DNA from: Flavivirga aquatica
GTDB taxonomy: Bacteria; Bacteroidota; Bacteroidia; Flavobacteriales; Flavobacteriaceae
Length of the DNA stretch: 64,000 nucleotides
Direction: 5' to 3'
Assembly: GCF_001747085.1 (NCBI RefSeq)
Contig: NZ_MDJD01000054.1
Span: 992,001-1,056,000, forward strand
Below the pieces are notes generated by a model. That model had not been told where the DNA came from. It did not search any database and worked only from the letters and a program-made list of their open reading frames with translations. The number at the start of each line of letters is the position of its first letter. The first letter of the stretch is position 1. The position numbers and the translations under genes are program-made. Positions 1 to 64,000 of the stretch are shown here, in pieces.

Positions 1-239
1 GTAGCTGATTTTGCTCCAGTTCCTAAATTACCTTTTTCTGTCGCCTCTTTAATTATTACCCAAATTTTGTCTAATTCATTAATATTCACGAAAAACAACC
101 ATTTACCTCTTTTTAATCGATTGTATTTTCTAGGATGCTCTTTTTTTATAGTAGCACGATTATGAACCCAAAACTCGCTTGTAATTTTTGATGGATTATC
201 GCTAAAAATATTATCAGAGTCTTTTTTCAGGGTTTTAAT
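1..239 (-). CDS. Partial DUF1917-like (phosphothreonine lyase-like) protein
   Basis: An open frame runs off the left edge and reads WLFFVNINELDKIWV then ATEKGNLGTGAKSA, which resembles the DUF1917 (Bles03-like, 'putative phosphothreonine lyase domain') family. The frame is closed by TAA just upstream (about 240) and contains no ATG, so either a rare start codon is used or the gene is 5'-truncated or frameshifted. The family's cellular role is not established. The assignment rests on about 79 residues and is tentative. Confidence 0.4.
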   Translation of the reverse strand, partial: MKTLKKDSDNIFSDNPSKITSEFWVHNRATIKKEHPRKYNRLKRGKWLFFVNINELDKIWVIIKEATEKGNLGTGAKSA

Positions 240-275
240 TTATTAATGTAGTTAATGTTTTGTTGCACTTCTTAC

Positions 276-809
276 TTATATTTCCATTAAGTTTTTCCTA
301 TCTTTCAAATAATAATATTTTTCCTTTCCAGAACTAAAGTACATATTCCGAGTGGCTTTAAATTCCATTTTCTTTAAGTCTATATTCATTGTTAAAGCTC
401 TTATTTCTCCACCATCTTTGTGTTGAATAATAAATGTTGAAATTGTAAATCCGTGTTCGGACAATCCTGTAAAATATTTAATATCAATTATTTTTGAGCC
501 AGGTTCAAAACCTTTCTTTATCATTTCTCTTGTGATATGGTCTTTACCATAATCAAATATGACTTGAATATCGTTTAAACGTTCTTTCCTTTCAGCCTCA
601 GATAGTTTTGTCCACATTCGATAATCATCCATAAACATAAACTTCGTTTTCCGAATTAAATCTGAAGCTTCAAATTTAGATTCATCTTTTGATTTGTTTT
701 GGACATTAATTTTATTTCCTTTTTTCTTTTTTGAAATCAGCTTATAAATCCAATAGAATGGAAGTCCGAGAAAGAATAATATTAATAAAATAAGTAGAAT
801 TCCTGTCAT
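276..809 (-). CDS. Hypothetical protein with N-terminal membrane anchor
   Basis: A 177-residue protein I do not recognise. Residues 2-22 form one hydrophobic helix (ILLILLILFFLGLPFYWIYKL) followed by a KKKKGNK stretch, which fits a single-pass anchor with a cytosolic, charged C-terminal domain. It starts 3 nt after the stop of the AlbA_2-type regulator gene, so the two are probably co-transcribed. No catalytic motif is visible. Genuine coding is supported by full-length codon use and tight spacing; no function is assigned. Confidence 0.6.
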   Translation of the reverse strand: MTGILLILLILFFLGLPFYWIYKLISKKKKGNKINVQNKSKDESKFEASDLIRKTKFMFMDDYRMWTKLSEAERKERLNDIQVIFDYGKDHITREMIKKGFEPGSKIIDIKYFTGLSEHGFTISTFIIQHKDGGEIRALTMNIDLKKMEFKATRNMYFSSGKEKYYYLKDRKNLMEI

Positions 810-812
810 TGG

Positions 813-2177
813 TTATTTACTCATATTAATTTCCCAATAACCTCTAGTACCATCTTTTCGTTCTAAATAGCCTTTTTCTTTAATAGCATTTATATGTTTA
901 CCAACAGCAGATTCATTGATACCTAAAACTTCAGCTATTTCATTATAAGTTATGGTTTTATTTTCAGCAATTAGTTTAAGTACTTCTTTTTGCCTTTTAG
1001 TCAATTTAGAATTATCGTCTATTTCACTACCTATTACACCACCTATTACACCACCTATTGCACCACCTTCTCCATTATCTTCTTTATCATCTACTTTAGT
1101 AGTAAGTTCTTTAGTAACAAAAGCCATTCTAAGAAAGTTTTCAGAAAAATTAAAACTCTCTTTACCATAATGATCTAAAATACGTGGAATACCAGAACCC
1201 AATTGCTCTACTAACTCCAGGTCTTTAAATATGCGCATCAGTTCTTTGTTACGAGGGACTGAAAACCCTTCAAAAAATTCTTGCTGACTCAATCCTTCAG
1301 GTAAACCTCCAGCAGATGTAATTTCAATTCTATCTGAAAAAATCTCAAACTTGGGCGGTACTTCATTGGTATAATCATTATGTACAAAAGCATTAATAAT
1401 GGCTTCACGTAATGCAATAGGATTCCATAGGTGACTTTGTTCTCTCTCCTTTGAAGTGATTTTTGTAGCTATTCTATTTTCTACAGCAATTTTATCTATG
1501 ACTTGTTTAGTTGCCTTTGCTAAACACTCATTGCCATACTCATTACTTTCTATTAAATCTGTTCGATTTGTACCAGAATATTTAGCAACTTTAATAGACG
1601 TATTATTCTTATCTGCCAAAAGATAAGCTGCATAATTATATGCGCCATCTTCAGTAAGTAGTTCTAAATTTTTAGCAAATGCGTTGCCTAGTTTATAGCC
1701 TGATTCTTCATAATATATTTTCAGTTGGCTAAAAGTCAAGTCTTGTGTCGTTGCTTTGATTTTACTTATGGAATTTCGAGTACGTTTAGAAAAAAGCGTA
1801 TCAATCATTTTTTGAGGCATTGGTTCTGCAGCAGTTCCAATTCGTATAAAGCACCCCTTTTCACTCATACCATATTTTCTTAAATGATATGGTTTTTCTG
1901 GTCCACTTGCTACAATAATTTTTATGATATCCTTACCCTCACGTTCTTCACTAACAATATCAAATAAGCCTAATGCAGATGGTTTAATATTGTGTTTCAA
2001 CCGATCCTTTATCTTTAATTGGTCACTATCTGAATCTGCCAAACCATAAGTTTTTCCTGTTTTATCAATACCTATATAGATAATGCCACCTTCGCGATAG
2101 TTCAGAAAAGCAATGACTTCTTTTTCTAATCCTTCAGTAAGCTCTTGTTTGTATTCTATACGATTGGTCTCGGTCAT
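813..2177 (-). CDS. AlbA_2 (Schlafen-type) domain ATP-binding regulator with C-terminal winged helix
   Basis: 454 residues. The N-terminal ~125 residues match the AlbA_2/Schlafen-type domain (NRIEYKQEL...EVIAFLNYREGGIIYIGID). The middle (about 240-345) resembles the ATP-binding C-terminal domain of COG2865-type proteins (LREAIINAFVHNDYT, EIFSDRIEITSAGGLPEG). A glycine linker built from GGVI repeats (about 375-390) leads to a helix-turn-helix (about 395-450: TYNEIAEVLGINESAVGKHI). Proteins of this kind are usually called transcriptional regulators or RNA-binding proteins; their targets are unknown. It precedes the 177-aa membrane-anchored protein by 3 nt and may act with it. Confidence 0.8.
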   Translation of the reverse strand: MTETNRIEYKQELTEGLEKEVIAFLNYREGGIIYIGIDKTGKTYGLADSDSDQLKIKDRLKHNIKPSALGLFDIVSEEREGKDIIKIIVASGPEKPYHLRKYGMSEKGCFIRIGTAAEPMPQKMIDTLFSKRTRNSISKIKATTQDLTFSQLKIYYEESGYKLGNAFAKNLELLTEDGAYNYAAYLLADKNNTSIKVAKYSGTNRTDLIESNEYGNECLAKATKQVIDKIAVENRIATKITSKEREQSHLWNPIALREAIINAFVHNDYTNEVPPKFEIFSDRIEITSAGGLPEGLSQQEFFEGFSVPRNKELMRIFKDLELVEQLGSGIPRILDHYGKESFNFSENFLRMAFVTKELTTKVDDKEDNGEGGAIGGVIGGVIGSEIDDNSKLTKRQKEVLKLIAENKTITYNEIAEVLGINESAVGKHINAIKEKGYLERKDGTRGYWEINMSK

Positions 2178-2222
2178 GAAAATTGAAATGGTCTAACTAA
2201 TTACGCTATAAAGATACTGATA

Positions 2223-3818
2223 TTAATTTTTGAAAATCGATCTAACTTCTTTATAAACTCTATCAAAATTAGCTTGTAAATCAGCATCAGAATAGTTCCG
2301 CTGCTTTGTTGGTAGTCGCTTTTCAATTTTAGGCAATTTAAATTGAACTTTTCTGTCCTTTCCATCTGCAAACGTGATAAACTCGCCTTCTTTTAGTCTG
2401 AAAAACACATCAGCTCTAATTTTTGCAACCTCACGCTCTCCTGTTGTAATTCGTGTGTCAAAATTAAGATTATGACCTCTGTTTACGCTTGTGGTTTCTT
2501 TCTTTACAATTTCAAAAAAGCGTTCGTAATATTTAGCTGTGTCTGGATCGTTTACCTTTCCGAAGAATTGATATGATAAATTACTTAAAATTGCTTTACT
2601 TGCTTTGTCGCCATACATCATATCATTCTGTATTTTGTCTTGCATTACATAAATCGTGGCAATATCATAACTTCGCAATGTCGCTGGGATTCTGTGCATA
2701 TTTAATAATCTGATTGTTGGTGCTTCTTCCATTAATAAAAATGAGGCATTTGAATTTCGTACACTCATTTGCTTTGTAATGGTATGAATGATAGTTGCGA
2801 TAATTGGCGAATAGGCTGTTTCATATTTCGGATTATTGACTACTGAAATCGCTAAAGGTTTGTCCTGGCTATTTATGTCGAGCGGAACATCATCTGCGGA
2901 TAAAGCCATAAAAATACGTTGTGTACTTATTTTTTTGAGCGCGTTGGCCAAAGTGCTTTTTACACCAGCGGTTTGTCTGTCGGAATCCTTACCACTAATA
3001 AAAGCGTCAGCCATCGCTCTCGATGTTGTATTCTTACTTAAAAATGCAATTAGACTTGAAGTGTTGAGATATTGGTAAACAGCTATTAAGTGAGGTAATG
3101 TACAATATTGTGGATGCGAGGTTCTTAACTTCCAAATCAATCCACTAATTAAGCCTTCAGCTGCATCATTAAAAAATTTTGTTGTTCCTATACTTCCGGA
3201 TTCTCTTTGTTCTAATAGGTTTTCTATAAGCACTCTAGCGACCTCATTTACGCTTTCTTCATTGGTCATATATCTTGGTGCTATTGGATTCACTCGGTCA
3301 TGAATGTTATCGAATGAAATTACTTTAAAATCAATCTCATTTTTTTCAAATAAAGGAAATGCCATTTCTGTGATTTCAAAGTTTTTATAATCGTGAATTA
3401 CACCAGAAAATTTATGTTTGCTGAAATGCTGAAGGAAATTAAAAACCACGCTTTCAGTTTTTCCACTTCCTGCAGAACCAATAATTGAAGCGCCTCGTTT
3501 GATGTTATTAATTTTGAAACTCCCTCGTTTTACTTTGAAATGAACTTGGTGCTTATCATTAGAATCCAAAATGTCATTCTCCTTGTGAAGAAACACATAT
3601 AATACTGTATTGATGAGCAAAAGCGGACAACCGATATATAGAATCTGGATAACCCAATGCATTAAATACGGACTCAATTTAAAAAGCAATCCTAAACAAA
3701 CTATTGTCAAAATTATGTTTATAAAAAAAGCATATCTTGTTATTTTGAAAAGACTTGAAAACACCAAGCTCATTCCAAACAGTAATCCAATAGTAAATGT
3801 GATTCCTTGTATTTCCAT
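2223..3818 (-). CDS. VirD4/TraG-type coupling ATPase of a mobilization module
   Basis: 531 residues. Several hydrophobic segments in the first 80 residues anchor it in the inner membrane. The Walker A motif GSAGSGKTES is at 114-123, and a Walker B-like segment FLLMEEAPT lies near 355, where the usual Asp is replaced by Met-Glu-Glu. This is the layout of type IV coupling proteins, which bring the relaxase-DNA complex to a mating channel. It follows the relaxase gene at 1-nt spacing (stop 3820, start 3818). No mating-pair genes are in the window, so the channel must come from outside the window or from a helper element. Confidence 0.85.
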   Translation of the reverse strand: MEIQGITFTIGLLFGMSLVFSSLFKITRYAFFINIILTIVCLGLLFKLSPYLMHWVIQILYIGCPLLLINTVLYVFLHKENDILDSNDKHQVHFKVKRGSFKINNIKRGASIIGSAGSGKTESVVFNFLQHFSKHKFSGVIHDYKNFEITEMAFPLFEKNEIDFKVISFDNIHDRVNPIAPRYMTNEESVNEVARVLIENLLEQRESGSIGTTKFFNDAAEGLISGLIWKLRTSHPQYCTLPHLIAVYQYLNTSSLIAFLSKNTTSRAMADAFISGKDSDRQTAGVKSTLANALKKISTQRIFMALSADDVPLDINSQDKPLAISVVNNPKYETAYSPIIATIIHTITKQMSVRNSNASFLLMEEAPTIRLLNMHRIPATLRSYDIATIYVMQDKIQNDMMYGDKASKAILSNLSYQFFGKVNDPDTAKYYERFFEIVKKETTSVNRGHNLNFDTRITTGEREVAKIRADVFFRLKEGEFITFADGKDRKVQFKLPKIEKRLPTKQRNYSDADLQANFDRVYKEVRSIFKN

Positions 3819-3819
3819 G

Positions 3820-4848
3820 TTATATACCTATTGAACCCGATTTAATTGCCACATCCAGACCTCGTTTTAAATACTTTATGGTTTTAAGTGCCAACTGCAC
3901 TTGACTGGTTGGAATACTCGCCATAGGGACTCCAGATTTTGCAAGCATTTTAAAAGCTACTGCTTTTTCACTTGCTGGCAATCCCAATAAAGTTGTGAAG
4001 TACAGTTTTGGATTTTTAATGAAATCTTTTTTCGATTTATAGGATTCTGCATAGTTGCGTTTGTAACCAAAAGTTTTATCAAAAGTGCTTTCGGCTTTTG
4101 TGAAAAACGCATCCCTATCAAAACCACGTTTTACAATTTTACCATGCATCTCAACTTCCGAACCTTTGTATTTAGATCCTGGCGATAAACTCACAGAATT
4201 TGAGGCATCTTTTCGGCTCACGATAATATGAATATGACTTTGATTACCTGCTTTTTTCATTCCTTGAACAATCCGTTTACCATTTTGTTGATGTGGTGCT
4301 TCGGCTTCGAGTTTGCTAATTTGAGATTTCATTTTCTTTATATTCCCATCTAATTGACCTTGTTCAATTTTCCGAATATCAGTTTTTAGCTGAAGTATTT
4401 TAGTGGCAAAAGGTTGGTTCTCTTTTACCTGTTTATCTGTGCCTTTGAATGTTCTTTGATGCTCAATTTTTGCAAAATATTTTATGTCGTCAACAGTTAT
4501 TGGTTTACCATTAATTTCTCGATTAAAGGACGTTGCATAATCGTTCATTATGGCTCTGGTATATTTCTTTAAATCTTCAGAATTATTCTGTAATTTTCTC
4601 AATTCATATTTACTTGGACTAACTGTAATGGAATAAAATTTTGGTTCTTTCTTTTTGAGTTTAGCCGTATTGCCATCGATTTCTTTTACCACATCTTTGG
4701 CTTCAATTTCGTCTCCATATTGATTAAAAAAATGCTCCACATCTTCTTGTTCCAAACCTTGATTTTCTTTCTCCAGATACTCAACAAAATCCACAGAACT
4801 TTGTGAATAATCTCCTCCTAATTTTTGAGCTGTGATTGTGATATACAT
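3820..4848 (-). CDS. mobB: MobB-family relaxase
   Basis: Mobilization relaxase that would nick oriT. I chose the ATG that begins MYITITAQKLGG; an upstream in-frame ATG at 4875 would overlap the preceding gene by 23 nt and adds a sequence unlike the family. The product is 342 residues. The histidine motif HIHIIVSRKD (His 205 and 207 from this start) fits the metal-binding strand of HUH-type relaxases, and DYATSFNRE contains a candidate nucleophile tyrosine. A basic helical stretch is followed by a C-terminal region ending in hydrophobic and basic residues. It lies between the BfmA-type gene and the coupling ATPase, the usual order in Bacteroidota mobilizable elements. Confidence 0.8.
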   Translation of the reverse strand: MYITITAQKLGGDYSQSSVDFVEYLEKENQGLEQEDVEHFFNQYGDEIEAKDVVKEIDGNTAKLKKKEPKFYSITVSPSKYELRKLQNNSEDLKKYTRAIMNDYATSFNREINGKPITVDDIKYFAKIEHQRTFKGTDKQVKENQPFATKILQLKTDIRKIEQGQLDGNIKKMKSQISKLEAEAPHQQNGKRIVQGMKKAGNQSHIHIIVSRKDASNSVSLSPGSKYKGSEVEMHGKIVKRGFDRDAFFTKAESTFDKTFGYKRNYAESYKSKKDFIKNPKLYFTTLLGLPASEKAVAFKMLAKSGVPMASIPTSQVQLALKTIKYLKRGLDVAIKSGSIGI

Positions 4849-4852
4849 AATA

Positions 4853-5245
4853 CTATAATTGATTACTTGAATCATTTTTTTCTACAATTAACACTTCCTT
4901 CTCTTCAACTTCTTTTTCTAAAATCAACTTTTCTTGCTTTGGTTCAAACTCCATAAACAAAGATTGTAACATCGCAGTTGTGGGTTTATCATGGTTCTTT
5001 TCTATGTCTTTTATAATGGCAATTACCGCATTGATTCGCTTCTTAATTTCACTTTCCAATGTTTGCATATTTGGCCCCAAAGTTTCATTTGGGGAAATGC
5101 CATTGTCCTCGAAAAAGTCCAGCATCAGAAGCAAAGTCATCGATTGTGATTTAGATAATTTTTTACAAAACACTCGAAAACGCTCTGCTACTGAGGTTTT
5201 AATACCGAGCTTCTCAAATCGCTCTTTTTCATATCCTTTATCCAT
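4853..5245 (-). CDS. BfmA/BtgA-family mobilization accessory protein
   Basis: 130 residues. It resembles the BfmA/BtgA family: a short N-terminal segment (KGYEKERFEKLGIKTSVAERFRVF) predicted to bind DNA in ribbon- or helix-type fashion, then helices and an acidic tail (EKEVEEKEVLIVEKNDSSNQL). Such proteins bind oriT and help the relaxase. It is the first gene of the three-gene module and directly follows a hairpin-rich non-coding stretch that could hold oriT. Confidence rests on both sequence resemblance and position. Confidence 0.7.
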   Translation of the reverse strand: MDKGYEKERFEKLGIKTSVAERFRVFCKKLSKSQSMTLLLMLDFFEDNGISPNETLGPNMQTLESEIKKRINAVIAIIKDIEKNHDKPTTAMLQSLFMEFEPKQEKLILEKEVEEKEVLIVEKNDSSNQL

Positions 5246-5589
5246 TTTTTCTGAAAAAATTTGTTGTTTTTATTGGGCTGCGAGGATTTTTTCTGAAAAA
5301 ACGTTGTCCTAAATTCAAAAATCAAAACAATCAATCGCCGAAAGGTGTTGATTTTATTAGGGTTTTGAAAAAACTGAAAATCGAAACATCGCGCTAGCGT
5401 GTTACCCTCTTGCTATTCCTTTTCGTCCAGCTCGCTGGACAAAAAAATACCATTACATCCAAAAATGTAATGGCTTTTTCTGTAATACGAATTGAAATTA
5501 GATTTTTTAAGAGTGTTTCAATTGAAGTTTAAAAGTATCTTTAACAAACCACTCTTTTTGTTGCAGAATATAAAATATGGGCATAAAAA
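5246..5589. other. Hairpin-rich non-coding stretch, candidate oriT
   Basis: No convincing gene. The stretch holds the 8-bp palindrome CGCTAGCG (5392-5399), a hairpin GTCCAGC-TC-GCTGGAC (5425-5440) and a second hairpin CCATTACAT-N6-ATGTAATGG (5450-5473) with T-runs on both sides. Position upstream of the accessory protein and relaxase genes is where Bacteroidota mobilization elements carry oriT. The nick site cannot be identified by eye, so this is an inference from position and dyad content. Confidence 0.35.
5450..5480. terminator. Hairpin with flanking T-runs
   Basis: A 9-bp perfect stem (5450-5458 with 5465-5473) and a 6-nt loop. It is followed by CTTTTT on the plus strand and by TATTTTTTT on the minus strand. 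It could terminate in either direction or be part of an oriT fold. Confidence 0.4.
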
Positions 5590-5616
5590 AAGACCTCTGA
5601 AATTTTCAAAGGTCTT
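5590..5616 (-). terminator. Rho-independent terminator after the 65-aa gene
   Basis: AAGACCT pairs with AGGTCTT around an imperfect inner stem. On the minus strand the hairpin runs into a seven-T tract. It lies 18 nt past the stop of the gene at 5634-5831. Confidence 0.7.
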
Positions 5617-5633
5617 ACAATTTTTAAGAACGT

Positions 5634-5831
5634 TTATATATTAAACACGTATGTGTAACTATATAAATTTCTTATTGCTTCTTCGTCTAGCATCTTGTCC
5701 AAATTTTGATTATTAGCAGATGCATATTCGATAATGTCCTTTCCATATTTATGCTTAACATCTTCTTTAGAATTGTTAAGCAAACGCTCTTGCGCTTCTT
5801 CACTCAAATCGGTAAAATTTATATAAATCAT
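5634..5831 (-). CDS. Small hypothetical mobile-element protein
   Basis: 65 residues, no recognised domain. It is acidic to neutral and predicted mostly helical (DLSEEAQERLLNNSKEDV...NQNLDKMLDEEAIRNLYSY). The gene lies 11 nt downstream of the JAB/RadC gene and just ahead of a strong terminator, so it is the last gene of the radC operon. Function unknown. Confidence 0.6.
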   Translation of the reverse strand: MIYINFTDLSEEAQERLLNNSKEDVKHKYGKDIIEYASANNQNLDKMLDEEAIRNLYSYTYVFNI

Positions 5832-5842
5832 AGCTTTTCGTT

Positions 5843-6292
5843 TTATAAAATTCCGTTATCTGAAAAACTATAATAATCTCCATCAGGTGCAAAAATCAAA
5901 TGGTCGAGAAGCTTAATGTCAAATAATTTTGCAGCGTTCTTAATCTTCTTCGTAAGGCTTTTATCAGCTTCACTAGGTATCAATTTTCCACTTGGATGAT
6001 TGTGGGTTAAAATAATGGCTACCGATAGCGATTTTAAAATGACTGCAAATAAAATTCTCAAATCAACTAACGTTCCGACAATTCCACCTTGCGAAATTTG
6101 ATACACACCTTTTACCTTATTGCTATTATTTAAAAGCACAACTTTAAAGACCTCTTGTAATGCAATGGTATCTTTATCCCAATCCTCAAACAACAATTCG
6201 GCTGCATCTTGAGAACTGTTTATTTTTTGCCACATAGATGATTTTAAACCGCCTTTGTAGCTAATTTTTATTTCATTAACTTTGTTCTTCAT
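5843..6292 (-). CDS. radC: RadC-like JAB domain protein
   Basis: 149 residues, essentially only the JAB/MPN metalloprotease-fold domain. The JAMM signature is complete: catalytic Glu near 47, His97-x-His99 in THNHPSG, and Ser107-x-x-Asp110. Proteins of this type are very common in Bacteroidota mobile elements, beside ssb and mobilization genes; the biochemical role is unsettled, and the old DNA-repair label is doubtful. It lacks the N-terminal helix-hairpin-helix part of full-length RadC. A terminator separates it from ssb upstream, so it has its own promoter. Confidence 0.85.
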   Translation of the reverse strand: MKNKVNEIKISYKGGLKSSMWQKINSSQDAAELLFEDWDKDTIALQEVFKVVLLNNSNKVKGVYQISQGGIVGTLVDLRILFAVILKSLSVAIILTHNHPSGKLIPSEADKSLTKKIKNAAKLFDIKLLDHLIFAPDGDYYSFSDNGIL

Positions 6293-6322
6293 TGTTTCTA
6301 TTATTAGTTATAGTGAGAATGA

Positions 6323-6360
6323 AAAAGAGGGCGCATCTTTCCACAGGAACGCCCTCTTTT
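6323..6360 (-). terminator. Terminator between ssb and radC
   Basis: The 11-bp stem AAAAGAGGGCG / CGCCCTCTTTT with a 16-nt loop lies 8 nt past the ssb stop on the minus strand and ends in a T-run. Confidence 0.75.
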
Positions 6361-6368
6361 AATTTCAA

Positions 6369-6725
6369 TTATTCAGTAGCGTTATCCTCGCCTTTAATTC
6401 CCAAAAGCAGAATTTCATCAATTACCACTTCGGTAACATATCTTTTTTCTCCCTCTTTGGTTTCATAAGAGCGTGAGGTCAATTTACCCTCTAGTGCTAC
6501 TTCTTTTCCTTTGCCTACATATTTTTCTACGATTTCGGCAATCTTTCCCCATGCTACAATATTGTGCCATTGGGTATTTGTCACTTTTTCTCCCTTAGAA
6601 TCTTTGTAAGATTCATTGGTTGCGATTGAAAATTTTGCAACTTTCTTTCCGCTTTCAAGGTTTGTGATTTCTGGCTCGTTTCCTACGTTACCAATTAACT
6701 GTACTTTGTTTCTTAGAGTACTCAT
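6369..6725 (-). CDS. ssb: Single-stranded DNA-binding protein, short element-borne form
   Basis: 118 residues forming one OB fold (STLRNKVQLIGNVGNEPEI...KVAKFSIATNE...WHNIVAWGKIAEIVEKYVGKGKEVALEGKLTSRSY). Chromosomal SSBs are longer and end in an acidic DDxxF-type tail; this one stops at GEDNATE without the final hydrophobic pair. Element-borne SSBs coat transferred single strands and may protect incoming DNA during establishment. It has its own terminator, and a short basic ORF precedes it. Confidence 0.9.
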   Translation of the reverse strand: MSTLRNKVQLIGNVGNEPEITNLESGKKVAKFSIATNESYKDSKGEKVTNTQWHNIVAWGKIAEIVEKYVGKGKEVALEGKLTSRSYETKEGEKRYVTEVVIDEILLLGIKGEDNATE

Positions 6726-6767
6726 AATTAAAAAATTTAAAGATTAATATTGACCTATCTGAACCAT

Positions 6768-6902
6768 TCAGAAAGGCTTTGTTATTGATTTACTTATTAT
6801 ATCCAGAGCGTTTTCCTTTTTTTGTTTTTTTAACTTTTGTTCCGCTTCCTTTTTATTGATTTTGTAAGATTTCATAAGATTCATTTTAGATTTACTTCCC
6901 AT
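6768..6902 (-). CDS. Possible small lysine-rich protein upstream of ssb
   Basis: A 44-residue frame starting MGSKSKMNLMKSYKINKKEA with 13 lysines, mostly helical and strongly basic. It is transcribed in the same direction as ssb and ends 42 nt before it. No family is recognised. The length makes chance plausible; the basic, charged composition and co-orientation are the only support. Confidence 0.3.
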   Translation of the reverse strand: MGSKSKMNLMKSYKINKKEAEQKLKKQKKENALDIISKSITKPF

Positions 6903-7382
6903 AGAGCCGACGCTGTTACCTTCTTTTTGTTGCTTGGTGCTGTCCAATATTCAGCTTTGTTTAGACATATAAAAAGTGCGAGGCACGAGCCTGGTTATGC
7001 TGTCGTTCAAAGCTGAATGTTGTTATTTTGCTGTCAAAAAAAGGTATGACGGTGTTGGATTACGGAAGTGAACCTAAATTCTTTGTGAAATACAAAATCA
7101 TAGGAATTGGAACAAAATGCAAATAATTTTTTCCTATTTAGCGGACTTAATTCGCACTTTTTACTTGAAAATGAAGTGTGCCTTTCCAGAGCAACGGAAA
7201 GGGTTAACGGAATGAAAAGTCAAAAGTGTGGATTATGTCCAAGACTTATTATAATGAAGCTCTTTTTCTGGAATGAAGTTTTTACGGAATGAAAGGAAAT
7301 GTGCTGAATGACTTAGGTAAATAAAATGTTGTCAAATATTACTGTACTTTCTAGGTAAGAGTAATCTTTATTTTTAAATTAG
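6903..7382. other. Non-coding stretch upstream of the Wadjet-like operon
   Basis: No convincing gene (a 61-aa frame at 7107-7292 has unnatural composition). The stretch carries a nested dyad at 6949-7018 (outer 11-bp stem ATTCAGCTTTG/CAAAGCTGAAT, inner AGGC-ACGA-GCCT) and three GGAATGAA repeats at 7209-7216, 7270-7277 and 7286-7293. It must contain the promoter of jetA. Confidence 0.5.
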
Positions 7383-8786
7383 GTGATTCACTTAAATTCA
7401 ATTAAAATCGAGTCCGAAATATTAGACATAAATCAATTGTATGACCATCTTGTTCTTACTAAAGAAGAAGGTATGGTAATCTATATCTTAGATTCAAGGA
7501 TTAAAGCAGGTAAAGTTTCTAAATACTTTACTTATCGTGATATTGAGAAGTGCATTAATGAAAGTGCTAAAATAGAAGTTGGCTCTATACCACAAACAGA
7601 AAAAATTGTTAGAAACTTACTTCATTTTTATATTGAAAGACCACCAAATGAAGAGTTGAAATTTGCGCTTACCAACTATGCGAAAAAATTTATCGATTTA
7701 ATCCATAAAAAACTTCATAGTCCACTTAAACATTTTCCACTTAAGAAAACGTTTCAGAAATATGCAGATTTTAAATCTTCGGAAATTGAAACTATAGCTG
7801 ATTTTGAATTATGGTACGATTTACAATTTCACAATAACAGTAAACAAACCATTATTGACCACCTTGAAGCTTTAAAGGATGTTGTCAATTCATCCATAAG
7901 CCGACTTAATGATTTATTGAAAAATGAATCAGAAGACCTTTTGACCATTACAAAAGAATTTACATTAATCTTTGATGAAATTGGGCTAAAGTCCGAGGAA
8001 ATAAAATATACTCTTCGTTTAGGAAACACTCTAAATATTGAAATTGAAAAAGTCGTTGATTTTTTCTATAAACAAATAGATGAGTTTAAGCATCCTGAAA
8101 ATAGTACTGAACGAGAAAAATTTGAAAAACTAAACGATGACTACAAAAAGGCTTTGCATATAAAAACAGAAGTAACTGATTTTTTCTATGATGTAGATTA
8201 TCGATTAAAGCAATTGATGGATAAGTCATTATATGCTAATAACCAATTAACAAATCTTCAAAATAGCTTTAGAAACCAATCAAGGATAAGAATAAATTTA
8301 AAGAAATTATTGAAATTCACATTAGAGCAAGCTTCGTATTCCAATAAACACATTATCACTTTACCTAAATCCTTTCCAATAAAATCAATACCTATTGAGA
8401 GATTTAAATTTATAGAAGTACCTTATTACCACACGTATGGAATTCAGAGAAACGAAATACTACCAGCTCATTACGACAATGAATATGCAAGGTCTGAAAG
8501 AGAAAAGGTAGAAAAAGACCTTTTTAGGCAAGAGAGTGCTGCAAAATTACTTAGAGAGTATAAAAGTATTCTCGAAGAGAAAAAAGAACTGAATTTCACA
8601 GAGCATTTCTATAAAATTCTAGAACGTGAAAATGATAGTGAAATAGCTTTAAGCGTTGGTTTTGACCTTTTCCAATTTGCAAACAGCAATCCCAGATATC
8701 AAATAGAAATTACAAAGGATTTGCCAGAGGCATATTCCGAACAAAAAATATTAGTATGGAACATGAAAATAAACCAAATTCTTTAG
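7383..8786 (+). CDS. jetA: Wadjet-like JetA (kleisin-type subunit)
   Basis: 467 residues, mostly helical, with long heptad-like stretches (about 150-300). No catalytic motif. I assign it by length (JetA proteins are ~450-500 aa) and by position as first gene of an unmistakable four-gene set: MukF-like, MukE-like, MukB/SMC-like, and Toprim nuclease. In Wadjet the JetA dimer bridges the SMC heads and carries JetB. The GTG start at 7383 is used because the next in-frame ATG is about 30 codons in. The 3' end overlaps jetB by 31 nt. This operon runs opposite to almost everything else in the element. Subtype cannot be set without profile searches. Confidence 0.75.
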   Translation: MIHLNSIKIESEILDINQLYDHLVLTKEEGMVIYILDSRIKAGKVSKYFTYRDIEKCINESAKIEVGSIPQTEKIVRNLLHFYIERPPNEELKFALTNYAKKFIDLIHKKLHSPLKHFPLKKTFQKYADFKSSEIETIADFELWYDLQFHNNSKQTIIDHLEALKDVVNSSISRLNDLLKNESEDLLTITKEFTLIFDEIGLKSEEIKYTLRLGNTLNIEIEKVVDFFYKQIDEFKHPENSTEREKFEKLNDDYKKALHIKTEVTDFFYDVDYRLKQLMDKSLYANNQLTNLQNSFRNQSRIRINLKKLLKFTLEQASYSNKHIITLPKSFPIKSIPIERFKFIEVPYYHTYGIQRNEILPAHYDNEYARSEREKVEKDLFRQESAAKLLREYKSILEEKKELNFTEHFYKILERENDSEIALSVGFDLFQFANSNPRYQIEITKDLPEAYSEQKILVWNMKINQIL

Positions 8787-9445
8787 AACATCCTTTTAAG
8801 TTTTTAGAAAATAATGATGTTAAAGAAAAATTTGCAAACCTTAACATAGAACTTTTAAGTGGCAGACACATTCAAAAGGACTCAAATTATTACCTCTACC
8901 AGTTACTAAAAAAATATTTTGAAGAACTAAAGTTCTACTATGCCAACTTCTATGGTTTAGAGTTAGAAAGAGACTATAAAGATGACATCACATTTTATTT
9001 TCTTGATTTTACAGAAGATTCAAAGGGTGCTTTAAGCTCAACGAGAAGACATAAAGAATTATCCAGCTTACAGACCGTAATGGGCATAATGCTATTAAAT
9101 ATGTATTATGACAGGTACTTTGAAAATATTAAGGAAATAACATTTCCAGATATTAAAAAGGAAATTTTATCTGGTGAAAACAGTAAGCATTTCAAAAAAT
9201 TATGGTTTAAAGAAATAAGAGATGAATATTCGCCCAACGAATGGAAGCGTGTGATTACCAATATTAAAAATACTATACGAGATTTTGAAAAATTAGGATG
9301 GGTAGAATCTATGGCTAAAGACGAGGGTGAAGACATCCACTTTAAGCTAAAAGAACCTATTTATCGTTTTCAAAAATTATATGAAAAAGAAATAACCCAC
9401 ATTGATGAATTTATAGAGAACTACTTATTACAGACAAATGATTAA
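8756..9445 (+). CDS. jetB: Wadjet-like JetB (MukE-like, DUF4194-type)
   Basis: 229 residues, the size of JetB/MukE proteins, which form winged-helix subunits clamping the kleisin. The second half shows the expected alternation of helices with a short beta hairpin (WKRVITNIKNTIRDFEKLGWVESM...IHFKLKEPIYRF). The start overlaps the end of jetA by 31 nt, and its stop overlaps the jetC start by 8 nt, implying translational coupling and fixed stoichiometry. The identity rests mainly on synteny and size; sequence similarity by eye is modest. Confidence 0.75.
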   Translation: MEHENKPNSLEHPFKFLENNDVKEKFANLNIELLSGRHIQKDSNYYLYQLLKKYFEELKFYYANFYGLELERDYKDDITFYFLDFTEDSKGALSSTRRHKELSSLQTVMGIMLLNMYYDRYFENIKEITFPDIKKEILSGENSKHFKKLWFKEIRDEYSPNEWKRVITNIKNTIRDFEKLGWVESMAKDEGEDIHFKLKEPIYRFQKLYEKEITHIDEFIENYLLQTND

Positions 9446-12400
9446 ATACCCACGAATATATTCTTTTTCTACAGTTGGAATCATAATGCATTTTAACCAA
9501 GATTATTTATTACACCCTATTAGGACAGATTTCACAGGAAAGAACGGAATAGGGAAATCACTTATTGCCGACCTTTTTCAAATTCTTTTTATCTCAGATA
9601 AGCAAAAAATAGCGTTTGGTACTGAAAGCTTCAAGAACAATACGCGATTACTTCACACACTTCCTTATAAAACTTCAGACGCTTATATTTTTATTAATAT
9701 TGAAGTAGAAAAAGATAGCTTTATCACTTTAGGCGTTAACATACCCAATAAAAAAAGCAGACCACTCAAATCATTTTGGATTCTTAATAAAGCTCATGGT
9801 ATAAATGATAATAATGAATTAAGTGATTTAAGCATTGCTAAAAACAACATACCATTTTTTAAAGATTTTATTCATGATAATAGTATCCCACCAATAGAGA
9901 AACTTGCCATTAAACTAAGGGATGAAAAACAAATATATCTTAGAAGCTTTTCAGATAAGAATCAAAAAAATGAACTTTACACTTTCCTATTTGAAAATAG
10001 AGTATTACCAATCGACCTTTCTATAGAATCAAATCTTGATGCTTTCGCAAAAGTCATACAGTCATTCTCGAAAGCAAAAACTCTAGACACGGATAGTGAC
10101 GATAGCTTAAAAAACTTTCTTTTTGAAGATAAAACAGATAGCCTTCAATCTGAATATGAAAAACATAAAACAGACCTAGAGAAACTAATTAATGATTACA
10201 AAGACCTTGAAGAATTAATTACCGACATTGAGAACAAACAAGAACGTCTTACTAATTTAAGTTCTTTAAACAGCCTCTATCTCAATTCATTTAAAGAACA
10301 TCTTTTAGTAGATTTTACATATACTGAAGACGAAATTTCAAAAAAGAATCAGTCATTAAAGGATATTAATACTCAAGTATTTGAAGAAAATAAACAGATT
10401 AAGTCATTACAAAAAAACAATCCAAAAATTCAAAAATCGGCTCAAAAAGCAAAAAAAGATTATGACAATCTTGATAAGACCATTAAACACCTAAAAGAAT
10501 ACAGCGAAATTTATAATAAAGTAGAAGCATTAAAATCTCAGATAAATGAATTAGAAAATATCAAGTTACCAGCAATTGAAAATGAGGCAATCGTCACTAT
10601 TGAAAATATCGAAGCTTACGAAATTGCTGAAATAAAACGTAGAATATCACATTTTACAAGTGTTTTTGAAAATTATGGTTCTCTTGAAAGCATCGAGCAA
10701 ACGATTGAATTACAAAAAGACGCACTTGATAACCGTAAGAGTTCACTTAAATCAAAAAAAGCGGACATTCGCGAATTACTGAATCTGCTTTCTAAAAACA
10801 AGAAAAATTCTCTATTTGCTCAACTTTTATCTCAACAAAAAACATTGACTGAAAGTCAAGAGGCCATCCTATTTGCAATTTTAAAAAATATTCATTGGAA
10901 GAAGCCAAAAGACGTAACTGCTGGTATTAAATATGTTGAAAGTTTAGAATTTATGAATGAAAAATTCATTGAAAATGATTCTGCAAATAATGGGTATTGG
11001 TTTAATTTGGGCGGTCTAAAAGAGTTTGTACCATCAACCAAAGAAAAACAGCTATTTAAAGATAAAGATAAACTTGAGAAAGCACTTTCAAATCAAACAA
11101 CAAAGCTGAACAACGAAATTAGTAGTATTGACAAAGAACTTTCACAGATTGAAGCTTTTATTAGAGGCGAAAAATTTGAACAAAAATCAATACACATTGA
11201 CCAAAAGTTAGACCAAAGGCTTAATGATTTTTCTAAGTTGAAAGATTTAAAACTGTCATTAGGATTGATTCAAAACCTGGAAGTTAAAAAACAGGGTTTA
11301 AACACTCAAATTTCTAAAGAAGAAAAAGAAATAAAAAAAGTCGAACTAAAAATTAGTGTTCCAATTGAAAAAAAGAACCTTTCTAATCAATTGGAAAAAC
11401 TTCAAGAAGAGTTAGAATCTATTGATAAAAATGAACGTGAATTAACTGCTCAATATAATACAGACAAAAGCAAATTGGAAGAAAAATTAAAGTTCTTACC
11501 TAGGCTTAAAAATCAACCGTCGGAATTAGAAAAATCCCTTACAGATTTAAATAATCAAAAGAATAAGATAGTTGCTGATTTTTCTTCATATTTTCCAGAT
11601 TTAGAAATCGAAAATATAGATAAAACTGAATACAAAAGCATTGAAAGAAATCCTTTATTTACAGAATTTCAATCAAATAAAACCAATTATATAGGCGACT
11701 ACAAAGCAATTATAAGTTCATTTGAACAAATAAAAAACGACCCAGAAATTAACGAACAAATTGCAAAAGGAACGTATAATTTTGAAATTCTTGAGCGTGT
11801 TCTTTTAGGACCTAAAATAAAACACTCAGCTAATATTTCAGAAGAACTCAAACAACTCAATAGCAGTAGATTTAGAATGTTTGGTGCCATACACGAAACA
11901 ATGCTCAGTATTTTTAAGCAAACCAAAGGAAAGTTTGATGAATACCACGAGACCATAAAAGCTTTAAATAAATTTTTTAAAGGAAAGAAAATTAGTGGTA
12001 AATATTATTTTCAATTGGAATTTAATCAGCCATCAGATTTTGATATTAACTGGATTAATGATTTACAAGCCACTTCCCAACAAGTGTATAGTGCAGGCGA
12101 ACTTCCTCTGGGTGAATCTGTAGAAAGTTTTGTCGAGAATTTTTTCATGAAAACAACAAGTTTTAATCAAAAAATTAAATTTTCCAATTTACTAGACCCG
12201 AAAACGTATTTTGAGTTAAGAACAAAATTCACGGATGAGTTTGACAATGAAAAAGCTGGTGGTAGCACAGGCGAAAGTTATGCAGCTATTGTACTGCTAG
12301 GAATTGGTAGATTATCAGTAGTTTTAAACGCAGATTTACCAGGACTTCGATTCCTTATTTTGGAAGAAGTTTCAAATTTAGACAACTTGAATTTTAGTAC

Positions 12401-12611
12401 TTTCCCAAATATTGCTGAAGAATTTGGCTATCAAATCCTTACAATGACACCACGACCATTCGGCTCAGATACCGAACAAGGTTGGTATTTACATCATTTA
12501 ATAGAGGGTGCTGGCGATAAAAATATTAATTACCCAATTCCAAATAGTTACTTTAAAACAAATGAAGGTAGACAAGATTTAGAAACCTATCTAAAAGCAC
12601 AATCAAATTAA
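9438..12611 (+). CDS. jetC: Wadjet-like JetC (SMC/MukB-type ATPase)
   Basis: 1057 residues. The Walker A GKNGIGKS is at 34-41. Two long coiled-coil arms (about 240-420 and 560-720) enclose a non-coil segment around 430-560 that would be the hinge. The ABC signature region is GGSTGES (from 941), and the Walker B LRFLILEEVSNLD follows near 970-982. Both nucleotide-binding halves are therefore present and look active. In Wadjet this subunit extrudes DNA loops and recognises small circular plasmids, which JetD then cuts. Length fits JetC; SbcC-type proteins have a zinc hook, which is absent here. jetD follows after 2 nt. Confidence 0.88.
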   Translation: MIKYPRIYSFSTVGIIMHFNQDYLLHPIRTDFTGKNGIGKSLIADLFQILFISDKQKIAFGTESFKNNTRLLHTLPYKTSDAYIFINIEVEKDSFITLGVNIPNKKSRPLKSFWILNKAHGINDNNELSDLSIAKNNIPFFKDFIHDNSIPPIEKLAIKLRDEKQIYLRSFSDKNQKNELYTFLFENRVLPIDLSIESNLDAFAKVIQSFSKAKTLDTDSDDSLKNFLFEDKTDSLQSEYEKHKTDLEKLINDYKDLEELITDIENKQERLTNLSSLNSLYLNSFKEHLLVDFTYTEDEISKKNQSLKDINTQVFEENKQIKSLQKNNPKIQKSAQKAKKDYDNLDKTIKHLKEYSEIYNKVEALKSQINELENIKLPAIENEAIVTIENIEAYEIAEIKRRISHFTSVFENYGSLESIEQTIELQKDALDNRKSSLKSKKADIRELLNLLSKNKKNSLFAQLLSQQKTLTESQEAILFAILKNIHWKKPKDVTAGIKYVESLEFMNEKFIENDSANNGYWFNLGGLKEFVPSTKEKQLFKDKDKLEKALSNQTTKLNNEISSIDKELSQIEAFIRGEKFEQKSIHIDQKLDQRLNDFSKLKDLKLSLGLIQNLEVKKQGLNTQISKEEKEIKKVELKISVPIEKKNLSNQLEKLQEELESIDKNERELTAQYNTDKSKLEEKLKFLPRLKNQPSELEKSLTDLNNQKNKIVADFSSYFPDLEIENIDKTEYKSIERNPLFTEFQSNKTNYIGDYKAIISSFEQIKNDPEINEQIAKGTYNFEILERVLLGPKIKHSANISEELKQLNSSRFRMFGAIHETMLSIFKQTKGKFDEYHETIKALNKFFKGKKISGKYYFQLEFNQPSDFDINWINDLQATSQQVYSAGELPLGESVESFVENFFMKTTSFNQKIKFSNLLDPKTYFELRTKFTDEFDNEKAGGSTGESYAAIVLLGIGRLSVVLNADLPGLRFLILEEVSNLDNLNFSTFPNIAEEFGYQILTMTPRPFGSDTEQGWYLHHLIEGAGDKNINYPIPNSYFKTNEGRQDLETYLKAQSN

Positions 12612-12613
12612 AA

Positions 12614-13534
12614 ATGAATTGGACTGTCCTTAAATCATTACACCAACTCTATATAGAGCGAAAGACTAAAATCAAACCTTCACTAACGGAAGATTCTTCC
12701 ATTCAATTATTGATATCAAATAAAGAAATCATTGAGGTAGGCAAATATTATCTTCCAGGAACACATTACGATTCATATTATACTAAACATCGTTTAAATC
12801 TATTCCCAATTTATTTTGACTTTTTAGAAGTTAATAACCTTTTAACCAAACGATTTGAAGAAGAGGATATAAAAACTCTAATTGAATTACAATCAAAAAA
12901 ACAAAATGATAATCTAATACCTACTAGAGAACAACTAATTGAAGCACAAGAAACCGTTAGAGGATTCTCAACAATGTTTTTTAAAAATGACAAATATTTA
13001 GATAATAAAGACTCGTTAATTAAAGCCATTAATCAAATACTTGATATTACACTTGTAGAGAACAAAGACCAACAGTATCTATACATACTTCAATGTGAAA
13101 AACCAGAATTAATTGTTCTTTGCGAAAATTTAGACTTTTTAAGAAAAGACAAAATGCCTCGTGAGAATAATTATGAACTTTGGTACGCAGGTGGAAAAAA
13201 TGTTCCCAAATTAAAATACGCAGATACGAGAGGACTTCCCATTTTTTATTCAGCGGATTGGGATGCAGATGGTTTAGAAATTTATGAGTTAGCCAAAGAA
13301 AAAATTCCGGAACTTCAACTTTTATTCCCAACGGCCATATCAAAAAGTATTGTTGATACTGAACATAGTAGTCATTGGAAAAATCAAGATAAACCAGAAG
13401 CACTTTCAAATTTAAGTTCTCATTTGTATTCAGAGAAGTACAAAGCAAAGATTAAAAAACTTATAGAGACGAATCATTGGATTATTGAGGAATCTAACGA
13501 CTTAAAAAAAATGATTCAAAACAGTTTCTCTTGA
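12614..13534 (+). CDS. jetD: Wadjet-like JetD (Toprim nuclease)
   Basis: 306 residues. The C-terminal half is a Toprim domain: strand ELIVLCEN with Glu171, then IFYSADWDADGLEIY with Asp215, Asp217 and Asp219, matching the acidic triad of topoisomerase-primase nucleases. In Wadjet, JetD cleaves plasmid DNA that the JetABC motor has looped. It is shorter than most JetD proteins (~380-400 aa), so the N-terminal arm is reduced, which may mark a divergent subtype. The 3' end overlaps by 19 nt the end of the convergent gene at 13516. Confidence 0.82.
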   Translation: MNWTVLKSLHQLYIERKTKIKPSLTEDSSIQLLISNKEIIEVGKYYLPGTHYDSYYTKHRLNLFPIYFDFLEVNNLLTKRFEEEDIKTLIELQSKKQNDNLIPTREQLIEAQETVRGFSTMFFKNDKYLDNKDSLIKAINQILDITLVENKDQQYLYILQCEKPELIVLCENLDFLRKDKMPRENNYELWYAGGKNVPKLKYADTRGLPIFYSADWDADGLEIYELAKEKIPELQLLFPTAISKSIVDTEHSSHWKNQDKPEALSNLSSHLYSEKYKAKIKKLIETNHWIIEESNDLKKMIQNSFS

Positions 13535-14061
13535 ATATCTAAAATACCATCGTCTTTTGACACTTTATTCTTTTTCAAAATTCCCTTAAGCGCTTTTCTT
13601 CGCTTATCATAAATCCATAATCTCAGATTTTTTAAGAGTCCTTTTTCATAATCCGACAGTTCTTTTGGTGCTATTTCAATCATAGCTTCTAATTGGTCTT
13701 TACTTTTGGTCTGTATTGCATATTGAAGTCCTAGCCATGTATAAATATTTACCCATTCTGTTTGCATGGGTGCTTCAAAAGTTCTTGGCATCATGTAGGC
13801 TAAAGTCTCTGTAAGCGATGCCATTTTATCTCCTGTCATTGAGCACATTATTCTTGATAATTTTATTTTACCTAGAATGTCTTTTGGTATGGTGTCTTGC
13901 CATGCGCATTTAAAAACTATTATTGGACTCGCAAGGCAATCCATAAAATCGAAAACGAAATCGCTCTTTTCCTTTTTAGTTGGTTTTACTACCTTTTCCT
14001 TTATTATAATCGGCTTACATTCAAAACCGAAATCGAACTGAACTACTTTTAAATTTTCCAT
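13516..14061 (-). CDS. Hypothetical element protein
   Basis: 181 residues from the ATG at 14061 (MENLKVVQFDFGFECKPI). An alternative TTG 8 codons upstream would add residues encoded by the conserved leader motif, so I reject it. The C-terminal half is basic (YDKRRKALKGILKKNK). No family is recognised. It follows the 55-aa ORF by 11 nt and lies behind a copy of the repeated leader, as do the ParB and DUF932 genes, implying shared regulation. Confidence 0.65.
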   Translation of the reverse strand: MENLKVVQFDFGFECKPIIIKEKVVKPTKKEKSDFVFDFMDCLASPIIVFKCAWQDTIPKDILGKIKLSRIMCSMTGDKMASLTETLAYMMPRTFEAPMQTEWVNIYTWLGLQYAIQTKSKDQLEAMIEIAPKELSDYEKGLLKNLRLWIYDKRRKALKGILKKNKVSKDDGILDIQEKLF

Positions 14062-14072
14062 GATGTGAGATT

Positions 14073-14240
14073 TTAGGTTAAACAATTAGTTAATAATACC
14101 TGGTAATTTTCAGGATGCTTTTCCCTGTAATAAGCCAAATGACTTTCTCCACTATCGACATCGTAATTTTCACTACTTACTCGATAATGTTCTTCTGCTT
14201 CTTGTAATGAGATGCTGGGTTTTTCAGATACTTGTTTCAT
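14073..14240 (-). CDS. Small hypothetical protein behind leader copy 1
   Basis: A 55-residue frame (starts MKQVSEKPSISLQEAEEHYR, ends in NYQVLLTNCLT). Its ATG lies about 10 nt downstream of the TTTAATC-type motif that precedes each gene in this set, the same arrangement as for parB and the DUF932 gene. Composition is natural and acidic, and it ends 11 nt before the next gene start. No family recognised. The shared leader is the best evidence for it being real. Confidence 0.5.
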   Translation of the reverse strand: MKQVSEKPSISLQEAEEHYRVSSENYDVDSGESHLAYYREKHPENYQVLLTNCLT

Positions 14241-14246
14241 AATTCT

Positions 14247-14433
14247 AAGATTTTTTGATTAAACAATATTTGAGCAGTACCTAAACGGAAGCTAAAATCA
14301 CAGCTCAAAAGGAAACGGAATAAATAAGCGTTGGATGATGCGTAGGCTTTATGCTGTAGTCTTTTGATGGGTGTATTTTACGAGTTTAACTTTGCGCTGA
14401 TATTGATTGAATAGGTTCTACTTTCCCTTTTTT
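14247..14433 (-). promoter_or_regulatory. Repeated leader, copy 1
   Basis: One of three ~180-bp non-coding copies. Shared blocks, read on the plus strand, include GCTCAAAAGGAAACGGAATA, GCTTTATGCYGTAGTCTTTT and TTACGAGTTTAAC. Here a TTGAGC/GCTCAA stem can form in the transcript just before the genes at 14240 and 14061. Confidence 0.7.
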
Positions 14434-14445
14434 ATGAAGAACTAT

Positions 14446-14482
14446 ATAAAAAAATAAGAGCCAGCACGAATGCTGACCCTTA
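14446..14482 (-). terminator. Terminator after parB
   Basis: The stem GGTCAGCA/TGCTGGCT (one G-T pair) with a 4-nt loop is followed on the minus strand by TTATTTTTTT. It lies 17 nt past the parB stop. Confidence 0.65.
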
Positions 14483-14498
14483 CTTCCAACAACAAAAG

Positions 14499-16295
14499 CT
14501 AATCGTTTAATTCCTGAATTTTCTTTTCAAGTTTCTCTATGCGCTCTTTCAAACGTGCTTCACGCTTGTTTCTCTCTTCTGCATATTCCTTTTCAATATT
14601 GGCAATTTTAGTTTTATAATACCCTTGCATCGCATTGTAGAATGAAATGTTCGTTAAGTTATTAACGTGATTGCTTTCGCCAAAATGTACTTGCTTGGTA
14701 AGGATATACCGAATCAACTTATAAAAGGTTTCCTTTTTGAAATTCTTTTTGAAGTTCTCGACAGTTTCCACATCAGTCTTTTTAGATGTGTTACCCAATA
14801 ATTTTGAAAAGTGTTTTTGCCGACCTACATAATCCACATTGTTTTCATATAGGGTTAATGAGAAAGCTACCATTTCATCTACCGAAAGTGATTTCTTATT
14901 TTCGATATAATCGGTTTGACGAATCATCTGAACTATGTCTTCAAATTGCTTGTTGTGCTCAATATGTCGCTTTCTGATTTCTCTTTCGTTGATTTTAACG
15001 ATTTGCTCTTCAGGCGAACACTCTGCCATTTTTCTATTTGCTAACGGTTCAGAGTATGTAGAATTTACAGTTTTTGAATCTTCTATTACCTTCACAAAGA
15101 TTGCTTTGTGAACATACGTTTTTGGATGAAACATAATACCTTTTACGAATCCATTTTCTTTTGCGGAATTATACACTTCCAATTCTTCCTTGTAATTATC
15201 AACCGCTTCTTCAAGTTCAGCTTTCAGCTCATCTTCAGAATAGTCGTAATGTTGGTATTCTGTCTTAATTGCTTCCATTGTAGGTTCAATAGGTTCCTCG
15301 ATTATTTCAACATCGTCCAGAAGATAGACTTTCAATCCATTTTTTTCCAATTGCGAAATAATGAGCTGGTTATTCTCGTCATCTGCCCAGTATTTGCGAA
15401 TTTCAGGAATCAACAGCATATTCTCTTTCTTCGATTTTTCTATCAGGTTCAAAAATGACTTGCTTTTCTTCGTTTCATAACAAGCTGATTTTGTACACAC
15501 CATTTTATCATCGCCGAATAAATTGCCTTGATTTGCTGCGTTGAACGGACATGTTGTACAGGCACCAGCTTTTGTTATTAATTTTTCATCGACCACATCG
15601 AAAGGTGCATTCTCCAAATCATAAGTCTGGTTTTTAATCATCTGATTAATTTGATGGGCATTAAAATCCTCTCCCATTGTTTCCAGCATCATTTGCTGTT
15701 CCTCTGGCTCGAAAAGCGCCACACCTACACCTAACGAAATCGTCATTTCGCCATTACGAACAAAGACTTTAAAACCTTCAATTAGACCTGCTAATTTTAA
15801 ACGTTGCCTTACAAAGTTTTCTGTTCTTCCTAACCGTTTTGAAATCTCCGTTGGCGCATATTTTTCGCTCAGGAATGCTACAGCTTCGGCTTCTTCAGTA
15901 GGTTCAACATCTTGTCTTTGCAGATTTTCGATAATTTGAATTTCCAGAACATCATTATTATCGAATGCTCTAACGATGCTCGGAATGGTTTTCTTTTTCG
16001 CCAATTTGCTTGCGCGATATCGACGTTCGCCCATGACGATGATGTAATCTTTTCCAGATTTTCGGACCGTAATAGGTTGTAGGACACCGTGTTCTTCGAT
16101 GCTTTCAGCCAGTTGTTTTAGAGCTTCCTCGTTAAAGGTTTTTCTTGGTTGCATTGGGTCAGGAATAATCCTTCCGATAGGTAGTTCTTGAACTTGAAGT
16201 CCAATGGCGCCTTGTGTCAATTTCTTCTTGACTTCATTTTTCATGGTGGCTGTTGCCTTTCCGTTTTTGCTTGTAGTACTTGCTTTTGTTGTCAT
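14499..16295 (-). CDS. ParB/RepB/Spo0J-family protein, large form with cysteine cluster
   Basis: 598 residues. The ParB nuclease-fold domain covers about 35-125, with the CTP-binding box GERRYRAS at 89-96 and ENLQRQDV at 123-130, then a helix-turn-helix (about 147-170: TEISKRLGRTENFVRQRLKLAG). A four-cysteine cluster near 245-275 (CTTCPFNAANQG...CTKSACYETK) may bind metal. The C-terminus is a coiled coil (ANIEKEYAEERNKREARLKERIEKLEKKIQEL). It is almost twice the length of chromosomal ParB, and no ParA is nearby, so partition is unproven; regulation or DNA binding on the element is equally possible. Confidence 0.85.
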   Translation of the reverse strand: MTTKASTTSKNGKATATMKNEVKKKLTQGAIGLQVQELPIGRIIPDPMQPRKTFNEEALKQLAESIEEHGVLQPITVRKSGKDYIIVMGERRYRASKLAKKKTIPSIVRAFDNNDVLEIQIIENLQRQDVEPTEEAEAVAFLSEKYAPTEISKRLGRTENFVRQRLKLAGLIEGFKVFVRNGEMTISLGVGVALFEPEEQQMMLETMGEDFNAHQINQMIKNQTYDLENAPFDVVDEKLITKAGACTTCPFNAANQGNLFGDDKMVCTKSACYETKKSKSFLNLIEKSKKENMLLIPEIRKYWADDENNQLIISQLEKNGLKVYLLDDVEIIEEPIEPTMEAIKTEYQHYDYSEDELKAELEEAVDNYKEELEVYNSAKENGFVKGIMFHPKTYVHKAIFVKVIEDSKTVNSTYSEPLANRKMAECSPEEQIVKINEREIRKRHIEHNKQFEDIVQMIRQTDYIENKKSLSVDEMVAFSLTLYENNVDYVGRQKHFSKLLGNTSKKTDVETVENFKKNFKKETFYKLIRYILTKQVHFGESNHVNNLTNISFYNAMQGYYKTKIANIEKEYAEERNKREARLKERIEKLEKKIQELND

Positions 16296-16304
16296 AATAC
16301 TTAA

Positions 16305-16484
16305 ATTTTAGATTAAACAATATTTTTGCAGAACCCAAACAGAAGACAAAATTTCTGCTCAAAAGGAAACGGAATAAATGAGTTGTGGGCGAAGCGTTGG
16401 CTTTATGCCGTAGTCTTTTGATGATAATATTTTGCGAGTTTATCTTTGTACCAATATTGATATAGATATCTCTCCCCTTTTTTA
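16305..16484 (-). promoter_or_regulatory. Repeated leader, copy 2, upstream of parB
   Basis: The most diverged of the three copies, with a short insertion (AATGAGTTGTGGGCGAAGCG). It keeps GCTCAAAAGGAAACGGAATA and GGCTTTATGCCGTAGTC. In the transcript GCAGAA pairs with TTCTGC at the place where copy 1 has GAGC/GCTC, a change consistent with conserved structure. Confidence 0.7.
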
Positions 16485-16507
16485 ACAGAAATAAAGTATG
16501 AATCTAA

Positions 16508-16540
16508 AAAATGCTCTAGTTTTAAGGTACTAGAGCAACC
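16508..16540 (-). terminator. Terminator after the DUF932 gene
   Basis: The stem GCTCTAGT/ACTAGAGC with an 8-nt loop is followed on the minus strand by ATTTTTTAG, 20 nt past the stop. Confidence 0.75.
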
Positions 16541-16555
16541 TTTAATTATTGGATA

Positions 16556-17392
16556 TTAAACCATTTCATATATTTCATTGAATAGTTTTTTATCCCACTT
16601 TTCTTGTTGTGAAAATGTCTTCTTCAATGTATTGTGTAACATGGAATTGAAGGCATTGTAGCCTAACCATAAATTCGGTTCCTCGTTTAGCAGTAGTGCT
16701 TCGTAGTTCAAGGTTTCAATAACTTCACGGGATTTCTTTGAAGGCTCTTCGTTTTTATCACTACATTCATATTTGAACAGCTTAGTTTTATCCAAAATTG
16801 CTTTTACAAATTCTTTTGTGTCGATGATTTTAAAGTCTTTCATCTTTTCAAATTTCTTGACGATGGTATAAAACTCATTGTTCAGGAACTTATCGAATAA
16901 GCCATTCATTCTTGGCATAATCAATTCTGTATTATTTTTGCTATGCTTTATGGAAAACTCAATTTCTGCTTGCGAAACGTGCAGTCCATTTGAGCATACT
17001 TTTCTGTAAAAACCAAAATGTCCGGAAGTCTTCTCACTACCATCATAAGAATTTTTAAATCGTAGCATGGGTAGTATTAAATCTTCCTTGTTTTTCAATT
17101 TAAACTGATTGCTATCTTCAATGATAAAATCTATTATGAAAGACCTATCATTTCTATTAACGCTTCGTTTGTGATAGTTTAGTCCAGCATCCAAAAGCAT
17201 CTGTTCCGCTTTTTTGAAGAATAATTGATTGGGAATATGGCCATAACTGTTTGATACCACATTAACGATTTTACCATTTGAGATAATGGCATTTTCAAGT
17301 CCTCTACGAGATTCCATCTGCGTGAGGCTTTTTAAGGATTTCATTTCTGAAGAAACAAAAATCTCATCTTGTTGTAAATTACTTAAATACAT
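16556..17392 (-). CDS. DUF932 domain protein
   Basis: 278 residues from the ATG at 17392 (MYLSNLQQDEIFVSSEMKSL); the frame could open 8 codons earlier at a TTG within the leader motif. The sequence fits DUF932, a phage/plasmid-related family (SNSYGHIPNQLFFKKAEQML; GHFGFYRKVCSNGLHVSQAEIEFSIKHSKN). The biochemical role is unknown; these genes are common in conjugative elements. It has its own leader copy and terminator, hence a single-gene transcript. Confidence 0.8.
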   Translation of the reverse strand: MYLSNLQQDEIFVSSEMKSLKSLTQMESRRGLENAIISNGKIVNVVSNSYGHIPNQLFFKKAEQMLLDAGLNYHKRSVNRNDRSFIIDFIIEDSNQFKLKNKEDLILPMLRFKNSYDGSEKTSGHFGFYRKVCSNGLHVSQAEIEFSIKHSKNNTELIMPRMNGLFDKFLNNEFYTIVKKFEKMKDFKIIDTKEFVKAILDKTKLFKYECSDKNEEPSKKSREVIETLNYEALLLNEEPNLWLGYNAFNSMLHNTLKKTFSQQEKWDKKLFNEIYEMV

Positions 17393-17401
17393 AATATTTG
17401 A

Positions 17402-17576
17402 TTTTAGATTAAACAATATTTAAGCTAGAACCAAACGGAAGCTGAAATCACAGCTCAAAAGGAAACGGAATAAATAAGCGTTGGATATTGCAATGGCTTT
17501 ATGCCGTAGTCTTTTGATGGGTGTATTTTACGAGTTTAACTTGCTTCACATATTGTATGAATAACTCTTTTTTTTA
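17402..17576 (-). promoter_or_regulatory. Repeated leader, copy 3, upstream of the DUF932 gene
   Basis: Nearly identical to copy 1 over AAACGGAAGCTGAAATCACA, CAGCTCAAAAGGAAACGGAA and GTAGTCTTTTGATGGGTGTA. It ends 10 nt before the start codon. Confidence 0.72.
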
Positions 17577-17632
17577 ATAACGCTCTTGTTACTAAATATA
17601 GATTAATAAAATAAAAATCAGGTATAATTTAA

Positions 17633-17670
17633 AAACTAAAAACCCTCACAATTGTGAGGGTTTTTAGTTT
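17633..17670 (-). terminator. Terminator after the ZntA-type ATPase gene
   Basis: A perfect 38-bp palindrome centred on CAATTG with a CCCTCAC/GTGAGGG core, ending in TTTTTAGTTTTTAA on the minus strand. It lies 23 nt past the stop. Confidence 0.85.
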
Positions 17671-17693
17671 ACAAAAATACGCTTCAATAAGCT

Positions 17694-19658
17694 TTAATCA
17701 ACCCATTTCATGCGCTGTAATCTAACAGCATTCAATATTGCTAACAATGCAACACCAACATCTGCAAAAACCGCTTCCCACATAGTTGCTAAACCACCTG
17801 CACCTAATATTAGAACAATTACTTTTACACCGAATGCTAATATGATATTTTGCCATACAATTTTGCGAGTGGAACGACTAATTTTAATAGCCCTAACTAC
17901 TTTTGAAGGTTGGTCTGTTTGAATAATAACATCTGCGGTTTCTATTGCGACATCACTTCCCAATCCACCCATTGCAATTCCTACATCACTTGCTGCTAAA
18001 ACTGGTGCATCATTAATGCCATCGCCTATAAAAGCAATCTTATTATTAGGGTTTTGTTTTAAAATTTCAACTTCATTTAGCTTATCTTCTGGTAACAAAC
18101 CGCCTTTAGCGATTTCGATATTTAACTCGGAAGCTACTTTTTGAGTAATGGAATCCTTATCGCCAGAGAGCATCATTATATTTTTGACACCTACTTTATG
18201 TAATGCTGTAATCGTTTCTTTTGCATCCTCTTTTAATTCATCTGCAATAACCACATAGCCTGCAAATGTATTGTCTATAGATACCAAAACAATCGATTCT
18301 ACAATAGTTTCTGTTTCTTCTAAAACATTAATATTATTGGCTGTCATTAGGGCTTTGTTACCAACTAAAACAGTCTTACCGTTTACGATACCTTTTAGGC
18401 CTTTACCTGCTATTTCAGATACTTCTGAAGCTTCATAATCTGTACCTTCATCTTTATATTCTAAAATGGCTTTTGCGATTGGATGTGTGGATTGTTCTTC
18501 CATCGCCATCAGGTATTTCATAAACTCTTTCTCATCCCAATTGATAGCTTCAATCTTTTTAATTTTAAAGACGCCTTTCGTAACCGTCCCTGTCTTATCC
18601 ATTACCAATGTATTTATCTTGGTCATGGCATCTAAAAATGAAGCGCCTTTAAACAAAATTCCGTTTTTTGAAGCTGCTCCCAATCCCCCGAAATAACCCA
18701 ACGGAATGGATATAACCAAAGCACAAGGACAAGAAATTACCAAGAAAATTAAGGCTCTGTATAACCAATCTCTAAACACATAATCATCTACAAAAAAGTA
18801 TGGTAAAAATGTAACTGCAATAGCTAGAAACACAACTATTGGCGTATAAATTCGAGCAAATTGTCTAATGAATAATTCTGTTTTCGATTTACGAGCTGTT
18901 GCATTCTGCACCATATCGAGGATACGTGCAATGGAACTATCCTTAAATTCTTTGGTGGTTTCTATTTCAATAACTCCATCCATATTAATACTTCCTGCAA
19001 ATACTTTTTCGCCTTTTGCAATCGTATCAGGTTTGCTTTCGCCTGTCAATGCCGCTGTATTAAATGAGCCTTTTTCGGAAAGCAGAATACCATCTAAAGG
19101 GATTTTTTCTCCAACACGGACTTGAACTTTTTCTCCAATTTCAACCGTTTCTGGGCTTACAGAAATGTAATCATTATTGCGATATACCAAAGCTTCATTA
19201 GGACGAACATCGAGCAAAGCTTTAATATTACCCTTTGCTTTATTTACTGCTGCACTCTGAAATAATTCTCCAACCGCATAGAATAACATTACTGCTACTC
19301 CTTCAGGGTATTCGCCAATCACGAATGCACCTATGGTTGCTATAGACATTAAGAAAAACTCTGTAAAAACATCTCCTTTTTTAATGCTTTTCCACCCTTC
19401 CTTTATAACAGGAAAACCTACGGGAATATATGCCATAACATACCAAAGTATGCGAATCCATCCTTTAAAATATGGGAACATATCGAAATAGTCGATTGCA
19501 ATACCAATCATTAACATTACAAAACTGAAAATTGCCGGCAAATAAATATTAAACTTCCCTATGTTCTCTGAACTACTATGATTGTGACCATCGTTTTGAT
19601 TGTGATCTATTTCAGAATTTGGTTTTATATCTCGTAAATTGACTTTCTTTTTTTTCAT
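17694..19658 (-). CDS. ZntA/CadA-type heavy-metal P-type ATPase
   Basis: 654 residues, an inner-membrane exporter of divalent soft metals (Zn/Cd/Pb/Co class). The TGES actuator loop is at 205-208, the CPC metal site at 310-312, and the phosphorylation loop DKTGT at 354-358. The last membrane segments hold KVIVLILGAGG and FADVGVALL; a Lys and an Asp there are typical of the Zn class. The usual N-terminal HMA domain is missing; instead there is a short His-rich lead (HNQNDGHNHSS). It is the last gene of the merTP operon, behind a strong terminator. Confidence 0.9.
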   Translation of the reverse strand: MKKKKVNLRDIKPNSEIDHNQNDGHNHSSSENIGKFNIYLPAIFSFVMLMIGIAIDYFDMFPYFKGWIRILWYVMAYIPVGFPVIKEGWKSIKKGDVFTEFFLMSIATIGAFVIGEYPEGVAVMLFYAVGELFQSAAVNKAKGNIKALLDVRPNEALVYRNNDYISVSPETVEIGEKVQVRVGEKIPLDGILLSEKGSFNTAALTGESKPDTIAKGEKVFAGSINMDGVIEIETTKEFKDSSIARILDMVQNATARKSKTELFIRQFARIYTPIVVFLAIAVTFLPYFFVDDYVFRDWLYRALIFLVISCPCALVISIPLGYFGGLGAASKNGILFKGASFLDAMTKINTLVMDKTGTVTKGVFKIKKIEAINWDEKEFMKYLMAMEEQSTHPIAKAILEYKDEGTDYEASEVSEIAGKGLKGIVNGKTVLVGNKALMTANNINVLEETETIVESIVLVSIDNTFAGYVVIADELKEDAKETITALHKVGVKNIMMLSGDKDSITQKVASELNIEIAKGGLLPEDKLNEVEILKQNPNNKIAFIGDGINDAPVLAASDVGIAMGGLGSDVAIETADVIIQTDQPSKVVRAIKISRSTRKIVWQNIILAFGVKVIVLILGAGGLATMWEAVFADVGVALLAILNAVRLQRMKWVD

Positions 19659-19688
19659 TTGGTTTCCTTACTTATTGAAATTATTTTG

Positions 19689-19898
19689 TTAGCAGCAGCA
19701 GTTTTTTCCTTTTTGAATTGGCGGACATGGAACCGTTCCAAAAGAACAATACACACAACAATCTCCTTCATTCGGTTTCAAAACCGTTTTACATTTCTCG
19801 CATTCGTAGAAAAACTGACAAGCGTTTGTTGGCATCTCTTCAACCTTTTTATGTTTGCAATTTGGACAAGTAATTTCTGATTTTAATATGACTTCCAT
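19689..19898 (-). CDS. GDCCVxC-motif cysteine-rich protein
   Basis: 69 residues, 13 of them cysteines. The motif GDCCVYC is at 45-51, preceded by CPNC (11-14) and CEKC and followed by a terminal CCC. This defines the GDCCVxC family, small soluble metal-binding proteins found beside mercury or heavy-metal transporters. It probably binds or passes metal between MerTP and the ATPase. The stop of merTP and the start here overlap by 1 nt. Confidence 0.85.
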   Translation of the reverse strand: MEVILKSEITCPNCKHKKVEEMPTNACQFFYECEKCKTVLKPNEGDCCVYCSFGTVPCPPIQKGKNCCC

Positions 19899-20494
19899 TA
19901 ATTCTGTTTTTTGTTAATTACTTTATAACCTGTTGCGTTAATTGCAATTTCAACTTCAGTTTCATTGGTTTTAGTTCTGTCGAACTCAACAACTGCATTT
20001 CCATTTTCGTAGGACGCTTTTGAGCTTAGAATTCCATTAAGTTTATTTACTTCGTGATTTACATGCTCTTCACAACTCGTACAAGTCATTCCGCTAATTT
20101 GAAATTTAGTTGTTTTAATGTCCGATTTGTCAACTACGACTATTTGCTTCTCTGTATTTGAGTAAAAAAATTTTGAATAAAATGGAAAAGCCAACATCAC
20201 AATTGCAAAAACAGTTACTATTCCTAAAAACGCTTTTGACTGTATAAATTTCGAGTTTTCTTCAGTATCACATTCGCAGTCAATTTTCTTTTGAGGTCTT
20301 AGTTTTTGATACCAAGCAAAACCAAGAATTAAAATTGTTAACCCTATTAGATAAGGTCTAAAAGGTTCTATCCAAGAAAACATTGAAGCAATCCCGCTTG
20401 TACCTGCAATCATTGCTAAAAAAGGTGTTATACAACACAATGAAGCTGCGATTGCTGAAATTAAACTCGTCCCTATTAATTTACTTTTCATCAT
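19898..20494 (-). CDS. merTP: MerTP fusion: MerT-type transporter with C-terminal HMA domain
   Basis: 198 residues. The MerT part has the paired cysteines Cys20-Cys21 in the first membrane helix and further helices to about 115, with CEC (73-75) in the loop. The MerP-like HMA domain follows, with GMTCTSC (Cys138, Cys141). MerT/MerP move Hg(II) inward in mer operons, but no merA or merR is present, so another soft metal is as likely. The promoter carries operator site A. The GDCCVxC and ZntA-type genes follow in the same operon. Confidence 0.82.
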   Translation of the reverse strand: MMKSKLIGTSLISAIAASLCCITPFLAMIAGTSGIASMFSWIEPFRPYLIGLTILILGFAWYQKLRPQKKIDCECDTEENSKFIQSKAFLGIVTVFAIVMLAFPFYSKFFYSNTEKQIVVVDKSDIKTTKFQISGMTCTSCEEHVNHEVNKLNGILSSKASYENGNAVVEFDRTKTNETEVEIAINATGYKVINKKQN

Positions 20495-20512
20495 TATTGT
20501 ACTTAATTAAAA

Positions 20513-20520
20513 CAAAGATG
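20513..20520 (-). promoter_or_regulatory. Probable -7 box of the merTP promoter
   Basis: CATCTTTG on the minus strand resembles the Bacteroidota -7 element TAnnTTTG. It lies 18 nt upstream of the merTP ATG, with the operator dyad just upstream. It differs from consensus only at the first base. Confidence 0.5.
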
Positions 20521-20531
20521 AGTTAAAATAC

Positions 20532-20550
20532 AATGCAACGGAAGTGCATT
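20532..20550. promoter_or_regulatory. Candidate Fur-family operator, site A
   Basis: AATGCAACGGAAGTGCATT, an imperfect dyad (AATGCA...TGCATT) located upstream of the merTP -7 box. It shares 14 of 19 positions with the site at 26946-26964 and sits at the same distance from the -7 box, give or take 1 bp. Confidence 0.65.
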
Positions 20551-20966
20551 TATAATCCACTACATTTATCACAAACACCTTTTACAACCAAGTTTATGTC
20601 TTCGGAAATAAAGCCATTTGGCACTTTTATTTGTGGAATTTTATGCTCGGTAAGACAAACCGTTTCGTTGCAGTTATTACAATGAAAATGTAAGTGTAAA
20701 TCGGTTTCAATATCACAGTTACAGCCTTTTTCACAAAGCGCATATTTAGTAATGCCTGTGCCATCATCTATTTGATGTACAATCGTACTTTCTTCAAATG
20801 TTTTTACTGTTCTATACAATGTAGTTCTATCTGCTTTATCAAAAGCATTTTCGATATCACTTAATGTTACTGCTACTTGTTTCTCAGCAAGAAATTTATA
20901 AATTAATAAACGCATTGCCGTAACACGTATATTTTTTGACTCTAATAATTGTTCTATGGTTTGCAT
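20550..20966 (-). CDS. Fur-family metalloregulator
   Basis: 138 residues. The N-terminal winged helix has the usual RVTAMRLLIYKFL and ADRTTLYRTVKTFEES recognition region. The metal-binding half has LHLHFHC (His91, 93, 95) and two CxxC pairs (Cys96/99 and Cys132/135) that would form the structural zinc site. It is the last gene of the czcA-czcB operon, 2 nt after czcB, so it should be made together with the pump it likely represses. The sensed metal (zinc is the simplest guess) cannot be read from sequence. Confidence 0.85.
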   Translation of the reverse strand: MQTIEQLLESKNIRVTAMRLLIYKFLAEKQVAVTLSDIENAFDKADRTTLYRTVKTFEESTIVHQIDDGTGITKYALCEKGCNCDIETDLHLHFHCNNCNETVCLTEHKIPQIKVPNGFISEDINLVVKGVCDKCSGL

Positions 20967-20968
20967 AA

Positions 20969-22174
20969 TTAATGTTCGTGTTCTGCTTCTCCTTTTTTCA
21001 TTTCAGCAATTAAATAATACGCATTATTATAAGCGAATTTTGTGGCTTTATCTTGTTCTTCAGCAAATTTAACCGCTATCCAATTACCATCTTTTTCTCC
21101 TAAAAGCACTTCAACTGGCTTAAAACTCCAATCGTCATTTTCTTTTTCTACTGAAAAGACATAAAATCTATCGCCTTCTTTTATAATTGCGCTTTCTGGC
21201 AATGCATGAGTTTCTGCGTTCTCAACTTGAATTTTACCTTTAATATACATTCCTGGAATTAGATTCCCTTTTTTGTTTTCAATTTCAGCATGGACGTGTA
21301 GTGCTTTAGGATTATCTTCAAAAGTTTTGCTTACCGAATAGATTTCTGCTGTAAGATCTTCGTCTGTATTAGATTGTAAATTGAAAATCACTTTTTGACC
21401 TTTCTTTACTTTATAAACGTCTTTTTCGAACACCATTAAATCTGCATGAACGTGATGCGTGTTTACGATTTCAAAAAGTTCGGTTTGCGGTTCTACATAT
21501 TGTCCTGTTTTTACTTCAACTTTTTGGACAAAGCCTTCTATTGGACTACGTAATGATATACTTTGAGCAATGGTTCCATTTCGTACTGATGACGTGTTTA
21601 TGTTTAATAGTCTCAATTGAGCTTCCAATCCATTTACCATAGCTTTAGAGGCATCATATTCTGCTTCGGCTTTTTGAAAACTTGCACCAGAGCCAACTCC
21701 TGCATCATATAATTTTTGCTGACGTTCATAGTTCTTCTTTAAAAAATTACTGTTGCTAAAAGCATTTAAATAATCGGTCTGCATTTTTATAATATTAGGA
21801 TGAGATAAATATGCAACCACTTGACCTTTATTAACTTTATCGCCTTCAATAACTTTTATTGATACCACATTTGCACCAACTACAGAAGTTATTGCTGCTT
21901 CGTTTTGTGGTGGTACTTCTAATGTGCCATTGGCTTCTACATAACCGCTCATATTACGCAATGCTAGGGTGTCTGTTTTCATTTTTAAGGCATCAAACTG
22001 TTGTTGTGATAGCATCACTTCTTCTTCATCACTATGAGCTTCTTCGGCTTCTGGCTTTACATCTTCATTGTGTGCATGACCATCGCCTTCTTTATGGCTT
22101 TCTTTATTTCCACAGGCAACTACTAAAAGTGAAACTGTTAGTAATGTTAAGATTATATATCGTGTGTTTTTCAT
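20969..22174 (-). CDS. czcB: CzcB-type periplasmic adaptor lipoprotein
   Basis: 401 residues. A lipobox (LLVVAC) ends the signal peptide near residue 21, then comes a His/Asp/Glu-rich stretch (HKEGDGHAHNED...EEAHSDEEE) that may bind metal. Barrel-sandwich, helical hairpin and beta-barrel parts follow (VEANGTLEVPPQNEAAITS; SPIEGFVQKVEVKTGQYV). The C-terminus GEAEHEH is again His-rich. It links the inner-membrane CzcA to the outer-membrane channel. The gene is 4 nt after the czcA stop. Confidence 0.88.
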   Translation of the reverse strand: MKNTRYIILTLLTVSLLVVACGNKESHKEGDGHAHNEDVKPEAEEAHSDEEEVMLSQQQFDALKMKTDTLALRNMSGYVEANGTLEVPPQNEAAITSVVGANVVSIKVIEGDKVNKGQVVAYLSHPNIIKMQTDYLNAFSNSNFLKKNYERQQKLYDAGVGSGASFQKAEAEYDASKAMVNGLEAQLRLLNINTSSVRNGTIAQSISLRSPIEGFVQKVEVKTGQYVEPQTELFEIVNTHHVHADLMVFEKDVYKVKKGQKVIFNLQSNTDEDLTAEIYSVSKTFEDNPKALHVHAEIENKKGNLIPGMYIKGKIQVENAETHALPESAIIKEGDRFYVFSVEKENDDWSFKPVEVLLGEKDGNWIAVKFAEEQDKATKFAYNNAYYLIAEMKKGEAEHEH

Positions 22175-22178
22175 TTTC

Positions 22179-25100
22179 TTATTTATTAAAATATTGTAGT
22201 TGAAATGTGCTTTCTAAATAATTTATTAATGCTTCTTGAGCTTGTAATTCAGATTGAATAGCTTCTTTTATGAGTTGTGTAAACCCTGTATAATCTATCT
22301 CTCCTTCTTTATAGGCAAATAAAGCCCCCAATTTTTGTTCTTTCACAAGTGGTAACACCTCATTTTTATAGAAAAACCAAGACGTTTTCCATTTTTGATA
22401 ATTCTCTTTTGATTGTACAAACTTGGATTGTACTTCTTGTTTTTTGAACTGAATGTTCGTATCAGCAATTTCCTTATCGATTTTTGCGGTTTTAACCTTT
22501 GCTTTATTTGTACCAGACAAAAAAGGAATGGAAACACCTGCTTGATAGGTATAAAACCCTGAATTACCATTTAAGTTTTGTAAACCACCTTGAAAATTTA
22601 ACTTGGGTAAATTATCTGCTTTGGCAGCTTTATATGTGGCTTCTGCTTCTGTTACCTGTAATTGTGCTATACCATATAAGGGATGTTCTTCTAAGTTAAA
22701 AGTATCAACATCAATTTCACTAGTGATTTCAAAATCATTGGGAACGGTATAGAATGTATCAGAAACCAACCATAGGTTTAACTGTTGTAATGCAATACTA
22801 TATTCACTTTTTGATTGCATAAATTTATTTTGAATCTGTAAAGCTTGATTTTTAGCTGCTGAATATTCTAACCTTGAAATCGCTTCTACTTCATAATTTA
22901 ATGCTACTGCTTTTTCAAAATTGGTATAAATTGAATCTAACTCTCTGTATAAATTATAATTCCTTTTACTCTGCAAGGCATTTGCCCAGGCTTTTTTCAC
23001 TTCCAATTCTAAATCTAATTCTGAAAGTTGAAACGCTTTTTGAGCTAGTTGAATGCGTTGTTCTTGCAATCGTTTTTTTGCAGAAATACCAAACACATCA
23101 ATGTTGCTTTGACCAATTCCTATAGTTGTATAAATACCATTTCTGTTATTAATTTCCTCGCCTCCAGTAAAAATTTGAGTCGTTCCAAAATCATAAGCTG
23201 TACTTTTTAACTGCTCTTGTTTGCTGATTTCTAATTGCTTTTGTTTTAAAAGTGGAAAATTTTCTTTTGATAATTTAACCGCTTCATTCATCGAAATGAT
23301 TGGCAACGTATCGTTAACTTCTTGGGCGTTTCCTGTTATTGGTAACAAAAACATAAAAGCTACCATAGCAGTAACTGTAATCACTTTTTTGTCTGCTCTA
23401 AACTTGAATGATTTGTTTTCTACCCAATGATATAATATAGGTAAAACGAACAATGTTAATAGTGTAGATGTTAATAAACCACCAATTACAACCGTTGCTA
23501 AAGGCCGTTGTACTTCTGCACCAGCTGATGCCGAAATTGCCATAGGTAAAAAGCCTAAAACATCTGTAAAAGCGGTTAGCATAATTGGTCTAATTCTTCG
23601 TTTTGTTCCCTCTATAATTCTATCTTTAAGATTGGTAACACCTTCATCTTTCAACTCATTCAAATCACTAATCATTACTAATCCATTTAAAACCGCAACA
23701 CCAAATAAAACGATAAAACCGACTCCTGCCGAAATACTAAATGGCATATCTCGTAACCACAACGCTACGACACCACCAATGGTTGCCATAGGAATTGCGA
23801 TATAAATCATTAAGGTTTGTGGCAATGATTTTAAAGCAAAATAAATAAGTACAAAAATGAGCAATAACGCAATTGGTACAACTGTTTGCAGTCTATTACT
23901 AGCACGTTCTAAATTTTCAAAAGCACCACCATAACGAATAAAATAACCTGATGGCAACTCTAGTTTAGCATCTAACTTGGATTTTATTTCTGTTACCAAT
24001 GATTTTACATCACGTCCCCTTACATTAATACCAACATAGGTTCTTCTGTTTGTATTATCCCTACTTATTTGCATTGGACCGGCTTTGTAGCTTATATCTG
24101 CAACTTCCCGAAGTGGAATTTGAGTACCAGACGGTAAGTTGATGTACAAATTTTGAACATCTGAAATATCCTTTCGATTTTGGGAATTTAATCTTACTAC
24201 TAAATCGAATCGTTTTTCGCCTTCAAAAATAATTCCTGCTGTACCACCTGCAAAAGCCGATTGCACAATTTGATTTAAGGTGTTTATTTGCAGTCCGTAT
24301 TGGGCTAATTTATTTCTATTGTAAGTAATAGTCATTTGTGGCAACCCTGTTGTGGCTTCGGCTTTCATATCTCCAATACCTTCAGTTCCTGCAATGATTT
24401 TGGATATTTCTTCTGCTTTTTGAGACAGGACATTTATATCTTCTCCATAAAGTTTTATGGCAATGTCTTCTCTAACACCTTCCAGCAATTCATTAAAACG
24501 CATTTCGATAGGTTGTGTAAATTCATAGTTAACACCTGGAACCATTTCTACCGCTTCTTTCATCTTCTCTATTAATTCATCTTTTGTAGTGGCTGTTGTC
24601 CATTCGCTTTTTGGTTTTAAAATCACAAAAACATCGGCTAAATCCATTGGCATTGGGTCTGTTGGGATTTCTGCAACACCAATTCGACTTACAATTTTTT
24701 CGACTTCTGGAAACTTTGCTTTTACAATTTGTTCAATTTTTGTGGTCGTTTCAATCGTTTCTGTAAGCGAGCTTCCAGGTTTTAAAATGGCGTGAAATGC
24801 AATATCTCCTTCATCGAGTTGTGGGATGAATTCGCCTCCCATTCGACTAAACATAAAAACTGTTAGTCCGAATAGCACGACTGCAATGCCTATAATCCAT
24901 TTTCCTTTTTGTATCGCTTTAACTAATAAAGGTTGGTATTTTTCTTCTACCCAATGCACAAATTTATCGCCATAAGATTCTTTGTCTGACTTTGGTGCTC
25001 TTAAAACCAAGGCAGACATCATTGGCACATACGTCAAACAAAGTACCATTGCACCAATCATTGCAAAAATGAAAGTCAATGCCATCGGTTTGAACATTTT

Positions 25101-26513
25101 TCCTTCAATCCCTTCTAATGCCAAAATAGGCAGAAAGACAATTAGAATAATTAGCTGACCAAAAAAGGCTGCATTCATCATTTTTTTTGAAGCATTAGAA
25201 GCCACTTTATCTCTTTCTTTTGCAGTAAGTTTCTTCTTTTTTAGCACTTGTGATGCAATAAGAAAAACGGTACTTTCTACTATAATTACTGCACCATCGA
25301 CAATAATACCGAAATCTATTGCTCCTAAGCTCATTAAATTAGCCCAAACATCAAACACATTCATAAGGATAAATGCAAACAACAACGATAACGGAATAGT
25401 GGATGCCACTATTAAACCACCTCTCCAATTTCCTAATAAAAAGATGAGTACAAATATTACTATTAATGCACCTTCAATAAGGTTTGTTGCTACAGTTGAT
25501 GTAGTTTCTGCTATTAACTTACTTCGGTCTAATAAAGGTTCAATAATCACACCTTCTGGTAATGACTTTTCTATTAGAGCCATGCGTTCTTTTACATTCT
25601 CGATAACATCGTTTGAGTTTGCGCCTTTAAGCATCATTACCAAACCACCTACAACTTCTCCTTCTCCATCTTGTGTTAATGCGCCATAACGAATAGCAGA
25701 CCCAAATTGTACTTTGGCAATGTCGCCAATAGTTATAGGAATATTATTGGTGTTTTTTACTGTGATTTTTTTAATATCATCCAAACTACGCACTAAGCCT
25801 TCGCCACGAATAAAATTAGCTTGATGATTTTTTTCAATATATGCACCACCTGTATTTTGATTATTGTTTTCCAACGCTTCAAAGATATCGGTAATTGTTA
25901 ATCCGATTGCTCGCAACTCATTTGGATCAACAGCGACTTCATATTGCTTAATTTTTCCGCCAATAGCATTAACTTCAACAACACCTTCTACCATTGCCAT
26001 TTGACGTTGTACAATCCAATCTTGCATGGTGCGCAAATCAGTAACTGAATATTTCTCTTTGTATTCTGGTTTGACTTTAAGTGTGTATTGATATATTTCT
26101 CCTAGACCAGATGAAATAGGACCCATTGAAGGTTCTCCAAATCCCTCGGGAATTTGTTCTTTGATGTCGTTGAGTTTTTCAGCGACTAATTGACGTGGCA
26201 GATACGTTCCCATATCATCGTCAAAAACAATGGTAACAACTGATAAGCCAAAACGAGAAATTGAACGAATTTCTTGGACATTAGGTAGATTGCTCATTGC
26301 TACCTCTACTGGATAGGTTATGATTTGCTCAATATCCTCTGTTCCTAAATTTGGTGCTTGCGTAATGACTTGTACTTGGTTGTTGGTAATATCTGGTACC
26401 GCATCTATAGGTACTTGAGTCATACTCCAAATACCAGCTCCAACAATGGTAAGCGTTAGCAAACCAATAATGAATTTGTTATTGATTGAAAAATCAATGA
26501 TTTTATTAATCAT
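22179..26513 (-). CDS. czcA: CzcA-type RND pump fused to a TolC-like outer-membrane factor
   Basis: 1444 residues. About 1-1040 form a complete heavy-metal RND transporter; the fourth membrane helix carries the divalent-metal proton relay Asp400, Asp406 and Glu413 (AIDFGIIVDGAVIIVE). The remaining ~400 residues form a TolC-like outer-membrane factor (MNEAVKLSKENFPLLKQKQ...). The junction near 1045-1075 reads like a signal peptide (KKVITVTAMVAFMFLLPITGNAQ). This fusion type is known in Bacteroidota. With CzcB it would export Zn/Co/Cd-like ions across the envelope; it explains why no separate czcC is present. Confidence 0.92.
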   Translation of the reverse strand: MINKIIDFSINNKFIIGLLTLTIVGAGIWSMTQVPIDAVPDITNNQVQVITQAPNLGTEDIEQIITYPVEVAMSNLPNVQEIRSISRFGLSVVTIVFDDDMGTYLPRQLVAEKLNDIKEQIPEGFGEPSMGPISSGLGEIYQYTLKVKPEYKEKYSVTDLRTMQDWIVQRQMAMVEGVVEVNAIGGKIKQYEVAVDPNELRAIGLTITDIFEALENNNQNTGGAYIEKNHQANFIRGEGLVRSLDDIKKITVKNTNNIPITIGDIAKVQFGSAIRYGALTQDGEGEVVGGLVMMLKGANSNDVIENVKERMALIEKSLPEGVIIEPLLDRSKLIAETTSTVATNLIEGALIVIFVLIFLLGNWRGGLIVASTIPLSLLFAFILMNVFDVWANLMSLGAIDFGIIVDGAVIIVESTVFLIASQVLKKKKLTAKERDKVASNASKKMMNAAFFGQLIILIVFLPILALEGIEGKMFKPMALTFIFAMIGAMVLCLTYVPMMSALVLRAPKSDKESYGDKFVHWVEEKYQPLLVKAIQKGKWIIGIAVVLFGLTVFMFSRMGGEFIPQLDEGDIAFHAILKPGSSLTETIETTTKIEQIVKAKFPEVEKIVSRIGVAEIPTDPMPMDLADVFVILKPKSEWTTATTKDELIEKMKEAVEMVPGVNYEFTQPIEMRFNELLEGVREDIAIKLYGEDINVLSQKAEEISKIIAGTEGIGDMKAEATTGLPQMTITYNRNKLAQYGLQINTLNQIVQSAFAGGTAGIIFEGEKRFDLVVRLNSQNRKDISDVQNLYINLPSGTQIPLREVADISYKAGPMQISRDNTNRRTYVGINVRGRDVKSLVTEIKSKLDAKLELPSGYFIRYGGAFENLERASNRLQTVVPIALLLIFVLIYFALKSLPQTLMIYIAIPMATIGGVVALWLRDMPFSISAGVGFIVLFGVAVLNGLVMISDLNELKDEGVTNLKDRIIEGTKRRIRPIMLTAFTDVLGFLPMAISASAGAEVQRPLATVVIGGLLTSTLLTLFVLPILYHWVENKSFKFRADKKVITVTAMVAFMFLLPITGNAQEVNDTLPIISMNEAVKLSKENFPLLKQKQLEISKQEQLKSTAYDFGTTQIFTGGEEINNRNGIYTTIGIGQSNIDVFGISAKKRLQEQRIQLAQKAFQLSELDLELEVKKAWANALQSKRNYNLYRELDSIYTNFEKAVALNYEVEAISRLEYSAAKNQALQIQNKFMQSKSEYSIALQQLNLWLVSDTFYTVPNDFEITSEIDVDTFNLEEHPLYGIAQLQVTEAEATYKAAKADNLPKLNFQGGLQNLNGNSGFYTYQAGVSIPFLSGTNKAKVKTAKIDKEIADTNIQFKKQEVQSKFVQSKENYQKWKTSWFFYKNEVLPLVKEQKLGALFAYKEGEIDYTGFTQLIKEAIQSELQAQEALINYLESTFQLQYFNK

Positions 26514-26610
26514 AGAATTATAGTTATAATGAATTTATAAATAAAGAATAGTTACCAAAGAGTATCGATGGTAGCATAGATTTATAATACACCTGCGAAG
26601 CAGGTGCTCA

Positions 26611-26922
26611 TTACACTTGTGGTGGTTGTAAAACGGAATTCGTGAAGTCTTTTTCTGAACCGCTTAGGTATAAAACATCTTTTGTGGAAATAAAAGATAA
26701 TTCTAATTTTAAATCCGGTATATCAAAATGCACAGCACTTACATGGCAGCATTGACAAATACAAAAAGGCGAACATAAATCTGAATCTTGATGTTGATGG
26801 TCATTGTCCATTCCTTGTGAAATTTCTGTTTGAACCTCATTATCAAGCGTAACATTATCTTCGCAGGGTGCTAAATTAAGCGCGAAAATATAAATTGATA
26901 ATATAAAAGCTAAAAATTTCAT
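26611..26922 (-). CDS. DUF6660-like small secreted His/Cys protein
   Basis: 103 residues. A signal peptide (MKFLAFILSIYIFALNLAPC) is followed by a metal-ligand-rich stretch: DNDHQHQDSD then CSPFCICQCCHV. I read it as DUF6660-like, a small family next to czcA genes in flavobacteria. It is probably a periplasmic metal-binding or sensor protein. It is the first gene of the operator-B operon; the -7 box lies only 6 nt upstream of the ATG, so the mRNA may be leaderless or nearly so. Confidence 0.7.
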   Translation of the reverse strand: MKFLAFILSIYIFALNLAPCEDNVTLDNEVQTEISQGMDNDHQHQDSDLCSPFCICQCCHVSAVHFDIPDLKLELSFISTKDVLYLSGSEKDFTNSVLQPPQV

Positions 26923-26927
26923 CGTAG

Positions 26928-26935
26928 CAAAGATA
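26928..26935 (-). promoter_or_regulatory. -7 box of the czcA operon promoter
   Basis: TATCTTTG on the minus strand, a full match to TAnnTTTG, 5 nt before the start codon at 26922. Operator site B lies just upstream. Confidence 0.6.
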
Positions 26936-26945
26936 TAAATTATTT

Positions 26946-26964
26946 AATGCAATGGTATTGCAAA
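26946..26964. promoter_or_regulatory. Candidate Fur-family operator, site B
   Basis: AATGCAATGGTATTGCAAA contains the perfect dyad TGCAAT-GGT-ATTGCA. It sits at the same distance from a -7 box as site A does at merTP and would control the operon that ends with the Fur-family gene itself. Confidence 0.65.
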
Positions 26965-26989
26965 TAACGTTAGTATGATTTTTTTATAA

Positions 26990-27020
26990 TAGAAGAGCCT
27001 TAAATAACAAGGCTCTTCTA
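26990..27020. terminator. 12-bp hairpin downstream of the HMA gene
   Basis: TAGAAGAGCCTT pairs with AAGGCTCTTCTA around a 7-nt loop. It lies about 50 nt past the HMA stop; the minus-strand tail is not T-rich, so termination may be weak. Confidence 0.45.
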
Positions 27021-27069
27021 AATTTATTATTAATGGTCATGGTCTGAATGATCCTCTTCCTTTATCTCC

Positions 27070-27468
27070 TTATTGATTCATCATCATTTCGTGGTCGTAT
27101 TGACAACATTCTGGTAGGTTACTGTAAGCATCTTCATCTCCTGAAACTTTTTCTGTATCGTAACCTGATGCTGCTATTGCTTTGTGAATTGCCATTGCAT
27201 CTGTTTTAGCATCATCAAAAGACACATCTATTTTCTTTTTATCGACATCCCATGTTGCATTAGCAACACCTTCAACTTTGTTAGCAGCTTTTTCGATAGT
27301 TTTTTTACACATTCCGCAATTACCTCTAACACCAAAAGATATGTCTACCATAGCCATGTCTTTAGATACTTCCGTTTTTGTTTCTGTTGTTTCTTGCTTG
27401 GTTTCGTTTTTGCAACTCGTTAAACCTATAGCCATAATTACAGCTACACTTAAAATTACTTTTTTCAT
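27070..27468 (-). CDS. HMA-domain lipoprotein, probable copper chaperone
   Basis: 132 residues. Lipoprotein signal (MKKVILSVAVIMAIGLTSC) and a linker precede an HMA fold with GNCGMCKKTIEKAA, where CGMC replaces the usual MxCxxC. It ends LPECCQYDHEMMMNQ. In the +1 frame directly after, the DNA encodes NKEIKEEDHSDHDH before a stop, which looks like a lost His/Asp metal-binding tail. It is the last gene of the cus-like operon, 35 nt after cusB, and probably scavenges copper in the periplasm. Confidence 0.8.
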   Translation of the reverse strand: MKKVILSVAVIMAIGLTSCKNETKQETTETKTEVSKDMAMVDISFGVRGNCGMCKKTIEKAANKVEGVANATWDVDKKKIDVSFDDAKTDAMAIHKAIAASGYDTEKVSGDEDAYSNLPECCQYDHEMMMNQ

Positions 27469-27503
27469 TGTTAAAAAATTTAATTGTTATTATTTGATTT
27501 TTA

Positions 27504-29276
27504 TTATTCTATGACTTGTTTTACTTCTCCACAGGTTAGCATTGCACCACCAAAATATGGATTGATTACTTTTTCTTCCCTGCTCAACCAGTACGCACCA
27601 ATATTATCGTCTACCATCGGACAAAACTCAACAAAGACTTTTTCATTGATACCAAATGTCTGAATCGTGCTAATTAAATGTGATGAAAGATGCTTAAAAT
27701 GATTTCGTTGTGATTCAATATTTGATGCATTTGAAATTGATGTGGCAGATGCTTTTATTTCTTTTTCTAATGACATCCAATGACCATGAGCCTCTTTATC
27801 TTTTAATAGCTTCATATCAACTTTAGATAAATTACCCAGTAGTCTTTTCGATTCAGTTATTACATTATTAGATTCATCTTTAAGTAAAGCATCTTTTAAT
27901 TTGATATAATCATTAAAAACGACTTTCAATTGATTCTGAAAACCCTTGGACACTTTTACCCTCTCATTCATATTAGAATGATTCGCGTTATTTGCTGAAG
28001 GATTATTTTCCATTCCAAGATGTCCTTCATGACCAGTCATAACTTTACCACCTTCTTTATTCATCATTGATTTTTTGCCTTGTAATTGCGCTGCTGCATC
28101 AACGGTAAATGTTCCATTTGTTACTATCTCATCGTCAATTTTCAAACCATCTAACACTTCATAATTGTCGCCAATTTGATTCCCTAATGTAATTTTTCGC
28201 ATTTCAAAAACAGGTTGAGCAGGGTCTGTTTTTATATAAACAACTGAACGTTCTCCAGTCCATAAAACGGCTGTGGATGGAATGGTTAATGCTTGTTCTT
28301 TACTTGAAGTCACTCCTTTAATTTTCCCTTCAACAAACATTCCTGGCTTAAAAACGTTCTGTTTATTATTAAGTACCGCTCTTAATTTCACAGTTCTTGT
28401 TCTTGTATCTAAAACAGGGTCAATAAAATCTACTTTAGCTTTAAATTCTTTATTAGCATAAGTATTGGTAGTGACTGAAATCTCTTGTCCTTTTTTAAAT
28501 AAATCGATTTGATTTTCATACACATCAAAATTTGCCCAAACCGTGTTTAGATTAGCTATTTTAAGTAAAGGTTGACCTTGTTTGATATAATCGCCCTGTT
28601 CGACTAATTTCTCAGAAACCGTACCTGAAACCGTTGCATATACCGGAAAATTTTCTTTAACCTTACCAGAAGTTTCAATTTGATTAATTTGATTTTCTGA
28701 GAGCTTCCACAATTTTAATTTGTTGCGCACAGCTTTGTATAATGCAGGTTGTGATTCTTTTAATGAAGCTGCTGTAATAAGTTCTTGTTGTGCTGCATAT
28801 AATTCAGGCGAATAGATAGTTGCCAATAACTGCCCTTTTCTAACTTCCTCGCCTGTAAAACTCACATTTAGACGTTCTATTCTTCCTGAAAAATAACTGA
28901 CTTGAACGGCATTCGCTTCTTCATTCTCTACAATTTTTCCAGATAATTTAACTGTACTATCTTCTGTTTTACCATTGCCTACAATTGACGTTTGAATATT
29001 TGCCAAAGCCATTGCGTTTTCTGTTAGCTTGAATTGGTCTGCCATTAAACCATCTGCACTACTTTCGGCAGGTATTAAATCCATACCACAAATAGGACAA
29101 TCCCCTGGTTCTGGTTGCATAATCTGTGGATGCATAGAACACGTCCACATTTGATTGGTTTCTGCAACCGCATCGTGATTATGCTCTGTCTCTTTTTTTG
29201 ATGAGCCACCAAAAATCAACCATCCCAATAACAATCCAACTATCAATATTCCGAAGTAAATTATATATTTTTTCAT
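27504..29276 (-). CDS. cusB: CusB-type adaptor with HMBD and DUF3347 domains
   Basis: 590 residues. An N-terminal membrane helix (4-22) anchors the protein. A heavy-metal-binding domain of the CPMHP...CPxCGM type follows at 44-69 (WTCSMHPQIM...CPICGMDLIP). The adaptor body spans about 95-400. The C-terminal ~150 residues are DUF3347-like (VKVSKGFQNQLKVVFNDYIKL...VFVEFCPMVDDNIGAYWLS), a domain seen in copper-related Bacteroidota proteins. It bridges CusA and the outer-membrane channel and may capture Cu(I)/Ag(I). Confidence 0.88.
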   Translation of the reverse strand: MKKYIIYFGILIVGLLLGWLIFGGSSKKETEHNHDAVAETNQMWTCSMHPQIMQPEPGDCPICGMDLIPAESSADGLMADQFKLTENAMALANIQTSIVGNGKTEDSTVKLSGKIVENEEANAVQVSYFSGRIERLNVSFTGEEVRKGQLLATIYSPELYAAQQELITAASLKESQPALYKAVRNKLKLWKLSENQINQIETSGKVKENFPVYATVSGTVSEKLVEQGDYIKQGQPLLKIANLNTVWANFDVYENQIDLFKKGQEISVTTNTYANKEFKAKVDFIDPVLDTRTRTVKLRAVLNNKQNVFKPGMFVEGKIKGVTSSKEQALTIPSTAVLWTGERSVVYIKTDPAQPVFEMRKITLGNQIGDNYEVLDGLKIDDEIVTNGTFTVDAAAQLQGKKSMMNKEGGKVMTGHEGHLGMENNPSANNANHSNMNERVKVSKGFQNQLKVVFNDYIKLKDALLKDESNNVITESKRLLGNLSKVDMKLLKDKEAHGHWMSLEKEIKASATSISNASNIESQRNHFKHLSSHLISTIQTFGINEKVFVEFCPMVDDNIGAYWLSREEKVINPYFGGAMLTCGEVKQVIE

Positions 29277-29280
29277 TTTA

Positions 29281-31779
29281 TTATATTTTAATATTTCTTA
29301 ATCGTAATGCATTTACTATTACTGAAACAGAGCTAAAACTCATTGCTAAAGCTGCTATCATTGGCGACAATAAAATGCCAAAAAACGGGAATAATACGCC
29401 CGCTGCAATAGGTACTCCTAACGTGTTGTAGATAAGAGCAAAAAATAAATTTTGCTTTATGTTTCTCATTACAGAATGACTTAAATTTTTAGCCTTTACA
29501 ATACCGTGTAAATCACCTTTTACCAAGGTTATCATTGCACTTTCGATAGCTACAGATGTTCCTGTACCCATTGCAATGCCGACGTCACTTTTTGCCAATG
29601 CTGGTGCATCATTAATACCATCACCTGCCATAGCAACTACTTTGCCTTTTTCTTGCAGTTTCTCTACTTCTTTGAGTTTATCTTCTGGTAGCATACTGGC
29701 TTTAAAATCTGCAAGATTTAATTCAGAAGCTACTGCCTGTGCTGTATCGTGATTATCGCCTGTAAGCATTACAACATCAATGCCTTTATCTTGTAGTGTT
29801 TTAATTGCTTTGGCACTTGTTTCTTTTATTTTATCTCCAATAACTACATAGCCAACAACGGTTTTATCTATCGACAAATAAGAAACTGTCTTACCTTGTT
29901 TTTGGTAAGATTTAGCTTCGTCTTTCATTTTAGAAGTAATGTCTGCTTTGGCATATTCCATCATTTTAGGATTTCCTAATGCTACTTTTTTATCGTTTAT
30001 TATAGCTTCAACACCTTTTCCTGTGATAGCACTAAAGTTTTCAGATTTTATTATTTCAGCGTTATGTTCCTTTCCATATTTAACAGTAGCTTCTGCTAAT
30101 GGGTGTTCACTATTCGTATTTAATGAAACGATATATTGTAGTAGCTCTTTTTCTTTTAGAGTATCACTAAAAACACCTACTGTTTCTACTGTTGGTTTTC
30201 CTTCTGTAATTGTTCCTGTTTTATCAACTATAAGTGTATTTACCTTATCCATTTTTTCAAGTGCTTCAGCATTTTTAATCAATACACCATTTTGAGCACC
30301 TTTACCAACACCAACCATTACTGACATAGGTGTTGCCAATCCCAATGCACAAGGACAAGCTATTATCAAAACAGCAATAGCATTCACAAACGCAAACACA
30401 TAAACGGGTTCTGGTCCCCAAATTGCCCAAACCGCAAAAGTTAGTAATGAGATAATGACCACAACAGGCACAAAATAACCTGATACTTTATCGGCTAAAT
30501 TTTGAATTGGCGCACGACTTCTACTGGCATTATTAACCATGTGGATGATTTGAGAGAGTAGTGTATCGCTCCCCACTTTTTCAGCTTGCATTAAAAAAGA
30601 TTGGTTGCCGTTTATTGTTCCGCTACTTACTTTATCATTTACTGTTTTATTAACAGGAATTGGCTCTCCTGTAATCATAGATTCGTCAATGGTTGTATCT
30701 CCTTCTGTTATCGAGCCATCCACAGGAATCTTATCGCCTGGTTTTACTTTTAGAATATCATTTAATTCAATAGCATCGATGGTTACTTCAACATCTTCGC
30801 CATCTACTATTTTTATAGCTTTATTGGGTGCTAACTTTAATAATTCTTTTACTGCTGAATTGGTTTTACTATGCGCACGAGCTTCTAAAAGTTGACCTAA
30901 AAGCACCAATGTTAGAATGACGGTTGCTGCTTCAAAATAGACATGTACTGCTCCAGATTCTGTTTTAAACTGACTTGGAAAAATATCTGGAAAAAACATA
31001 CCAAAAACACTAAATAACCAAGCGATGCCTGCACCTATTCCTATGAGTGTAAACATATTAAGATTCCATGTTTTTATGCTTTTATAGGCACGCTCAAAAA
31101 ACATCCACGTCGCATAAAACACAACTGGAATTGATAGGACAAACTGAATCCAATTCCAATATTTTTGTTCCATTATATCGTATAATGGATTGTTGGAAAA
31201 CATTTCACTCATTACGATTAAGAATATTGGCAATGTGAACACTACAGCAATCTTAAACTTCTTTAATAATTTTTTATAGGTTTTCTCTTCTGCTGAACTA
31301 TCTGCTTCCATTGGTACTAAATCCATTCCGCATTTAGGACAAGAACCTGCTTCATCTTTAATTATTTCTGGATGCATGGGGCACGTCCATTGTTCTGATG
31401 AAGATGTGGACAAATTTTGTTCTTCAACTAAATCCATTCCGCAGACAGGACAATCGCCTGGTTTATCATAGTTTTTATCGCCTTCGCAATGCATAGGACA
31501 ATAAAAAGTACCTGTTCCTGCTTTTGGTGGCTGTTTTTCCTTTTCTACTTTGTTATGGTGGTGTTCTCCTAATTTATGAATACTATAATTTCCGCTATCC
31601 TTCTCTAAAGCTTCTTGAAGTCTTTCTATGGGAATATGAGATTCCATTTCGATTGTTGCTTCTGCTCTTTCTAAATCAACTGAAGCCTTTGAAACACCTT
31701 CCACTTTTGAAAGTTTTTCTTCTACGTGACTGCGACAACCGTTGCAAGTCATTCCGTGTATGTGATATGTATGTTTCAT
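29281..31779 (-). CDS. copA: CopA-type copper P-type ATPase with HMA and two HMBD domains
   Basis: 832 residues. N-terminal HMA domain (GMTCNGC, Cys12 and Cys15), then two tandem heavy-metal-binding domains at about 93-117 (FYCPMHCEG...CPVCGMDL) and 132-155 (WTCPMHPEI...CPKCGMDL). The ATPase core has TGEP, the CPC metal site in IIACPCALGLATP, and DKTGTITEG. It exports Cu(I)/Ag(I) from the cytosol; the extra HMBDs are usual in Bacteroidota copper ATPases. A His cluster (GEHHHNK) sits in the linker. cusB begins 4 nt after its stop. Confidence 0.93.
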   Translation of the reverse strand: MKHTYHIHGMTCNGCRSHVEEKLSKVEGVSKASVDLERAEATIEMESHIPIERLQEALEKDSGNYSIHKLGEHHHNKVEKEKQPPKAGTGTFYCPMHCEGDKNYDKPGDCPVCGMDLVEEQNLSTSSSEQWTCPMHPEIIKDEAGSCPKCGMDLVPMEADSSAEEKTYKKLLKKFKIAVVFTLPIFLIVMSEMFSNNPLYDIMEQKYWNWIQFVLSIPVVFYATWMFFERAYKSIKTWNLNMFTLIGIGAGIAWLFSVFGMFFPDIFPSQFKTESGAVHVYFEAATVILTLVLLGQLLEARAHSKTNSAVKELLKLAPNKAIKIVDGEDVEVTIDAIELNDILKVKPGDKIPVDGSITEGDTTIDESMITGEPIPVNKTVNDKVSSGTINGNQSFLMQAEKVGSDTLLSQIIHMVNNASRSRAPIQNLADKVSGYFVPVVVIISLLTFAVWAIWGPEPVYVFAFVNAIAVLIIACPCALGLATPMSVMVGVGKGAQNGVLIKNAEALEKMDKVNTLIVDKTGTITEGKPTVETVGVFSDTLKEKELLQYIVSLNTNSEHPLAEATVKYGKEHNAEIIKSENFSAITGKGVEAIINDKKVALGNPKMMEYAKADITSKMKDEAKSYQKQGKTVSYLSIDKTVVGYVVIGDKIKETSAKAIKTLQDKGIDVVMLTGDNHDTAQAVASELNLADFKASMLPEDKLKEVEKLQEKGKVVAMAGDGINDAPALAKSDVGIAMGTGTSVAIESAMITLVKGDLHGIVKAKNLSHSVMRNIKQNLFFALIYNTLGVPIAAGVLFPFFGILLSPMIAALAMSFSSVSVIVNALRLRNIKI

Positions 31780-32999
31780 TATTGCTGTGTTAAATAATTA
31801 ATAATTGTGGTTTGCACATAGTAAGTTTTAACAGACTCAATTTGATTCATTTGAAACTTCAATTGCAATTCTTGTATGTCCAAAACGTCATTAAAATCAA
31901 TCGTTCCTGTTTCGTAATTTTTAATAAGAATCTCTTCAGCATCTTTAGCTTGCTTTAAGTTCTTCGTTTGGGTTGCATAACTTATTCTTGCTGAAATCTT
32001 ATCGTTTACTGCTTTATCCAATAGTATTTCTAATGCATTTGTGCGCTCTTGTTTTTGTGCCAAAATCTCTTGCTGTTGCAACTCATTTTGTTTGGTTTGG
32101 GATTTGTACTTATTATTAAATATGGGAATTGATACTGATACCATTGGCATAATTATATCTTTTCCATTGTCACTAAAATCCATGTTAGGACGTTCATCAA
32201 CATTGATATAATCTAAACCGAAACCAATCATTGGACTACTTTCTTTTTGATTCAATAATTCAGATTGCTCTACCGACTGATAGAGTTTATCGAATTTTAG
32301 TAATTCAGGATGTAGAGATAAATTCCCAGAATTGATTTCAAAATCTTCTGAAGGAATTATTAACTCATTAATAACAGAAACTTGTACATCCTTATTACGA
32401 TTTAAAAGCTTATTAAAAGTAGTTTGTTCTGCTAAAAATTGTTGAACCAAAACATCTAACAATTGCTGCATTTCATTTTGACGTATTTGCAATCGTAATA
32501 CATCTACAGCTGAAGCTTTGCCAACTTCAACCGATGTTAAAGCCAATGTTTCATAGGTTTTAAGTAGTTTAATATTCTCACTTAAAACTTCTTGTTTTGC
32601 TTTATTAGCGTAAAGATTATAATAGGATTGCGATACCGAAGCCATCAGTTTTCTTTTGGCAATAACAATGTCTTCATATTTAGCATCTGCCAAAGCACTC
32701 ACATAGTTTTCTCTTGCGGTTATGTTCCCAAACCAAGGCAACATTTGTTTTGCTGATACTTTGAAGCGTTGCGCTCCTGTTCGGGTTTCTGGTTCGCTTA
32801 CGAAGTAACCCACACCAAATTCGGTATTAGGTAATGTATTTACTTCATTCACTTTTTCGGAAGCAATACTATACTGTAATTCAAACTTTTGAATTTCAGG
32901 ATTGTTATTTAATGCTTCATTAATAAGCGTTTCTAATTCTTGTGCATTAGAAACACTAAAAGCTAATAAACCTATGAGTGTATAAATTATTCTTTTCAT
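31779..32999 (-). CDS. TolC-family outer-membrane factor of the copper efflux system
   Basis: 406 residues. Signal peptide MKRIIYTLIGLLAFSVSNAQ with cleavage after Ala-Gln or just before. The rest has the two-repeat helical-hairpin composition of TolC/CusC proteins (LETLINEALNNNPEIQKFELQY; later QTKQNELQQQEILAQKQERTNALEIL). It provides the exit duct for the CusA/CusB pump. Start and stop overlap neighbouring genes by 4 nt (cusA end) and 1 nt (copA start). Confidence 0.9.
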   Translation of the reverse strand: MKRIIYTLIGLLAFSVSNAQELETLINEALNNNPEIQKFELQYSIASEKVNEVNTLPNTEFGVGYFVSEPETRTGAQRFKVSAKQMLPWFGNITARENYVSALADAKYEDIVIAKRKLMASVSQSYYNLYANKAKQEVLSENIKLLKTYETLALTSVEVGKASAVDVLRLQIRQNEMQQLLDVLVQQFLAEQTTFNKLLNRNKDVQVSVINELIIPSEDFEINSGNLSLHPELLKFDKLYQSVEQSELLNQKESSPMIGFGLDYINVDERPNMDFSDNGKDIIMPMVSVSIPIFNNKYKSQTKQNELQQQEILAQKQERTNALEILLDKAVNDKISARISYATQTKNLKQAKDAEEILIKNYETGTIDFNDVLDIQELQLKFQMNQIESVKTYYVQTTIINYLTQQ

Positions 33000-35900
33000 T
33001 TGTTTGCTCTTTTCAATTTAAACTCTTCTCTCCAGCTATATAATACCGGTACAATAAAATAAGAGGTAATATCTATAACCATTCCGCCAAATATTGGAAT
33101 TGCCATAGGTATCATAATATCACTTCCTTTTCCTGTGGATGTCAATACTGGTAACAGCGCTAAAATGGTAGTTACAGTAGTCATCAAACACGGACGAATA
33201 CGTTTTTCGGCTGCTTGTAAAGCGGAAGCTCTAATGCTCTTTTTATCAGAAGGTTTTTCACGCTCAAAAGTTTGCGTGAGGTATGTTGCCATAACGACAC
33301 CATCATCTGTAGCAATACCAAATAATGCTATAAAACCTACCCAAACCGCAACACTTAAATTGATAGTTTTCATATTGAAAAGGTCTCGCATATTCTCTCC
33401 AAACAAACTAAAATTGAAAAACCAATCTTGACCGTAAAGCCATATCATTATAAAACCACCCGCAAAAGCAACTGTTATTCCTGTAAAAACCATGAGTGAC
33501 GTAGTAACAGATTTGAATTGGAAATATAGAATCAAGAAAATAATAGCAAGTGCTAATGGAACGACAACAGAAAGCGTTTTTTCTGCTCGTAACTGATTTT
33601 CATAAGTGCCTGTAAATTTATAGCTGATGCCCTTTGGAACAGTTAATTCTCCTGAATCTATTTTCTGTTGAAATAAAGCTTGCGCATTTTCAACAACATC
33701 AACTTCTGCAAACCCATCTAATTTATCAAACAACACATAGCCAACTAAAAAGGTATCTTCACTTTTTATGACTTGTGGACCTTGCTCATACCGAATCGTC
33801 GCTAATTCACTTAATGGAATAGGACTTCCTTTTTCAACAGGAATATAGATGCCTTTTATATCTTCAGGATTACCTCGTAGCTCTCTAGGGTATCGCACTC
33901 TAACAGCATAGCGTTCTCTTCCTTCTACAGTTTGAGTAATAGCCATACCGCCAATTGCTACTTTCAGCACACTTTGTACATCTTCTATAGATACACCATA
34001 ACGTGCTATTTTTTCTCTATCAATATCAATAAGTAAATAAGGTTTCCCTACAATTCTATCTGCAAAAACAGCTTGCTCTTTTACACCTTCTGCTTGTTTA
34101 AGAATGGTTTCTAACTGCAATCCAAACGCTTCAATTTGTTTTAAATCTTGTCCTTTTACTTTTATTCCCATCGGTGCACGCATTCCTGTTTGAAGCATTA
34201 CCAATCTGGTTTCTATCGGTTGTAATTTTGGTGCAGAAGTAACTCCTGGTAATTTGGTAACTCTAACTATTTCATTCCAAATATCATCAGGACTATTAAT
34301 TTCTGGTCGCCAATTACGATAGAATTCGCCATCATTATCTTCGATAAGTTGAGCATGTATAACTTTTGTAAAAACAACATTTTCGGAATTATTAGGATTG
34401 GCGATAAATGTTCCATCTTTCAATTCAAAAGCACCATCATCGTTTACTTTGTAACGTTGTCTTTTTCCTTTTGAGTTACGCATGTATTCAGACTTATACT
34501 GAATCATGTTTTCGTACATAGATAAAGGCGCAGGATCTAATGCAGATTCTGTTCTACCAGACTTTCCTACTACGGTTTCAATTTCTGGAATAGTGGCTAC
34601 AGCCATATCCAATTGCTGAAGCACACGTTTATTTTCCTCAACACCTGAGTGTGGTAATGAGGTTGGCATTAATAGAAAAGAACCTTCGTTTAGAGATGGC
34701 ATAAATTCTTTTCCTGTATTGTTCATAATCCATCCTCCAGAAACAAGCACAGTTGCCGGAATAATTAAAAACAATAACTTGTTTGCTAAAGCCCAATTTA
34801 AAATTTGACCATAATACTTTCTGAAAATTGAAAATATTCCTAAAATTCCGAAGCAAATAATAGCTACAAAAATAAGATTGACTAAAATACTTCTGTCAAA
34901 GCCTAGTGGTCTCCAATATTCGGCAAGTAAAAAAATAATGGCAGTACACGAAATAATAATATTTACAAGATTGCTGTTTTTCTTATTTAGTTTACCCAAG
35001 ACTCCAAGTAAACTAGTAATACCAAAAGCAATTAAAATAATCCCTAACCAATATCCAGTAACCATAATTGCTATTCCAGCAATTATTAAAGCACCATTTA
35101 TGATGTATTTAAATGACTTTTTAAATGATGTTTTTCTGAATAAATAAGCTGCTAATGGTGGGATTAGAAATAAGGCAATAACCAAAGATGCTGATAACGC
35201 CATCGTTTTGGTAAATGCTAATGGTCTAAACAATTTTCCTTCTGCACCAATCATTGTAAATACAGGAACGAAGCTGATAATTGTAGTTAATACCGCAGTT
35301 AAAATCGCTCCAGAAACTTCGGCAGTCGCATTATAAACTACTTCATTCGTAGTTAACTCTGTACCATCTTCTCGTAATCGTAATTTGTCATCATCGAGAT
35401 GGCGAATCATATTTTCTGCGAGAATGACGCCTACATCTACCATAGTTCCAATTGCAATAGCAATACCAGAAAGTGCTACAATATTGGCATCTACGTTAAA
35501 CAGTTTCATGGTAACAAATACCATTAATACGGCGACAGGCAACAATCCAGAAATTAAAATAGAAGCTCTTAAATTGAAAACCATAACAATAATAACCAAA
35601 ATGGTAATTAATATTTCTAGTGTCAACGCTTCATTAAGCGTGTCTAATGTTTCTTCAATAAGCTCGGTACGATCATAGAAAGGAACAACTGTTAATTGAG
35701 ATGTTCGTCCATCTGCCAATACCTTTGAAGGTAATCCGCCTTTCAGCTCCTCAATTTGCGCCTTTACATTATTAATGACTTCCATTGGATTTGCACCATA
35801 TCGTGCCACTACAACACCACCAACGACTTCCGCACCTTCTTTATCCAATAAACCTCTTCGTGTTGCTGGACCTAATGATACTTTACCAATGTCTTTAATC

Positions 35901-36724
35901 TTAATTGAAGTAAAATCCTCTGAAGTAACTACAGCATTTTCAATATCTTCAACAGATTTCACATAACCCAAACCACGTACTAAATATTCAGCTTGATTAA
36001 TTTCTATAGTCTGCGCACCAATATCTTGATTACTACTTTTAACCGCTTTTACAATCTGGTTTAAACTAATGTTATATTGACGCATCAGCTCTGGATTGAC
36101 ATCCACCTGATACTCCTGTACATAACCACCAATGGAAGCGACTTCAGAAACACCGCTTGCAGTAGATAAAGCATATTTCACATAGTAATCTTGAATGCTA
36201 CGCAGTTCGTGTAAATCCCAACCACCAGTAACATTTCCATTTTCATCTCTACCTTCAAGAGTGTACCAAAATATTTGTCCCAAACCTGTGGCATCTGGTC
36301 CCAATGCAGGATTAACACCTTCTGGTAATAATCCACTTGGTAATGAATTGAGTTTTTCTAGAATACGACTGCGACTCCAATAGAATTCTATATCTTCTTC
36401 AAAAATGATATAGATACTTGAAAACCCAAACATAGAAGAACTACGAATGGTTTTTACTCCTGGAATACCGAGTAAAGAAGTCGTTAATGGATAAGTGATT
36501 TGGTCTTCTATATCTTGTGGCGAACGACCATCCCACTTTGTGAATACAATTTGTTGGTTTTCTCCAATATCTGGAATGGCGTCAACCGCTACAGGGTTGC
36601 TTGGCAAAAATCCTGTATCCCAATTAAAAGGTGCGTTTACAGTTCCCCATCCTACAAAAAGGACGAGTAACAGAACTGCTACGAGTTTATTTTCTATTAA
36701 AAATTTGATGCTTTTATTTAGCAT
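32996..36724 (-). CDS. cusA: CusA-type Cu(I)/Ag(I) RND transporter, extended form
   Basis: 1242 residues, about 200 more than typical CusA. The monovalent-metal signature GIAIAIGTMVDVGVILAEN is at 420-438. Periplasmic motifs include LVMLQTGMRAPMGIKVKG with methionines expected at the Cu path. Extra length comes mainly from hydrophobic segments around 540-640 that would add membrane helices, and from a charged periplasmic insert near 740-800 (KGKRQRYKVNDDGAFELKDG). First gene of the copper operon. No copper-responsive regulator lies next to it. Confidence 0.92.
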   Translation of the reverse strand: MLNKSIKFLIENKLVAVLLLVLFVGWGTVNAPFNWDTGFLPSNPVAVDAIPDIGENQQIVFTKWDGRSPQDIEDQITYPLTTSLLGIPGVKTIRSSSMFGFSSIYIIFEEDIEFYWSRSRILEKLNSLPSGLLPEGVNPALGPDATGLGQIFWYTLEGRDENGNVTGGWDLHELRSIQDYYVKYALSTASGVSEVASIGGYVQEYQVDVNPELMRQYNISLNQIVKAVKSSNQDIGAQTIEINQAEYLVRGLGYVKSVEDIENAVVTSEDFTSIKIKDIGKVSLGPATRRGLLDKEGAEVVGGVVVARYGANPMEVINNVKAQIEELKGGLPSKVLADGRTSQLTVVPFYDRTELIEETLDTLNEALTLEILITILVIIVMVFNLRASILISGLLPVAVLMVFVTMKLFNVDANIVALSGIAIAIGTMVDVGVILAENMIRHLDDDKLRLREDGTELTTNEVVYNATAEVSGAILTAVLTTIISFVPVFTMIGAEGKLFRPLAFTKTMALSASLVIALFLIPPLAAYLFRKTSFKKSFKYIINGALIIAGIAIMVTGYWLGIILIAFGITSLLGVLGKLNKKNSNLVNIIISCTAIIFLLAEYWRPLGFDRSILVNLIFVAIICFGILGIFSIFRKYYGQILNWALANKLLFLIIPATVLVSGGWIMNNTGKEFMPSLNEGSFLLMPTSLPHSGVEENKRVLQQLDMAVATIPEIETVVGKSGRTESALDPAPLSMYENMIQYKSEYMRNSKGKRQRYKVNDDGAFELKDGTFIANPNNSENVVFTKVIHAQLIEDNDGEFYRNWRPEINSPDDIWNEIVRVTKLPGVTSAPKLQPIETRLVMLQTGMRAPMGIKVKGQDLKQIEAFGLQLETILKQAEGVKEQAVFADRIVGKPYLLIDIDREKIARYGVSIEDVQSVLKVAIGGMAITQTVEGRERYAVRVRYPRELRGNPEDIKGIYIPVEKGSPIPLSELATIRYEQGPQVIKSEDTFLVGYVLFDKLDGFAEVDVVENAQALFQQKIDSGELTVPKGISYKFTGTYENQLRAEKTLSVVVPLALAIIFLILYFQFKSVTTSLMVFTGITVAFAGGFIMIWLYGQDWFFNFSLFGENMRDLFNMKTINLSVAVWVGFIALFGIATDDGVVMATYLTQTFEREKPSDKKSIRASALQAAEKRIRPCLMTTVTTILALLPVLTSTGKGSDIMIPMAIPIFGGMVIDITSYFIVPVLYSWREEFKLKRANK

Positions 36725-36782
36725 TGGCTTTGATTATTAAACAGTTAGACATTGGCGTTAGAAAAACACCGAATACAGCAAA

Positions 36783-36812
36783 TTATCCTTATGACATAAA
36801 GTCATAGGATAA
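36783..36812. other. Bulged hairpin between the HYC_CC_PP and cusA genes
   Basis: TTATCCTTATGAC pairs with GTCATAGGATAA (one bulge) around a 5-nt loop. It could be a weak terminator for the upstream gene (stop at 36833) or an operator for cusA; no T-run follows. Confidence 0.4.
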
Positions 36813-36832
36813 ATCAGTCTATTGTTTAAAAA

Positions 36833-37246
36833 TCAAATTAAATACGTCTCGTCAATTTTGTAGAGTTGCCTTATGACGAGTGGCGGTTTGTATTCTTCAA
36901 AAGAAGATACATTGTTATCTAAACCTTCAAAAAGGTTAATATAAGTATAAACAAATGAAGCGATGAATACTTGTTGTTCAAAAGAAATTTTGTCAACTTG
37001 TAATTGTAGTTCGTCTTGACCATCAACTACCAATTGTTCATCATTACAACAATTCTTTTTTGTAATAGAACAACCTTCAGTTGAAGAATTATCCATTTCC
37101 ATTCCGCATCCTTCAGCTTTATGGAACATAGCAGTTTCTACCAAAGTATCTCCACAATAATGCATACTGAGCGTAAATGACATTGTAGAGAGTAACACTA
37201 CAAAAGCCATTGCCAAAGACATTGCTTTATGGAATACTTGTTTCAT
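36833..37246 (-). CDS. HYC_CC_PP family protein
   Basis: 137 residues from the ATG at 37246 (MKQVFHKAMSLAMAFVVLLS); an ATG 10 codons earlier would precede the signal peptide awkwardly. After the signal sequence come the family's hallmark motifs: MHYCGD (HYC), KNCCND (CC) and YKPPLV (PP). The family is small, secreted and associated with copper resistance operons in Bacteroidota; its Cys, His and Met residues probably bind copper. It is transcribed ahead of cusA. Confidence 0.8.
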   Translation of the reverse strand: MKQVFHKAMSLAMAFVVLLSTMSFTLSMHYCGDTLVETAMFHKAEGCGMEMDNSSTEGCSITKKNCCNDEQLVVDGQDELQLQVDKISFEQQVFIASFVYTYINLFEGLDNNVSSFEEYKPPLVIRQLYKIDETYLI

Positions 37247-37335
37247 ATTGAGTACAAAGGTATAAAATTTTAACAACTCCTAAATTTTGTTTAACAGAAG
37301 TTTAGATATAAAACTGCAAAAAACAAATAACCAAT

Positions 37336-38439
37336 TTACCACTTACCCATTTTTGATAGCACCTTTTTGTACTTCAACATTTGGATATCGTCTTTACAAT
37401 ATGGATGTTCTAAAAGTTCTTTAAGTTTACCTATAAACTCTTTTGAAACAAACCCTTTTTTCTTTAAAACATCAAATAAAACGAGGGCTTGCTCTGCCCT
37501 GTATTTAGCTTTTTTCAAAAACTCTTCTCCATTTTCTGGGTTTTCATAATGGTTTTGAATATCAAAATGTTTATCAATATCTCCTTTGTATGCTACTAAT
37601 AAGTTTTCAGCATTCTGTTGTGTAACTCCATTTGTTGTAAATACATAGTCTCTGTCTTGAGTAAGTCTATTAATTCTCGTTTGTCCATCTGCGTAATCAT
37701 TAGGATGAATCTCTAAATAATGTGAACGATCCAAGGGTAAAGTAATAACTGCTTTGGGATCATATAAACCTTGAAATTTATTAGTTTCAAAATACCTAAT
37801 TGAAACTGGATTATCGCAAGTAATTATTGGCGCATTTGAATCTTCTATTTTAATTACATTTATTGTACAATCGTATTTGTATTTAACAAAGTTTCCCCAT
37901 TGTTCAAGATGGTTAACTAAAAAGGCAGTTCTTGAACGTTCATCGTACTGTTTTTTAACCTCCTCTATTTCATCAATATGAAATTCCATTTTCTCTCCAA
38001 ATAAATTCATTTTTATCAAACCATGTTCATTTGCTGTATGAGCTGCCCTATCAAAGATTTGTTTATTCATACCTTTTTGAAGATTTAAAATTCTTGGTGT
38101 ACGAAAATATAATGATAGACATACATATAGTATTTGAATTTTTTGCTCTTGACTAACTGTCAATACCTTTTCATCAACAAGTAATTTATATATTTTTGGA
38201 AACTCGCTATCAACATTTTCAGCATAATGTTTTTCTAAGGCGTATTTTACTTCATCTGATTCAGCAGGAATTGTATAAATGTTTTTTTCAAAACAAATAT
38301 CTTTTGTGCTTATTTGCTCTAAAAGCATACCATTGTCCATTTTATAAACATCGACAAAATAATTTCTTTTTCTTCCTTCAACTGAAAAGTTCTTTAAATA
38401 TGAACGTGGTATATAATGTTGCTTTATTGGATTTGACAT
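37336..38439 (-). CDS. DUF4238 domain protein
   Basis: 367 residues. The start NPIKQHYIPRSYLKNFS is the diagnostic beginning of DUF4238, followed by KDICFEKNIYTIP and, later, APIITCDNPVSIRYFE and ITLPLDRSHYLEI. The biochemical function is unknown, and these genes are often found singly in variable regions. Here it starts 4 nt after the preceding gene's stop and is the last of three tightly packed genes at the element's edge. I read it as part of the same system. Confidence 0.8.
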   Translation of the reverse strand: MSNPIKQHYIPRSYLKNFSVEGRKRNYFVDVYKMDNGMLLEQISTKDICFEKNIYTIPAESDEVKYALEKHYAENVDSEFPKIYKLLVDEKVLTVSQEQKIQILYVCLSLYFRTPRILNLQKGMNKQIFDRAAHTANEHGLIKMNLFGEKMEFHIDEIEEVKKQYDERSRTAFLVNHLEQWGNFVKYKYDCTINVIKIEDSNAPIITCDNPVSIRYFETNKFQGLYDPKAVITLPLDRSHYLEIHPNDYADGQTRINRLTQDRDYVFTTNGVTQQNAENLLVAYKGDIDKHFDIQNHYENPENGEEFLKKAKYRAEQALVLFDVLKKKGFVSKEFIGKLKELLEHPYCKDDIQMLKYKKVLSKMGKW

Positions 38440-38443
38440 TATT

Positions 38444-40129
38444 CTATTCTTTTGTTGAGACTTCTTGTTTCATTAAAACTCGCCACGTTAAAGGAAAAGG
38501 TTGGCTTTTGTAGTGCCTACTTGCAACGTGAGCAACAATATCGAAACTATGTTTAAAAATTTTAAAGTCCTTTTCTGGTCCGAAGAGTTCCATTTCTGAT
38601 ACCATTTCTTTTTTGTACTCTTCTACATTCTCGTATAGTGTTACAGAATGTTTTAGTGTTCCTTCGCCACGACTATAATCCTGAACACATATTTTATTTT
38701 CCATTTCTTCAAGTGGAAACCATATTTGTAAGTTCAAATCTGGAAAAAGTTCAGTAGGGATCTTGCGAACAAACTGATATAGGTCTTCATCCTTTAAAAC
38801 TAAAGTGTATTCTGCCAATATAAGAACTATCATTGAAGACTGAATTTCACATTCTTCATCTCCATTATGAATATCCACCAGCTTATCATAACTTTTTCTA
38901 AACAATGGGAAAAACTTATTTATTTTATATCTGTTATTAAAACCTAAAGTCATTTCAGAAATCCATTTTTTGGCTGGGTTAAAGTTTCTTGTAAAATTCA
39001 TTAAGTTAAGTGCTAAAGCTATTTCAATACTATGCACATCGTATTCTGGATATTTTGAAGGTGGATTGTTTTTTATAAACAAACATAATCCATTGCTAAT
39101 TGAAAGAGCACTTTGGTAATATGTTTGAGCATCCTCTTCATTACCTTCTCTATAATGGATTCTAAACTCTTGTATTTCCGTTAACCCTATTATTGCTATA
39201 ATTCCTATTTCTTCCCAAACATTAAGACTGTACTCTAGACTATTTCTGCTGTATTTATATATACTGTGCTCTGTTTTGTAATGTTTAGCAACTTTGTTAA
39301 AATAATAGACACCTATATTTCTTTTTAAAGAATGGGTTTTGTAAAATTCCTGTCTTACAAAATTTTTCTTCAAATGATTACCTTCTTGCATAAAGTGCCA
39401 GCTTAGTAACAAACATCGTTCACTTGCATAAATTGAAGGTTTCAAATTATTATTGTCTTGAGACCATTTATATATAATGTTAAGGCATAATCGTACCAGT
39501 CTTAACTTTTTTAATATTTGTCTTTTTTGTTTGGGTTGTTTGTCTAAAATTTTTTGAATCAGCGTATAGAAATGTGATAAATCATAATCAGGTAAATCTA
39601 AAAATGCCAAAGACTTTCTTAATAATGATTGATATTCTTGTGGAAATAGTTTTTCACTAACAAGATAGTCGTCAAGCATTGCAGTTATTTCCCCTGTACC
39701 CCAAAAATCATATTCAACAGCATCTGTAGTATTCTGGTCGATATATTGTGTCCAATCAACTAAAACATTTTGATTTATAACACCATTAGTACAAACTATT
39801 ATTTTTTTAGGAAGTTTTTTTAAACGATTTGTAAGTGATGTTGGAATAAACGTGTCTTTAATTTGGTTTAGAGTTGAGCGTATGGCGTTGACATCTCCAT
39901 CCCATGTGGTTCTTGTTAGATTACCTTGTTTTACAGCGAACAAAAACACCTTCTTAATACCATCTTCTGGATCTATACCTACAGCTGAAATATCTACACC
40001 AAATTGACGACCTTTCATTGGCTTTGATATAGTTGTGAATTTCATTCCAACTAGCAAATCAGTCAACAATGCATCAAGCTCTTTATCCTCTTTTAAAAGA
40101 TTAATATATTCACTCAGTAAAAATCTCAT
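38444..40129 (-). CDS. Unknown protein, possible PD-(D/E)XK-like N-terminus with helical repeats
   Basis: 561 residues. Around 40-72 the sequence GRQFGVDISAVG...VFLFAVKQGN resembles the core of restriction-endonuclease-like folds, with Asp46 and Lys67 in the right places, but the acidic residue two before Lys is Ala65. Further on, KKIIVCTNGVI and VEYDFWGTGEI suit the last strands of the fold. From about 190 on it is helical, TPR-like. Its start overlaps the 558-aa gene by 4 nt. A nuclease-type effector is an inference; the exact family is not recognised. Confidence 0.6.
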   Translation of the reverse strand: MRFLLSEYINLLKEDKELDALLTDLLVGMKFTTISKPMKGRQFGVDISAVGIDPEDGIKKVFLFAVKQGNLTRTTWDGDVNAIRSTLNQIKDTFIPTSLTNRLKKLPKKIIVCTNGVINQNVLVDWTQYIDQNTTDAVEYDFWGTGEITAMLDDYLVSEKLFPQEYQSLLRKSLAFLDLPDYDLSHFYTLIQKILDKQPKQKRQILKKLRLVRLCLNIIYKWSQDNNNLKPSIYASERCLLLSWHFMQEGNHLKKNFVRQEFYKTHSLKRNIGVYYFNKVAKHYKTEHSIYKYSRNSLEYSLNVWEEIGIIAIIGLTEIQEFRIHYREGNEEDAQTYYQSALSISNGLCLFIKNNPPSKYPEYDVHSIEIALALNLMNFTRNFNPAKKWISEMTLGFNNRYKINKFFPLFRKSYDKLVDIHNGDEECEIQSSMIVLILAEYTLVLKDEDLYQFVRKIPTELFPDLNLQIWFPLEEMENKICVQDYSRGEGTLKHSVTLYENVEEYKKEMVSEMELFGPEKDFKIFKHSFDIVAHVASRHYKSQPFPLTWRVLMKQEVSTKE

Positions 40130-41802
40130 TGTCTTCTTTTAAAATTTTGCCATAGTAACCGTTCTGTAGCTTGACCTATGGGGTCTATAAATTCTCCTCT
40201 TGGCATTTCGCCACTATGCGAAATAAGTGCTGGTGTCATCTTTTCGGTGTATTTGCCTTGGTATTTTGAAAATGTAGACTTTCCCGTTCTGTAATTGATA
40301 TTCGTAATCATACTTAAAAATGATGAACTTTCTGACTCACTATCTTTATAGGATTTATTAAATTTTCTATTCTGTATTTTATTATAATATATCATTCTTC
40401 TCTCTGAAGGCGCAAATTCTTTTAGGTTTTCTAGATCTGAGTACGCCTTGTATTTATCTTCCCCTTCATCAACAATATCTTTTATTATTTTTTTAAGTTT
40501 TCTATTGGCAGTCTTCTTTTTTAAATTTAAAAACTCAATAGTTGAATAATAATTAAAAATTAAGTGGTTAATAAATAAATCAGCTAAGAAAATTACAACC
40601 TCTTTATTGTCTACTTTTTGTTCGAGTATGGAATATATCAAAGATAAAGAGGTGTCTTTATCATAAACATAGGCAAGTATTTTGTACGTGATATATTCAA
40701 TATCGTAATCTGAAAAGTCCTTTATTAGAACTTCTGAAACCGTCAATCCTGATAAATCTCTCATATATCTAGCACTATTCATTTCAAAAATGGCAATATG
40801 AAAATTTGGATTGTCTTTATTTAACCAATTTGTATATAGCTTTTGGAAATCTGAATAAAAATCATCGCAAAGTGTATTCAGCAATTGGCTGAAATATTCT
40901 ATTTTTCTAGCATTTTTTGGACTTATCCCTACCCAATCTGTAATAAAACCAACTACCAAATCTAAATTGGTTTTAGCCACATTTTCCAATCGATAAGCCA
41001 ATTGATTATACGCTCCTGCATGTTCAAGGTCAATATGAAGTAGTAACGGAAGATATTTTTCAAATAGTTTCATTTCCTTTTCTAAATCTAGATTGTGATC
41101 TAAAAAGTAAATTAGTTCTAATTGAATGCTGATAGTTTTTATACTTGACAGTTTATCAATAATAGCTTCAGCATTTTTCAGTACATTTCTTTTAATTCTT
41201 ACTGTAAAGAAAATTGATGGCCATAACTCGGCTAGTGTTTCATTATTCGCAATATCATTTAATCGTTTATTAATCCAGCCGATAAAGGCTTTTGGCGTTC
41301 CTTTATCTAACAAATCTATCTTGGCTATAGATTGTATGCCAATTCTGCTTAGACTTAACTCAACATCGCTAATTAAGCTTTTGATTATAGTTATTGTAAA
41401 CTTTTGGTCCGATTTATACAAACCACAGATAATATCTGTTAGAGAATCATATAAATACGGATTCTGAACCTCCAATATATTTGCATAAATTTCTTTGCCA
41501 AAGGAACTATCCTCTTTTGATTGAATTTCTAGCGCTACTCTAAGGTCTCTATGTGCATAGTTGTTTTCTAGCTTTTTCAATAAAGCTGGTAATGCTTCAA
41601 TAAATAGGCTTCTATCAACTTTACTAATGTCCTTACAAAAATCTCTATATTCCTTCCACCAATTATCTGGCTCTTTGTTATTTAATAAGTCTTGTAGAAA
41701 TTGCAAATGAAAAGAATTAAATTTTTGACTAAAGTTAAAAAAGTATAGAAGCCAATGAGAAAAATTGCAAGGTATTTTTAATATTAATTCTCTATTCTTC
41801 AA
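40126..41802 (-). CDS. Unknown helical-repeat protein, first gene of the three-gene operon
   Basis: 558 residues. No signal peptide, no ATP-binding motif. The body is built of amphipathic helices in a HEAT/ARM-like rhythm (about 70-440), then a basic segment (KKKTANRKLKKIIKD) and a polar C-terminal part (SYKDSESESSSFLSM...RGEFIDPIGQATERLL). It could be a large sensor or scaffold. It overlaps the next gene by 4 nt (ATGA type), implying translational coupling. I do not recognise its family. Confidence 0.6.
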   Translation of the reverse strand: MKNRELILKIPCNFSHWLLYFFNFSQKFNSFHLQFLQDLLNNKEPDNWWKEYRDFCKDISKVDRSLFIEALPALLKKLENNYAHRDLRVALEIQSKEDSSFGKEIYANILEVQNPYLYDSLTDIICGLYKSDQKFTITIIKSLISDVELSLSRIGIQSIAKIDLLDKGTPKAFIGWINKRLNDIANNETLAELWPSIFFTVRIKRNVLKNAEAIIDKLSSIKTISIQLELIYFLDHNLDLEKEMKLFEKYLPLLLHIDLEHAGAYNQLAYRLENVAKTNLDLVVGFITDWVGISPKNARKIEYFSQLLNTLCDDFYSDFQKLYTNWLNKDNPNFHIAIFEMNSARYMRDLSGLTVSEVLIKDFSDYDIEYITYKILAYVYDKDTSLSLIYSILEQKVDNKEVVIFLADLFINHLIFNYYSTIEFLNLKKKTANRKLKKIIKDIVDEGEDKYKAYSDLENLKEFAPSERRMIYYNKIQNRKFNKSYKDSESESSSFLSMITNINYRTGKSTFSKYQGKYTEKMTPALISHSGEMPRGEFIDPIGQATERLLWQNFKRRQ

Positions 41803-41894
41803 TTTTCACAGAAAAATATAGTTTGAATTTTATTTCACATACTAAATAAAATCAAATTAAGTCAAATACTATTATGAAGAAGATAAATAGCTAA

Positions 41895-41915
41895 ATTCTG
41901 TACTTATTCTGTACT
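41895..41915. repeat. Tandem ATTCTGTACT direct repeat near the element end
   Basis: ATTCTGTACT occurs at 41895-41904 and 41906-41915, one helical turn apart, about 50 bp from the 3' end of the tRNA gene. Such phased repeats are typical of arm-type sites for tyrosine integrases; no integrase is in the window. Confidence 0.45.
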
Positions 41916-41928
41916 ATGTGAAATAAAA

Positions 41929-41955
41929 AAGCCTTTCAAGAAATTGAAAGGCTTG
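41929..41955 (-). terminator. Terminator after tRNA-fMet
   Basis: A perfect 11-bp stem AAGCCTTTCAA/TTGAAAGGCTT with a GAAA loop, followed on the minus strand by a T-run. It lies 11 nt past the tRNA. Confidence 0.85.
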
Positions 41956-41965
41956 ATTTTGCTAG

Positions 41966-42038
<73 letters not shown>

Positions 42039-42161
42039 ATATAATTTAAAAATAATTTACTTAGCTTTTAACTTTCGGTTCATAATGCCGACCAAATCAT
42101 TTCCGAATGCAAATATACAACCCTTTTTAGGTTTCTACAAGCATAAAATTAAAAAAAATGT
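42039..42161. other. Spacer between tRNA-fMet and the CPXCG remnant
   Basis: AT-rich, no gene seen. It must hold the tRNA promoter. Confidence 0.4.
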
Positions 42162-42340
42162 CTATTCGATGCTATCTACTTGAAAACCTAGTAATTCGGA
42201 ATCAAAAAAATGTAAAGAAATTTGAATAGAATTACAACAAAACTCACAATCTTCTATATAAGACTGTTCATTAATCGAATTATCTAACAGCATAGATATA
42301 TTTCCCAACAATAAGGACAAGTAAAATAATGTTCTAGCAT
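42162..42340 (-). pseudogene. Frameshifted CPXCG-motif cysteine-rich protein
   Basis: Two frames together give a full member of the small CPXCG family. Frame 1, from the ATG at 42340, reads MLEHYFTCPYCWE and then stops early (IYLCC). The adjacent frame continues ISMLLDNSINEQSYIEDCEF, then CCNSIQI up to GFQVDSIE and a stop at 42162-42164. The join is at about 42299-42302 (GGGAAATATATCTATG), where one base is lost or two are gained. The family has two CxxC pairs and is about 60 residues. Either a genuine pseudogene or a sequence error. Confidence 0.65.
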
Positions 42341-42349
42341 AAAATACTA

Positions 42350-42402
42350 TTAAAACGGAAAACAGCTACCAGTTAATAACTGATAGCTGTTTTCCGTTTT
42401 AA
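42350..42402 (-). terminator. Long palindromic hairpin
   Basis: A 19-bp perfect stem (42350-42368 with 42384-42402), topped by a second 5-bp stem CAGTT-AAT-AACTG. It lies downstream of the LRR gene and 9 nt upstream of the CPXCG start, so it probably ends the LRR transcript, although the T-run is poor. Confidence 0.6.
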
Positions 42403-42559
42403 TGAAAATTTATATAATTATCATTTTCAATATCTCTTTGTTACTTTTATTTTATTATAATATGTAAATTAAAGTATCATTTTTAGGTTTTTACAAAGCT
42501 TACGTAATTATTGGCAATTATATAAACTTTTTAAATGTTATAAAATGTAGATTTTTAAT

Positions 42560-43102
42560 TTAACAAACTTCATTTGGAGTCTTTCTTATTAAAAAATTAC
42601 TTTTTAATAAAAGTTCTCTTAAATCTGCTAATCTTATTAACGATTCTCTTGTATTCTTAATAAGTCTATTGTTATTATTAATTCTTATGTATTTCAAATT
42701 TTTTAATTCGCCTAGTTCAGAAGGTATGTGTCCGTTAAAAGCATTTATAAACAATTCTAAAGATATTAATTCTTTTAAATTCTTTAGAGATGGAGGAATT
42801 TTTCCTGATAGTTTATTGAAACCTAAATTAATTTTCCTTAAATGAATTAAATTACCTATTTCTTTAGGTAATTGACCATTAAGGTTATTAAACTGAAGGT
42901 TAATTTCAACTATTCTATCATTTTCTACCGTAACACCATGCCAAGTATCTATAGGTGTATTAAAATCCCAAGTAGAATTCCATTTATCTCCATTAGTTGC
43001 ATTATGCAATGCTATTAAAGCACTCTTTTCTTCTAAAGAAATGTTAGCAAATGAATAAGATGTTACAAAAAAGCAAATTATTAGTAGTTTTAAAGTCTTC
43101 AT
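42560..43102 (-). CDS. Secreted leucine-rich repeat protein
   Basis: 180 residues. Signal peptide MKTLKLLIICFFVTSYSFA, then a plant-type LRR N-cap (LIALHNATNGDKWNSTWDF...WHGVTVENDRIVEINLQFN) and about four repeats of the LxxLxxLxLxxNxLxGxIP type (NLIHLRKINLGFNKLSGKIP). Such proteins bind ligands or surfaces; no specific role is known here. It lacks the C-terminal sorting domain of type IX cargo. It is short and may be truncated compared with larger paralogues. Confidence 0.8.
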   Translation of the reverse strand: MKTLKLLIICFFVTSYSFANISLEEKSALIALHNATNGDKWNSTWDFNTPIDTWHGVTVENDRIVEINLQFNNLNGQLPKEIGNLIHLRKINLGFNKLSGKIPPSLKNLKELISLELFINAFNGHIPSELGELKNLKYIRINNNNRLIKNTRESLIRLADLRELLLKSNFLIRKTPNEVC

Positions 43103-43210
43103 TTTTTTGGTTAGATGGAGGGCGGTTGATTCGTTATCAAAAATAGACTATAATCGGATTAAAAACTATTTTAATCGATAAAATACATTAAATTTTAACA
43201 TTTAAAGCTG

Positions 43211-45115
43211 TTAAAATTTTTCTATTTCTAGTTGAATGACTTCCCATTTTTCCATATACCCCTGTAAATCTATCTTCTTTTTTTGATAATTATCAAAAAA
43301 ATCGGGTTTCGAGGTTACTTCTTCATAATTAACTTCAAGCTCCAAGTCTATAGCCTTAATATCGCGCTCTAATTGGTTAATTTTTGCTTCAACATTACTT
43401 AACTTATTATTTAAAGACTTTATTTTTTTTTGATCTTCATAAGATTGTTGCTTCTTTTCTTTCGGGGTTTCTTTTATAACTGTTCTTTTTTCAACCTCAC
43501 GTAAACTTTCAACCTTTCTCTGCTCTAAATAATAATCAATATCACCTAGATACTCTTTTAATTTATGGTCTTTAAACTCATATACTTTATTTGTTAATCC
43601 TTGTAAAAAATCTCTATCATGCGATACTAATATTAAAGTCCCTTCAAATCGTTTTAAAGCCTCTTTTAATACATTCTTAGATTTTATATCTAAGTGATTA
43701 GTAGGCTCATCCATTATTAATACGTTAAATGGCTGTAGCATTAATTTAGCTAATGCTAAACGATTACGTTCTCCTCCAGATAGTACTCTTACATATTTAT
43801 CGGCTTCATCCCCTCTAAACAAAAAAGATCCTAAAATATCACGAACTTTACTTCTATTGGTTTCATTAGCTGCATCTACCATGGTATTATATACGGTTTT
43901 ATTTCCATCTAAATACTCTGCTTGATTTTGAGCAAAATATCCTATTTGAACATTATGCCCTAATTTCAATCCTCCATCATATTTTATATCTCCAACTATA
44001 ATTTTTGCTAATGTAGATTTACCTTGACCATTTTGCCCAACAAATGCTGTTTTACTTTCTCTTTCAATAAGTAAGTCTATTTGCTTTAAAACCTGATTAT
44101 CTCCATAGTTTTTTGAAATTTTATCTGTTTCTACAACTACTTTTCCTGGTGTTATTGATACAGGAAAATTAAGGGTCATTACACTATTATCATCTTCATC
44201 AACCTCTATTCTATCTATCTTATCTAGCTTTTTAATTAATGATTGTGCCATAGTTGCTTTAGAAGCTTTGGCACGAAATTTTTCTATTAACTTTTCAGTT
44301 TGTTCTATTTGCTTTTGTTGATTTTTTTGCGAGGCTAATTGTTGAGTTCTTAATTCTTCACGTAAAACCAAATATTTAGAATAAGGCTTAGGATAATCAT
44401 AAATTCTTCCTAAAGAAATTTCAATGGTTCTATTTGTTACATTATCCAAAAACATTTTATCATGAGATACTATTGCTACTGCCCCTGCATACCTCTTTAA
44501 AAAATCCTCTAACCAAATAATAGATTCAATATCCAAGTGATTTGTTGGCTCATCCAATAATAGTATATCATTGTTTTGAAGTAATAATTTAGCTAATTCA
44601 ATTCGCATACGCCAACCTCCTGAAAAGGTATCTGTTAACTTATTAAAATCTGGGCGTTTAAACCCTAATCCTTGAAGAATTTTTTCAGTATTACCTTGAT
44701 AATTGTAACCTCCTAAAATTTCGTATTGGTGTTGATGCTCATTAATGTCAATCATTAATTGGTTATAGCCCTCGCTTTCATAATCGGTACGTTCTGCTAA
44801 CTGCATATTAATAGCTTCCATTTTCACTTCTAGCTCCTTAATTTCTGTAAAGGCTTCATAAGCTTCTTCAAGTACAGTTCTACCCAAAACAAAATCAATA
44901 TCTTGCTTTAAAAAACCAATTTTAAGTTCTTTATCTGCTGCAATTTGCCCCGTATCTGGTTCCATTTCTTTAGATAAAATTTTAAGCATAGTAGATTTAC
45001 CTGCTCCGTTTTTGCCAATAAGCCCTACTCTATCTCCATTTCCTAATTTAAAAGTAATGTCTTCAAACAGATATTCTCCTTGAAATGAAATCGATAAATT
45101 GTGAATGTTCATCAT
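43211..45115 (-). CDS. ABC-F family ATPase
   Basis: 634 residues with two ABC cassettes and no membrane segments, the ABC-F plan of ribosome-associated ATPases. Cassette 1: GLIGKNGAGKST, FSGGWRMRIELAKLL, LLLDEPTNHLD. Cassette 2: AFVGQNGQGKST, LSGGERNRLALAKLML, LIMDEPTNHLD. The interdomain linker is long and charged, and the C-terminal ~90 residues are a coiled coil (KKIKSLNNKLSNVEAKINQLERDI) as in Uup/YheS types. Probable role in rescuing or tuning translating ribosomes. The subfamily is not settled. The start may be the second Met. Confidence 0.9.
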   Translation of the reverse strand: MMNIHNLSISFQGEYLFEDITFKLGNGDRVGLIGKNGAGKSTMLKILSKEMEPDTGQIAADKELKIGFLKQDIDFVLGRTVLEEAYEAFTEIKELEVKMEAINMQLAERTDYESEGYNQLMIDINEHQHQYEILGGYNYQGNTEKILQGLGFKRPDFNKLTDTFSGGWRMRIELAKLLLQNNDILLLDEPTNHLDIESIIWLEDFLKRYAGAVAIVSHDKMFLDNVTNRTIEISLGRIYDYPKPYSKYLVLREELRTQQLASQKNQQKQIEQTEKLIEKFRAKASKATMAQSLIKKLDKIDRIEVDEDDNSVMTLNFPVSITPGKVVVETDKISKNYGDNQVLKQIDLLIERESKTAFVGQNGQGKSTLAKIIVGDIKYDGGLKLGHNVQIGYFAQNQAEYLDGNKTVYNTMVDAANETNRSKVRDILGSFLFRGDEADKYVRVLSGGERNRLALAKLMLQPFNVLIMDEPTNHLDIKSKNVLKEALKRFEGTLILVSHDRDFLQGLTNKVYEFKDHKLKEYLGDIDYYLEQRKVESLREVEKRTVIKETPKEKKQQSYEDQKKIKSLNNKLSNVEAKINQLERDIKAIDLELEVNYEEVTSKPDFFDNYQKKKIDLQGYMEKWEVIQLEIEKF

Positions 45116-45290
45116 AGAAATGTAACTTATATTACTGAGTGTTTATTATTAAACGCTTATTTTTGTTTTAGATTTTCGACTTTACTGAAACCAATTCAGT
45201 ACAAATACGGAATAGCAATTAAAAAAGACGTCTAGACTTCTAGGTCTAAATAACTTTTCTCAATGCGCTTGCAAAAATACATTAAATTAT

Positions 45291-45674
45291 ATGTTTAAAA
45301 AAGGAACAAAATTATATAGTATTTTAACTGGCTCTTGCCCAAAATGTCATGAGGAATCTATGTTTAAAAATAAAAACCCTTACATACTCTCAAAAGCTTT
45401 AAGCATGCATGAAAATTGCAGCAATTGTAATACGAAATACAAAATAGAGCCTTCTTTTTTTTACGGCTCTATGTATGTAAGTTACCCAGTTGGGATTGCC
45501 TTTGCTACTACTGCTTTTTTTATTTCTTTTTTTATTTTTAATGCAAGCATACATGTGATTTTTATATCAATAATATTGACATTAATTGTTTTTATGCCAA
45601 TTATTTTAAGGCTTTCAAGAAATATTTGGATTAATTTTTTTATGAGTTATGACAAATCACTTGCTAAAAAATAA
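45291..45674 (+). CDS. DUF983 membrane protein
   Basis: 127 residues. A zinc-ribbon-like N-terminus with two CxxC pairs (CPKC near 17-20; CSNC near 43-46) precedes two hydrophobic segments (about 64-84 and 88-107). This matches DUF983, a family of unknown role in Bacteroidota and alphaproteobacteria. It is divergent from the ABC-F gene, sharing the 175-bp upstream gap. Confidence 0.8.
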   Translation: MFKKGTKLYSILTGSCPKCHEESMFKNKNPYILSKALSMHENCSNCNTKYKIEPSFFYGSMYVSYPVGIAFATTAFFISFFIFNASIHVIFISIILTLIVFMPIILRLSRNIWINFFMSYDKSLAKK

Positions 45675-45769
45675 TTTATCTTTTTAATTTACAACGAGTA
45701 CTTTGCGTATCAATTTCGTTGATCTATTTTTTTCTACAACTCTTAACACAAATTAAAGATTAGAAACTT

Positions 45770-46813
45770 TTAAAATTTAAAACGAATAATATCAATTTCT
45801 TTATCTAAAGGCATGTTGTTTTCAATAAAATTAAATAATTGATTTGCGACATAAGGTCCTATCATGACACCCCGAGTACCTAAACCATTAAGCACATACA
45901 TATTTTTACACGTACTATGCTGACCTACCAAAGGTCTTCTGTCTTTAACCGTGGGTCTAACTCCTGCTACTTGATTAACGACTTTAAAAGGGCTTTTAAT
46001 AAACTTTTCTAGTTTCTTTAAAAGCTCATCTTTTGCTTTTACTGTAATTTTATTACTTAAATCTTTCCATTCATAAGTAGCTCCAACGATATATAAGTCA
46101 TTATCCAAAGGAATTAAAAAAACACCTGCTTTTAGGACATAGTAAATCTTTAAGTCTGGTGCATGTATAGTTACTAATTCTCCTTTTGCTGGTATTAGAG
46201 GTAAGTAATTAAAATAAGGGTTATCCTTAATTCCGTAACCTTCAGCAAAAATTATATTTGTACTAATTATATTTTTATAATGAATACTCTTAGCTTCAGT
46301 TTTTAATTTATCGTAATCAAAAGGTTCTTCAAATAATAACTCTTTTTCAAGTAAATCTGCTTTGTAAGCATCAATCATGGTTTTCACATCTATTCTTCCT
46401 GTATGCATAACCTTACCGAATCCAAAAGAAGCATCAATAGCATTATTATTATTCTTAATAATATCTGTTGAAAGGTAATCTGAAAGTAACGATTTATCTG
46501 ATGCCATAAACCAATCATTTTGTTCTTCTAGTGAAGCAAACTTTCTATATACTGGAATTTTATAGTCCAATTTAACATTAAGAGCCTTTTCTAGCTTTTT
46601 ATATAGAGGCAAGGCTATCTCTAACTGCTCTTTACTTTTCCATACAGATGTAAAGCGTTTTAAAACTACTGGGTTATATAATCCACCTGCTACTGTTGAT
46701 GATTTCTGAGACTTATCGTCAAATACCACAAATGTTTTATTATTAGCCTTTAATTGCTCACAAAAACTAATTCCTCCTATACCAATCCCTACAACTATAT
46801 AATCTACTTTCAT
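45770..46813 (-). CDS. FAD-dependent oxidoreductase (DAO family)
   Basis: 347 residues. The Rossmann motif VVGIGIGGISFCEQL near the start binds FAD, and AGGLYNPVVLKRFT, VAGVRPTVKDRRPLVG and YVLNGLGTRGVMIGP follow the D-amino-acid oxidase-like fold (DAO, glycine-oxidase type). The substrate is unknown. It sits directly downstream of the gldKLMN cluster, but a terminator separates it from gldN, so a link to gliding is not shown. Confidence 0.82.
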   Translation of the reverse strand: MKVDYIVVGIGIGGISFCEQLKANNKTFVVFDDKSQKSSTVAGGLYNPVVLKRFTSVWKSKEQLEIALPLYKKLEKALNVKLDYKIPVYRKFASLEEQNDWFMASDKSLLSDYLSTDIIKNNNNAIDASFGFGKVMHTGRIDVKTMIDAYKADLLEKELLFEEPFDYDKLKTEAKSIHYKNIISTNIIFAEGYGIKDNPYFNYLPLIPAKGELVTIHAPDLKIYYVLKAGVFLIPLDNDLYIVGATYEWKDLSNKITVKAKDELLKKLEKFIKSPFKVVNQVAGVRPTVKDRRPLVGQHSTCKNMYVLNGLGTRGVMIGPYVANQLFNFIENNMPLDKEIDIIRFKF

Positions 46814-46850
46814 ATTGGCACGAAGATACTGAGAAAATGAATTTTTATTA

Positions 46851-46890
46851 AAAAAAAAGAGATTGTCTTTCTTGAAAACAATCTCTTTTT
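46851..46890 (-). terminator. Terminator after gldN
   Basis: A 13-bp stem AAAAAGAGATTGT/ACAATCTCTTTTT followed by eight T on the minus strand, 21 nt past the gldN stop. Confidence 0.85.
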
Positions 46891-46911
46891 AAACTTATTA
46901 TTTGATTTAAC

Positions 46912-47802
46912 TTAATATGTCCACATATCAAGTTCGAAATCTCTAATTTTATCTTTAATCCTTTCAGATTCCAATAATTGCATTAAAGCATTTTCTGAAA
47001 CATATTCCTTAATTTCTCTATCTCCATGCACATTCTCTTCTTTATAGATATATCCATGAAAACGTCTTGAATTTAAAACATGATCAAAAGAAAAAGGAAT
47101 AGAACTATTTTCATTATTGAACGATTTAGCTTCGTGCAAAACTGTTCTTGCATCTGGAAAAAATATCCAAAACAAAGGTACTAAATCTGGCTCTGCATCA
47201 TCAATAAAGTTAACATCTGGAGCAACAGGAGCAATACCTAACAACCTATATTTCATTTCAGCTTGACGCTTATCGAAATACCAAAGTCCTTTTATATGAT
47301 ATTCTTTAATATCTGCTGCTGTAATATCTCTTCTATTAATATATTCTGGAGATATTGGTTCTCCAGCATTCCATTGCTCAATACCAAATTCTGTGGTATC
47401 AATCCTAACTAAAGCCGCTTCAATATCTTTTAAAGTTCTTTTTGTTGTAAAATAAGAATCGTCATATATATTTTCTATCTTTCCTTTTTTAATACTTTTC
47501 ATAAGTACATCATATAATGATCTTCTATCATTACCAATGTTATTAGTATCTGTAGGGTAGTATAACGGAAAATTCGAACGTTCATCAAGAACAATTTTTT
47601 CCCATGTCATTTTAGAAAACAAAATATCTCTATCATCAACATAACCATATTCCAAAGGTTTGTCGTTATCTACAGCTTTTTGTTCTTCTGTTCTTACTCC
47701 AATTTCTTCTGGACTTTTGGCATTCAATATATTTGCTTGAGCATATATACTTGATACTGCAAAAACAGTAGTTACTGTTAATAAAAAACTTCTTAAATTC
47801 AT
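46912..47802 (-). CDS. gldN: GldN, type IX secretion/gliding component
   Basis: 296 residues. Signal peptide MNLRSFLLTVTTVFAVSSIYAQ; the mature part has the family blocks DDRDILFSKMTWEKIVLDER, NFPLYYPTD, AADIKEYHIKGLWYFDKRQAEM and YRLLGIAPVAP. GldN (PorN) forms, with GldK, the large periplasmic rings of the type IX secretion system that secretes adhesins and drives gliding. Last gene of the gldKLMN cluster, with a terminator behind. Confidence 0.95.
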   Translation of the reverse strand: MNLRSFLLTVTTVFAVSSIYAQANILNAKSPEEIGVRTEEQKAVDNDKPLEYGYVDDRDILFSKMTWEKIVLDERSNFPLYYPTDTNNIGNDRRSLYDVLMKSIKKGKIENIYDDSYFTTKRTLKDIEAALVRIDTTEFGIEQWNAGEPISPEYINRRDITAADIKEYHIKGLWYFDKRQAEMKYRLLGIAPVAPDVNFIDDAEPDLVPLFWIFFPDARTVLHEAKSFNNENSSIPFSFDHVLNSRRFHGYIYKEENVHGDREIKEYVSENALMQLLESERIKDKIRDFELDMWTY

Positions 47803-47964
47803 GTTCTTATTTTTATTGTTTCTTTCTCAATGTTCAATTTTCAATGTAACATCCATATTTTTTTAACTAATCTTAGCTTCAAAGCCATATGGATGTTTCA
47901 TTCTTAATTTTATCTTATTAGGTATGTATTATTTATTAGAACTCCTTCTTTACCTAATGTTATT

Positions 47965-49527
47965 TTAATTTGTTATCTCAACAAAAACTGGAGATACTTT
48001 TTTAAGCTTTACACTAACTCCAGTAGCTCTCGCTACAATATCAAATATTTGAACACCAGATCCACGCTTAGCTTTTCGTAATGCACCTTTAGCTCTGCTA
48101 TCTAACTTATTTCCTTTAACACTTATTGTAGGCTGACCAGGAACTTTAAATTTAAATGACGTCACTCTTAATGGTAATTCAAAATCAAAATCATCAAATT
48201 TAGCACCTATAGTAGATATTTGAAGACTTGTACGTTGCATTTTTAATGCACCGTCTTCACCTCTTAAAGTACCTGTTGGTTTTGGTAAATCTTTAATTCT
48301 AAACTTAGCTCTATCACTAACTTTTTGTCCATCAGGTAAAGTTCCAGAAACATTTATAGTTACTTCTCTACCTTTTATTCTTGTAGCATCCATAATGTAT
48401 TTGCTACCAGACTTTCTTGATAAACCTTGAGCACTAGCAGAAACTTTGTTATCTGGCACACCAGCAAATGATATAGTCATTGGGTTTTTAACACCACGAT
48501 AAACAACATTCATTTTATCTGCAGAAATAGTTGCAGCATTTGGTTTAGATACGGTTGCAAATGATGAGTTTACTGCTACTTCAATTTCTTCACCATCTTC
48601 ACCAAAAATTAAATTACCAGTTATTTTATGTTCACCTGGTCTTCCTGTACCTATGTTTAATTTTACTTTACCATCTTCTATAGTATATTGATCTTCTTTA
48701 AGATCTCTACCATCTAATTGTAATTCTACTCTTTTAGGTTTTGTAGAAGCATCTTTACGACCTAAAACGATCTGTCCATCAAACTTCTCTCCATTAAAAT
48801 AAGCAGATTTAGTTGTTTCCATTAAAGTTGTATAATTAGTCATAGAAACCTCACTTGAAAGTGTTCCTTGTAACATATTAGACAACACTTCAGATTCTGT
48901 AGTTTTAATATCAGCTTGAAGTTGGGTCATTTTAGTTAAAGAAGCTACTAATGGAAATCCTTTATAGTTATAATCTAACCAATCAATTTTTATTCCATCT
49001 CTATTAGTTTCTTCTTCTGTACTAAATTTCTCTTTAACATCTTTTACGATGTCTTCCATACCTTTTTGGTCTTGTAATAACGTAACAACACCTTCTCTAA
49101 AAGAATTTACTTTACTTAAAAATTCTTCTCCTGCTGGTTTTAGTTTGTCTCCTTTAAAGAAATTTTGGTCAAGGTAATCTCCTTTATCCATAATTTCATA
49201 ATCTGTGGGATCATCAACAGTTGAAGTCATTTTACCTTTTAAATCTTCAAGATAAGTATTAAAATCAGAAGCTAATTTATCCAATTGATGTGCTTTATCT
49301 TTTAGAGGTTCATACTTCTCTGGTTGATCCGTTGCTTTTTGGTCTAAACCAGCTACGAAACTTTCATTACGAACAGTTGCTGCTTCATTAGATTCTGTAA
49401 GCTTTTGGTTCATTAATCCGAATGCTGAAAGTACTTCTTTTGACATATTTAAAGCTAACATTGCTATAAATATCAAATACATCAGATTAATCATTTTCTG
49501 TCTAGGTGATAAATTTCCTCCTGCCAT
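47965..49527 (-). CDS. gldM: GldM, type IX secretion/gliding motor shaft
   Basis: 520 residues. Near the N-terminus, SPRQKMINLMYLIFIAMLALNMSKEVL is a single membrane helix; the rest is periplasmic, an initial helical domain followed by beta domains (VEVAVNSSFATVSKPNAATIS; MNVVYRGVKNPMTISFAG). GldM and GldL form the proton-driven rotary motor that powers gliding and type IX secretion; GldM's dimeric shaft reaches to the GldKN ring. Length is typical. Follows gldL by 52 nt. Confidence 0.96.
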   Translation of the reverse strand: MAGGNLSPRQKMINLMYLIFIAMLALNMSKEVLSAFGLMNQKLTESNEAATVRNESFVAGLDQKATDQPEKYEPLKDKAHQLDKLASDFNTYLEDLKGKMTSTVDDPTDYEIMDKGDYLDQNFFKGDKLKPAGEEFLSKVNSFREGVVTLLQDQKGMEDIVKDVKEKFSTEEETNRDGIKIDWLDYNYKGFPLVASLTKMTQLQADIKTTESEVLSNMLQGTLSSEVSMTNYTTLMETTKSAYFNGEKFDGQIVLGRKDASTKPKRVELQLDGRDLKEDQYTIEDGKVKLNIGTGRPGEHKITGNLIFGEDGEEIEVAVNSSFATVSKPNAATISADKMNVVYRGVKNPMTISFAGVPDNKVSASAQGLSRKSGSKYIMDATRIKGREVTINVSGTLPDGQKVSDRAKFRIKDLPKPTGTLRGEDGALKMQRTSLQISTIGAKFDDFDFELPLRVTSFKFKVPGQPTISVKGNKLDSRAKGALRKAKRGSGVQIFDIVARATGVSVKLKKVSPVFVEITN

Positions 49528-49579
49528 AGTTAATTAGGGTTTTTGGTTAATTGATAGTGTATTTAGGATTAACCCCTAA

Positions 49580-50218
49580 TTAGTTCTTGTTCATTGCAGA
49601 TAACATACCTCCATATACACCATTTAATGATGATAAGTTAGACGCTAAAGATTGCATTTGCTCTTTTAATTTTGCAGCATTTTCTACAGACTCCTGATTT
49701 ATAGTAGCTTGTTTGTTTACACTTTCTAACTGTACTTTATATAATCCATTTAAAGATTCCATTTGAGCTGCAGCTAATGATAATTCTTCACCATATTTTT
49801 TAGTTGCTTCTATAGAGTTTACAGTTGGTGACATATTTTTAGCAGCACCTTCAAAGTTTTTAATACTTTCTCCTAAGCTAGAAATTAACTCTCCATCTAT
49901 TTTAGCTTCTTTTAATAAATCATCTAATTTTTTAGATAATAATCCTTGAGCATCTTGTTTTTCTTCTTTAGAGTTAGCTTGTCCTCCTGCTAATTCTGGA
50001 TAAACTAAAGACCAATCTAATTCATTATCAACTGGTTCGAATGCTGATAATGCAAAAATGATTGCTTCTGTTACTAGACCAATAGTTAACATTACGTTAC
50101 CTGTTAAAGGTCCTATTTCAAAGTGAATAATTTTAAATAAAGCTCCAACAATTACAATTGCTGCTCCTAAGCCGTAGGCCATATTCATGAATCTTTTACT
50201 TGCTTTTGACTGTGCCAT
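49580..50218 (-). CDS. gldL: GldL, type IX secretion/gliding motor stator
   Basis: 212 residues. Two membrane helices at the N-terminus (MNMAYGLGAAIVIVGALFKIIHF; TGNVMLTIGLVTEAIIFALSAF) carry the conserved Glu (TEAIIF) thought to conduct protons. The C-terminal cytoplasmic part is a coiled coil (LAAAQMESLNGLYKVQLESVN). Partner of GldM in the inner-membrane motor. Confidence 0.96.
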   Translation of the reverse strand: MAQSKASKRFMNMAYGLGAAIVIVGALFKIIHFEIGPLTGNVMLTIGLVTEAIIFALSAFEPVDNELDWSLVYPELAGGQANSKEEKQDAQGLLSKKLDDLLKEAKIDGELISSLGESIKNFEGAAKNMSPTVNSIEATKKYGEELSLAAAQMESLNGLYKVQLESVNKQATINQESVENAAKLKEQMQSLASNLSSLNGVYGGMLSAMNKN

Positions 50219-50297
50219 AGTTTTTGGTTTTTAATTTAAGTATAAATACTTAAGTAGGTTAATTAAGGTTATTTATTATTGATTTGATTTTAAAATT

Positions 50298-51671
50298 TTA
50301 TTTATCTCCCCCGTTTTTTGTAACTTGTGTCCCCATGTAATCTTGAACGGTTCTGAAACCAATATAACTTCTTGCTGAATCTGCATATTCATAATCTCTT
50401 GAACTTACTTGTAAAAAGTATGCTACATCTTTCCAAGAACCACCTCTTACAATTTTACGTGTATTCTCTTCATCGTTAACATTTGGATTAATTGTAGATG
50501 TATATTGATATGATGAAGGGTCATAAGATGCATTTACCCATTCACTAACATTACCTGCCATATTGTATAAATTATAATCATTAGGATCATAAGATTTAGC
50601 TTCAACAGTATATAATGCTTGATCTGCAGCATAATCACCTCTTACAGGTTTGAAGTTAGCCATAAAGCATCCTCTATCACTTTTTGTATAAGGTCCACCC
50701 CATGGGTAAGTTGCTGCTTGAAGACCTCCTCTAGCGGCATATTCCCATTCTGCTTCAGATGGTAATCTGAATGTATTAACCATTGCAGAACCTCTTTTAG
50801 ACTTCTGATAAGTGTTTTTATTTATTGTTCTCCACTCACAAAATGCTTTGGCTTGTTTCCAAGTTACTCCAACAACAGGGTAATCTCCATAAGCATCGTG
50901 CCAAAAATAATCATTATGCATTGGTTCATTATAAGAGTATGAGAAATCTCTTATCCACACTGTAGTGTCTGGATAAATTTCTACTTCTTCTTTAATAATA
51001 ACGTCTTTACGTTTTACACCTCTGTTTCTTGCTGCTTCTTGTATATCCATATAGTTATACTGAAACTTAAACTTTTTTACATCCCATGTACGTTTACCAT
51101 TATATGATTCTTCTAAAGGCAAATACATCGTATCCATAACTTCAGTATAATATTCATCTGGATATTCTGCTGTATCATAAACTAAATCAACATCTTTATT
51201 TAATTTTCGTCCTTCATATCCTGTTTCTCCTAGACCAGTATAATTTTCAAACATATACTTTTCGTAAACAGACATATTTGCTGTATCTGCATCTTTAAAT
51301 GCATACTCTCCAATACCTCCATCTTCTGGAACTTTACCAACTTCGTCTGCTAAAATAGCAAGCTTAGTTCTAAGTATTGAATCTCTAACCCAATTAACAA
51401 ATTGGCGATACTCGCTATTTGTTATTTCTGTTGCGTCCATATAAAAGGCTCTAACTGTAACTGTTTTTGCGGGGGCATCATGGACACCAGCTAGATCATC
51501 ATCTGCTTTACCCATAATAAATGCACCACCAGGAATTAGCTCCATACCATAAGGCTTTTCTGGATGCCATTTTTTTCCTTTAACGCCAACCAGCTCACCT
51601 CTATCTTTAGAGCCACAACTGGCTAGTATTGCTAATACTGCGGTTAATAACATAAACTTCTTCATATACAT
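50298..51671 (-). CDS. gldK: GldK, type IX secretion/gliding lipoprotein
   Basis: 457 residues. Lipoprotein signal ending LASC (Cys about 19; M3 may be the true start) and a formylglycine-generating-enzyme-like (FGE-sulfatase) fold: MELIPGGAFIMGKADDD, EITNSEYRQFV, FRLPSEAEWEYAARGG, NMAGNVSEWV, RKIVRGGSWKD, and SYIGFRTV. GldK (PorK) forms the outer-membrane-associated periplasmic ring with GldN. First gene of the cluster, 156 nt after the arginase-fold gene, so it probably has its own promoter in that gap. Confidence 0.95.
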   Translation of the reverse strand: MYMKKFMLLTAVLAILASCGSKDRGELVGVKGKKWHPEKPYGMELIPGGAFIMGKADDDLAGVHDAPAKTVTVRAFYMDATEITNSEYRQFVNWVRDSILRTKLAILADEVGKVPEDGGIGEYAFKDADTANMSVYEKYMFENYTGLGETGYEGRKLNKDVDLVYDTAEYPDEYYTEVMDTMYLPLEESYNGKRTWDVKKFKFQYNYMDIQEAARNRGVKRKDVIIKEEVEIYPDTTVWIRDFSYSYNEPMHNDYFWHDAYGDYPVVGVTWKQAKAFCEWRTINKNTYQKSKRGSAMVNTFRLPSEAEWEYAARGGLQAATYPWGGPYTKSDRGCFMANFKPVRGDYAADQALYTVEAKSYDPNDYNLYNMAGNVSEWVNASYDPSSYQYTSTINPNVNDEENTRKIVRGGSWKDVAYFLQVSSRDYEYADSARSYIGFRTVQDYMGTQVTKNGGDK

Positions 51672-51827
51672 AGAAAACTCGAGGTTAATTATTTAGCTTC
51701 ATTTTTGAGAGCGTAAACATATTTATATATTTTTTAATAAACAACTTTTTTGTGAAAAAAATTACATTTCATCGTTAAAAAATAGCGCTTCACCGATGAA
51801 ATTGACATTTTTAACTATTCATTAACA

Positions 51828-52994
51828 CTAAACTGAATTCTTTTGGAACGCTTTGTACCATCTATCCGGTACCTTATTATTACAAGCGTCTAAATAATCT
51901 TGATGCATGCAAGGTAATAACGTATGTCTTTTCAATTTATTATTGACTTCTGCTAAAAAAGGTATTTCAATCCACCATCGCCCAGTTTTAGTACTCTTAT
52001 AAAACACCAATTCCTGAGACTCAACTAATGTTATAAACTTTTGATAGCTTCTTTCATCAGAAAAATCATCGTCTTTAATTCTAAAATTGACTCCTTCTAT
52101 AAAATACCATAGTATTTGAGAAATTAACATAGAAGTAATTTCATCATCTTTTGATGACTTATATTCATAAATACCAAAAGAACTTACTTTGTTACTAATA
52201 CCTGCATAACGCGCAATAGCACAAATTTCTTTTCCATCCAAACCATTTGGAGAGTACTTCTGTCTTAAACTAACTTCAGCTCCTTTTACAGAAGTTAAAT
52301 CTACACTAACAATATTAGCATCTCTTAATGCTGGCTCCACTATTGATATATCGTTAGAGACATGCCCTAACCTATAAGATTCAAAATAAAGTCCATCCAT
52401 TAAATCTTTTTCTTCTTGCGAATTAAAATAGGTTTGATACCCTATAGTTGCATAATTAAAAAGATTATATGGTTCTTCTATAATTATTTTTCCAACAAAA
52501 CTATTATTCTTAATTGGTTTTGTAGAATCTCCTAAATCAAACTTAGCATCTATATTTACTATATTCACCATAGGAATTAAATCATCATAAGCTCTATAAT
52601 TAGCATATGTAAGATCCTGAGTTCCTCCCAATATTACAGGGATGATATTCTTTTTAATTAGAATACGAACTGTTTCCTTTAAAGCAAAATAAGTATCCTC
52701 AACTCTTTCTCCTTTATTGATATCCCCTAAATCTGCTATGGTAGTATTCCATATTCCTGGAAAAAGACCGTAAAAAGATTTACGTATTTCATCTAAACCA
52801 AACTCTTCTCCTATATAATCAACATCATTCCTATTTTCTAAAACACCAAAAATAGCAATAGTAACATTTTCTAAATCTGGAACACCATTTTGTATAGAAT
52901 GAATTTTAATCTTTCTTCCTAATGCTTGAGGCGAAAGTAACTCATTATGCGCCATCACTAAATCTGAAACAGGAGAAAGGAAATTAAGATCCAT
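51828..52994 (-). CDS. Arginase/formimidoylglutamase-fold protein lacking canonical metal ligands
   Basis: 388 residues with the ureohydrolase outline, usually annotated as formimidoylglutamase in flavobacteria. The metal-binding positions are altered: the GGxH block is GGTQD (123-127), the DAHxD block is NIDAKFD (147-153; Lys replaces His) and the SxDxD block is VSVDLTSVKGAE. The manganese centre is therefore probably absent, and hydrolase activity doubtful. A structural or regulatory role is possible. It lies between topA and gldK, 83 nt after topA. Confidence 0.75.
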   Translation of the reverse strand: MDLNFLSPVSDLVMAHNELLSPQALGRKIKIHSIQNGVPDLENVTIAIFGVLENRNDVDYIGEEFGLDEIRKSFYGLFPGIWNTTIADLGDINKGERVEDTYFALKETVRILIKKNIIPVILGGTQDLTYANYRAYDDLIPMVNIVNIDAKFDLGDSTKPIKNNSFVGKIIIEEPYNLFNYATIGYQTYFNSQEEKDLMDGLYFESYRLGHVSNDISIVEPALRDANIVSVDLTSVKGAEVSLRQKYSPNGLDGKEICAIARYAGISNKVSSFGIYEYKSSKDDEITSMLISQILWYFIEGVNFRIKDDDFSDERSYQKFITLVESQELVFYKSTKTGRWWIEIPFLAEVNNKLKRHTLLPCMHQDYLDACNNKVPDRWYKAFQKNSV

Positions 52995-53077
52995 AAAGTA
53001 ATTCGTATTGTTATTTTATTATTTAAGCAAAAACTCACTTTGTAGCTCTACATTCAATTACAGAACTACCATTTATA

Positions 53078-55600
53078 CTATTTCTTTTTTGCTGCTGTTT
53101 TTTTAGCAGGAGCCTTTTTCTTAGCTGGGGCTTTTTTCTTAACAGCCTTTTTCTTTGGCGTATTAGCCTCTATAATTCCTTTAGCTTCTTCCAAAGTCAT
53201 TTCTGAAACATCTACAGTTTTAGGTAATTCAACTTTTACTTTACCTTTTAAAACATTATGTCTACCCCAACGTGCTTTTTCAACACGAATTCCTTCTTCT
53301 TCCCAATTATGAATAACCTTATCTATCTCTTTTTGAATTTTAGTTTCAATTAATTCAATAACATCTTGATCTGATAGGTTATCCCAATCGTATTTTTTAT
53401 TTACATTTATAAACATATTGTTCCATTTTATAAATGGTCCAAAACGCCCTTTACCTTTTTGTACTGGTAAATCTTTATACATATATATAGGAGCATCTGC
53501 TTTTTGCTTTTCTTTAATTAAAACAATAGCATCGTCCAGTTCTACACTTAATGGATCGACTCCTTTTGGAAGTGAAACATACGCTGCACCAAACTTTACA
53601 TAAGGCCCAAAACGTCCATTATTTACTACAACTTCTTCTTCTTCATATACTCCAAGATTTTTAGGTAGTTGAAACAAATCTATGGCCTCTTCATAAGTAA
53701 TAGTATTTAGCTGTTGGTCTGGACTTAAACTAGCAAACTGTGGTTTCTCCTCATCATCAACCGTTCCTATTTGCACCATTGGTCCAAACTTACCTAAACG
53801 CACACTTACTTGTTTTCCCGTTTTAGGGTCTGTTCCTAAAATACGCTCTCCAGATTCTCTTTCCGCATTTTCCTTCACATCTTCAACTACTGGGTGAAAA
53901 TCTTTATAAAATGATTTCATCACCTTGGTCCAGTCTTCATTCCCTTCTGCTATTTCATCAAAATCTGCTTCTACTTTAGCTGTGAAGTTATAATCTAAAA
54001 TAGTTTCAAAATGATTTACCAAAAAGTCTGTTACAATCATTCCTATATCTGTAGGAACTAATTTTCCTTTATCTGAACCTACTTTTTCACTTAACGTCTT
54101 ATCTTTTACTACGCCTTCTTTTAATCTAAGCTGTACATATTTGCGTTCTACACCATCAACAGCTCCTTTTTCTACATAATTTCTATTTTGTATAGTTGAA
54201 ATCGTTGGTGCGTATGTTGACGGGCGCCCAATTCCTAACTCTTCTAATTTCTTAACTAGTGATGCTTCTGTATATCTTGACGGTGGTCTTGTATAACGCT
54301 CTGTAGCTGTAATATAATTATTAAGTAACGCCTCATTTGTTCGCATTGCTGGTAACATACCTTCTTGCTCTACATCCTCATCATCAGTTCCTTCTAAATA
54401 GACTTTTAAAAATCCATCAAAAGTTATAACCTCTCCGTTAGCCGTAAAGGTTTCGTTATGTGTTGACGCTTTTATTTTTACATTGGTACGCTCCAACTCT
54501 GCTTCACTCATTTGCGATGATATGGCACGTTTCCAAATTAAATCATATAAGCGTGCTTGATCTCTATCTATATCTACTGAATGTCTGGAAAAATCTGTTG
54601 GACGAATAGCCTCATGCGCTTCTTGTGCTCCTTTGGCTTTCCCTTTATAGTTTCTAGGTTTACTATATTGTGAACCATAAGCATTTTCTATTTCTGCCTG
54701 TGCTCCTTGCCTAGCTTCATCAGATAAATTTACACTATCTGTTCTCATATAAGTAATCAAACCTGCTTCATAAAGGCGTTGCGCCATAGTCATGGTTTTG
54801 CTTACTGAGAAATATAACTTTCTTGATGCTTCTTGTTGTAGTGTAGATGTTGTAAATGGTGCTGCTGGCGATTTTTTTGCTGGTTTCTTTTGTAAATCTG
54901 AAACTTTAAAATCTGCCGTAGCATTTTGTTCTAAAAATTTTTGTGCTTCTTCTTTAGTTGAAAAATTCTTAGGTAGTTTTGCTTTAAATGTTTGTCCTTT
55001 TTCATTTGAAAACTCTGCATCAACCCTATAAGATCCCACAGGACTAAACCCTTGAATATCTCTTTCTTTTTCTACAATTAAACGCACGGAAACAGATTGT
55101 ACTCTTCCTGCAGAAAGACCACCTTTCACTTTTCTCCAAAGTACTGGTGACAACTCGTACCCTACAATTCTATCTAATACACGACGTGCTTGTTGTGCAT
55201 CTACTAAATCATAATCGATACCTCTTGGATTCTCTATAGCTTTTTTAATAGCAGCTTTAGTGATTTCGTGAAAAACAATACGCTTCGTTCTATCTTTATC
55301 TAGTTTTAGTGCTTCTGCTAAGTGCCATGCAATAGCTTCTCCTTCTCGATCCTCATCACTTGCTAACCAAACCATTTCCGCTTTTTTAGCTAAATCCTTC
55401 AGTTTTTTTACTACTGCTTTTTTATCTTTAGAAACTTCATATTTTGGTTTAAAATCACCTTCAACATCAACCCCTAATTCTTTGGAAGGTAAATCGGAAA
55501 TATGTCCGAAACTAGATTCAACTTTAAAATCTTTTCCTAGAAATTTTTCAATGGTTTTTGCCTTTGCAGGGGACTCTACTATCACTAAATTCTTCGCCAT
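53078..55600 (-). CDS. topA: DNA topoisomerase I
   Basis: 840 residues, type IA topoisomerase relaxing negative supercoils. The Toprim domain is at the start (LVIVESPAKAKTIEKFLG; ASDEDREGEAIAWHL), and the active-site tyrosine is in GLITYMRTDS. Instead of the zinc fingers of E. coli, the C-terminus has repeated TopoI-C modules (VRLGKFGPMVQIG; NGRFGPYVKFG; KGRFGPFIKWN) and a Lys-Ala-rich tail (KKKAPAKKKAPAKKTAAKKK). Start ATG at 55600. Essential housekeeping gene. Confidence 0.97.
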   Translation of the reverse strand: MAKNLVIVESPAKAKTIEKFLGKDFKVESSFGHISDLPSKELGVDVEGDFKPKYEVSKDKKAVVKKLKDLAKKAEMVWLASDEDREGEAIAWHLAEALKLDKDRTKRIVFHEITKAAIKKAIENPRGIDYDLVDAQQARRVLDRIVGYELSPVLWRKVKGGLSAGRVQSVSVRLIVEKERDIQGFSPVGSYRVDAEFSNEKGQTFKAKLPKNFSTKEEAQKFLEQNATADFKVSDLQKKPAKKSPAAPFTTSTLQQEASRKLYFSVSKTMTMAQRLYEAGLITYMRTDSVNLSDEARQGAQAEIENAYGSQYSKPRNYKGKAKGAQEAHEAIRPTDFSRHSVDIDRDQARLYDLIWKRAISSQMSEAELERTNVKIKASTHNETFTANGEVITFDGFLKVYLEGTDDEDVEQEGMLPAMRTNEALLNNYITATERYTRPPSRYTEASLVKKLEELGIGRPSTYAPTISTIQNRNYVEKGAVDGVERKYVQLRLKEGVVKDKTLSEKVGSDKGKLVPTDIGMIVTDFLVNHFETILDYNFTAKVEADFDEIAEGNEDWTKVMKSFYKDFHPVVEDVKENAERESGERILGTDPKTGKQVSVRLGKFGPMVQIGTVDDEEKPQFASLSPDQQLNTITYEEAIDLFQLPKNLGVYEEEEVVVNNGRFGPYVKFGAAYVSLPKGVDPLSVELDDAIVLIKEKQKADAPIYMYKDLPVQKGKGRFGPFIKWNNMFINVNKKYDWDNLSDQDVIELIETKIQKEIDKVIHNWEEEGIRVEKARWGRHNVLKGKVKVELPKTVDVSEMTLEEAKGIIEANTPKKKAVKKKAPAKKKAPAKKTAAKKK

Positions 55601-55689
55601 ACTTCAATTTTTAAGTCTACAAATGTATATGAAAAAAAGTTTATCTACCGCATTTTCCAGATTATCTGTTTATTTTTTAAATAAAAAGA

Positions 55690-55717
55690 ACTGTTTTTAA
55701 TACACTAAAAAAACAGT
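55690..55717 (-). terminator. Terminator after the 257-aa membrane protein gene
   Basis: ACTGTTTTT pairs with AAAAACAGT, followed on the minus strand by TTCTTTTTATTT, about 22 nt past the stop. Confidence 0.6.
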
Positions 55718-55738
55718 CTAAGCTATTAAAATTTCAAA

Positions 55739-56512
55739 TTAATAATCTGAATTATCTCTAATTCCAATTTTCTCTATTTCACTATTATTATTAAAACCAA
55801 CAACTTGTTTATATATAAAAAACACAGGTAAATAAACTATTGATATGGTAAACAAAAGCCCTATCCCACAGGCTACTATACCAAGCATTCCTAAAAGCCC
55901 AGCAACAAACATAGTTCCGAAAGTAATAAACCACTTTTTGTTACCTAATTTGAAACTTGCTTTAACTATTTCTACTTCACTTAAATCTGGGTTACTAGAA
56001 AAAATTATTGCAAAATAAGCTAATGGAATATACACATAAATATATGGAATAAACAACATAAGTTGAGCAATTGCTGCTATTCCTGAATAAATAATGCCTA
56101 ACATTAATATTTTAGAAAAATATATTTTTTTAAAAAAATATAAGTAATCATCGGTCGCATTTTCTCCTAAATCCACACTTTTACATATCCTATAAAAAGC
56201 AGCAACAAAAGCTAAGTTTACAGTACTTATAAGAATAGTTTGAGGTATACTATACAATATGTTCGTGTAATAAAAACTGGTATAGGTGTCTAAATTAAAA
56301 CCATCGTTAAACATATAATTTGCTTTAGAAGAAAGTCCTATTAACTCAAACAAAAAAGCTATTCCAATAGCAGATACCATAACAAATAGAATAACTAAAA
56401 ACCCTTTTAGCCAAACCTTTTTATACATCTCTAGAACACTATCAAATATATTTCCAAAATCTAATTGCTTTGCTCGTTCTATTTTATCTAATAAGTTAAG
56501 AAATGTATTCAT
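55739..56512 (-). CDS. Hypothetical multi-pass membrane protein
   Basis: 257 residues with about six hydrophobic segments after a short cytosolic lead (DKIERAKQLDFGNIFDSVLEMYKKVWLKGFLVI). The opening, in which a 'FGNIFDSVLEMYKKVW'-like helix precedes the membrane part, is common in flavobacterial proteins similar to the membrane domains of the DUF975/GPDP type. No catalytic residues. Role unknown. A terminator follows its 3' end. Confidence 0.7.
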   Translation of the reverse strand: MNTFLNLLDKIERAKQLDFGNIFDSVLEMYKKVWLKGFLVILFVMVSAIGIAFLFELIGLSSKANYMFNDGFNLDTYTSFYYTNILYSIPQTILISTVNLAFVAAFYRICKSVDLGENATDDYLYFFKKIYFSKILMLGIIYSGIAAIAQLMLFIPYIYVYIPLAYFAIIFSSNPDLSEVEIVKASFKLGNKKWFITFGTMFVAGLLGMLGIVACGIGLLFTISIVYLPVFFIYKQVVGFNNNSEIEKIGIRDNSDY

Positions 56513-56605
56513 TCGTTACTACGTGTTTTCTGATTAATAATTTAGCCTCAAATATAAGTTCATTTTAATTAAAATTAAAACATAATTAAACAACACTATT
56601 TTTCA

Positions 56606-57520
56606 TTAGAAATTACGACTAAACACCAATGTACCATACGAATGACTTGTAGATGTTGGAGTCTCTTTAGTATTAAAATTATAAATAAATTTAATGATTG
56701 TACGTTTAGCTTTTAACACACCTCCTATTTTAAGTTTAAAAAGGTGTGGAGACATTGTAGTAGTAAACAACACATCATTATAATCTAGACTTCCTTGAAT
56801 TAAAGTATTATGAGCAACATATTTATAACCTAAATAAATAAAACCAAAAAGCTCATTTTTAAGAGTTTTATCAATAGTTTCAATTCTTGAAGAATTTCTT
56901 AAATCATTAAATTTCCCAAAATAATAACCTAATCCATTTTCTATAAAAACATCTTTTGTTCCTAATGAAGGCTCTAACACATAATGCAAAGCATGATGTT
57001 TACTAATAAGCTTACTAATTATATATCTAGCTTTTAAGTTTACTAAAAATTTAAATTCAATTTCTTGAACCCAAGTTGGATTATCATTTCCAAAAATCTC
57101 ATGTGCTTTAGTTTGTATTTTCCCCGCTAAAGATTCCTCTCCAGTAATTCCCATTTCTAAAGCTAACAACAAAGCATTAGCACCTTTTATCTTGCCTATT
57201 TCTGTTTTTAGAAAAAACCAACCCGCATAAGGTCTATCAAAATCAATAGGATTAATCGATGCTAAATTTGTTGGCGTATAAGTTTCATTGCCCAAAGCCA
57301 CATTTAACTGCAAAACATTATTACCTTCTTTTTTAAATATAAAATTGTTTCGTAAAATTTTTCTATAAGTTAAAAACAAACCACTAGTATAGTATTTATC
57401 AACCATAACCAGTTTGTCATTTTCGATTTTAACTTCAATTTCCTGATTATTTTTTTGAGAAAACATATCAGTATAAGCACATATTAAAAACAAAAAAATG
57501 GTTAGTTTTCGCAAAATCAA
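56606..57520 (-). CDS. LpxR-like (DUF2219) outer-membrane lipid A deacylase
   Basis: 304 residues. Signal peptide (MILRKLTIFLFLICAYTDMFS), then the LpxR-family beta-barrel motifs: NDKLVMVDKYYTSGL, FDRPYAGWFF and GITGEESLAGKIQTKAHEIF. LpxR removes the 3'-acyloxyacyl group from lipid A; the Asn, Asp and Thr/Ser of the first motif and the His of KAHEIF match the catalytic positions in position and type. The final residue is aromatic (F), as in outer-membrane barrels. Substrate in this species unknown. Confidence 0.75.
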   Translation of the reverse strand: MILRKLTIFLFLICAYTDMFSQKNNQEIEVKIENDKLVMVDKYYTSGLFLTYRKILRNNFIFKKEGNNVLQLNVALGNETYTPTNLASINPIDFDRPYAGWFFLKTEIGKIKGANALLLALEMGITGEESLAGKIQTKAHEIFGNDNPTWVQEIEFKFLVNLKARYIISKLISKHHALHYVLEPSLGTKDVFIENGLGYYFGKFNDLRNSSRIETIDKTLKNELFGFIYLGYKYVAHNTLIQGSLDYNDVLFTTTMSPHLFKLKIGGVLKAKRTIIKFIYNFNTKETPTSTSHSYGTLVFSRNF

Positions 57521-57586
57521 TTAGCTTATTAGTTCATATTAGCAAGTAAGTAATAAAAAGTACTTTATATTTTATAAAAAAACAAA

Positions 57587-57639
57587 CTTAACATTTAGTG
57601 CTGGTAATTTGTATTAAATTACCAGCACTAAATGTTAAG
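57587..57639 (-). terminator. Long hairpin terminator of the LVIVD lipoprotein gene
   Basis: A perfect 24-bp stem (57587-57610 with 57616-57639) and a GTATT loop, followed on the minus strand by TTTGTTTTTTTATA. It lies 139 nt past the stop of the gene at 57778. The unusually long stem is notable. Confidence 0.75.
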
Positions 57640-57777
57640 CACGCATGTTTCTAAACAAAAGTTACTCAAAATAATGCAACCTTTAATTTATTTTGTCGTT
57701 ACAAAAGTTAATACATAACTTTCTAACACATTTTAACATAAGAAACTCCTATTCAAACAATGCTTTAATTAAAAATA

Positions 57778-59016
57778 TCATAGCTTGTAAGAACTAATTG
57801 GTTTAACTTCATTTGCAACATATTCATATTGATAGAGAATGTTATCACCTATCATTAATAATGTATTTTCTAAGGGAATTACATCTTTAGAATTAACATT
57901 TTTAAATGATTTTATTAAACTAATATCTAACGGATCCTCTTTATTAAATAGTTTTAATCCAGATGTACCATCACATACAAATAAAGTATTCCCTTTAACA
58001 CCTAATCCATAAGGATTATCTAACTCATAACGTTTTTTCAAAATCGGATTTGATTTATCTCTTATATCAATAACCTCCAAGATACTTTCTAATTGTCCAC
58101 AAGCATTACCTCCTCTTAATGTTAAATACGCATAATCCCCATCAACAACTACAGGATCACAACCTTCCCAATGCGCAAATTCTGAAACAAATTCTGGCAA
58201 TGACGGATTAACTAAATTATAAATATACATACCGTTAGTACTTCCTAAATACAAATAATTATCCGCTTGAAACATCGTTTCTATATTCCACCCTGCATAT
58301 TGAGTGTTCGCTAATACTGGCTCTTTTAAGTTTTGAATGTTAAAAATGGACATTTGATAACTTCCTACAGTATATAAATAATTATCAACTATTTGAAAAC
58401 GCGCTAAAGAACCGCCAACCCCTGTTATTGATTCATTAGAATTTGATGAAACATTATCAACAGCAAAAATATCAACGAATCTTTCATCTATTTTTTTTCG
58501 TCTTTCTGTAACTACTGTCCATCCTACAATAATTTCTTCCTCAAAATCCACTTTATTATAATCAATAGCTTCTGCTTCGACAGGAATATTATAATTATAA
58601 ACTGTAAACACGTCTTCCAATCGTTCCACTAAAGACACTGTGCTAATATCTGAAATATCAAAAACTAATAAATCTGTTGCGCTATCGACATATAAGAAAT
58701 CATCTTTCACAGAAACATCTTCATTACCCAGAATTTCAATATATTTAATAGCTTTTGGCAATCTCGGGTTTGAATTATCTATAATGTGAACACCTTTATT
58801 TATATCGCTCACAAAAATATAATCTTTGTAAACATATATCTTACCAGCTTTTTCTATGTTTCTAGGCTCTTTAATATTAACAGAACTCCTAAAAGCATCT
58901 TTACTCATTATTTGTGGGGTTGCTACTTGAACCCATTCATAATCGGCATTATCATTATTATCACAGGACACAGTAAATATTAAAACTAAGAACAAGAAAA
59001 GGTATTTAAATTTCAT
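57778..59016 (-). CDS. LVIVD-repeat lipoprotein
   Basis: 412 residues. The lipobox ends the signal at FTVSC (Cys18). The body holds LVIVD-type beta-propeller repeats: VHIIDNSNPRLPKAIKYI, LLVFDISDISTVSLVERL, MSIFNIQNLKEPVL, MYIYNLVNPSLPEFV, LEVIDIRDKSNPILKK. These form a blade-type surface domain, often exported to the outer membrane in Bacteroidota. The ligand is unknown. It is divergent from miaB across about 160 bp. Confidence 0.8.
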   Translation of the reverse strand: MKFKYLFLFLVLIFTVSCDNNDNADYEWVQVATPQIMSKDAFRSSVNIKEPRNIEKAGKIYVYKDYIFVSDINKGVHIIDNSNPRLPKAIKYIEILGNEDVSVKDDFLYVDSATDLLVFDISDISTVSLVERLEDVFTVYNYNIPVEAEAIDYNKVDFEEEIIVGWTVVTERRKKIDERFVDIFAVDNVSSNSNESITGVGGSLARFQIVDNYLYTVGSYQMSIFNIQNLKEPVLANTQYAGWNIETMFQADNYLYLGSTNGMYIYNLVNPSLPEFVSEFAHWEGCDPVVVDGDYAYLTLRGGNACGQLESILEVIDIRDKSNPILKKRYELDNPYGLGVKGNTLFVCDGTSGLKLFNKEDPLDISLIKSFKNVNSKDVIPLENTLLMIGDNILYQYEYVANEVKPISSYKL

Positions 59017-59180
59017 AACATTGATTGTTTTTATTCAAGATGAAGAAATAAAAGAAAGGTTGCGTAAACTAGAATAAACATTTAAAAAAATAGATATAAA
59101 TTTAAACTGCCACTTTGTCACTTAATACAAATAAATTGTATCTTTGCACACTTATTGACTGCTATCGGTTTCAGTATACT

Positions 59181-60638
59181 ATGGAAAAAATTATAGACGA
59201 AAATAAACAAGGTGAATCCTTGGTTTTAGAGCAAAAAAAAGACAATAAACGCAAACTTTTTATTGAAAGTTATGGATGTGCTATGAATTTTAGCGACAGT
59301 GAAATTGTTGCTTCCATTATGGCAAATCAAGGTTTTAACACGACTCAAAACTTAGAAGATGCTGATTTAGTTCTAGTTAACACCTGCTCCATTCGTGATA
59401 AAGCAGAGCAAACAATACGTAAACGTTTAGAAAAATATAATGCTGTAAAGCGAGACCATAATCCTAAAATGAAAGTTGGGGTTTTGGGTTGTATGGCCGA
59501 GCGTTTAAAAACTAAATTTCTTGAAGAAGAAAAAATTGTTGATTTGGTTGTTGGACCAGATGCTTATAAAGATTTACCTAATCTTTTAGCTGAAGTTGAT
59601 GAAGGCAGAGATGCTATTAATGTGATTCTCTCCAAAGAAGAAACTTATGGAGACATTTCCCCTGTTCGTTTAAACACCAATGGTGTTAATGCTTTTGTAT
59701 CTATTACGCGTGGTTGTGACAATATGTGTACCTTCTGTGTTGTTCCTTTTACAAGAGGTCGTGAACGCAGTAGAGACCCTCAAAGTATTCTTGAAGAAGT
59801 TAATGATTTATGGCAAAGAGGCTATAAAGAAATTACTTTACTAGGGCAAAATGTAGATAGCTACCTTTGGTATGGTGGCGGTCTTAAAAAAGATTTTGAA
59901 AAAGCTAATGATATGCAAAAAGCGACTTCTATAGATTTTTCTAAATTATTGGATCTTTGTGCAAAAGCTCAACCTAAAATGCGTATTCGCTTTTCAACAT
60001 CTAACCCACAAGATTTAACTTTAGATGTTATAAAAACAATGGCAAAGCATCAAAATATTTGCAATCATATACATTTACCTGTACAAAGTGGAAGTAATCG
60101 TATTTTAAAAGAAATGAATCGTCTGCATACACGTGAAGAGTATATGACGTTGATAGACAATATTCGAGATATTATTCCAAATTGTGCTATTAGTCAAGAT
60201 ATGATTGTCGGGTTTCCTACAGAAACTGAAGCAGATTTCCAAGATACCTTTTCACTTATGGAATATGTAAAATATAACTTTGGATATATGTTTACTTATT
60301 CTGAACGTCCAGGCACTATGGCTGAGCGCAAAATGGATGATGATGTTCCTGAGAAAACAAAAAAACGAAGGCTTCAAGATATTGTAGACTTACAAAGGGT
60401 ACATAGTGAAATTAGAACTAAAGAACACTTAAACACTATTGTGGAAGTTTTAATTGAAAAAGAATCTAAAAAATCTAACACACAGTGGTCTGGACGTACG
60501 CAACAGAATATAGTAGCTGTATTTCCTAAAGGTGATTATAAAATTGGTGATTTTGTAAATGTAAAAATTACTGGCTGTACAAGTGCAACACTTATAGGTG
60601 AAGCTGTAGAATATTCTAAAAACAATGAAAATTTATAA
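59181..60638 (+). CDS. miaB: tRNA methylthiotransferase MiaB
   Basis: 485 residues from the ATG at 59181 (MEKIIDENKQGESLVLEQKK); an earlier ATG would add a Cys/Tyr-rich piece unlike the family. MiaB makes ms2i6A37 in tRNAs reading UNN codons. The first iron-sulfur cluster cysteines are in ESYGCAMNFSDSE, VNTCSIRDKAEQ and GVLGCMAERL; the radical-SAM cluster is RGCDNMCTFCVVPFTRG. A TRAM domain closes the C-terminus (WSGRTQQNIVAVFP...VKITGCTSATLIGEAV). It precedes a lipoprotein gene by 21 nt. Confidence 0.96.
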   Translation: MEKIIDENKQGESLVLEQKKDNKRKLFIESYGCAMNFSDSEIVASIMANQGFNTTQNLEDADLVLVNTCSIRDKAEQTIRKRLEKYNAVKRDHNPKMKVGVLGCMAERLKTKFLEEEKIVDLVVGPDAYKDLPNLLAEVDEGRDAINVILSKEETYGDISPVRLNTNGVNAFVSITRGCDNMCTFCVVPFTRGRERSRDPQSILEEVNDLWQRGYKEITLLGQNVDSYLWYGGGLKKDFEKANDMQKATSIDFSKLLDLCAKAQPKMRIRFSTSNPQDLTLDVIKTMAKHQNICNHIHLPVQSGSNRILKEMNRLHTREEYMTLIDNIRDIIPNCAISQDMIVGFPTETEADFQDTFSLMEYVKYNFGYMFTYSERPGTMAERKMDDDVPEKTKKRRLQDIVDLQRVHSEIRTKEHLNTIVEVLIEKESKKSNTQWSGRTQQNIVAVFPKGDYKIGDFVNVKITGCTSATLIGEAVEYSKNNENL

Positions 60639-60659
60639 ATTAAATTAACAATCAAAACA

Positions 60660-61556
60660 ATGAAAAACTTATTTATTCTATTAAGCCTTGGCTTCTTCTT
60701 AAATTCTTGCTCTTCAGACGATAGTAACAGTAACGATAGCAGTTCAGGAGAAGAATTAGACTTAACGCATTACATTTTAAAGTACCCTTCTGGTAACGTT
60801 ACTCAGCATAATTTTGATGGGTCTAAAGGCATTAATGCAGAAAGGAATGGTAAGGAAATTGTAAGTTTTGAATATAATACTAACAATAAAATATCAAAAT
60901 ATATCAAATATGACTCTAATGGTGACATTGAAGAATCTTATACTTTTAATTATGATAGCTCAGGAAAAATGATTTCTGTTGACGAATTTCATGACAATCC
61001 ATTCCTTATTCCTGAAAATTTCACACGTACTCTAACTTACGAAGGCAATTCAATAAAAACCACTTTCCCTAAAGACGATACAGTTAACTACAACGAAGAA
61101 TTTATTTTAAATGACGAAGGGTTAATTAAAGAATATATTAAATTGGATTTCGATAATACTTTTGAATCTAAATTGGCTTTTGAATATGATAATAATAAAA
61201 ACTGTACTACAGTTAGCGCAACTAACTTAACATTTTCTAATGAGCAATTTACATCAGTATACAAATACGTTTACGATAATAACCCAAATCCTTTATATCT
61301 ACATTTTAAAGATAATTATATAGCAAGTTTAATTATTCATACACGCTCATTATTCTTAGATATTCAATTACGTAATCTTATAAGAACGTTTGGAAAAAAT
61401 AATCATATTCAAACTATTTTTCCTGATGGTACCCCCGAAAATGGTAAATTTTCCTATGAATATAAATACAATAGTGCTAAATATCCAGAAAAAGTCACTA
61501 CTAAAAACATTGGTATAGGCGCAACAACTGTAGAGACAGAATTTTTCTATAAATAA
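60660..61556 (+). CDS. Hypothetical lipoprotein with beta-rich repeats
   Basis: 298 residues. Lipobox at FFLNSC (Cys17), followed by a serine/aspartate-rich flexible stretch (SSDDSNSNDSSSGEELD). The body is rich in Tyr, Asn and Asp with short beta repeats such as SFEYNTNNKISKYIKYDSNG, YNYDSSGKMISV and FEYDNNKN; similar patterns occur in YD/RHS-like and DUF4595-type lipoproteins. No enzyme motif. Likely outer-membrane-anchored. Confidence 0.7.
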   Translation: MKNLFILLSLGFFLNSCSSDDSNSNDSSSGEELDLTHYILKYPSGNVTQHNFDGSKGINAERNGKEIVSFEYNTNNKISKYIKYDSNGDIEESYTFNYDSSGKMISVDEFHDNPFLIPENFTRTLTYEGNSIKTTFPKDDTVNYNEEFILNDEGLIKEYIKLDFDNTFESKLAFEYDNNKNCTTVSATNLTFSNEQFTSVYKYVYDNNPNPLYLHFKDNYIASLIIHTRSLFLDIQLRNLIRTFGKNNHIQTIFPDGTPENGKFSYEYKYNSAKYPEKVTTKNIGIGATTVETEFFYK

Positions 61557-61564
61557 TAAAATTA

Positions 61565-61906
61565 ATGTCAGAATTCAACTTTAACAACAAAACATTTTCT
61601 TTAATAGAAAATTCTGAAAATGGGAAAGTAGATTCTGAAACTATATTTAAATATAAACAAGAAGGCCATTTAGTTACAGCAGATTATTACGGAGGCACTA
61701 TTAAATATGGTAAAATAATCGCGCATTTAAGTAACAATACGCTTAATATGTTATACCAATGTATAACAACAGAAAATGAATTAAAAGCCGGAAAAGCTAT
61801 TGCTCAAATAAGTTTAACTAAGGACAATAAAATGAAATTAAAACTTAATTGGGAATGGTTAGGAGAAAAACATGAAAGTGGAATTTCTGAATATATTGAG
61901 AATTAA
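61565..61906 (+). CDS. Small protein of the type annotated 'n-acetylglutamate synthase'
   Basis: 113 residues. Sequence FNNKTFSLIENSENGKVDSETIF and VTADYYGGTIKYGKIIAHL matches a small beta-rich family that is labelled n-acetylglutamate synthase in flavobacterial genomes; there is no amino-acid kinase or GNAT domain, so that label is doubtful. It is closed by GEKHESGISEYIEN. It starts 8 nt after the lipoprotein gene and 12 nt before the sigma-54-type activator gene. True function unknown. Confidence 0.6.
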   Translation: MSEFNFNNKTFSLIENSENGKVDSETIFKYKQEGHLVTADYYGGTIKYGKIIAHLSNNTLNMLYQCITTENELKAGKAIAQISLTKDNKMKLKLNWEWLGEKHESGISEYIEN

Positions 61907-61918
61907 AAATAAAAATCA

Positions 61919-63187
61919 ATGGAATCCATTCAAGCTATAAAACAACGTTTTGGTATTATTGGTAATACCCCTTCATTAAATCGTGCTATTGAAAAAGCGA
62001 TTCAAGTAGCACCTACAGATATTTCGGTATTAGTAACAGGTGAAAGTGGTGTTGGTAAAGAAAGTATTCCAAAAATAATACATCAATTATCACACAGAAA
62101 ACACAATAAATATATTGCGGTAAACTGTGGAGCTATACCTGAAGGCACAATAGATAGTGAGCTTTTTGGTCATGAAAAAGGTGCTTTTACAGGTGCAACA
62201 CAAACTCGCGAAGGCTATTTTGAAGTTGCAGATGGTGGTACTATTTTTCTAGATGAAGTTGGTGAACTACCACTCACCACTCAAGTACGTTTATTACGTG
62301 TTTTAGAAAATGGCGAATTTTTAAAAGTAGGTTCAAGTAAAGTACAAAAAACCAATGTCCGTATTGTAGCAGCAACAAACGTTAACATGTTTGAAGCTAT
62401 ACAAAAAGAAAAATTCCGTGAAGATTTATATTATAGATTAAGTACGGTAGACATTAACTTACCTCCACTACGTGAGCGCCAAGAAGACATTCATTTGTTA
62501 TTTAGAAAGTTTGCTAGTGATTTTGCTCTTAAATATAAAATGCCAACCGTAAAGTTAACAGATAACGCTGTTCAAACACTTATAAAACACCGTTGGGGAG
62601 GGAATATTCGTCAATTACGAAATATTGCTGAGCAAGTATCTGTTCTAGAACAAAACAGAACAATTACTGCAGATACTTTAAAAAGTTACTTACCTACTTA
62701 TGGAACCAATTTACCTGCTGTTATTAAAACATCAAAGGAGGAAAGTGATTTTAGTAATGAACGTGAAATTTTATATAAAGTCCTTTTCGATATGAAAAGC
62801 GACTTAAATGATCTAAAGAAACTTACTTTAGAACTCATGAAAAATGACAACACTAAAGATGTTGAGAAAGATAATGAAAGTCTCATTCAAAAAATCTATG
62901 GCAGTTCTGATGAGAAAGATATTTCCTTTGAATCTCCTTCTGAAAACAATGACATTCTTGCTATTTCCGAACATGCTACAGATAATGAAGAGATCATAAC
63001 TGTTCAAGACAAATATCATTTTGCTGAAGAAATTGAAGAAGAAGAAACCTTATCACTTCATGATAAAGAATTAGAATTGATAAAAAAATCCCTTGAACGC
63101 CACCATGGAAAACGTAAATTAGCTGCTAACGAGCTCGGTATTAGTGAACGTACATTATACCGAAAGATTAAACAATACGATTTATAA
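61919..63187 (+). CDS. Sigma-54-dependent transcriptional activator (no receiver domain)
   Basis: 422 residues. The AAA+ domain starts at once: Walker A GESGVGKE at 41-48, GAFTGA loop at 88-93, Walker B GGTIFLDEVGEL near 105-116, and sensor regions IVAATNVNM and FREDLYYRL. The linker (about 240-370) is acidic and variable. The last ~35 residues are a Fis-type helix-turn-helix (HHGKRKLAANELGISERTLYRKIKQY). There is no N-terminal sensor or receiver, so control must be by partner or level. This gene next to lptE is a standard flavobacterial arrangement. Confidence 0.93.
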   Translation: MESIQAIKQRFGIIGNTPSLNRAIEKAIQVAPTDISVLVTGESGVGKESIPKIIHQLSHRKHNKYIAVNCGAIPEGTIDSELFGHEKGAFTGATQTREGYFEVADGGTIFLDEVGELPLTTQVRLLRVLENGEFLKVGSSKVQKTNVRIVAATNVNMFEAIQKEKFREDLYYRLSTVDINLPPLRERQEDIHLLFRKFASDFALKYKMPTVKLTDNAVQTLIKHRWGGNIRQLRNIAEQVSVLEQNRTITADTLKSYLPTYGTNLPAVIKTSKEESDFSNEREILYKVLFDMKSDLNDLKKLTLELMKNDNTKDVEKDNESLIQKIYGSSDEKDISFESPSENNDILAISEHATDNEEIITVQDKYHFAEEIEEEETLSLHDKELELIKKSLERHHGKRKLAANELGISERTLYRKIKQYDL

Positions 63188-63240
63188 GTAATCGTTATAA
63201 AAATACTTGTTATCAATATAAAAAATACAAACAAAAACAA

Positions 63241-63747
63241 ATGAGATACATAACATACGTTTTTTTATTTTTGATTACCATAACTCTAACAAATTGCGGT
63301 ATATACTCTTTTACAGGAGCATCTATCCCACCTGGTACAGAGACCTATCAAGTAAATCGTTTTGAGAACACATCCATATTAGTAGAACCTGGAATAGAAC
63401 GGGACTTTAAATTAGCTCTTGAAGATTTAATACAAAACCAAACTAACTTAAACCTTGTTCCTTCAAATGGTGATTTAACTTACGAAGGCGAGATAACAGA
63501 ATATAGAATTTCGCCAACAACAGCTACATCTCAAAATACTGCCGCACAAAACAGACTAACAATTAGTGTGAAACTTCGATTCTTTAATAGAAAAAAAGCT
63601 GAAGATGATTTAGAAAAATCATTTTCGTTTTTCTTTGATTTTGAAGGAAGCTCCCTGTTAACTGGTGCAAAAAAAGCTGAGGCACATGAAGCCATATTTG
63701 AACGTATCACACAAGATATTTTTAATGCTACATTAGCCAAATGGTAA
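63241..63747 (+). CDS. lptE: LptE-family lipopolysaccharide assembly lipoprotein
   Basis: 168 residues. Lipobox TNC (Cys19) after MRYITYVFLFLITITL. The core fits the LptE family of Bacteroidota: GIYSFTGASIPPGTETYQVN and YEGEITEYRISPTTATS, a beta-sandwich that plugs the LptD barrel and helps insert lipopolysaccharide into the outer membrane. It follows the activator gene by 53 nt. Confidence 0.85.
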   Translation: MRYITYVFLFLITITLTNCGIYSFTGASIPPGTETYQVNRFENTSILVEPGIERDFKLALEDLIQNQTNLNLVPSNGDLTYEGEITEYRISPTTATSQNTAAQNRLTISVKLRFFNRKKAEDDLEKSFSFFFDFEGSSLLTGAKKAEAHEAIFERITQDIFNATLAKW

Positions 63748-63794
63748 TTTATTTATAGTTTTTAGTAACAAATATTAAAAGACAAAAGAAACCA

Positions 63795-64000
63795 ATGAAT
63801 CTAACAGATTTCACACACATACTTCAACACCCTCAAGTTATAACACATGAGCAAACTGAAGCTGTAAAATCTATCATTGAAGAGTTTCCTTATTTTCAAC
63901 CTGCACGAGCTATTTATCTCAAAGGTTTAAAAGACCTAAATAGTTTTAAATACAATCAAGAACTAAAAACAACTGCAGCTTATACTACGGATAGAAGTAT
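63795..64000 (+). CDS. Hypothetical protein, truncated by window end
   Basis: The first 68 residues are visible (MNLTDFTHILQHPQVITHEQ...FPYFQPARAIYLKGLKDLNS). This opening is shared by flavobacterial proteins encoded between lptE and secG/groES. The rest lies outside the window. It begins 47 nt after lptE and is probably co-transcribed. Confidence 0.75.
   Translation, partial: MNLTDFTHILQHPQVITHEQTEAVKSIIEEFPYFQPARAIYLKGLKDLNSFKYNQELKTTAAYTTDRS

What the first reader, a model, noticed from the sequence alone, without database searches (positions are those of the whole stretch)
7383..13534. Divergent Wadjet-like (JetABCD) operon carried as cargo on a mobilizable element
Seen: four overlapping or abutting plus-strand genes (467, 229, 1057, 306 aa) with an SMC-type ATPase (Walker A at 34-41, GGSTGES from 941, Walker B near 970) and a Toprim protein (Glu171, Asp215/217/219). 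Known: Wadjet systems have this gene content and cut plasmid DNA. Inference: a shortened JetD and poor visible similarity of JetA/JetB suggest an unusual subtype. The element itself carries a relaxase, so it may use Wadjet against competing plasmids.
Basis: partly seen in the sequence, partly recalled or inferred. Interest (0 to 1): 0.72.

Follow-up and report, generated by a model that had tools for sequence, protein, structure and literature searches.

The report
Plasmid-cutting condensin carried by conjugative element
A flavobacterium carries, inside a 61-kb self-transfer element sitting in a tRNA gene, a complete four-part DNA-looping and DNA-cutting machine of the Wadjet/MksBEFG kind; it belongs to a Bacteroidota branch that a standard defence library misses, and it should by rule also endanger its own carrier.

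Summary
Four overlapping or abutting plus-strand genes (7383-13534) encode kleisin (MksF/JetA), KITE (MksE/JetB), SMC ATPase (MksB/JetC) and a Toprim nuclease (MksG/JetD). MksE matches Pfam at 92 bits; the AlphaFold model of gene 4 finds MksG of C. glutamicum first; that of gene 1 finds MukF. All 16 homologous loci found in 300 other Flavobacteriaceae genomes keep the order F-E-B-G. It is an MksBEFG/Wadjet-group system, but outside the Wadjet I-III profiles of PADLOC. The branch has a short MksG (280-325 aa) and, in the window's half (61 of 85 MksB), Glu instead of Asp in Walker B. The carrier is not merely mobilizable: it is a 61,065-bp ICE-like element (47-bp att repeat at tRNA-Met, integrase, conjugation genes). 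A sister ICE has 26 bp where the window has 6,189 bp: the operon is discrete cargo. Twelve of 17 MksB-positive Flavobacteriaceae genomes have it beside genes of this ICE family, at two positions. Relatives elsewhere abut Gabija. All four genes are under purifying selection. Likely function: cutting of small circular DNA. Activity is untested. Its 61-kb circle falls in the published Wadjet size range, which poses a testable self-immunity question.

The parts
7383..8786 (+). mksF (JetA-like) kleisin, 467 aa, GTG start
   Evidence: AF2 model (pLDDT 70) best PDB match MukF 9gm7_C E=3.2e-6, prob 1.00; no Pfam/PADLOC/NCBIfam match
8756..9445 (+). mksE (JetB-like) KITE protein, 229 aa
   Evidence: Pfam MksE PF21980, 91.9 bits against cut-off 27; 22 of 22 diverse homologues match it; MukE structures matched by profile E=2e-10
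9438..12611 (+). mksB (JetC-like) SMC ATPase, 1057 aa: Walker A 34-41, C-loop GGSTGES 941-947, Walker B LILEEV 973-978 (Glu-Glu)
   Evidence: Walker A Lys and catalytic Glu conserved (Glu in 85 of 85)
12614..13534 (+). mksG (JetD-like) Toprim nuclease, 306 aa; metal site E171, D215, D217; E292/E293 near the C-terminus
   Evidence: AF2 model (pLDDT 85) best PDB matches MksG 8b7f E=3.2e-6, topo VI A 2zbk, JetD 7til; JetD_C in 14 of 15 homologues, below cut-off for the window's own protein
7326..13514 (.). operon cassette: 6,189 bp present here, replaced by 26 bp in a sister ICE
   Evidence: blastn with G154:C5 ICE (L133), flanks 92% identical on both sides
9863..13021 (.). 3.16-kb tract of about 86% identity to the Hyunsoonleella homologue (L045) inside flanks that are 99.9-100% identical: exchange of most of mksB and the 5' part of mksG
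2223..3818 (-). VirD4/TraG-type coupling protein of the ICE
   Evidence: T4SS-DNA_transf PF02534 E=1.8e-17
3820..4875 (-). putative relaxase (DUF5712 family, HIH motif)
   Evidence: PF18976 E=6e-114; relaxase role inferred from motif and position
4853..5245 (-). MobC-like mobilization protein
   Evidence: overlaps the relaxase gene; conserved next to it in sister ICEs; name inferred from position
6369..6725 (-). ICE single-strand-binding protein: left border of the cargo site
   Evidence: conserved in sister ICEs L125-L134
13516..14085 (-). 189-aa ICE protein: right border of the cargo site; its 3' end overlaps the end of mksG
14499..16295 (-). ParB-like protein of the ICE
   Evidence: ParB_N PF02195 E=1e-30
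41962..42008 (.). 47-bp direct repeat at one ICE end, exact copy of G000:C54 972897-972943 (L040 897-943)
   Evidence: element length 61,065 bp
41965..42038 (-). tRNA-Met (CAT), integration site of the ICE at its 3' end
   Evidence: ARAGORN

Best explanation
The operon is a complete MksBEFG (Wadjet-group) restriction machine of a Bacteroidota branch, carried as a discrete cargo cassette by a 61-kb integrative and conjugative element (ICE). Shown here by sequence and predicted fold: kleisin, KITE, SMC ATPase and Toprim nuclease genes in one conserved four-gene unit with intact catalytic residues under purifying selection; insertion as a 6.2-kb block between the ICE's SSB and 189-aa genes; ICE ends at tRNA-Met. 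Inferred from the solved relatives: two MksB-MksE-MksF motors load on DNA, extrude it in an ATP-driven way, meet each other when a circle has been reeled in completely, and then let the MksG dimer make a double-strand cut with its E171/D215/D217 metal site. Small plasmids and other small circles are destroyed, while the chromosome, which cannot be reeled in fully, is spared. For the ICE this would remove competitors in a host it has settled in. How the ICE's own 61-kb circle escapes is not known.
For: MksE match 91.9 bits, 22 of 22 homologues. Gene 4 fold: MksG and JetD among the top hits, JetD_C in 14 of 15 homologues, alignment with a canonical JetD over the Toprim core. Gene 1 fold: MukF. 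Gene 3: MukB-like motifs. Fixed order F-E-B-G in all 16 homologous loci and in most of 80 named loci. dN/dS 0.05-0.13. Defence context: among 127 neighbours of 29 other loci, 8 match GajA and 8 match GajB at E<1e-10, with Gabija-like pairs directly abutting F or G in L038, L071, L073, L079 and L096. ICE: 47-bp att repeat, integrase, TraG/TraM-type conjugation genes. Published: MksG of C. glutamicum needs E236 and D279, spaced like E171 and D215 here (PMC10123090); Wadjet cuts circles below about 100 kb and spares linear DNA (PMC10586767).
Against: No activity data. No match to PADLOC JetA and almost none to JetB models. Walker B carries Glu-Glu, so the ATPase cycle may differ. The N-terminal half of MksG does not align with that of a canonical JetD. 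A Rep_3 plasmid-initiator survey showed no depletion in carriers (2 of 17 against 6 of 284; both positive carriers are incomplete genomes). Some relatives have MksBEF without MksG, so a chromosome-organising role may exist in the wider family.
Confidence: 0.8

Rival explanations
1. It is chiefly a condensin that helps the ICE or the host chromosome (folding, segregation, ICE maintenance together with the ICE's ParB), and MksG is an accessory enzyme that does not restrict foreign DNA.
For: The best family match of the KITE is MksE, named from chromosome-organising MksBEF. The ICE carries a ParB-like gene 1 kb away. An MksG-less MksBEF clade exists in the same family tree.
Against: MksG with an intact metal site is kept in nearly the whole window clade under dN/dS of about 0.12. 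The operon is patchy (17 of 301 genomes) and is a cassette absent from a sister ICE, which is unlike housekeeping. Relatives sit next to Gabija. Most ICEs of this family lack it (68 of 79 VirB4-positive genomes have no MksB), so the ICE does not need it.
Confidence: 0.1
2. It is a defence system aimed mainly at phages, or at circularising phage genomes and rival ICE circles, rather than at plasmids.
For: Gabija-like neighbours. Any small DNA circle should serve as substrate under the shape-sensing model (PMC10586767).
Against: Characterised relatives act on plasmids (PMC10123090, PMC10586767). No direct evidence here for either target.
Confidence: 0.08
3. The operon is a decaying or inactive remnant on the ICE.
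For: In two Winogradskyella loci mksB is broken, in one of them by an IS3-like insertion, so loss does occur.
Against: Here all four frames are open, the catalytic residues are intact, dN/dS is 0.05-0.13 and overlaps between genes are conserved.
Confidence: 0.02

Closest known systems
MksBEFG of Corynebacterium glutamicum (Wadjet type I; MksG structure 8b7f)
   Same: Same four subunits; MksG Toprim fold is the top structural match of gene 4; the metal-binding pair E236/D279 has nearly the same spacing as E171/D215 here (43 and 44 residues)
   Different: Gene 4 is 306 aa against 368 residues in the structure; PADLOC type I models do not recognise genes 1 and 2
Wadjet JetABCD types I-III (as modelled in PADLOC-DB 2.0.0)
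   Same: Operon content kleisin-KITE-SMC-Toprim; weak JetD3/JetD1 matches (E=1e-4 and 3e-3)
   Different: No JetA match in 24 homologues, weak JetB1 match in 3 of 22; JetC matched only in the coiled coil. A canonical operon in another Flavobacteriaceae genome (L152) is found at E=9e-43 and has Asp-Glu in Walker B and a 380-aa JetD
MksBEF / MukBEF condensins
   Same: MksE is the best family match; kleisin fold nearest MukF; MukB-like C-loop
   Different: MukBEF and MksBEF lack the nuclease; here MksG is present and its catalytic residues are conserved
Plasmid-borne E. coli JetABCD (e.g. 8q72)
   Same: A Wadjet-group system carried by a mobile element
   Different: That one is on a plasmid; this one is on an ICE integrated in tRNA-Met, and this branch had no match in 72,556 plasmid records
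Wadjet-group survey of PMC7617805 (254,733 bacterial genomes)
   Same: Its iterative MksB/E/F/G profiles probably include this branch
   Different: Its operon list (Data S1) could not be read here, so whether this branch and its ICE carriage are noted there is unknown

Membership tests
Wadjet/MksBEFG group | Co-directional operon of kleisin, KITE, SMC and Toprim nuclease | tested here: met
Wadjet/MksBEFG group | KITE subunit of MksE/MukE/JetB type | tested here: met
   PF21980 at 91.9 bits; 22 of 22 homologues
Wadjet/MksBEFG group | Kleisin subunit (MukF/JetA type) | tested here: met
   By predicted fold only: MukF 9gm7_C E=3.2e-6; model confidence moderate; no sequence-profile match
Wadjet/MksBEFG group | SMC ATPase with Walker A, C-loop and Walker B | tested here: met
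   Walker A and catalytic Glu present; Walker B Asp replaced by Glu throughout the window's clade
Wadjet/MksBEFG group | Toprim nuclease MksG/JetD with Glu and Asp metal ligands | tested here: met
Wadjet/MksBEFG group | Restriction of small circular DNA in vivo; ATP-dependent cleavage in vitro | not testable with these tools
   needs expression and assay
Wadjet types I-III as modelled in PADLOC | JetA and JetB match the type I, II or III models | tested here: not met
   no JetA match, JetB1 weak in 3 of 22 homologues only
Wadjet types I-III as modelled in PADLOC | JetD of about 350-400 aa with the known N-terminal domain | tested here: not met
   280-325 aa in all homologues; only the Toprim part aligns with a 380-aa JetD
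MukBEF/MksBEF condensin | No MksG nuclease next to the operon | tested here: not met
   mksG follows mksB after 2 nt
Integrative and conjugative element | Integrase, att direct repeats at a tRNA gene, relaxase, coupling protein, conjugation apparatus | tested here: met
   47-bp repeat, 61,065 bp; integrase, TraG P-loop, TraM, VirD4, DUF5712; G017 carries a related ICE at the same tRNA-Met
Integrative and conjugative element | Excision and transfer | not testable with these tools
   an empty chromosomal site was sought in G019, but the contig ends 850 bp away

The most novel reading that the evidence does not exclude
The branch is a mechanistically distinct Wadjet subtype: an SMC motor with a Glu-Glu Walker B and a shortened MksG, which a 61-kb ICE uses as an exclusion weapon against other circular elements while its own circle of the same size class is spared by a marking, timing or inhibitor mechanism still to be found.
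Probability: 0.2. Interest if true: 0.75.

Novelty: new variant of a known kind. Interest (0 to 1): 0.5.

Why it matters
The branch is spread through Bacteroidota (at least 147 loci confirmed in one scan) yet missed by PADLOC-DB 2.0.0, so defence counts in this phylum are probably too low. It repeatedly rides one ICE family, in two lineages and at two positions, which ties an anti-circle nuclease to an element that must itself become a circle to move. Since published Wadjets cut circles below about 100 kb, the 61-kb ICE raises the self/non-self question of Wadjet in a natural and testable form. The clade-wide Asp-to-Glu change in Walker B gives a natural variant of the SMC ATPase site.

Tried and rejected
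Phage or plasmid carriage: no match of MksB in 50,697 phage or 72,556 plasmid records, MksG no match in plasmids and none in viral contigs. PDB searches by sequence for MksG and MksF gave only chance matches; fold comparison resolved both. The PADLOC JetC and NCBIfam SMC matches of gene 3 are coiled-coil matches and were not used. Empty chromosomal att site: not shown, because the only candidate contig ends. Depletion of Rep_3 plasmids in carriers: none seen, underpowered. Mere 'mobilizable element' was rejected because integrase, att repeats and T4SS genes are present.

Full report
OBSERVATION.

IDENTITY OF THE SUBUNITS. Gene 2 matches Pfam MksE at 91.9 bits (cut-off 27), then MukE and DUF4194; all 22 diverse homologues match MksE, and its profile finds MukE structures. 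Gene 1 has no sequence match in Pfam, PADLOC or NCBIfam, but its AlphaFold model (mean pLDDT 70) finds MukF first (E=3.2e-6, probability 1.00; JetA at 5.8e-3), so it is a kleisin by predicted fold. Gene 3 has the SMC motifs with a MukB-like C-loop. Gene 4 matches JetD_C only weakly, but 14 of 15 homologues do, and its model (pLDDT 85) finds MksG of C. glutamicum (8b7f, E=3.2e-6), topoisomerase VI A and JetD of P. aeruginosa as the best structures in the PDB. The TM-scores are low (about 0.3), as can be expected when the two domains are set at different angles, so this supports homology of the fold rather than a close match. Hhalign aligns only the Toprim part with the 380-aa JetD of a canonical operon. 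The spacing of E171 and D215 (44 residues) is nearly that of E236 and D279 (43), which MksG needs for cutting (PMC10123090).

A COHERENT FAMILY. In an even sample of 301 Flavobacteriaceae genomes, 17 have the SMC, and all 16 homologous loci besides the window keep F-E-B-G in this order. A scan of species genomes confirmed 147 related loci; the best 80 are nearly all Bacteroidota. A maximum-likelihood tree of 85 MksB proteins splits into 61 and 24. The 61, with the window, have Glu at the Walker B Asp position and the 24 have Asp. Six MksBEF loci without MksG form one clade within the 24. PADLOC sees no JetA in 24 homologues and JetB1 weakly in 3 of 22, although a canonical Wadjet operon in another Flavobacteriaceae genome is found by the JetC1 profile at E=9e-43. 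The family is thus a branch of the Wadjet/MksBEFG group outside the Wadjet I-III profiles of that library. A published survey of the whole Wadjet group exists (PMC7617805) and may contain it; its supplement could not be read here.

THE CARRIER. The 3' end of tRNA-Met (41965-42038, minus strand) is repeated exactly over 47 bp at G000:C54 972897-972943, 61,065 bp away. Next to the far repeat lies a tyrosine integrase; between the repeats are a TraG-type ATPase, TraM and other conjugation genes, a VirD4 coupling protein and a DUF5712 protein taken to be the relaxase. Another genome, G017, has a related ICE of about 66 kb at the same tRNA-Met. So this is an apparently complete ICE. An empty chromosomal site was not found.

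CARGO. A sister ICE in G154 aligns to both sides of the operon at 92% identity but has 26 bp in place of window 7326-13514. In other ICEs of the family the same gap between SSB and ParB holds metal-efflux or unrelated genes, so it is a cargo site. Of the 17 genomes with MksB, 8 have it within 20 kb of the ICE's VirB4 and 4 more beside the ICE's DnaC/RepA genes; genome-level association with VirB4 gives Fisher p=7e-4 (genomes are not independent by descent, so this is a rough figure). The window's lineage sits between SSB and the 189-aa gene. The other lineage sits near the DnaC gene, in several loci (for example L108, L123) between an amidase gene and DnaC. The same ICE family has therefore taken up MksBEFG at least twice.

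SELECTION AND DEFENCE CONTEXT. dN/dS against the nearest homologues is 0.05-0.13 for the four genes where divergence suffices. Against the Hyunsoonleella copy the operon is 99.9-100% identical except for a 3.16-kb tract (9863-13021) at about 86%, a recombinational exchange of most of mksB with the start of mksG. Among 127 neighbours of 29 other loci, 8 match GajA and 8 match GajB; Gabija-like pairs directly abut the operon in L038, L071, L073, L079 and L096.

MECHANISM. Shown: gene content, fold class, catalytic residues, constraint, carriage. Inferred from solved relatives: loop extrusion by a double MksBEF motor, collision on a circle that is fully reeled in, and cutting by MksG. Published Wadjets spare linear DNA and circles above about 100 kb (PMC10586767). 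The excised ICE, 61 kb, is inside that range, and nicking alone should not protect it, because DNA topology is reported not to decide restriction. Either the ICE has a means of self-protection, or its circle is too short-lived, or this branch measures size differently. This is the most testable open point.

LIMITS. Nothing here shows activity. A survey of Rep_3 plasmid initiators found 8 of 301 genomes positive, 2 of the 17 carriers against 6 of the other 284, and so no depletion, with little power. The Walker B change is a sequence fact without known consequence. The relaxase label rests on motif and position.

Noticed in passing
window 37336-41802: Three minus-strand ORFs (DUF4238 protein of 367 aa, then 561 and 558 aa without Pfam match) next to the att end of the ICE: a second cargo module of unknown function, possibly another defence system.
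   Followed up: partly
window 17694-36724: Large metal-efflux cargo of the ICE: P-type ATPases, CusA/CusB-like RND pumps, Fur-type regulator. Similar sets occur in sister ICEs, in two of them within the SSB-ParB gap.
   Followed up: partly
window 9863-13021: Sharp-edged tract of 86% identity against L045 within otherwise 99.9% identical DNA: exchange of most of mksB together with the 5' part of mksG, leaving mksF, mksE and the Toprim part of mksG untouched.
   Followed up: yes
L082 12190-12400; L091 11638 onward: In two Winogradskyella loci mksB is broken; in L082 an IS3-type transposase begins right after the break. No mksG was found within 10 kb.
   Followed up: partly
L098, L099, L100, L102, L113, L114: A clade of MksB proteins of about 1160 aa whose loci have no mksG: possible chromosomal MksBEF condensins of Bacteroidota derived from, or ancestral to, MksBEFG.
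   Followed up: partly
L073 3933-7981, L096 3917-7965, L079 3931-7994, L038 2204-6216, L071 14107-18101: Gabija-like AAA/Toprim plus UvrD-helicase gene pairs directly abutting MksBEFG, upstream in four loci and downstream in one: a recurrent pairing of two Toprim nuclease systems.
   Followed up: partly
L152 28-5996: A canonical Wadjet operon (JetA part, 193-aa JetB, 1133-aa JetC, 380-aa JetD) in another Flavobacteriaceae genome (G010).
   Followed up: no
L087: A member of the family on a 6.6-kb contig labelled Candidatus Altiarchaeales (archaeon); it falls among Bacteroidota sequences and may be a mis-binned contig.
   Followed up: no

Follow-up and report, generated by a model that had tools for sequence, protein, structure and literature searches.

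The Fur-family protein encoded by the last gene of a czcA operon (20550-20966) very probably recognises two copies of a TGCA-N7-TGCA operator, one located 5' of its own operon and the other 5' of the adjoining merTP-GDCCVxC-zntA operon, since this operator is linked to the regulator gene across genomes, merTP loci and plasmids. Recognition of both sites by this protein had been put forward in the first-pass annotation of this DNA, and comparative genomics now gives it strong support. Control of both operons by one protein is probable, and they are most likely held off until there is an excess of metal.

Two adjoining metal export operons carry a common operator

The window, by which we mean the whole stretch of 64,000 nucleotides that was analysed, comes from a marine flavobacterium and contains two adjoining operons, both on the minus strand. 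Operon A is arranged in the order DUF6660, CzcA/TolC-like fusion, adaptor and Fur-family regulator, while operon B is formed of merTP, GDCCVxC and a zntA-like ATPase. Their genes and promoter elements are as follows.

26948-26962, minus strand: operator A core TGCAATACCATTGCA, within the first-pass 19-mer at 26946-26964, 5' of the czcA operon with the regulator gene; kept in relatives
26928-26935, minus strand: TATCTTTG, the -7 box of the czcA operon, separated by 12 bp from the operator A core and by 5 nt from the start codon of DUF6660
26611-26922, minus strand: DUF6660 small protein, operon A gene 1 (Pfam DUF6660, 67.3 bits)
22179-26513, minus strand: fusion of a CzcA/CusA RND pump with a TolC-like outer-membrane domain (Pfam ACR_tran and OEP; TIGR00914, 1220 bits)
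20969-22174, minus strand: RND periplasmic adaptor, or membrane fusion protein (TIGR01730, 144 bits)
20550-20966, minus strand: Fur-family regulator of 138 aa, final gene of operon A (Pfam FUR, 41.3 bits, cut-off 23.1)
20534-20548, minus strand: operator B core TGCACTTCCGTTGCA, within the first-pass 19-mer at 20532-20550, 5' of merTP-GDCCVxC-zntA; kept in relatives
20513-20520, minus strand: CATCTTTG, the putative -7 box of the merTP promoter, separated by 13 bp from the operator B core
19898-20494, minus strand: MerTP fusion, operon B gene 1 (NF033556, 298.7 bits, cut-off 180)
19689-19898, minus strand: GDCCVxC domain protein (NF041374, 104 bits, cut-off 40)
17694-19658, minus strand: ZntA/CadA-like heavy-metal P-type ATPase (TIGR01525 and TIGR01512, both over cut-off)

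The RND pump and TolC-like domain are encoded by a single ORF of 1444 aa (22179-26513), and this fusion is kept in relatives. The block from DUF6660 to zntA shows 99-100% protein identity to records from Hyunsoonleella, Winogradskyella and Psychroserpens (L009, L010, L011), indicating a recent transfer between genera.

Read in the direction of transcription, promoter A is TGCAATACCATTGCA-N12-TATCTTTG and promoter B is TGCACTTCCGTTGCA-N13-CATCTTTG. The first-pass annotation had described two 19-mers with 14/19 bases in common at equal distances, within 1 bp, from their -7 boxes, and we confirmed the positions of both 19-mers, the shared bases and the distances (13 bp and 12 bp). Its wording needs one correction: the conserved core is TGCA-N7-TGCA and not a classical AT-rich Fur box. 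The consensus in transcriptional orientation is wTTGCAmynCCATTGCAtt, with a core of 15 bases, and at operator B the 19-mer is abutted by the regulator stop codon.

In F. johnsoniae the -7 element spans -12 to -5, with the transcription start 4-5 nt later and a -33 motif that is barely visible (PMC6847099). Applying this start-site rule would place the operator cores at about -39 to -25, provided that transcription here also starts 4-5 nt past the -7 box. When local promoter-like sequences were searched for a -33 TTG at a fixed distance, the excess seen at 19-20 bp was weak, and we give it no weight. In the czcA operon 5 nt lie between the -7 box and the DUF6660 start codon (26922-26935), and its mRNA is therefore predicted to be leaderless. 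A spacing of 4-5 nt from -7 box to start codon was found in 26/36 non-redundant A-type promoters, and leaders exceed 10 nt at 87% of probable F. johnsoniae promoters (PMC6847099).

The operator pair is a non-random pattern

We compared dinucleotide-shuffled versions of both intergenic regions and found a best ungapped 19-mer match of at least 14 in 66/150 trials (44%). The pairwise identity of 14/19 was therefore dropped as evidence by itself, and this figure is what favours a chance similarity between two AT-rich intergenic stretches. The genome was then covered by pattern searches, as the first-pass annotation had proposed, and WRTGCANNGGNANTGCAWW gave two matches in 4.64 Mb, which are precisely these two sites, while its reversed control gave none. 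Likewise, the operator combined with a -7 box at a spacing of 8-16 bp gave three matches, two of which are these sites. Because WRTGCANNGGNANTGCAWW is unique to the two sites in this genome, and because the arrangement is kept in dozens of relatives with diverged flanks, the pair, taken as a sequence pattern, is not due to chance. Coincidence is a practically negligible explanation, as the TGCA arms stay constant while the flanks diverge, the comparative results are all contrary, and conservation across genera and classes already contradicts it. Further dyads within the locus at two mismatches lay for the most part in the conserved coding regions of the regulator and zntA, and were set aside.

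Operator and spacing are conserved while the flanks diverge

Our locus sample was formed of 80 loci from genome contigs with 87-100% identical regulators, and 39 loci from family genomes with 46-78% identical regulators. TGCA-N7-TGCA was present within the 70 bp spanning the regulator stop codon in 106/119 loci, against an expectation of 0.0018 per 70-bp window at the background rate. Separated by regulator identity, the site was present in 78/80 loci of the close group, 17/27 at 60-80% identity and 11/12 below 60%, leaving 10/27 loci at 60-80% identity with no site directly 3' of the regulator.

For promoters 5' of the regulator operon we chose 36 with flanks at most 70% identical, and in these all eight TGCA bases reached 2.00 bits per position while the flanks averaged 0.37; in 20 non-redundant promoters 3' of the regulator the arms again reached 2.00 bits, with 0.50 for the flanks. 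The 2.00 bits of the arms arise partly by construction, as the regular expression demanded TGCA, and the independent points are the site frequency and the divergence of the flanks. With 10-15 bp allowed, the spacing from operator to -7 box was 12 bp in 33/36 A promoters and 13 bp in the others, and it was 13 bp in 16/20 B promoters and 12 bp in the others. Among close relatives, many B sites show a weaker box resembling TAnnTTTA in place of the -7 box.

The operator accompanies the regulator gene and not its targets

Across 299 family genomes, the operator module was present in 104/127 with a regulator homologue and in 19/172 without (homologue limit E up to about 1e-37; Fisher p 2e-37, with lists compiled by hand and genomes that are non-independent). 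We also compared 30 merTP loci, where the operator was found in 11/11 adjoining the regulator and in 0/19 detached from it. This control was scored on the operator alone, as an earlier version that demanded a strict -7 box gave 2/11 and missed real sites. Most of the 19 detached merTP loci sit under an ArsR-type gene; in relatives this is the arrangement of the detached merTP-GDCCVxC cassettes (L190-L204, L211, L212, L217).

In two loci (L013, L028) ~3 kb has been inserted 3' of the regulator and the site remains with the downstream genes, which marks it as part of a promoter rather than a side effect of the regulator 3' end. The operator is also kept where the target has been swapped for a TonB receptor (L034 type) or for a TonB receptor together with a CDF-like transporter (L178 type). 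In L034 (5442-8417), and in loci like it, DUF6660 and the regulator flank a TonB-dependent receptor instead of the CzcA pump, with the same operator. Furthermore, on plasmids from Cytophagia and Bacteroidia with 42-57% identical regulators (Pontibacter, Bernardetia, Adhaeribacter, Flammeovirga, Hymenobacter, Bacteroides and Phocaeicola), the operator was found in 8/8 loci examined, either beside the regulator or 5' of a neighbouring czcA/zntA operon, with a -7 box at the right distance in 6/8. At the level of sequence, the identity of the operator, its position and its linkage to the regulator gene are thus direct observations, and it is strongly supported that the operator accompanies the regulator gene, rather than the target, through rearrangements and target exchange and across the phylum.

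The same data bear on whether these operators, while real, might be bound in vivo mainly by a second Fur-family protein, or shared between the two. The regulator has a paralogue on another contig (G000:C34), which is 32% identical and is transcribed divergently from a MerC-like gene; the region separating these two genes holds two TGCA-type dyads (L002, about 1870-1950), and cross-talk is possible. The presence of such dyads at the paralogue's own promoter suggests that TGCA half-sites are typical of a wider regulator subfamily, and it is also the point in favour of binding by the paralogue. However, the operators are physically tied to the gene of the window regulator across classes, and merTP copies detached from that gene have no operator, which makes main or shared binding by the paralogue very improbable.

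The regulator belongs to the Fur superfamily and has a candidate Cys/His sensory site

A first structure prediction using 16 close homologues gave a pLDDT of 48.6 and was discarded, while a second, using 48 diverse homologues, gave 88.7. The best fold matches of this model are to the Fur family: Fur, Zur and PerR each align over 120-130 residues at Z 12-13, and the modelled fold has a winged helix and a dimerisation domain. Together with the match to the FUR profile, this identifies the regulator as a member of the Fur superfamily, although these similar Z values do not tell the three kinds of protein apart.

Across the 48 homologues (27-95% identity), C96, C99, C132 and C135 are invariant and match a Cys4 structural zinc site of the form CxxC...CxxC. 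In the same set H64, H91, H93 and C104 are invariant, and C78 is at least 90% conserved. In alignments, C104 corresponds to the metal ligand D104 of PerR from B. subtilis. In a comparison with the N2OS type of sensory site, H64, C78, H91 and H93 line up with the ligands D62, C76, H81 and H83 of Zur from M. tuberculosis. Because these conserved residues align with the PerR and Zur positions, the regulator is likely to have a sensory site rich in Cys and His that would suit Zn, Cd or Hg.

The protein scores far below all three curated models that we compared. Like the Zur proteins of E. coli and M. tuberculosis, it has a Fur fold, a Cys4 structural site (by sequence) and aligning Cys/His candidate sensory residues, but it scored 29.4 bits against the 167 of the curated E. 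coli-type Zur model, has exporters rather than uptake systems as targets, and carries an invariant Cys104. Of the proteins with solved structures, PerR matches it best in sequence (2fe3, E 3e-5), with H91/H93 and the Cys4 site aligning; however, the regulator has Cys at the D104 position and scored 30.2 bits against 180 on the curated PerR model. Likewise, it scored 28.6 bits against the 220 of the curated Bacillus-type iron-Fur model. A zinc-uptake regulon was not found either, as the sole two sites in the genome precede the czcA and merTP-zntA export operons.

Repression relieved by excess metal is the favoured mechanism

As a whole mechanism, we regard as moderately probable a two-operon regulon in which repression is relieved by an excess of a Zn/Cd/Hg-type metal. 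A dimer of the regulator would bind TGCA-N7-TGCA at about -39 to -25, 12-13 bp 5' of the sigma-ABfr -7 box, and would cover DNA needed by RNA polymerase, and when toxic metal is low both DUF6660-CzcA/TolC-adaptor-regulator and merTP-GDCCVxC-zntA would be repressed. As a divalent metal of the thiol-seeking kind, such as Zn, Cd or Hg, accumulates, it would fill the Cys/His site (candidates H64, C78, H91, H93 and C104), upon which the metal-loaded regulator would leave the DNA, in the manner of ArsR or apo-Zur, and both export operons would be made, with negative autoregulation. Physical binding, repression, release by metal and the choice of metal are what we infer here. Repression, which the first-pass annotation had inferred for both operons, is plausible from position and is the simplest reading, because a dimer bound at about -39 to -25 would hinder the polymerase, and as the targets are exporters this repression would have to be lifted by excess metal.

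Most Fur-family proteins bind DNA when metal-loaded, which is contrary to what exporters need. A metal-corepressed Fur would close the exporters in excess metal, so that if this regulator represses, its allostery must differ from that of canonical Fur/Zur. Such reversed logic is not without precedent, because C. glutamicum Zur, with its sensory sites unfilled, represses two exporters from a site overlapping the -35 element (PMC6103462). As proposed for our window, the zra/zrf system joins a Fur-family protein to metal exporters through a site overlapping the upstream promoter element, with Zur repressing at low metal (PMC6103462). Unlike that general zinc-uptake regulator, which uses a 10-1-10 direct repeat, the system described here has an inverted TGCA-N7-TGCA site and a regulator gene inside the export operon.

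Further findings count against the favoured mechanism, one of which is the 60-80% identity group described above, with its 10/27 loci without a site directly 3' of the regulator. Another is the fixed spacing from operator to -7 box, which would equally suit an activator. The main alternative is accordingly a metal-dependent activator, in which the same regulator would bind the same operators only when metal-loaded and recruit polymerase, with positive autoregulation. This would retain the canonical logic of metal promoting DNA binding, would fit the exporter targets and the strict spacing, and has parallels in X. campestris and S. coelicolor, where Zur activates exporters (PMC6103462). At S. 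coelicolor zitB, however, the Zur box lies 5' of the -35 element with no overlap of the polymerase site (PMC6103462), while here the core lies at about -39 to -25, and we consider activation rather unlikely.

A further such finding is that some relatives have a TonB-dependent receptor under the operator, which fits a canonical uptake repressor. A Zur-like corepressor would repress in its metal-loaded form, with the operons made in metal starvation or for zinc balancing, and the Zur-like alignment of H64, C78, H91 and H93 agrees with this. Its difficulty lies with the CzcA pump and ZntA-like ATPase, the targets in the window and in most relatives, which would be off in metal excess, and we judge canonical corepression improbable.

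Extending the favoured mechanism, in which metal relieves repression, we suggest more tentatively, and with considerable doubt, that a Bacteroidota-wide Fur subfamily serves as a dedicated excess-metal sensor of export operons, replacing MerR/ArsR regulators on mobile resistance islands. Its allostery would be reversed via the invariant Cys at the PerR D104 position, with the apo form binding TGCA-N7-TGCA and a thiol-seeking metal releasing the regulator. Like the MerR/ArsR regulators of mer/znt/czc operons, this protein is linked to merTP, zntA or czcA, with a presumed response to excess toxic metal, but it belongs to another protein family, and the detached merTP copies of relatives lie under an ArsR-type gene without the operator.

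Significance and genomic surroundings

The Fur family is best known for starvation sensors, which close uptake when metal is plentiful. Fur-family control of exporters is also known, and in the literature searched we found no report of the TGCA-N7-TGCA operator or of this Bacteroidota subfamily, nor anything specific on the regulator or GDCCVxC, although subscription journals were mostly outside the search and a published description may exist. The interest of the system lies in a Fur subfamily that has an operator of its own and a candidate sensory site containing Cys, and that is tied to toxic-metal exporters across Bacteroidota. If the reading is true, the operator could be used for scans of any Bacteroidota genome, and the system would provide a test case for the reversal of metalloregulator allostery. 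Proteobacterial promoters fail in Bacteroidota, and the regulator and promoter would be a pair for metal biosensors in this phylum.

The regulator-exporter loci are often on plasmids or conjugative islands. Elsewhere in the window, a four-gene cassette at 7383-13534 on the plus strand encodes MksE-like, JetC-like and JetD3-like proteins by weak matches, resembling a Wadjet/MksBEF-like system. Genes for ParB (14499-16295) and a conjugative coupling protein (2223-3818) lie nearby, together suggesting a conjugative element.
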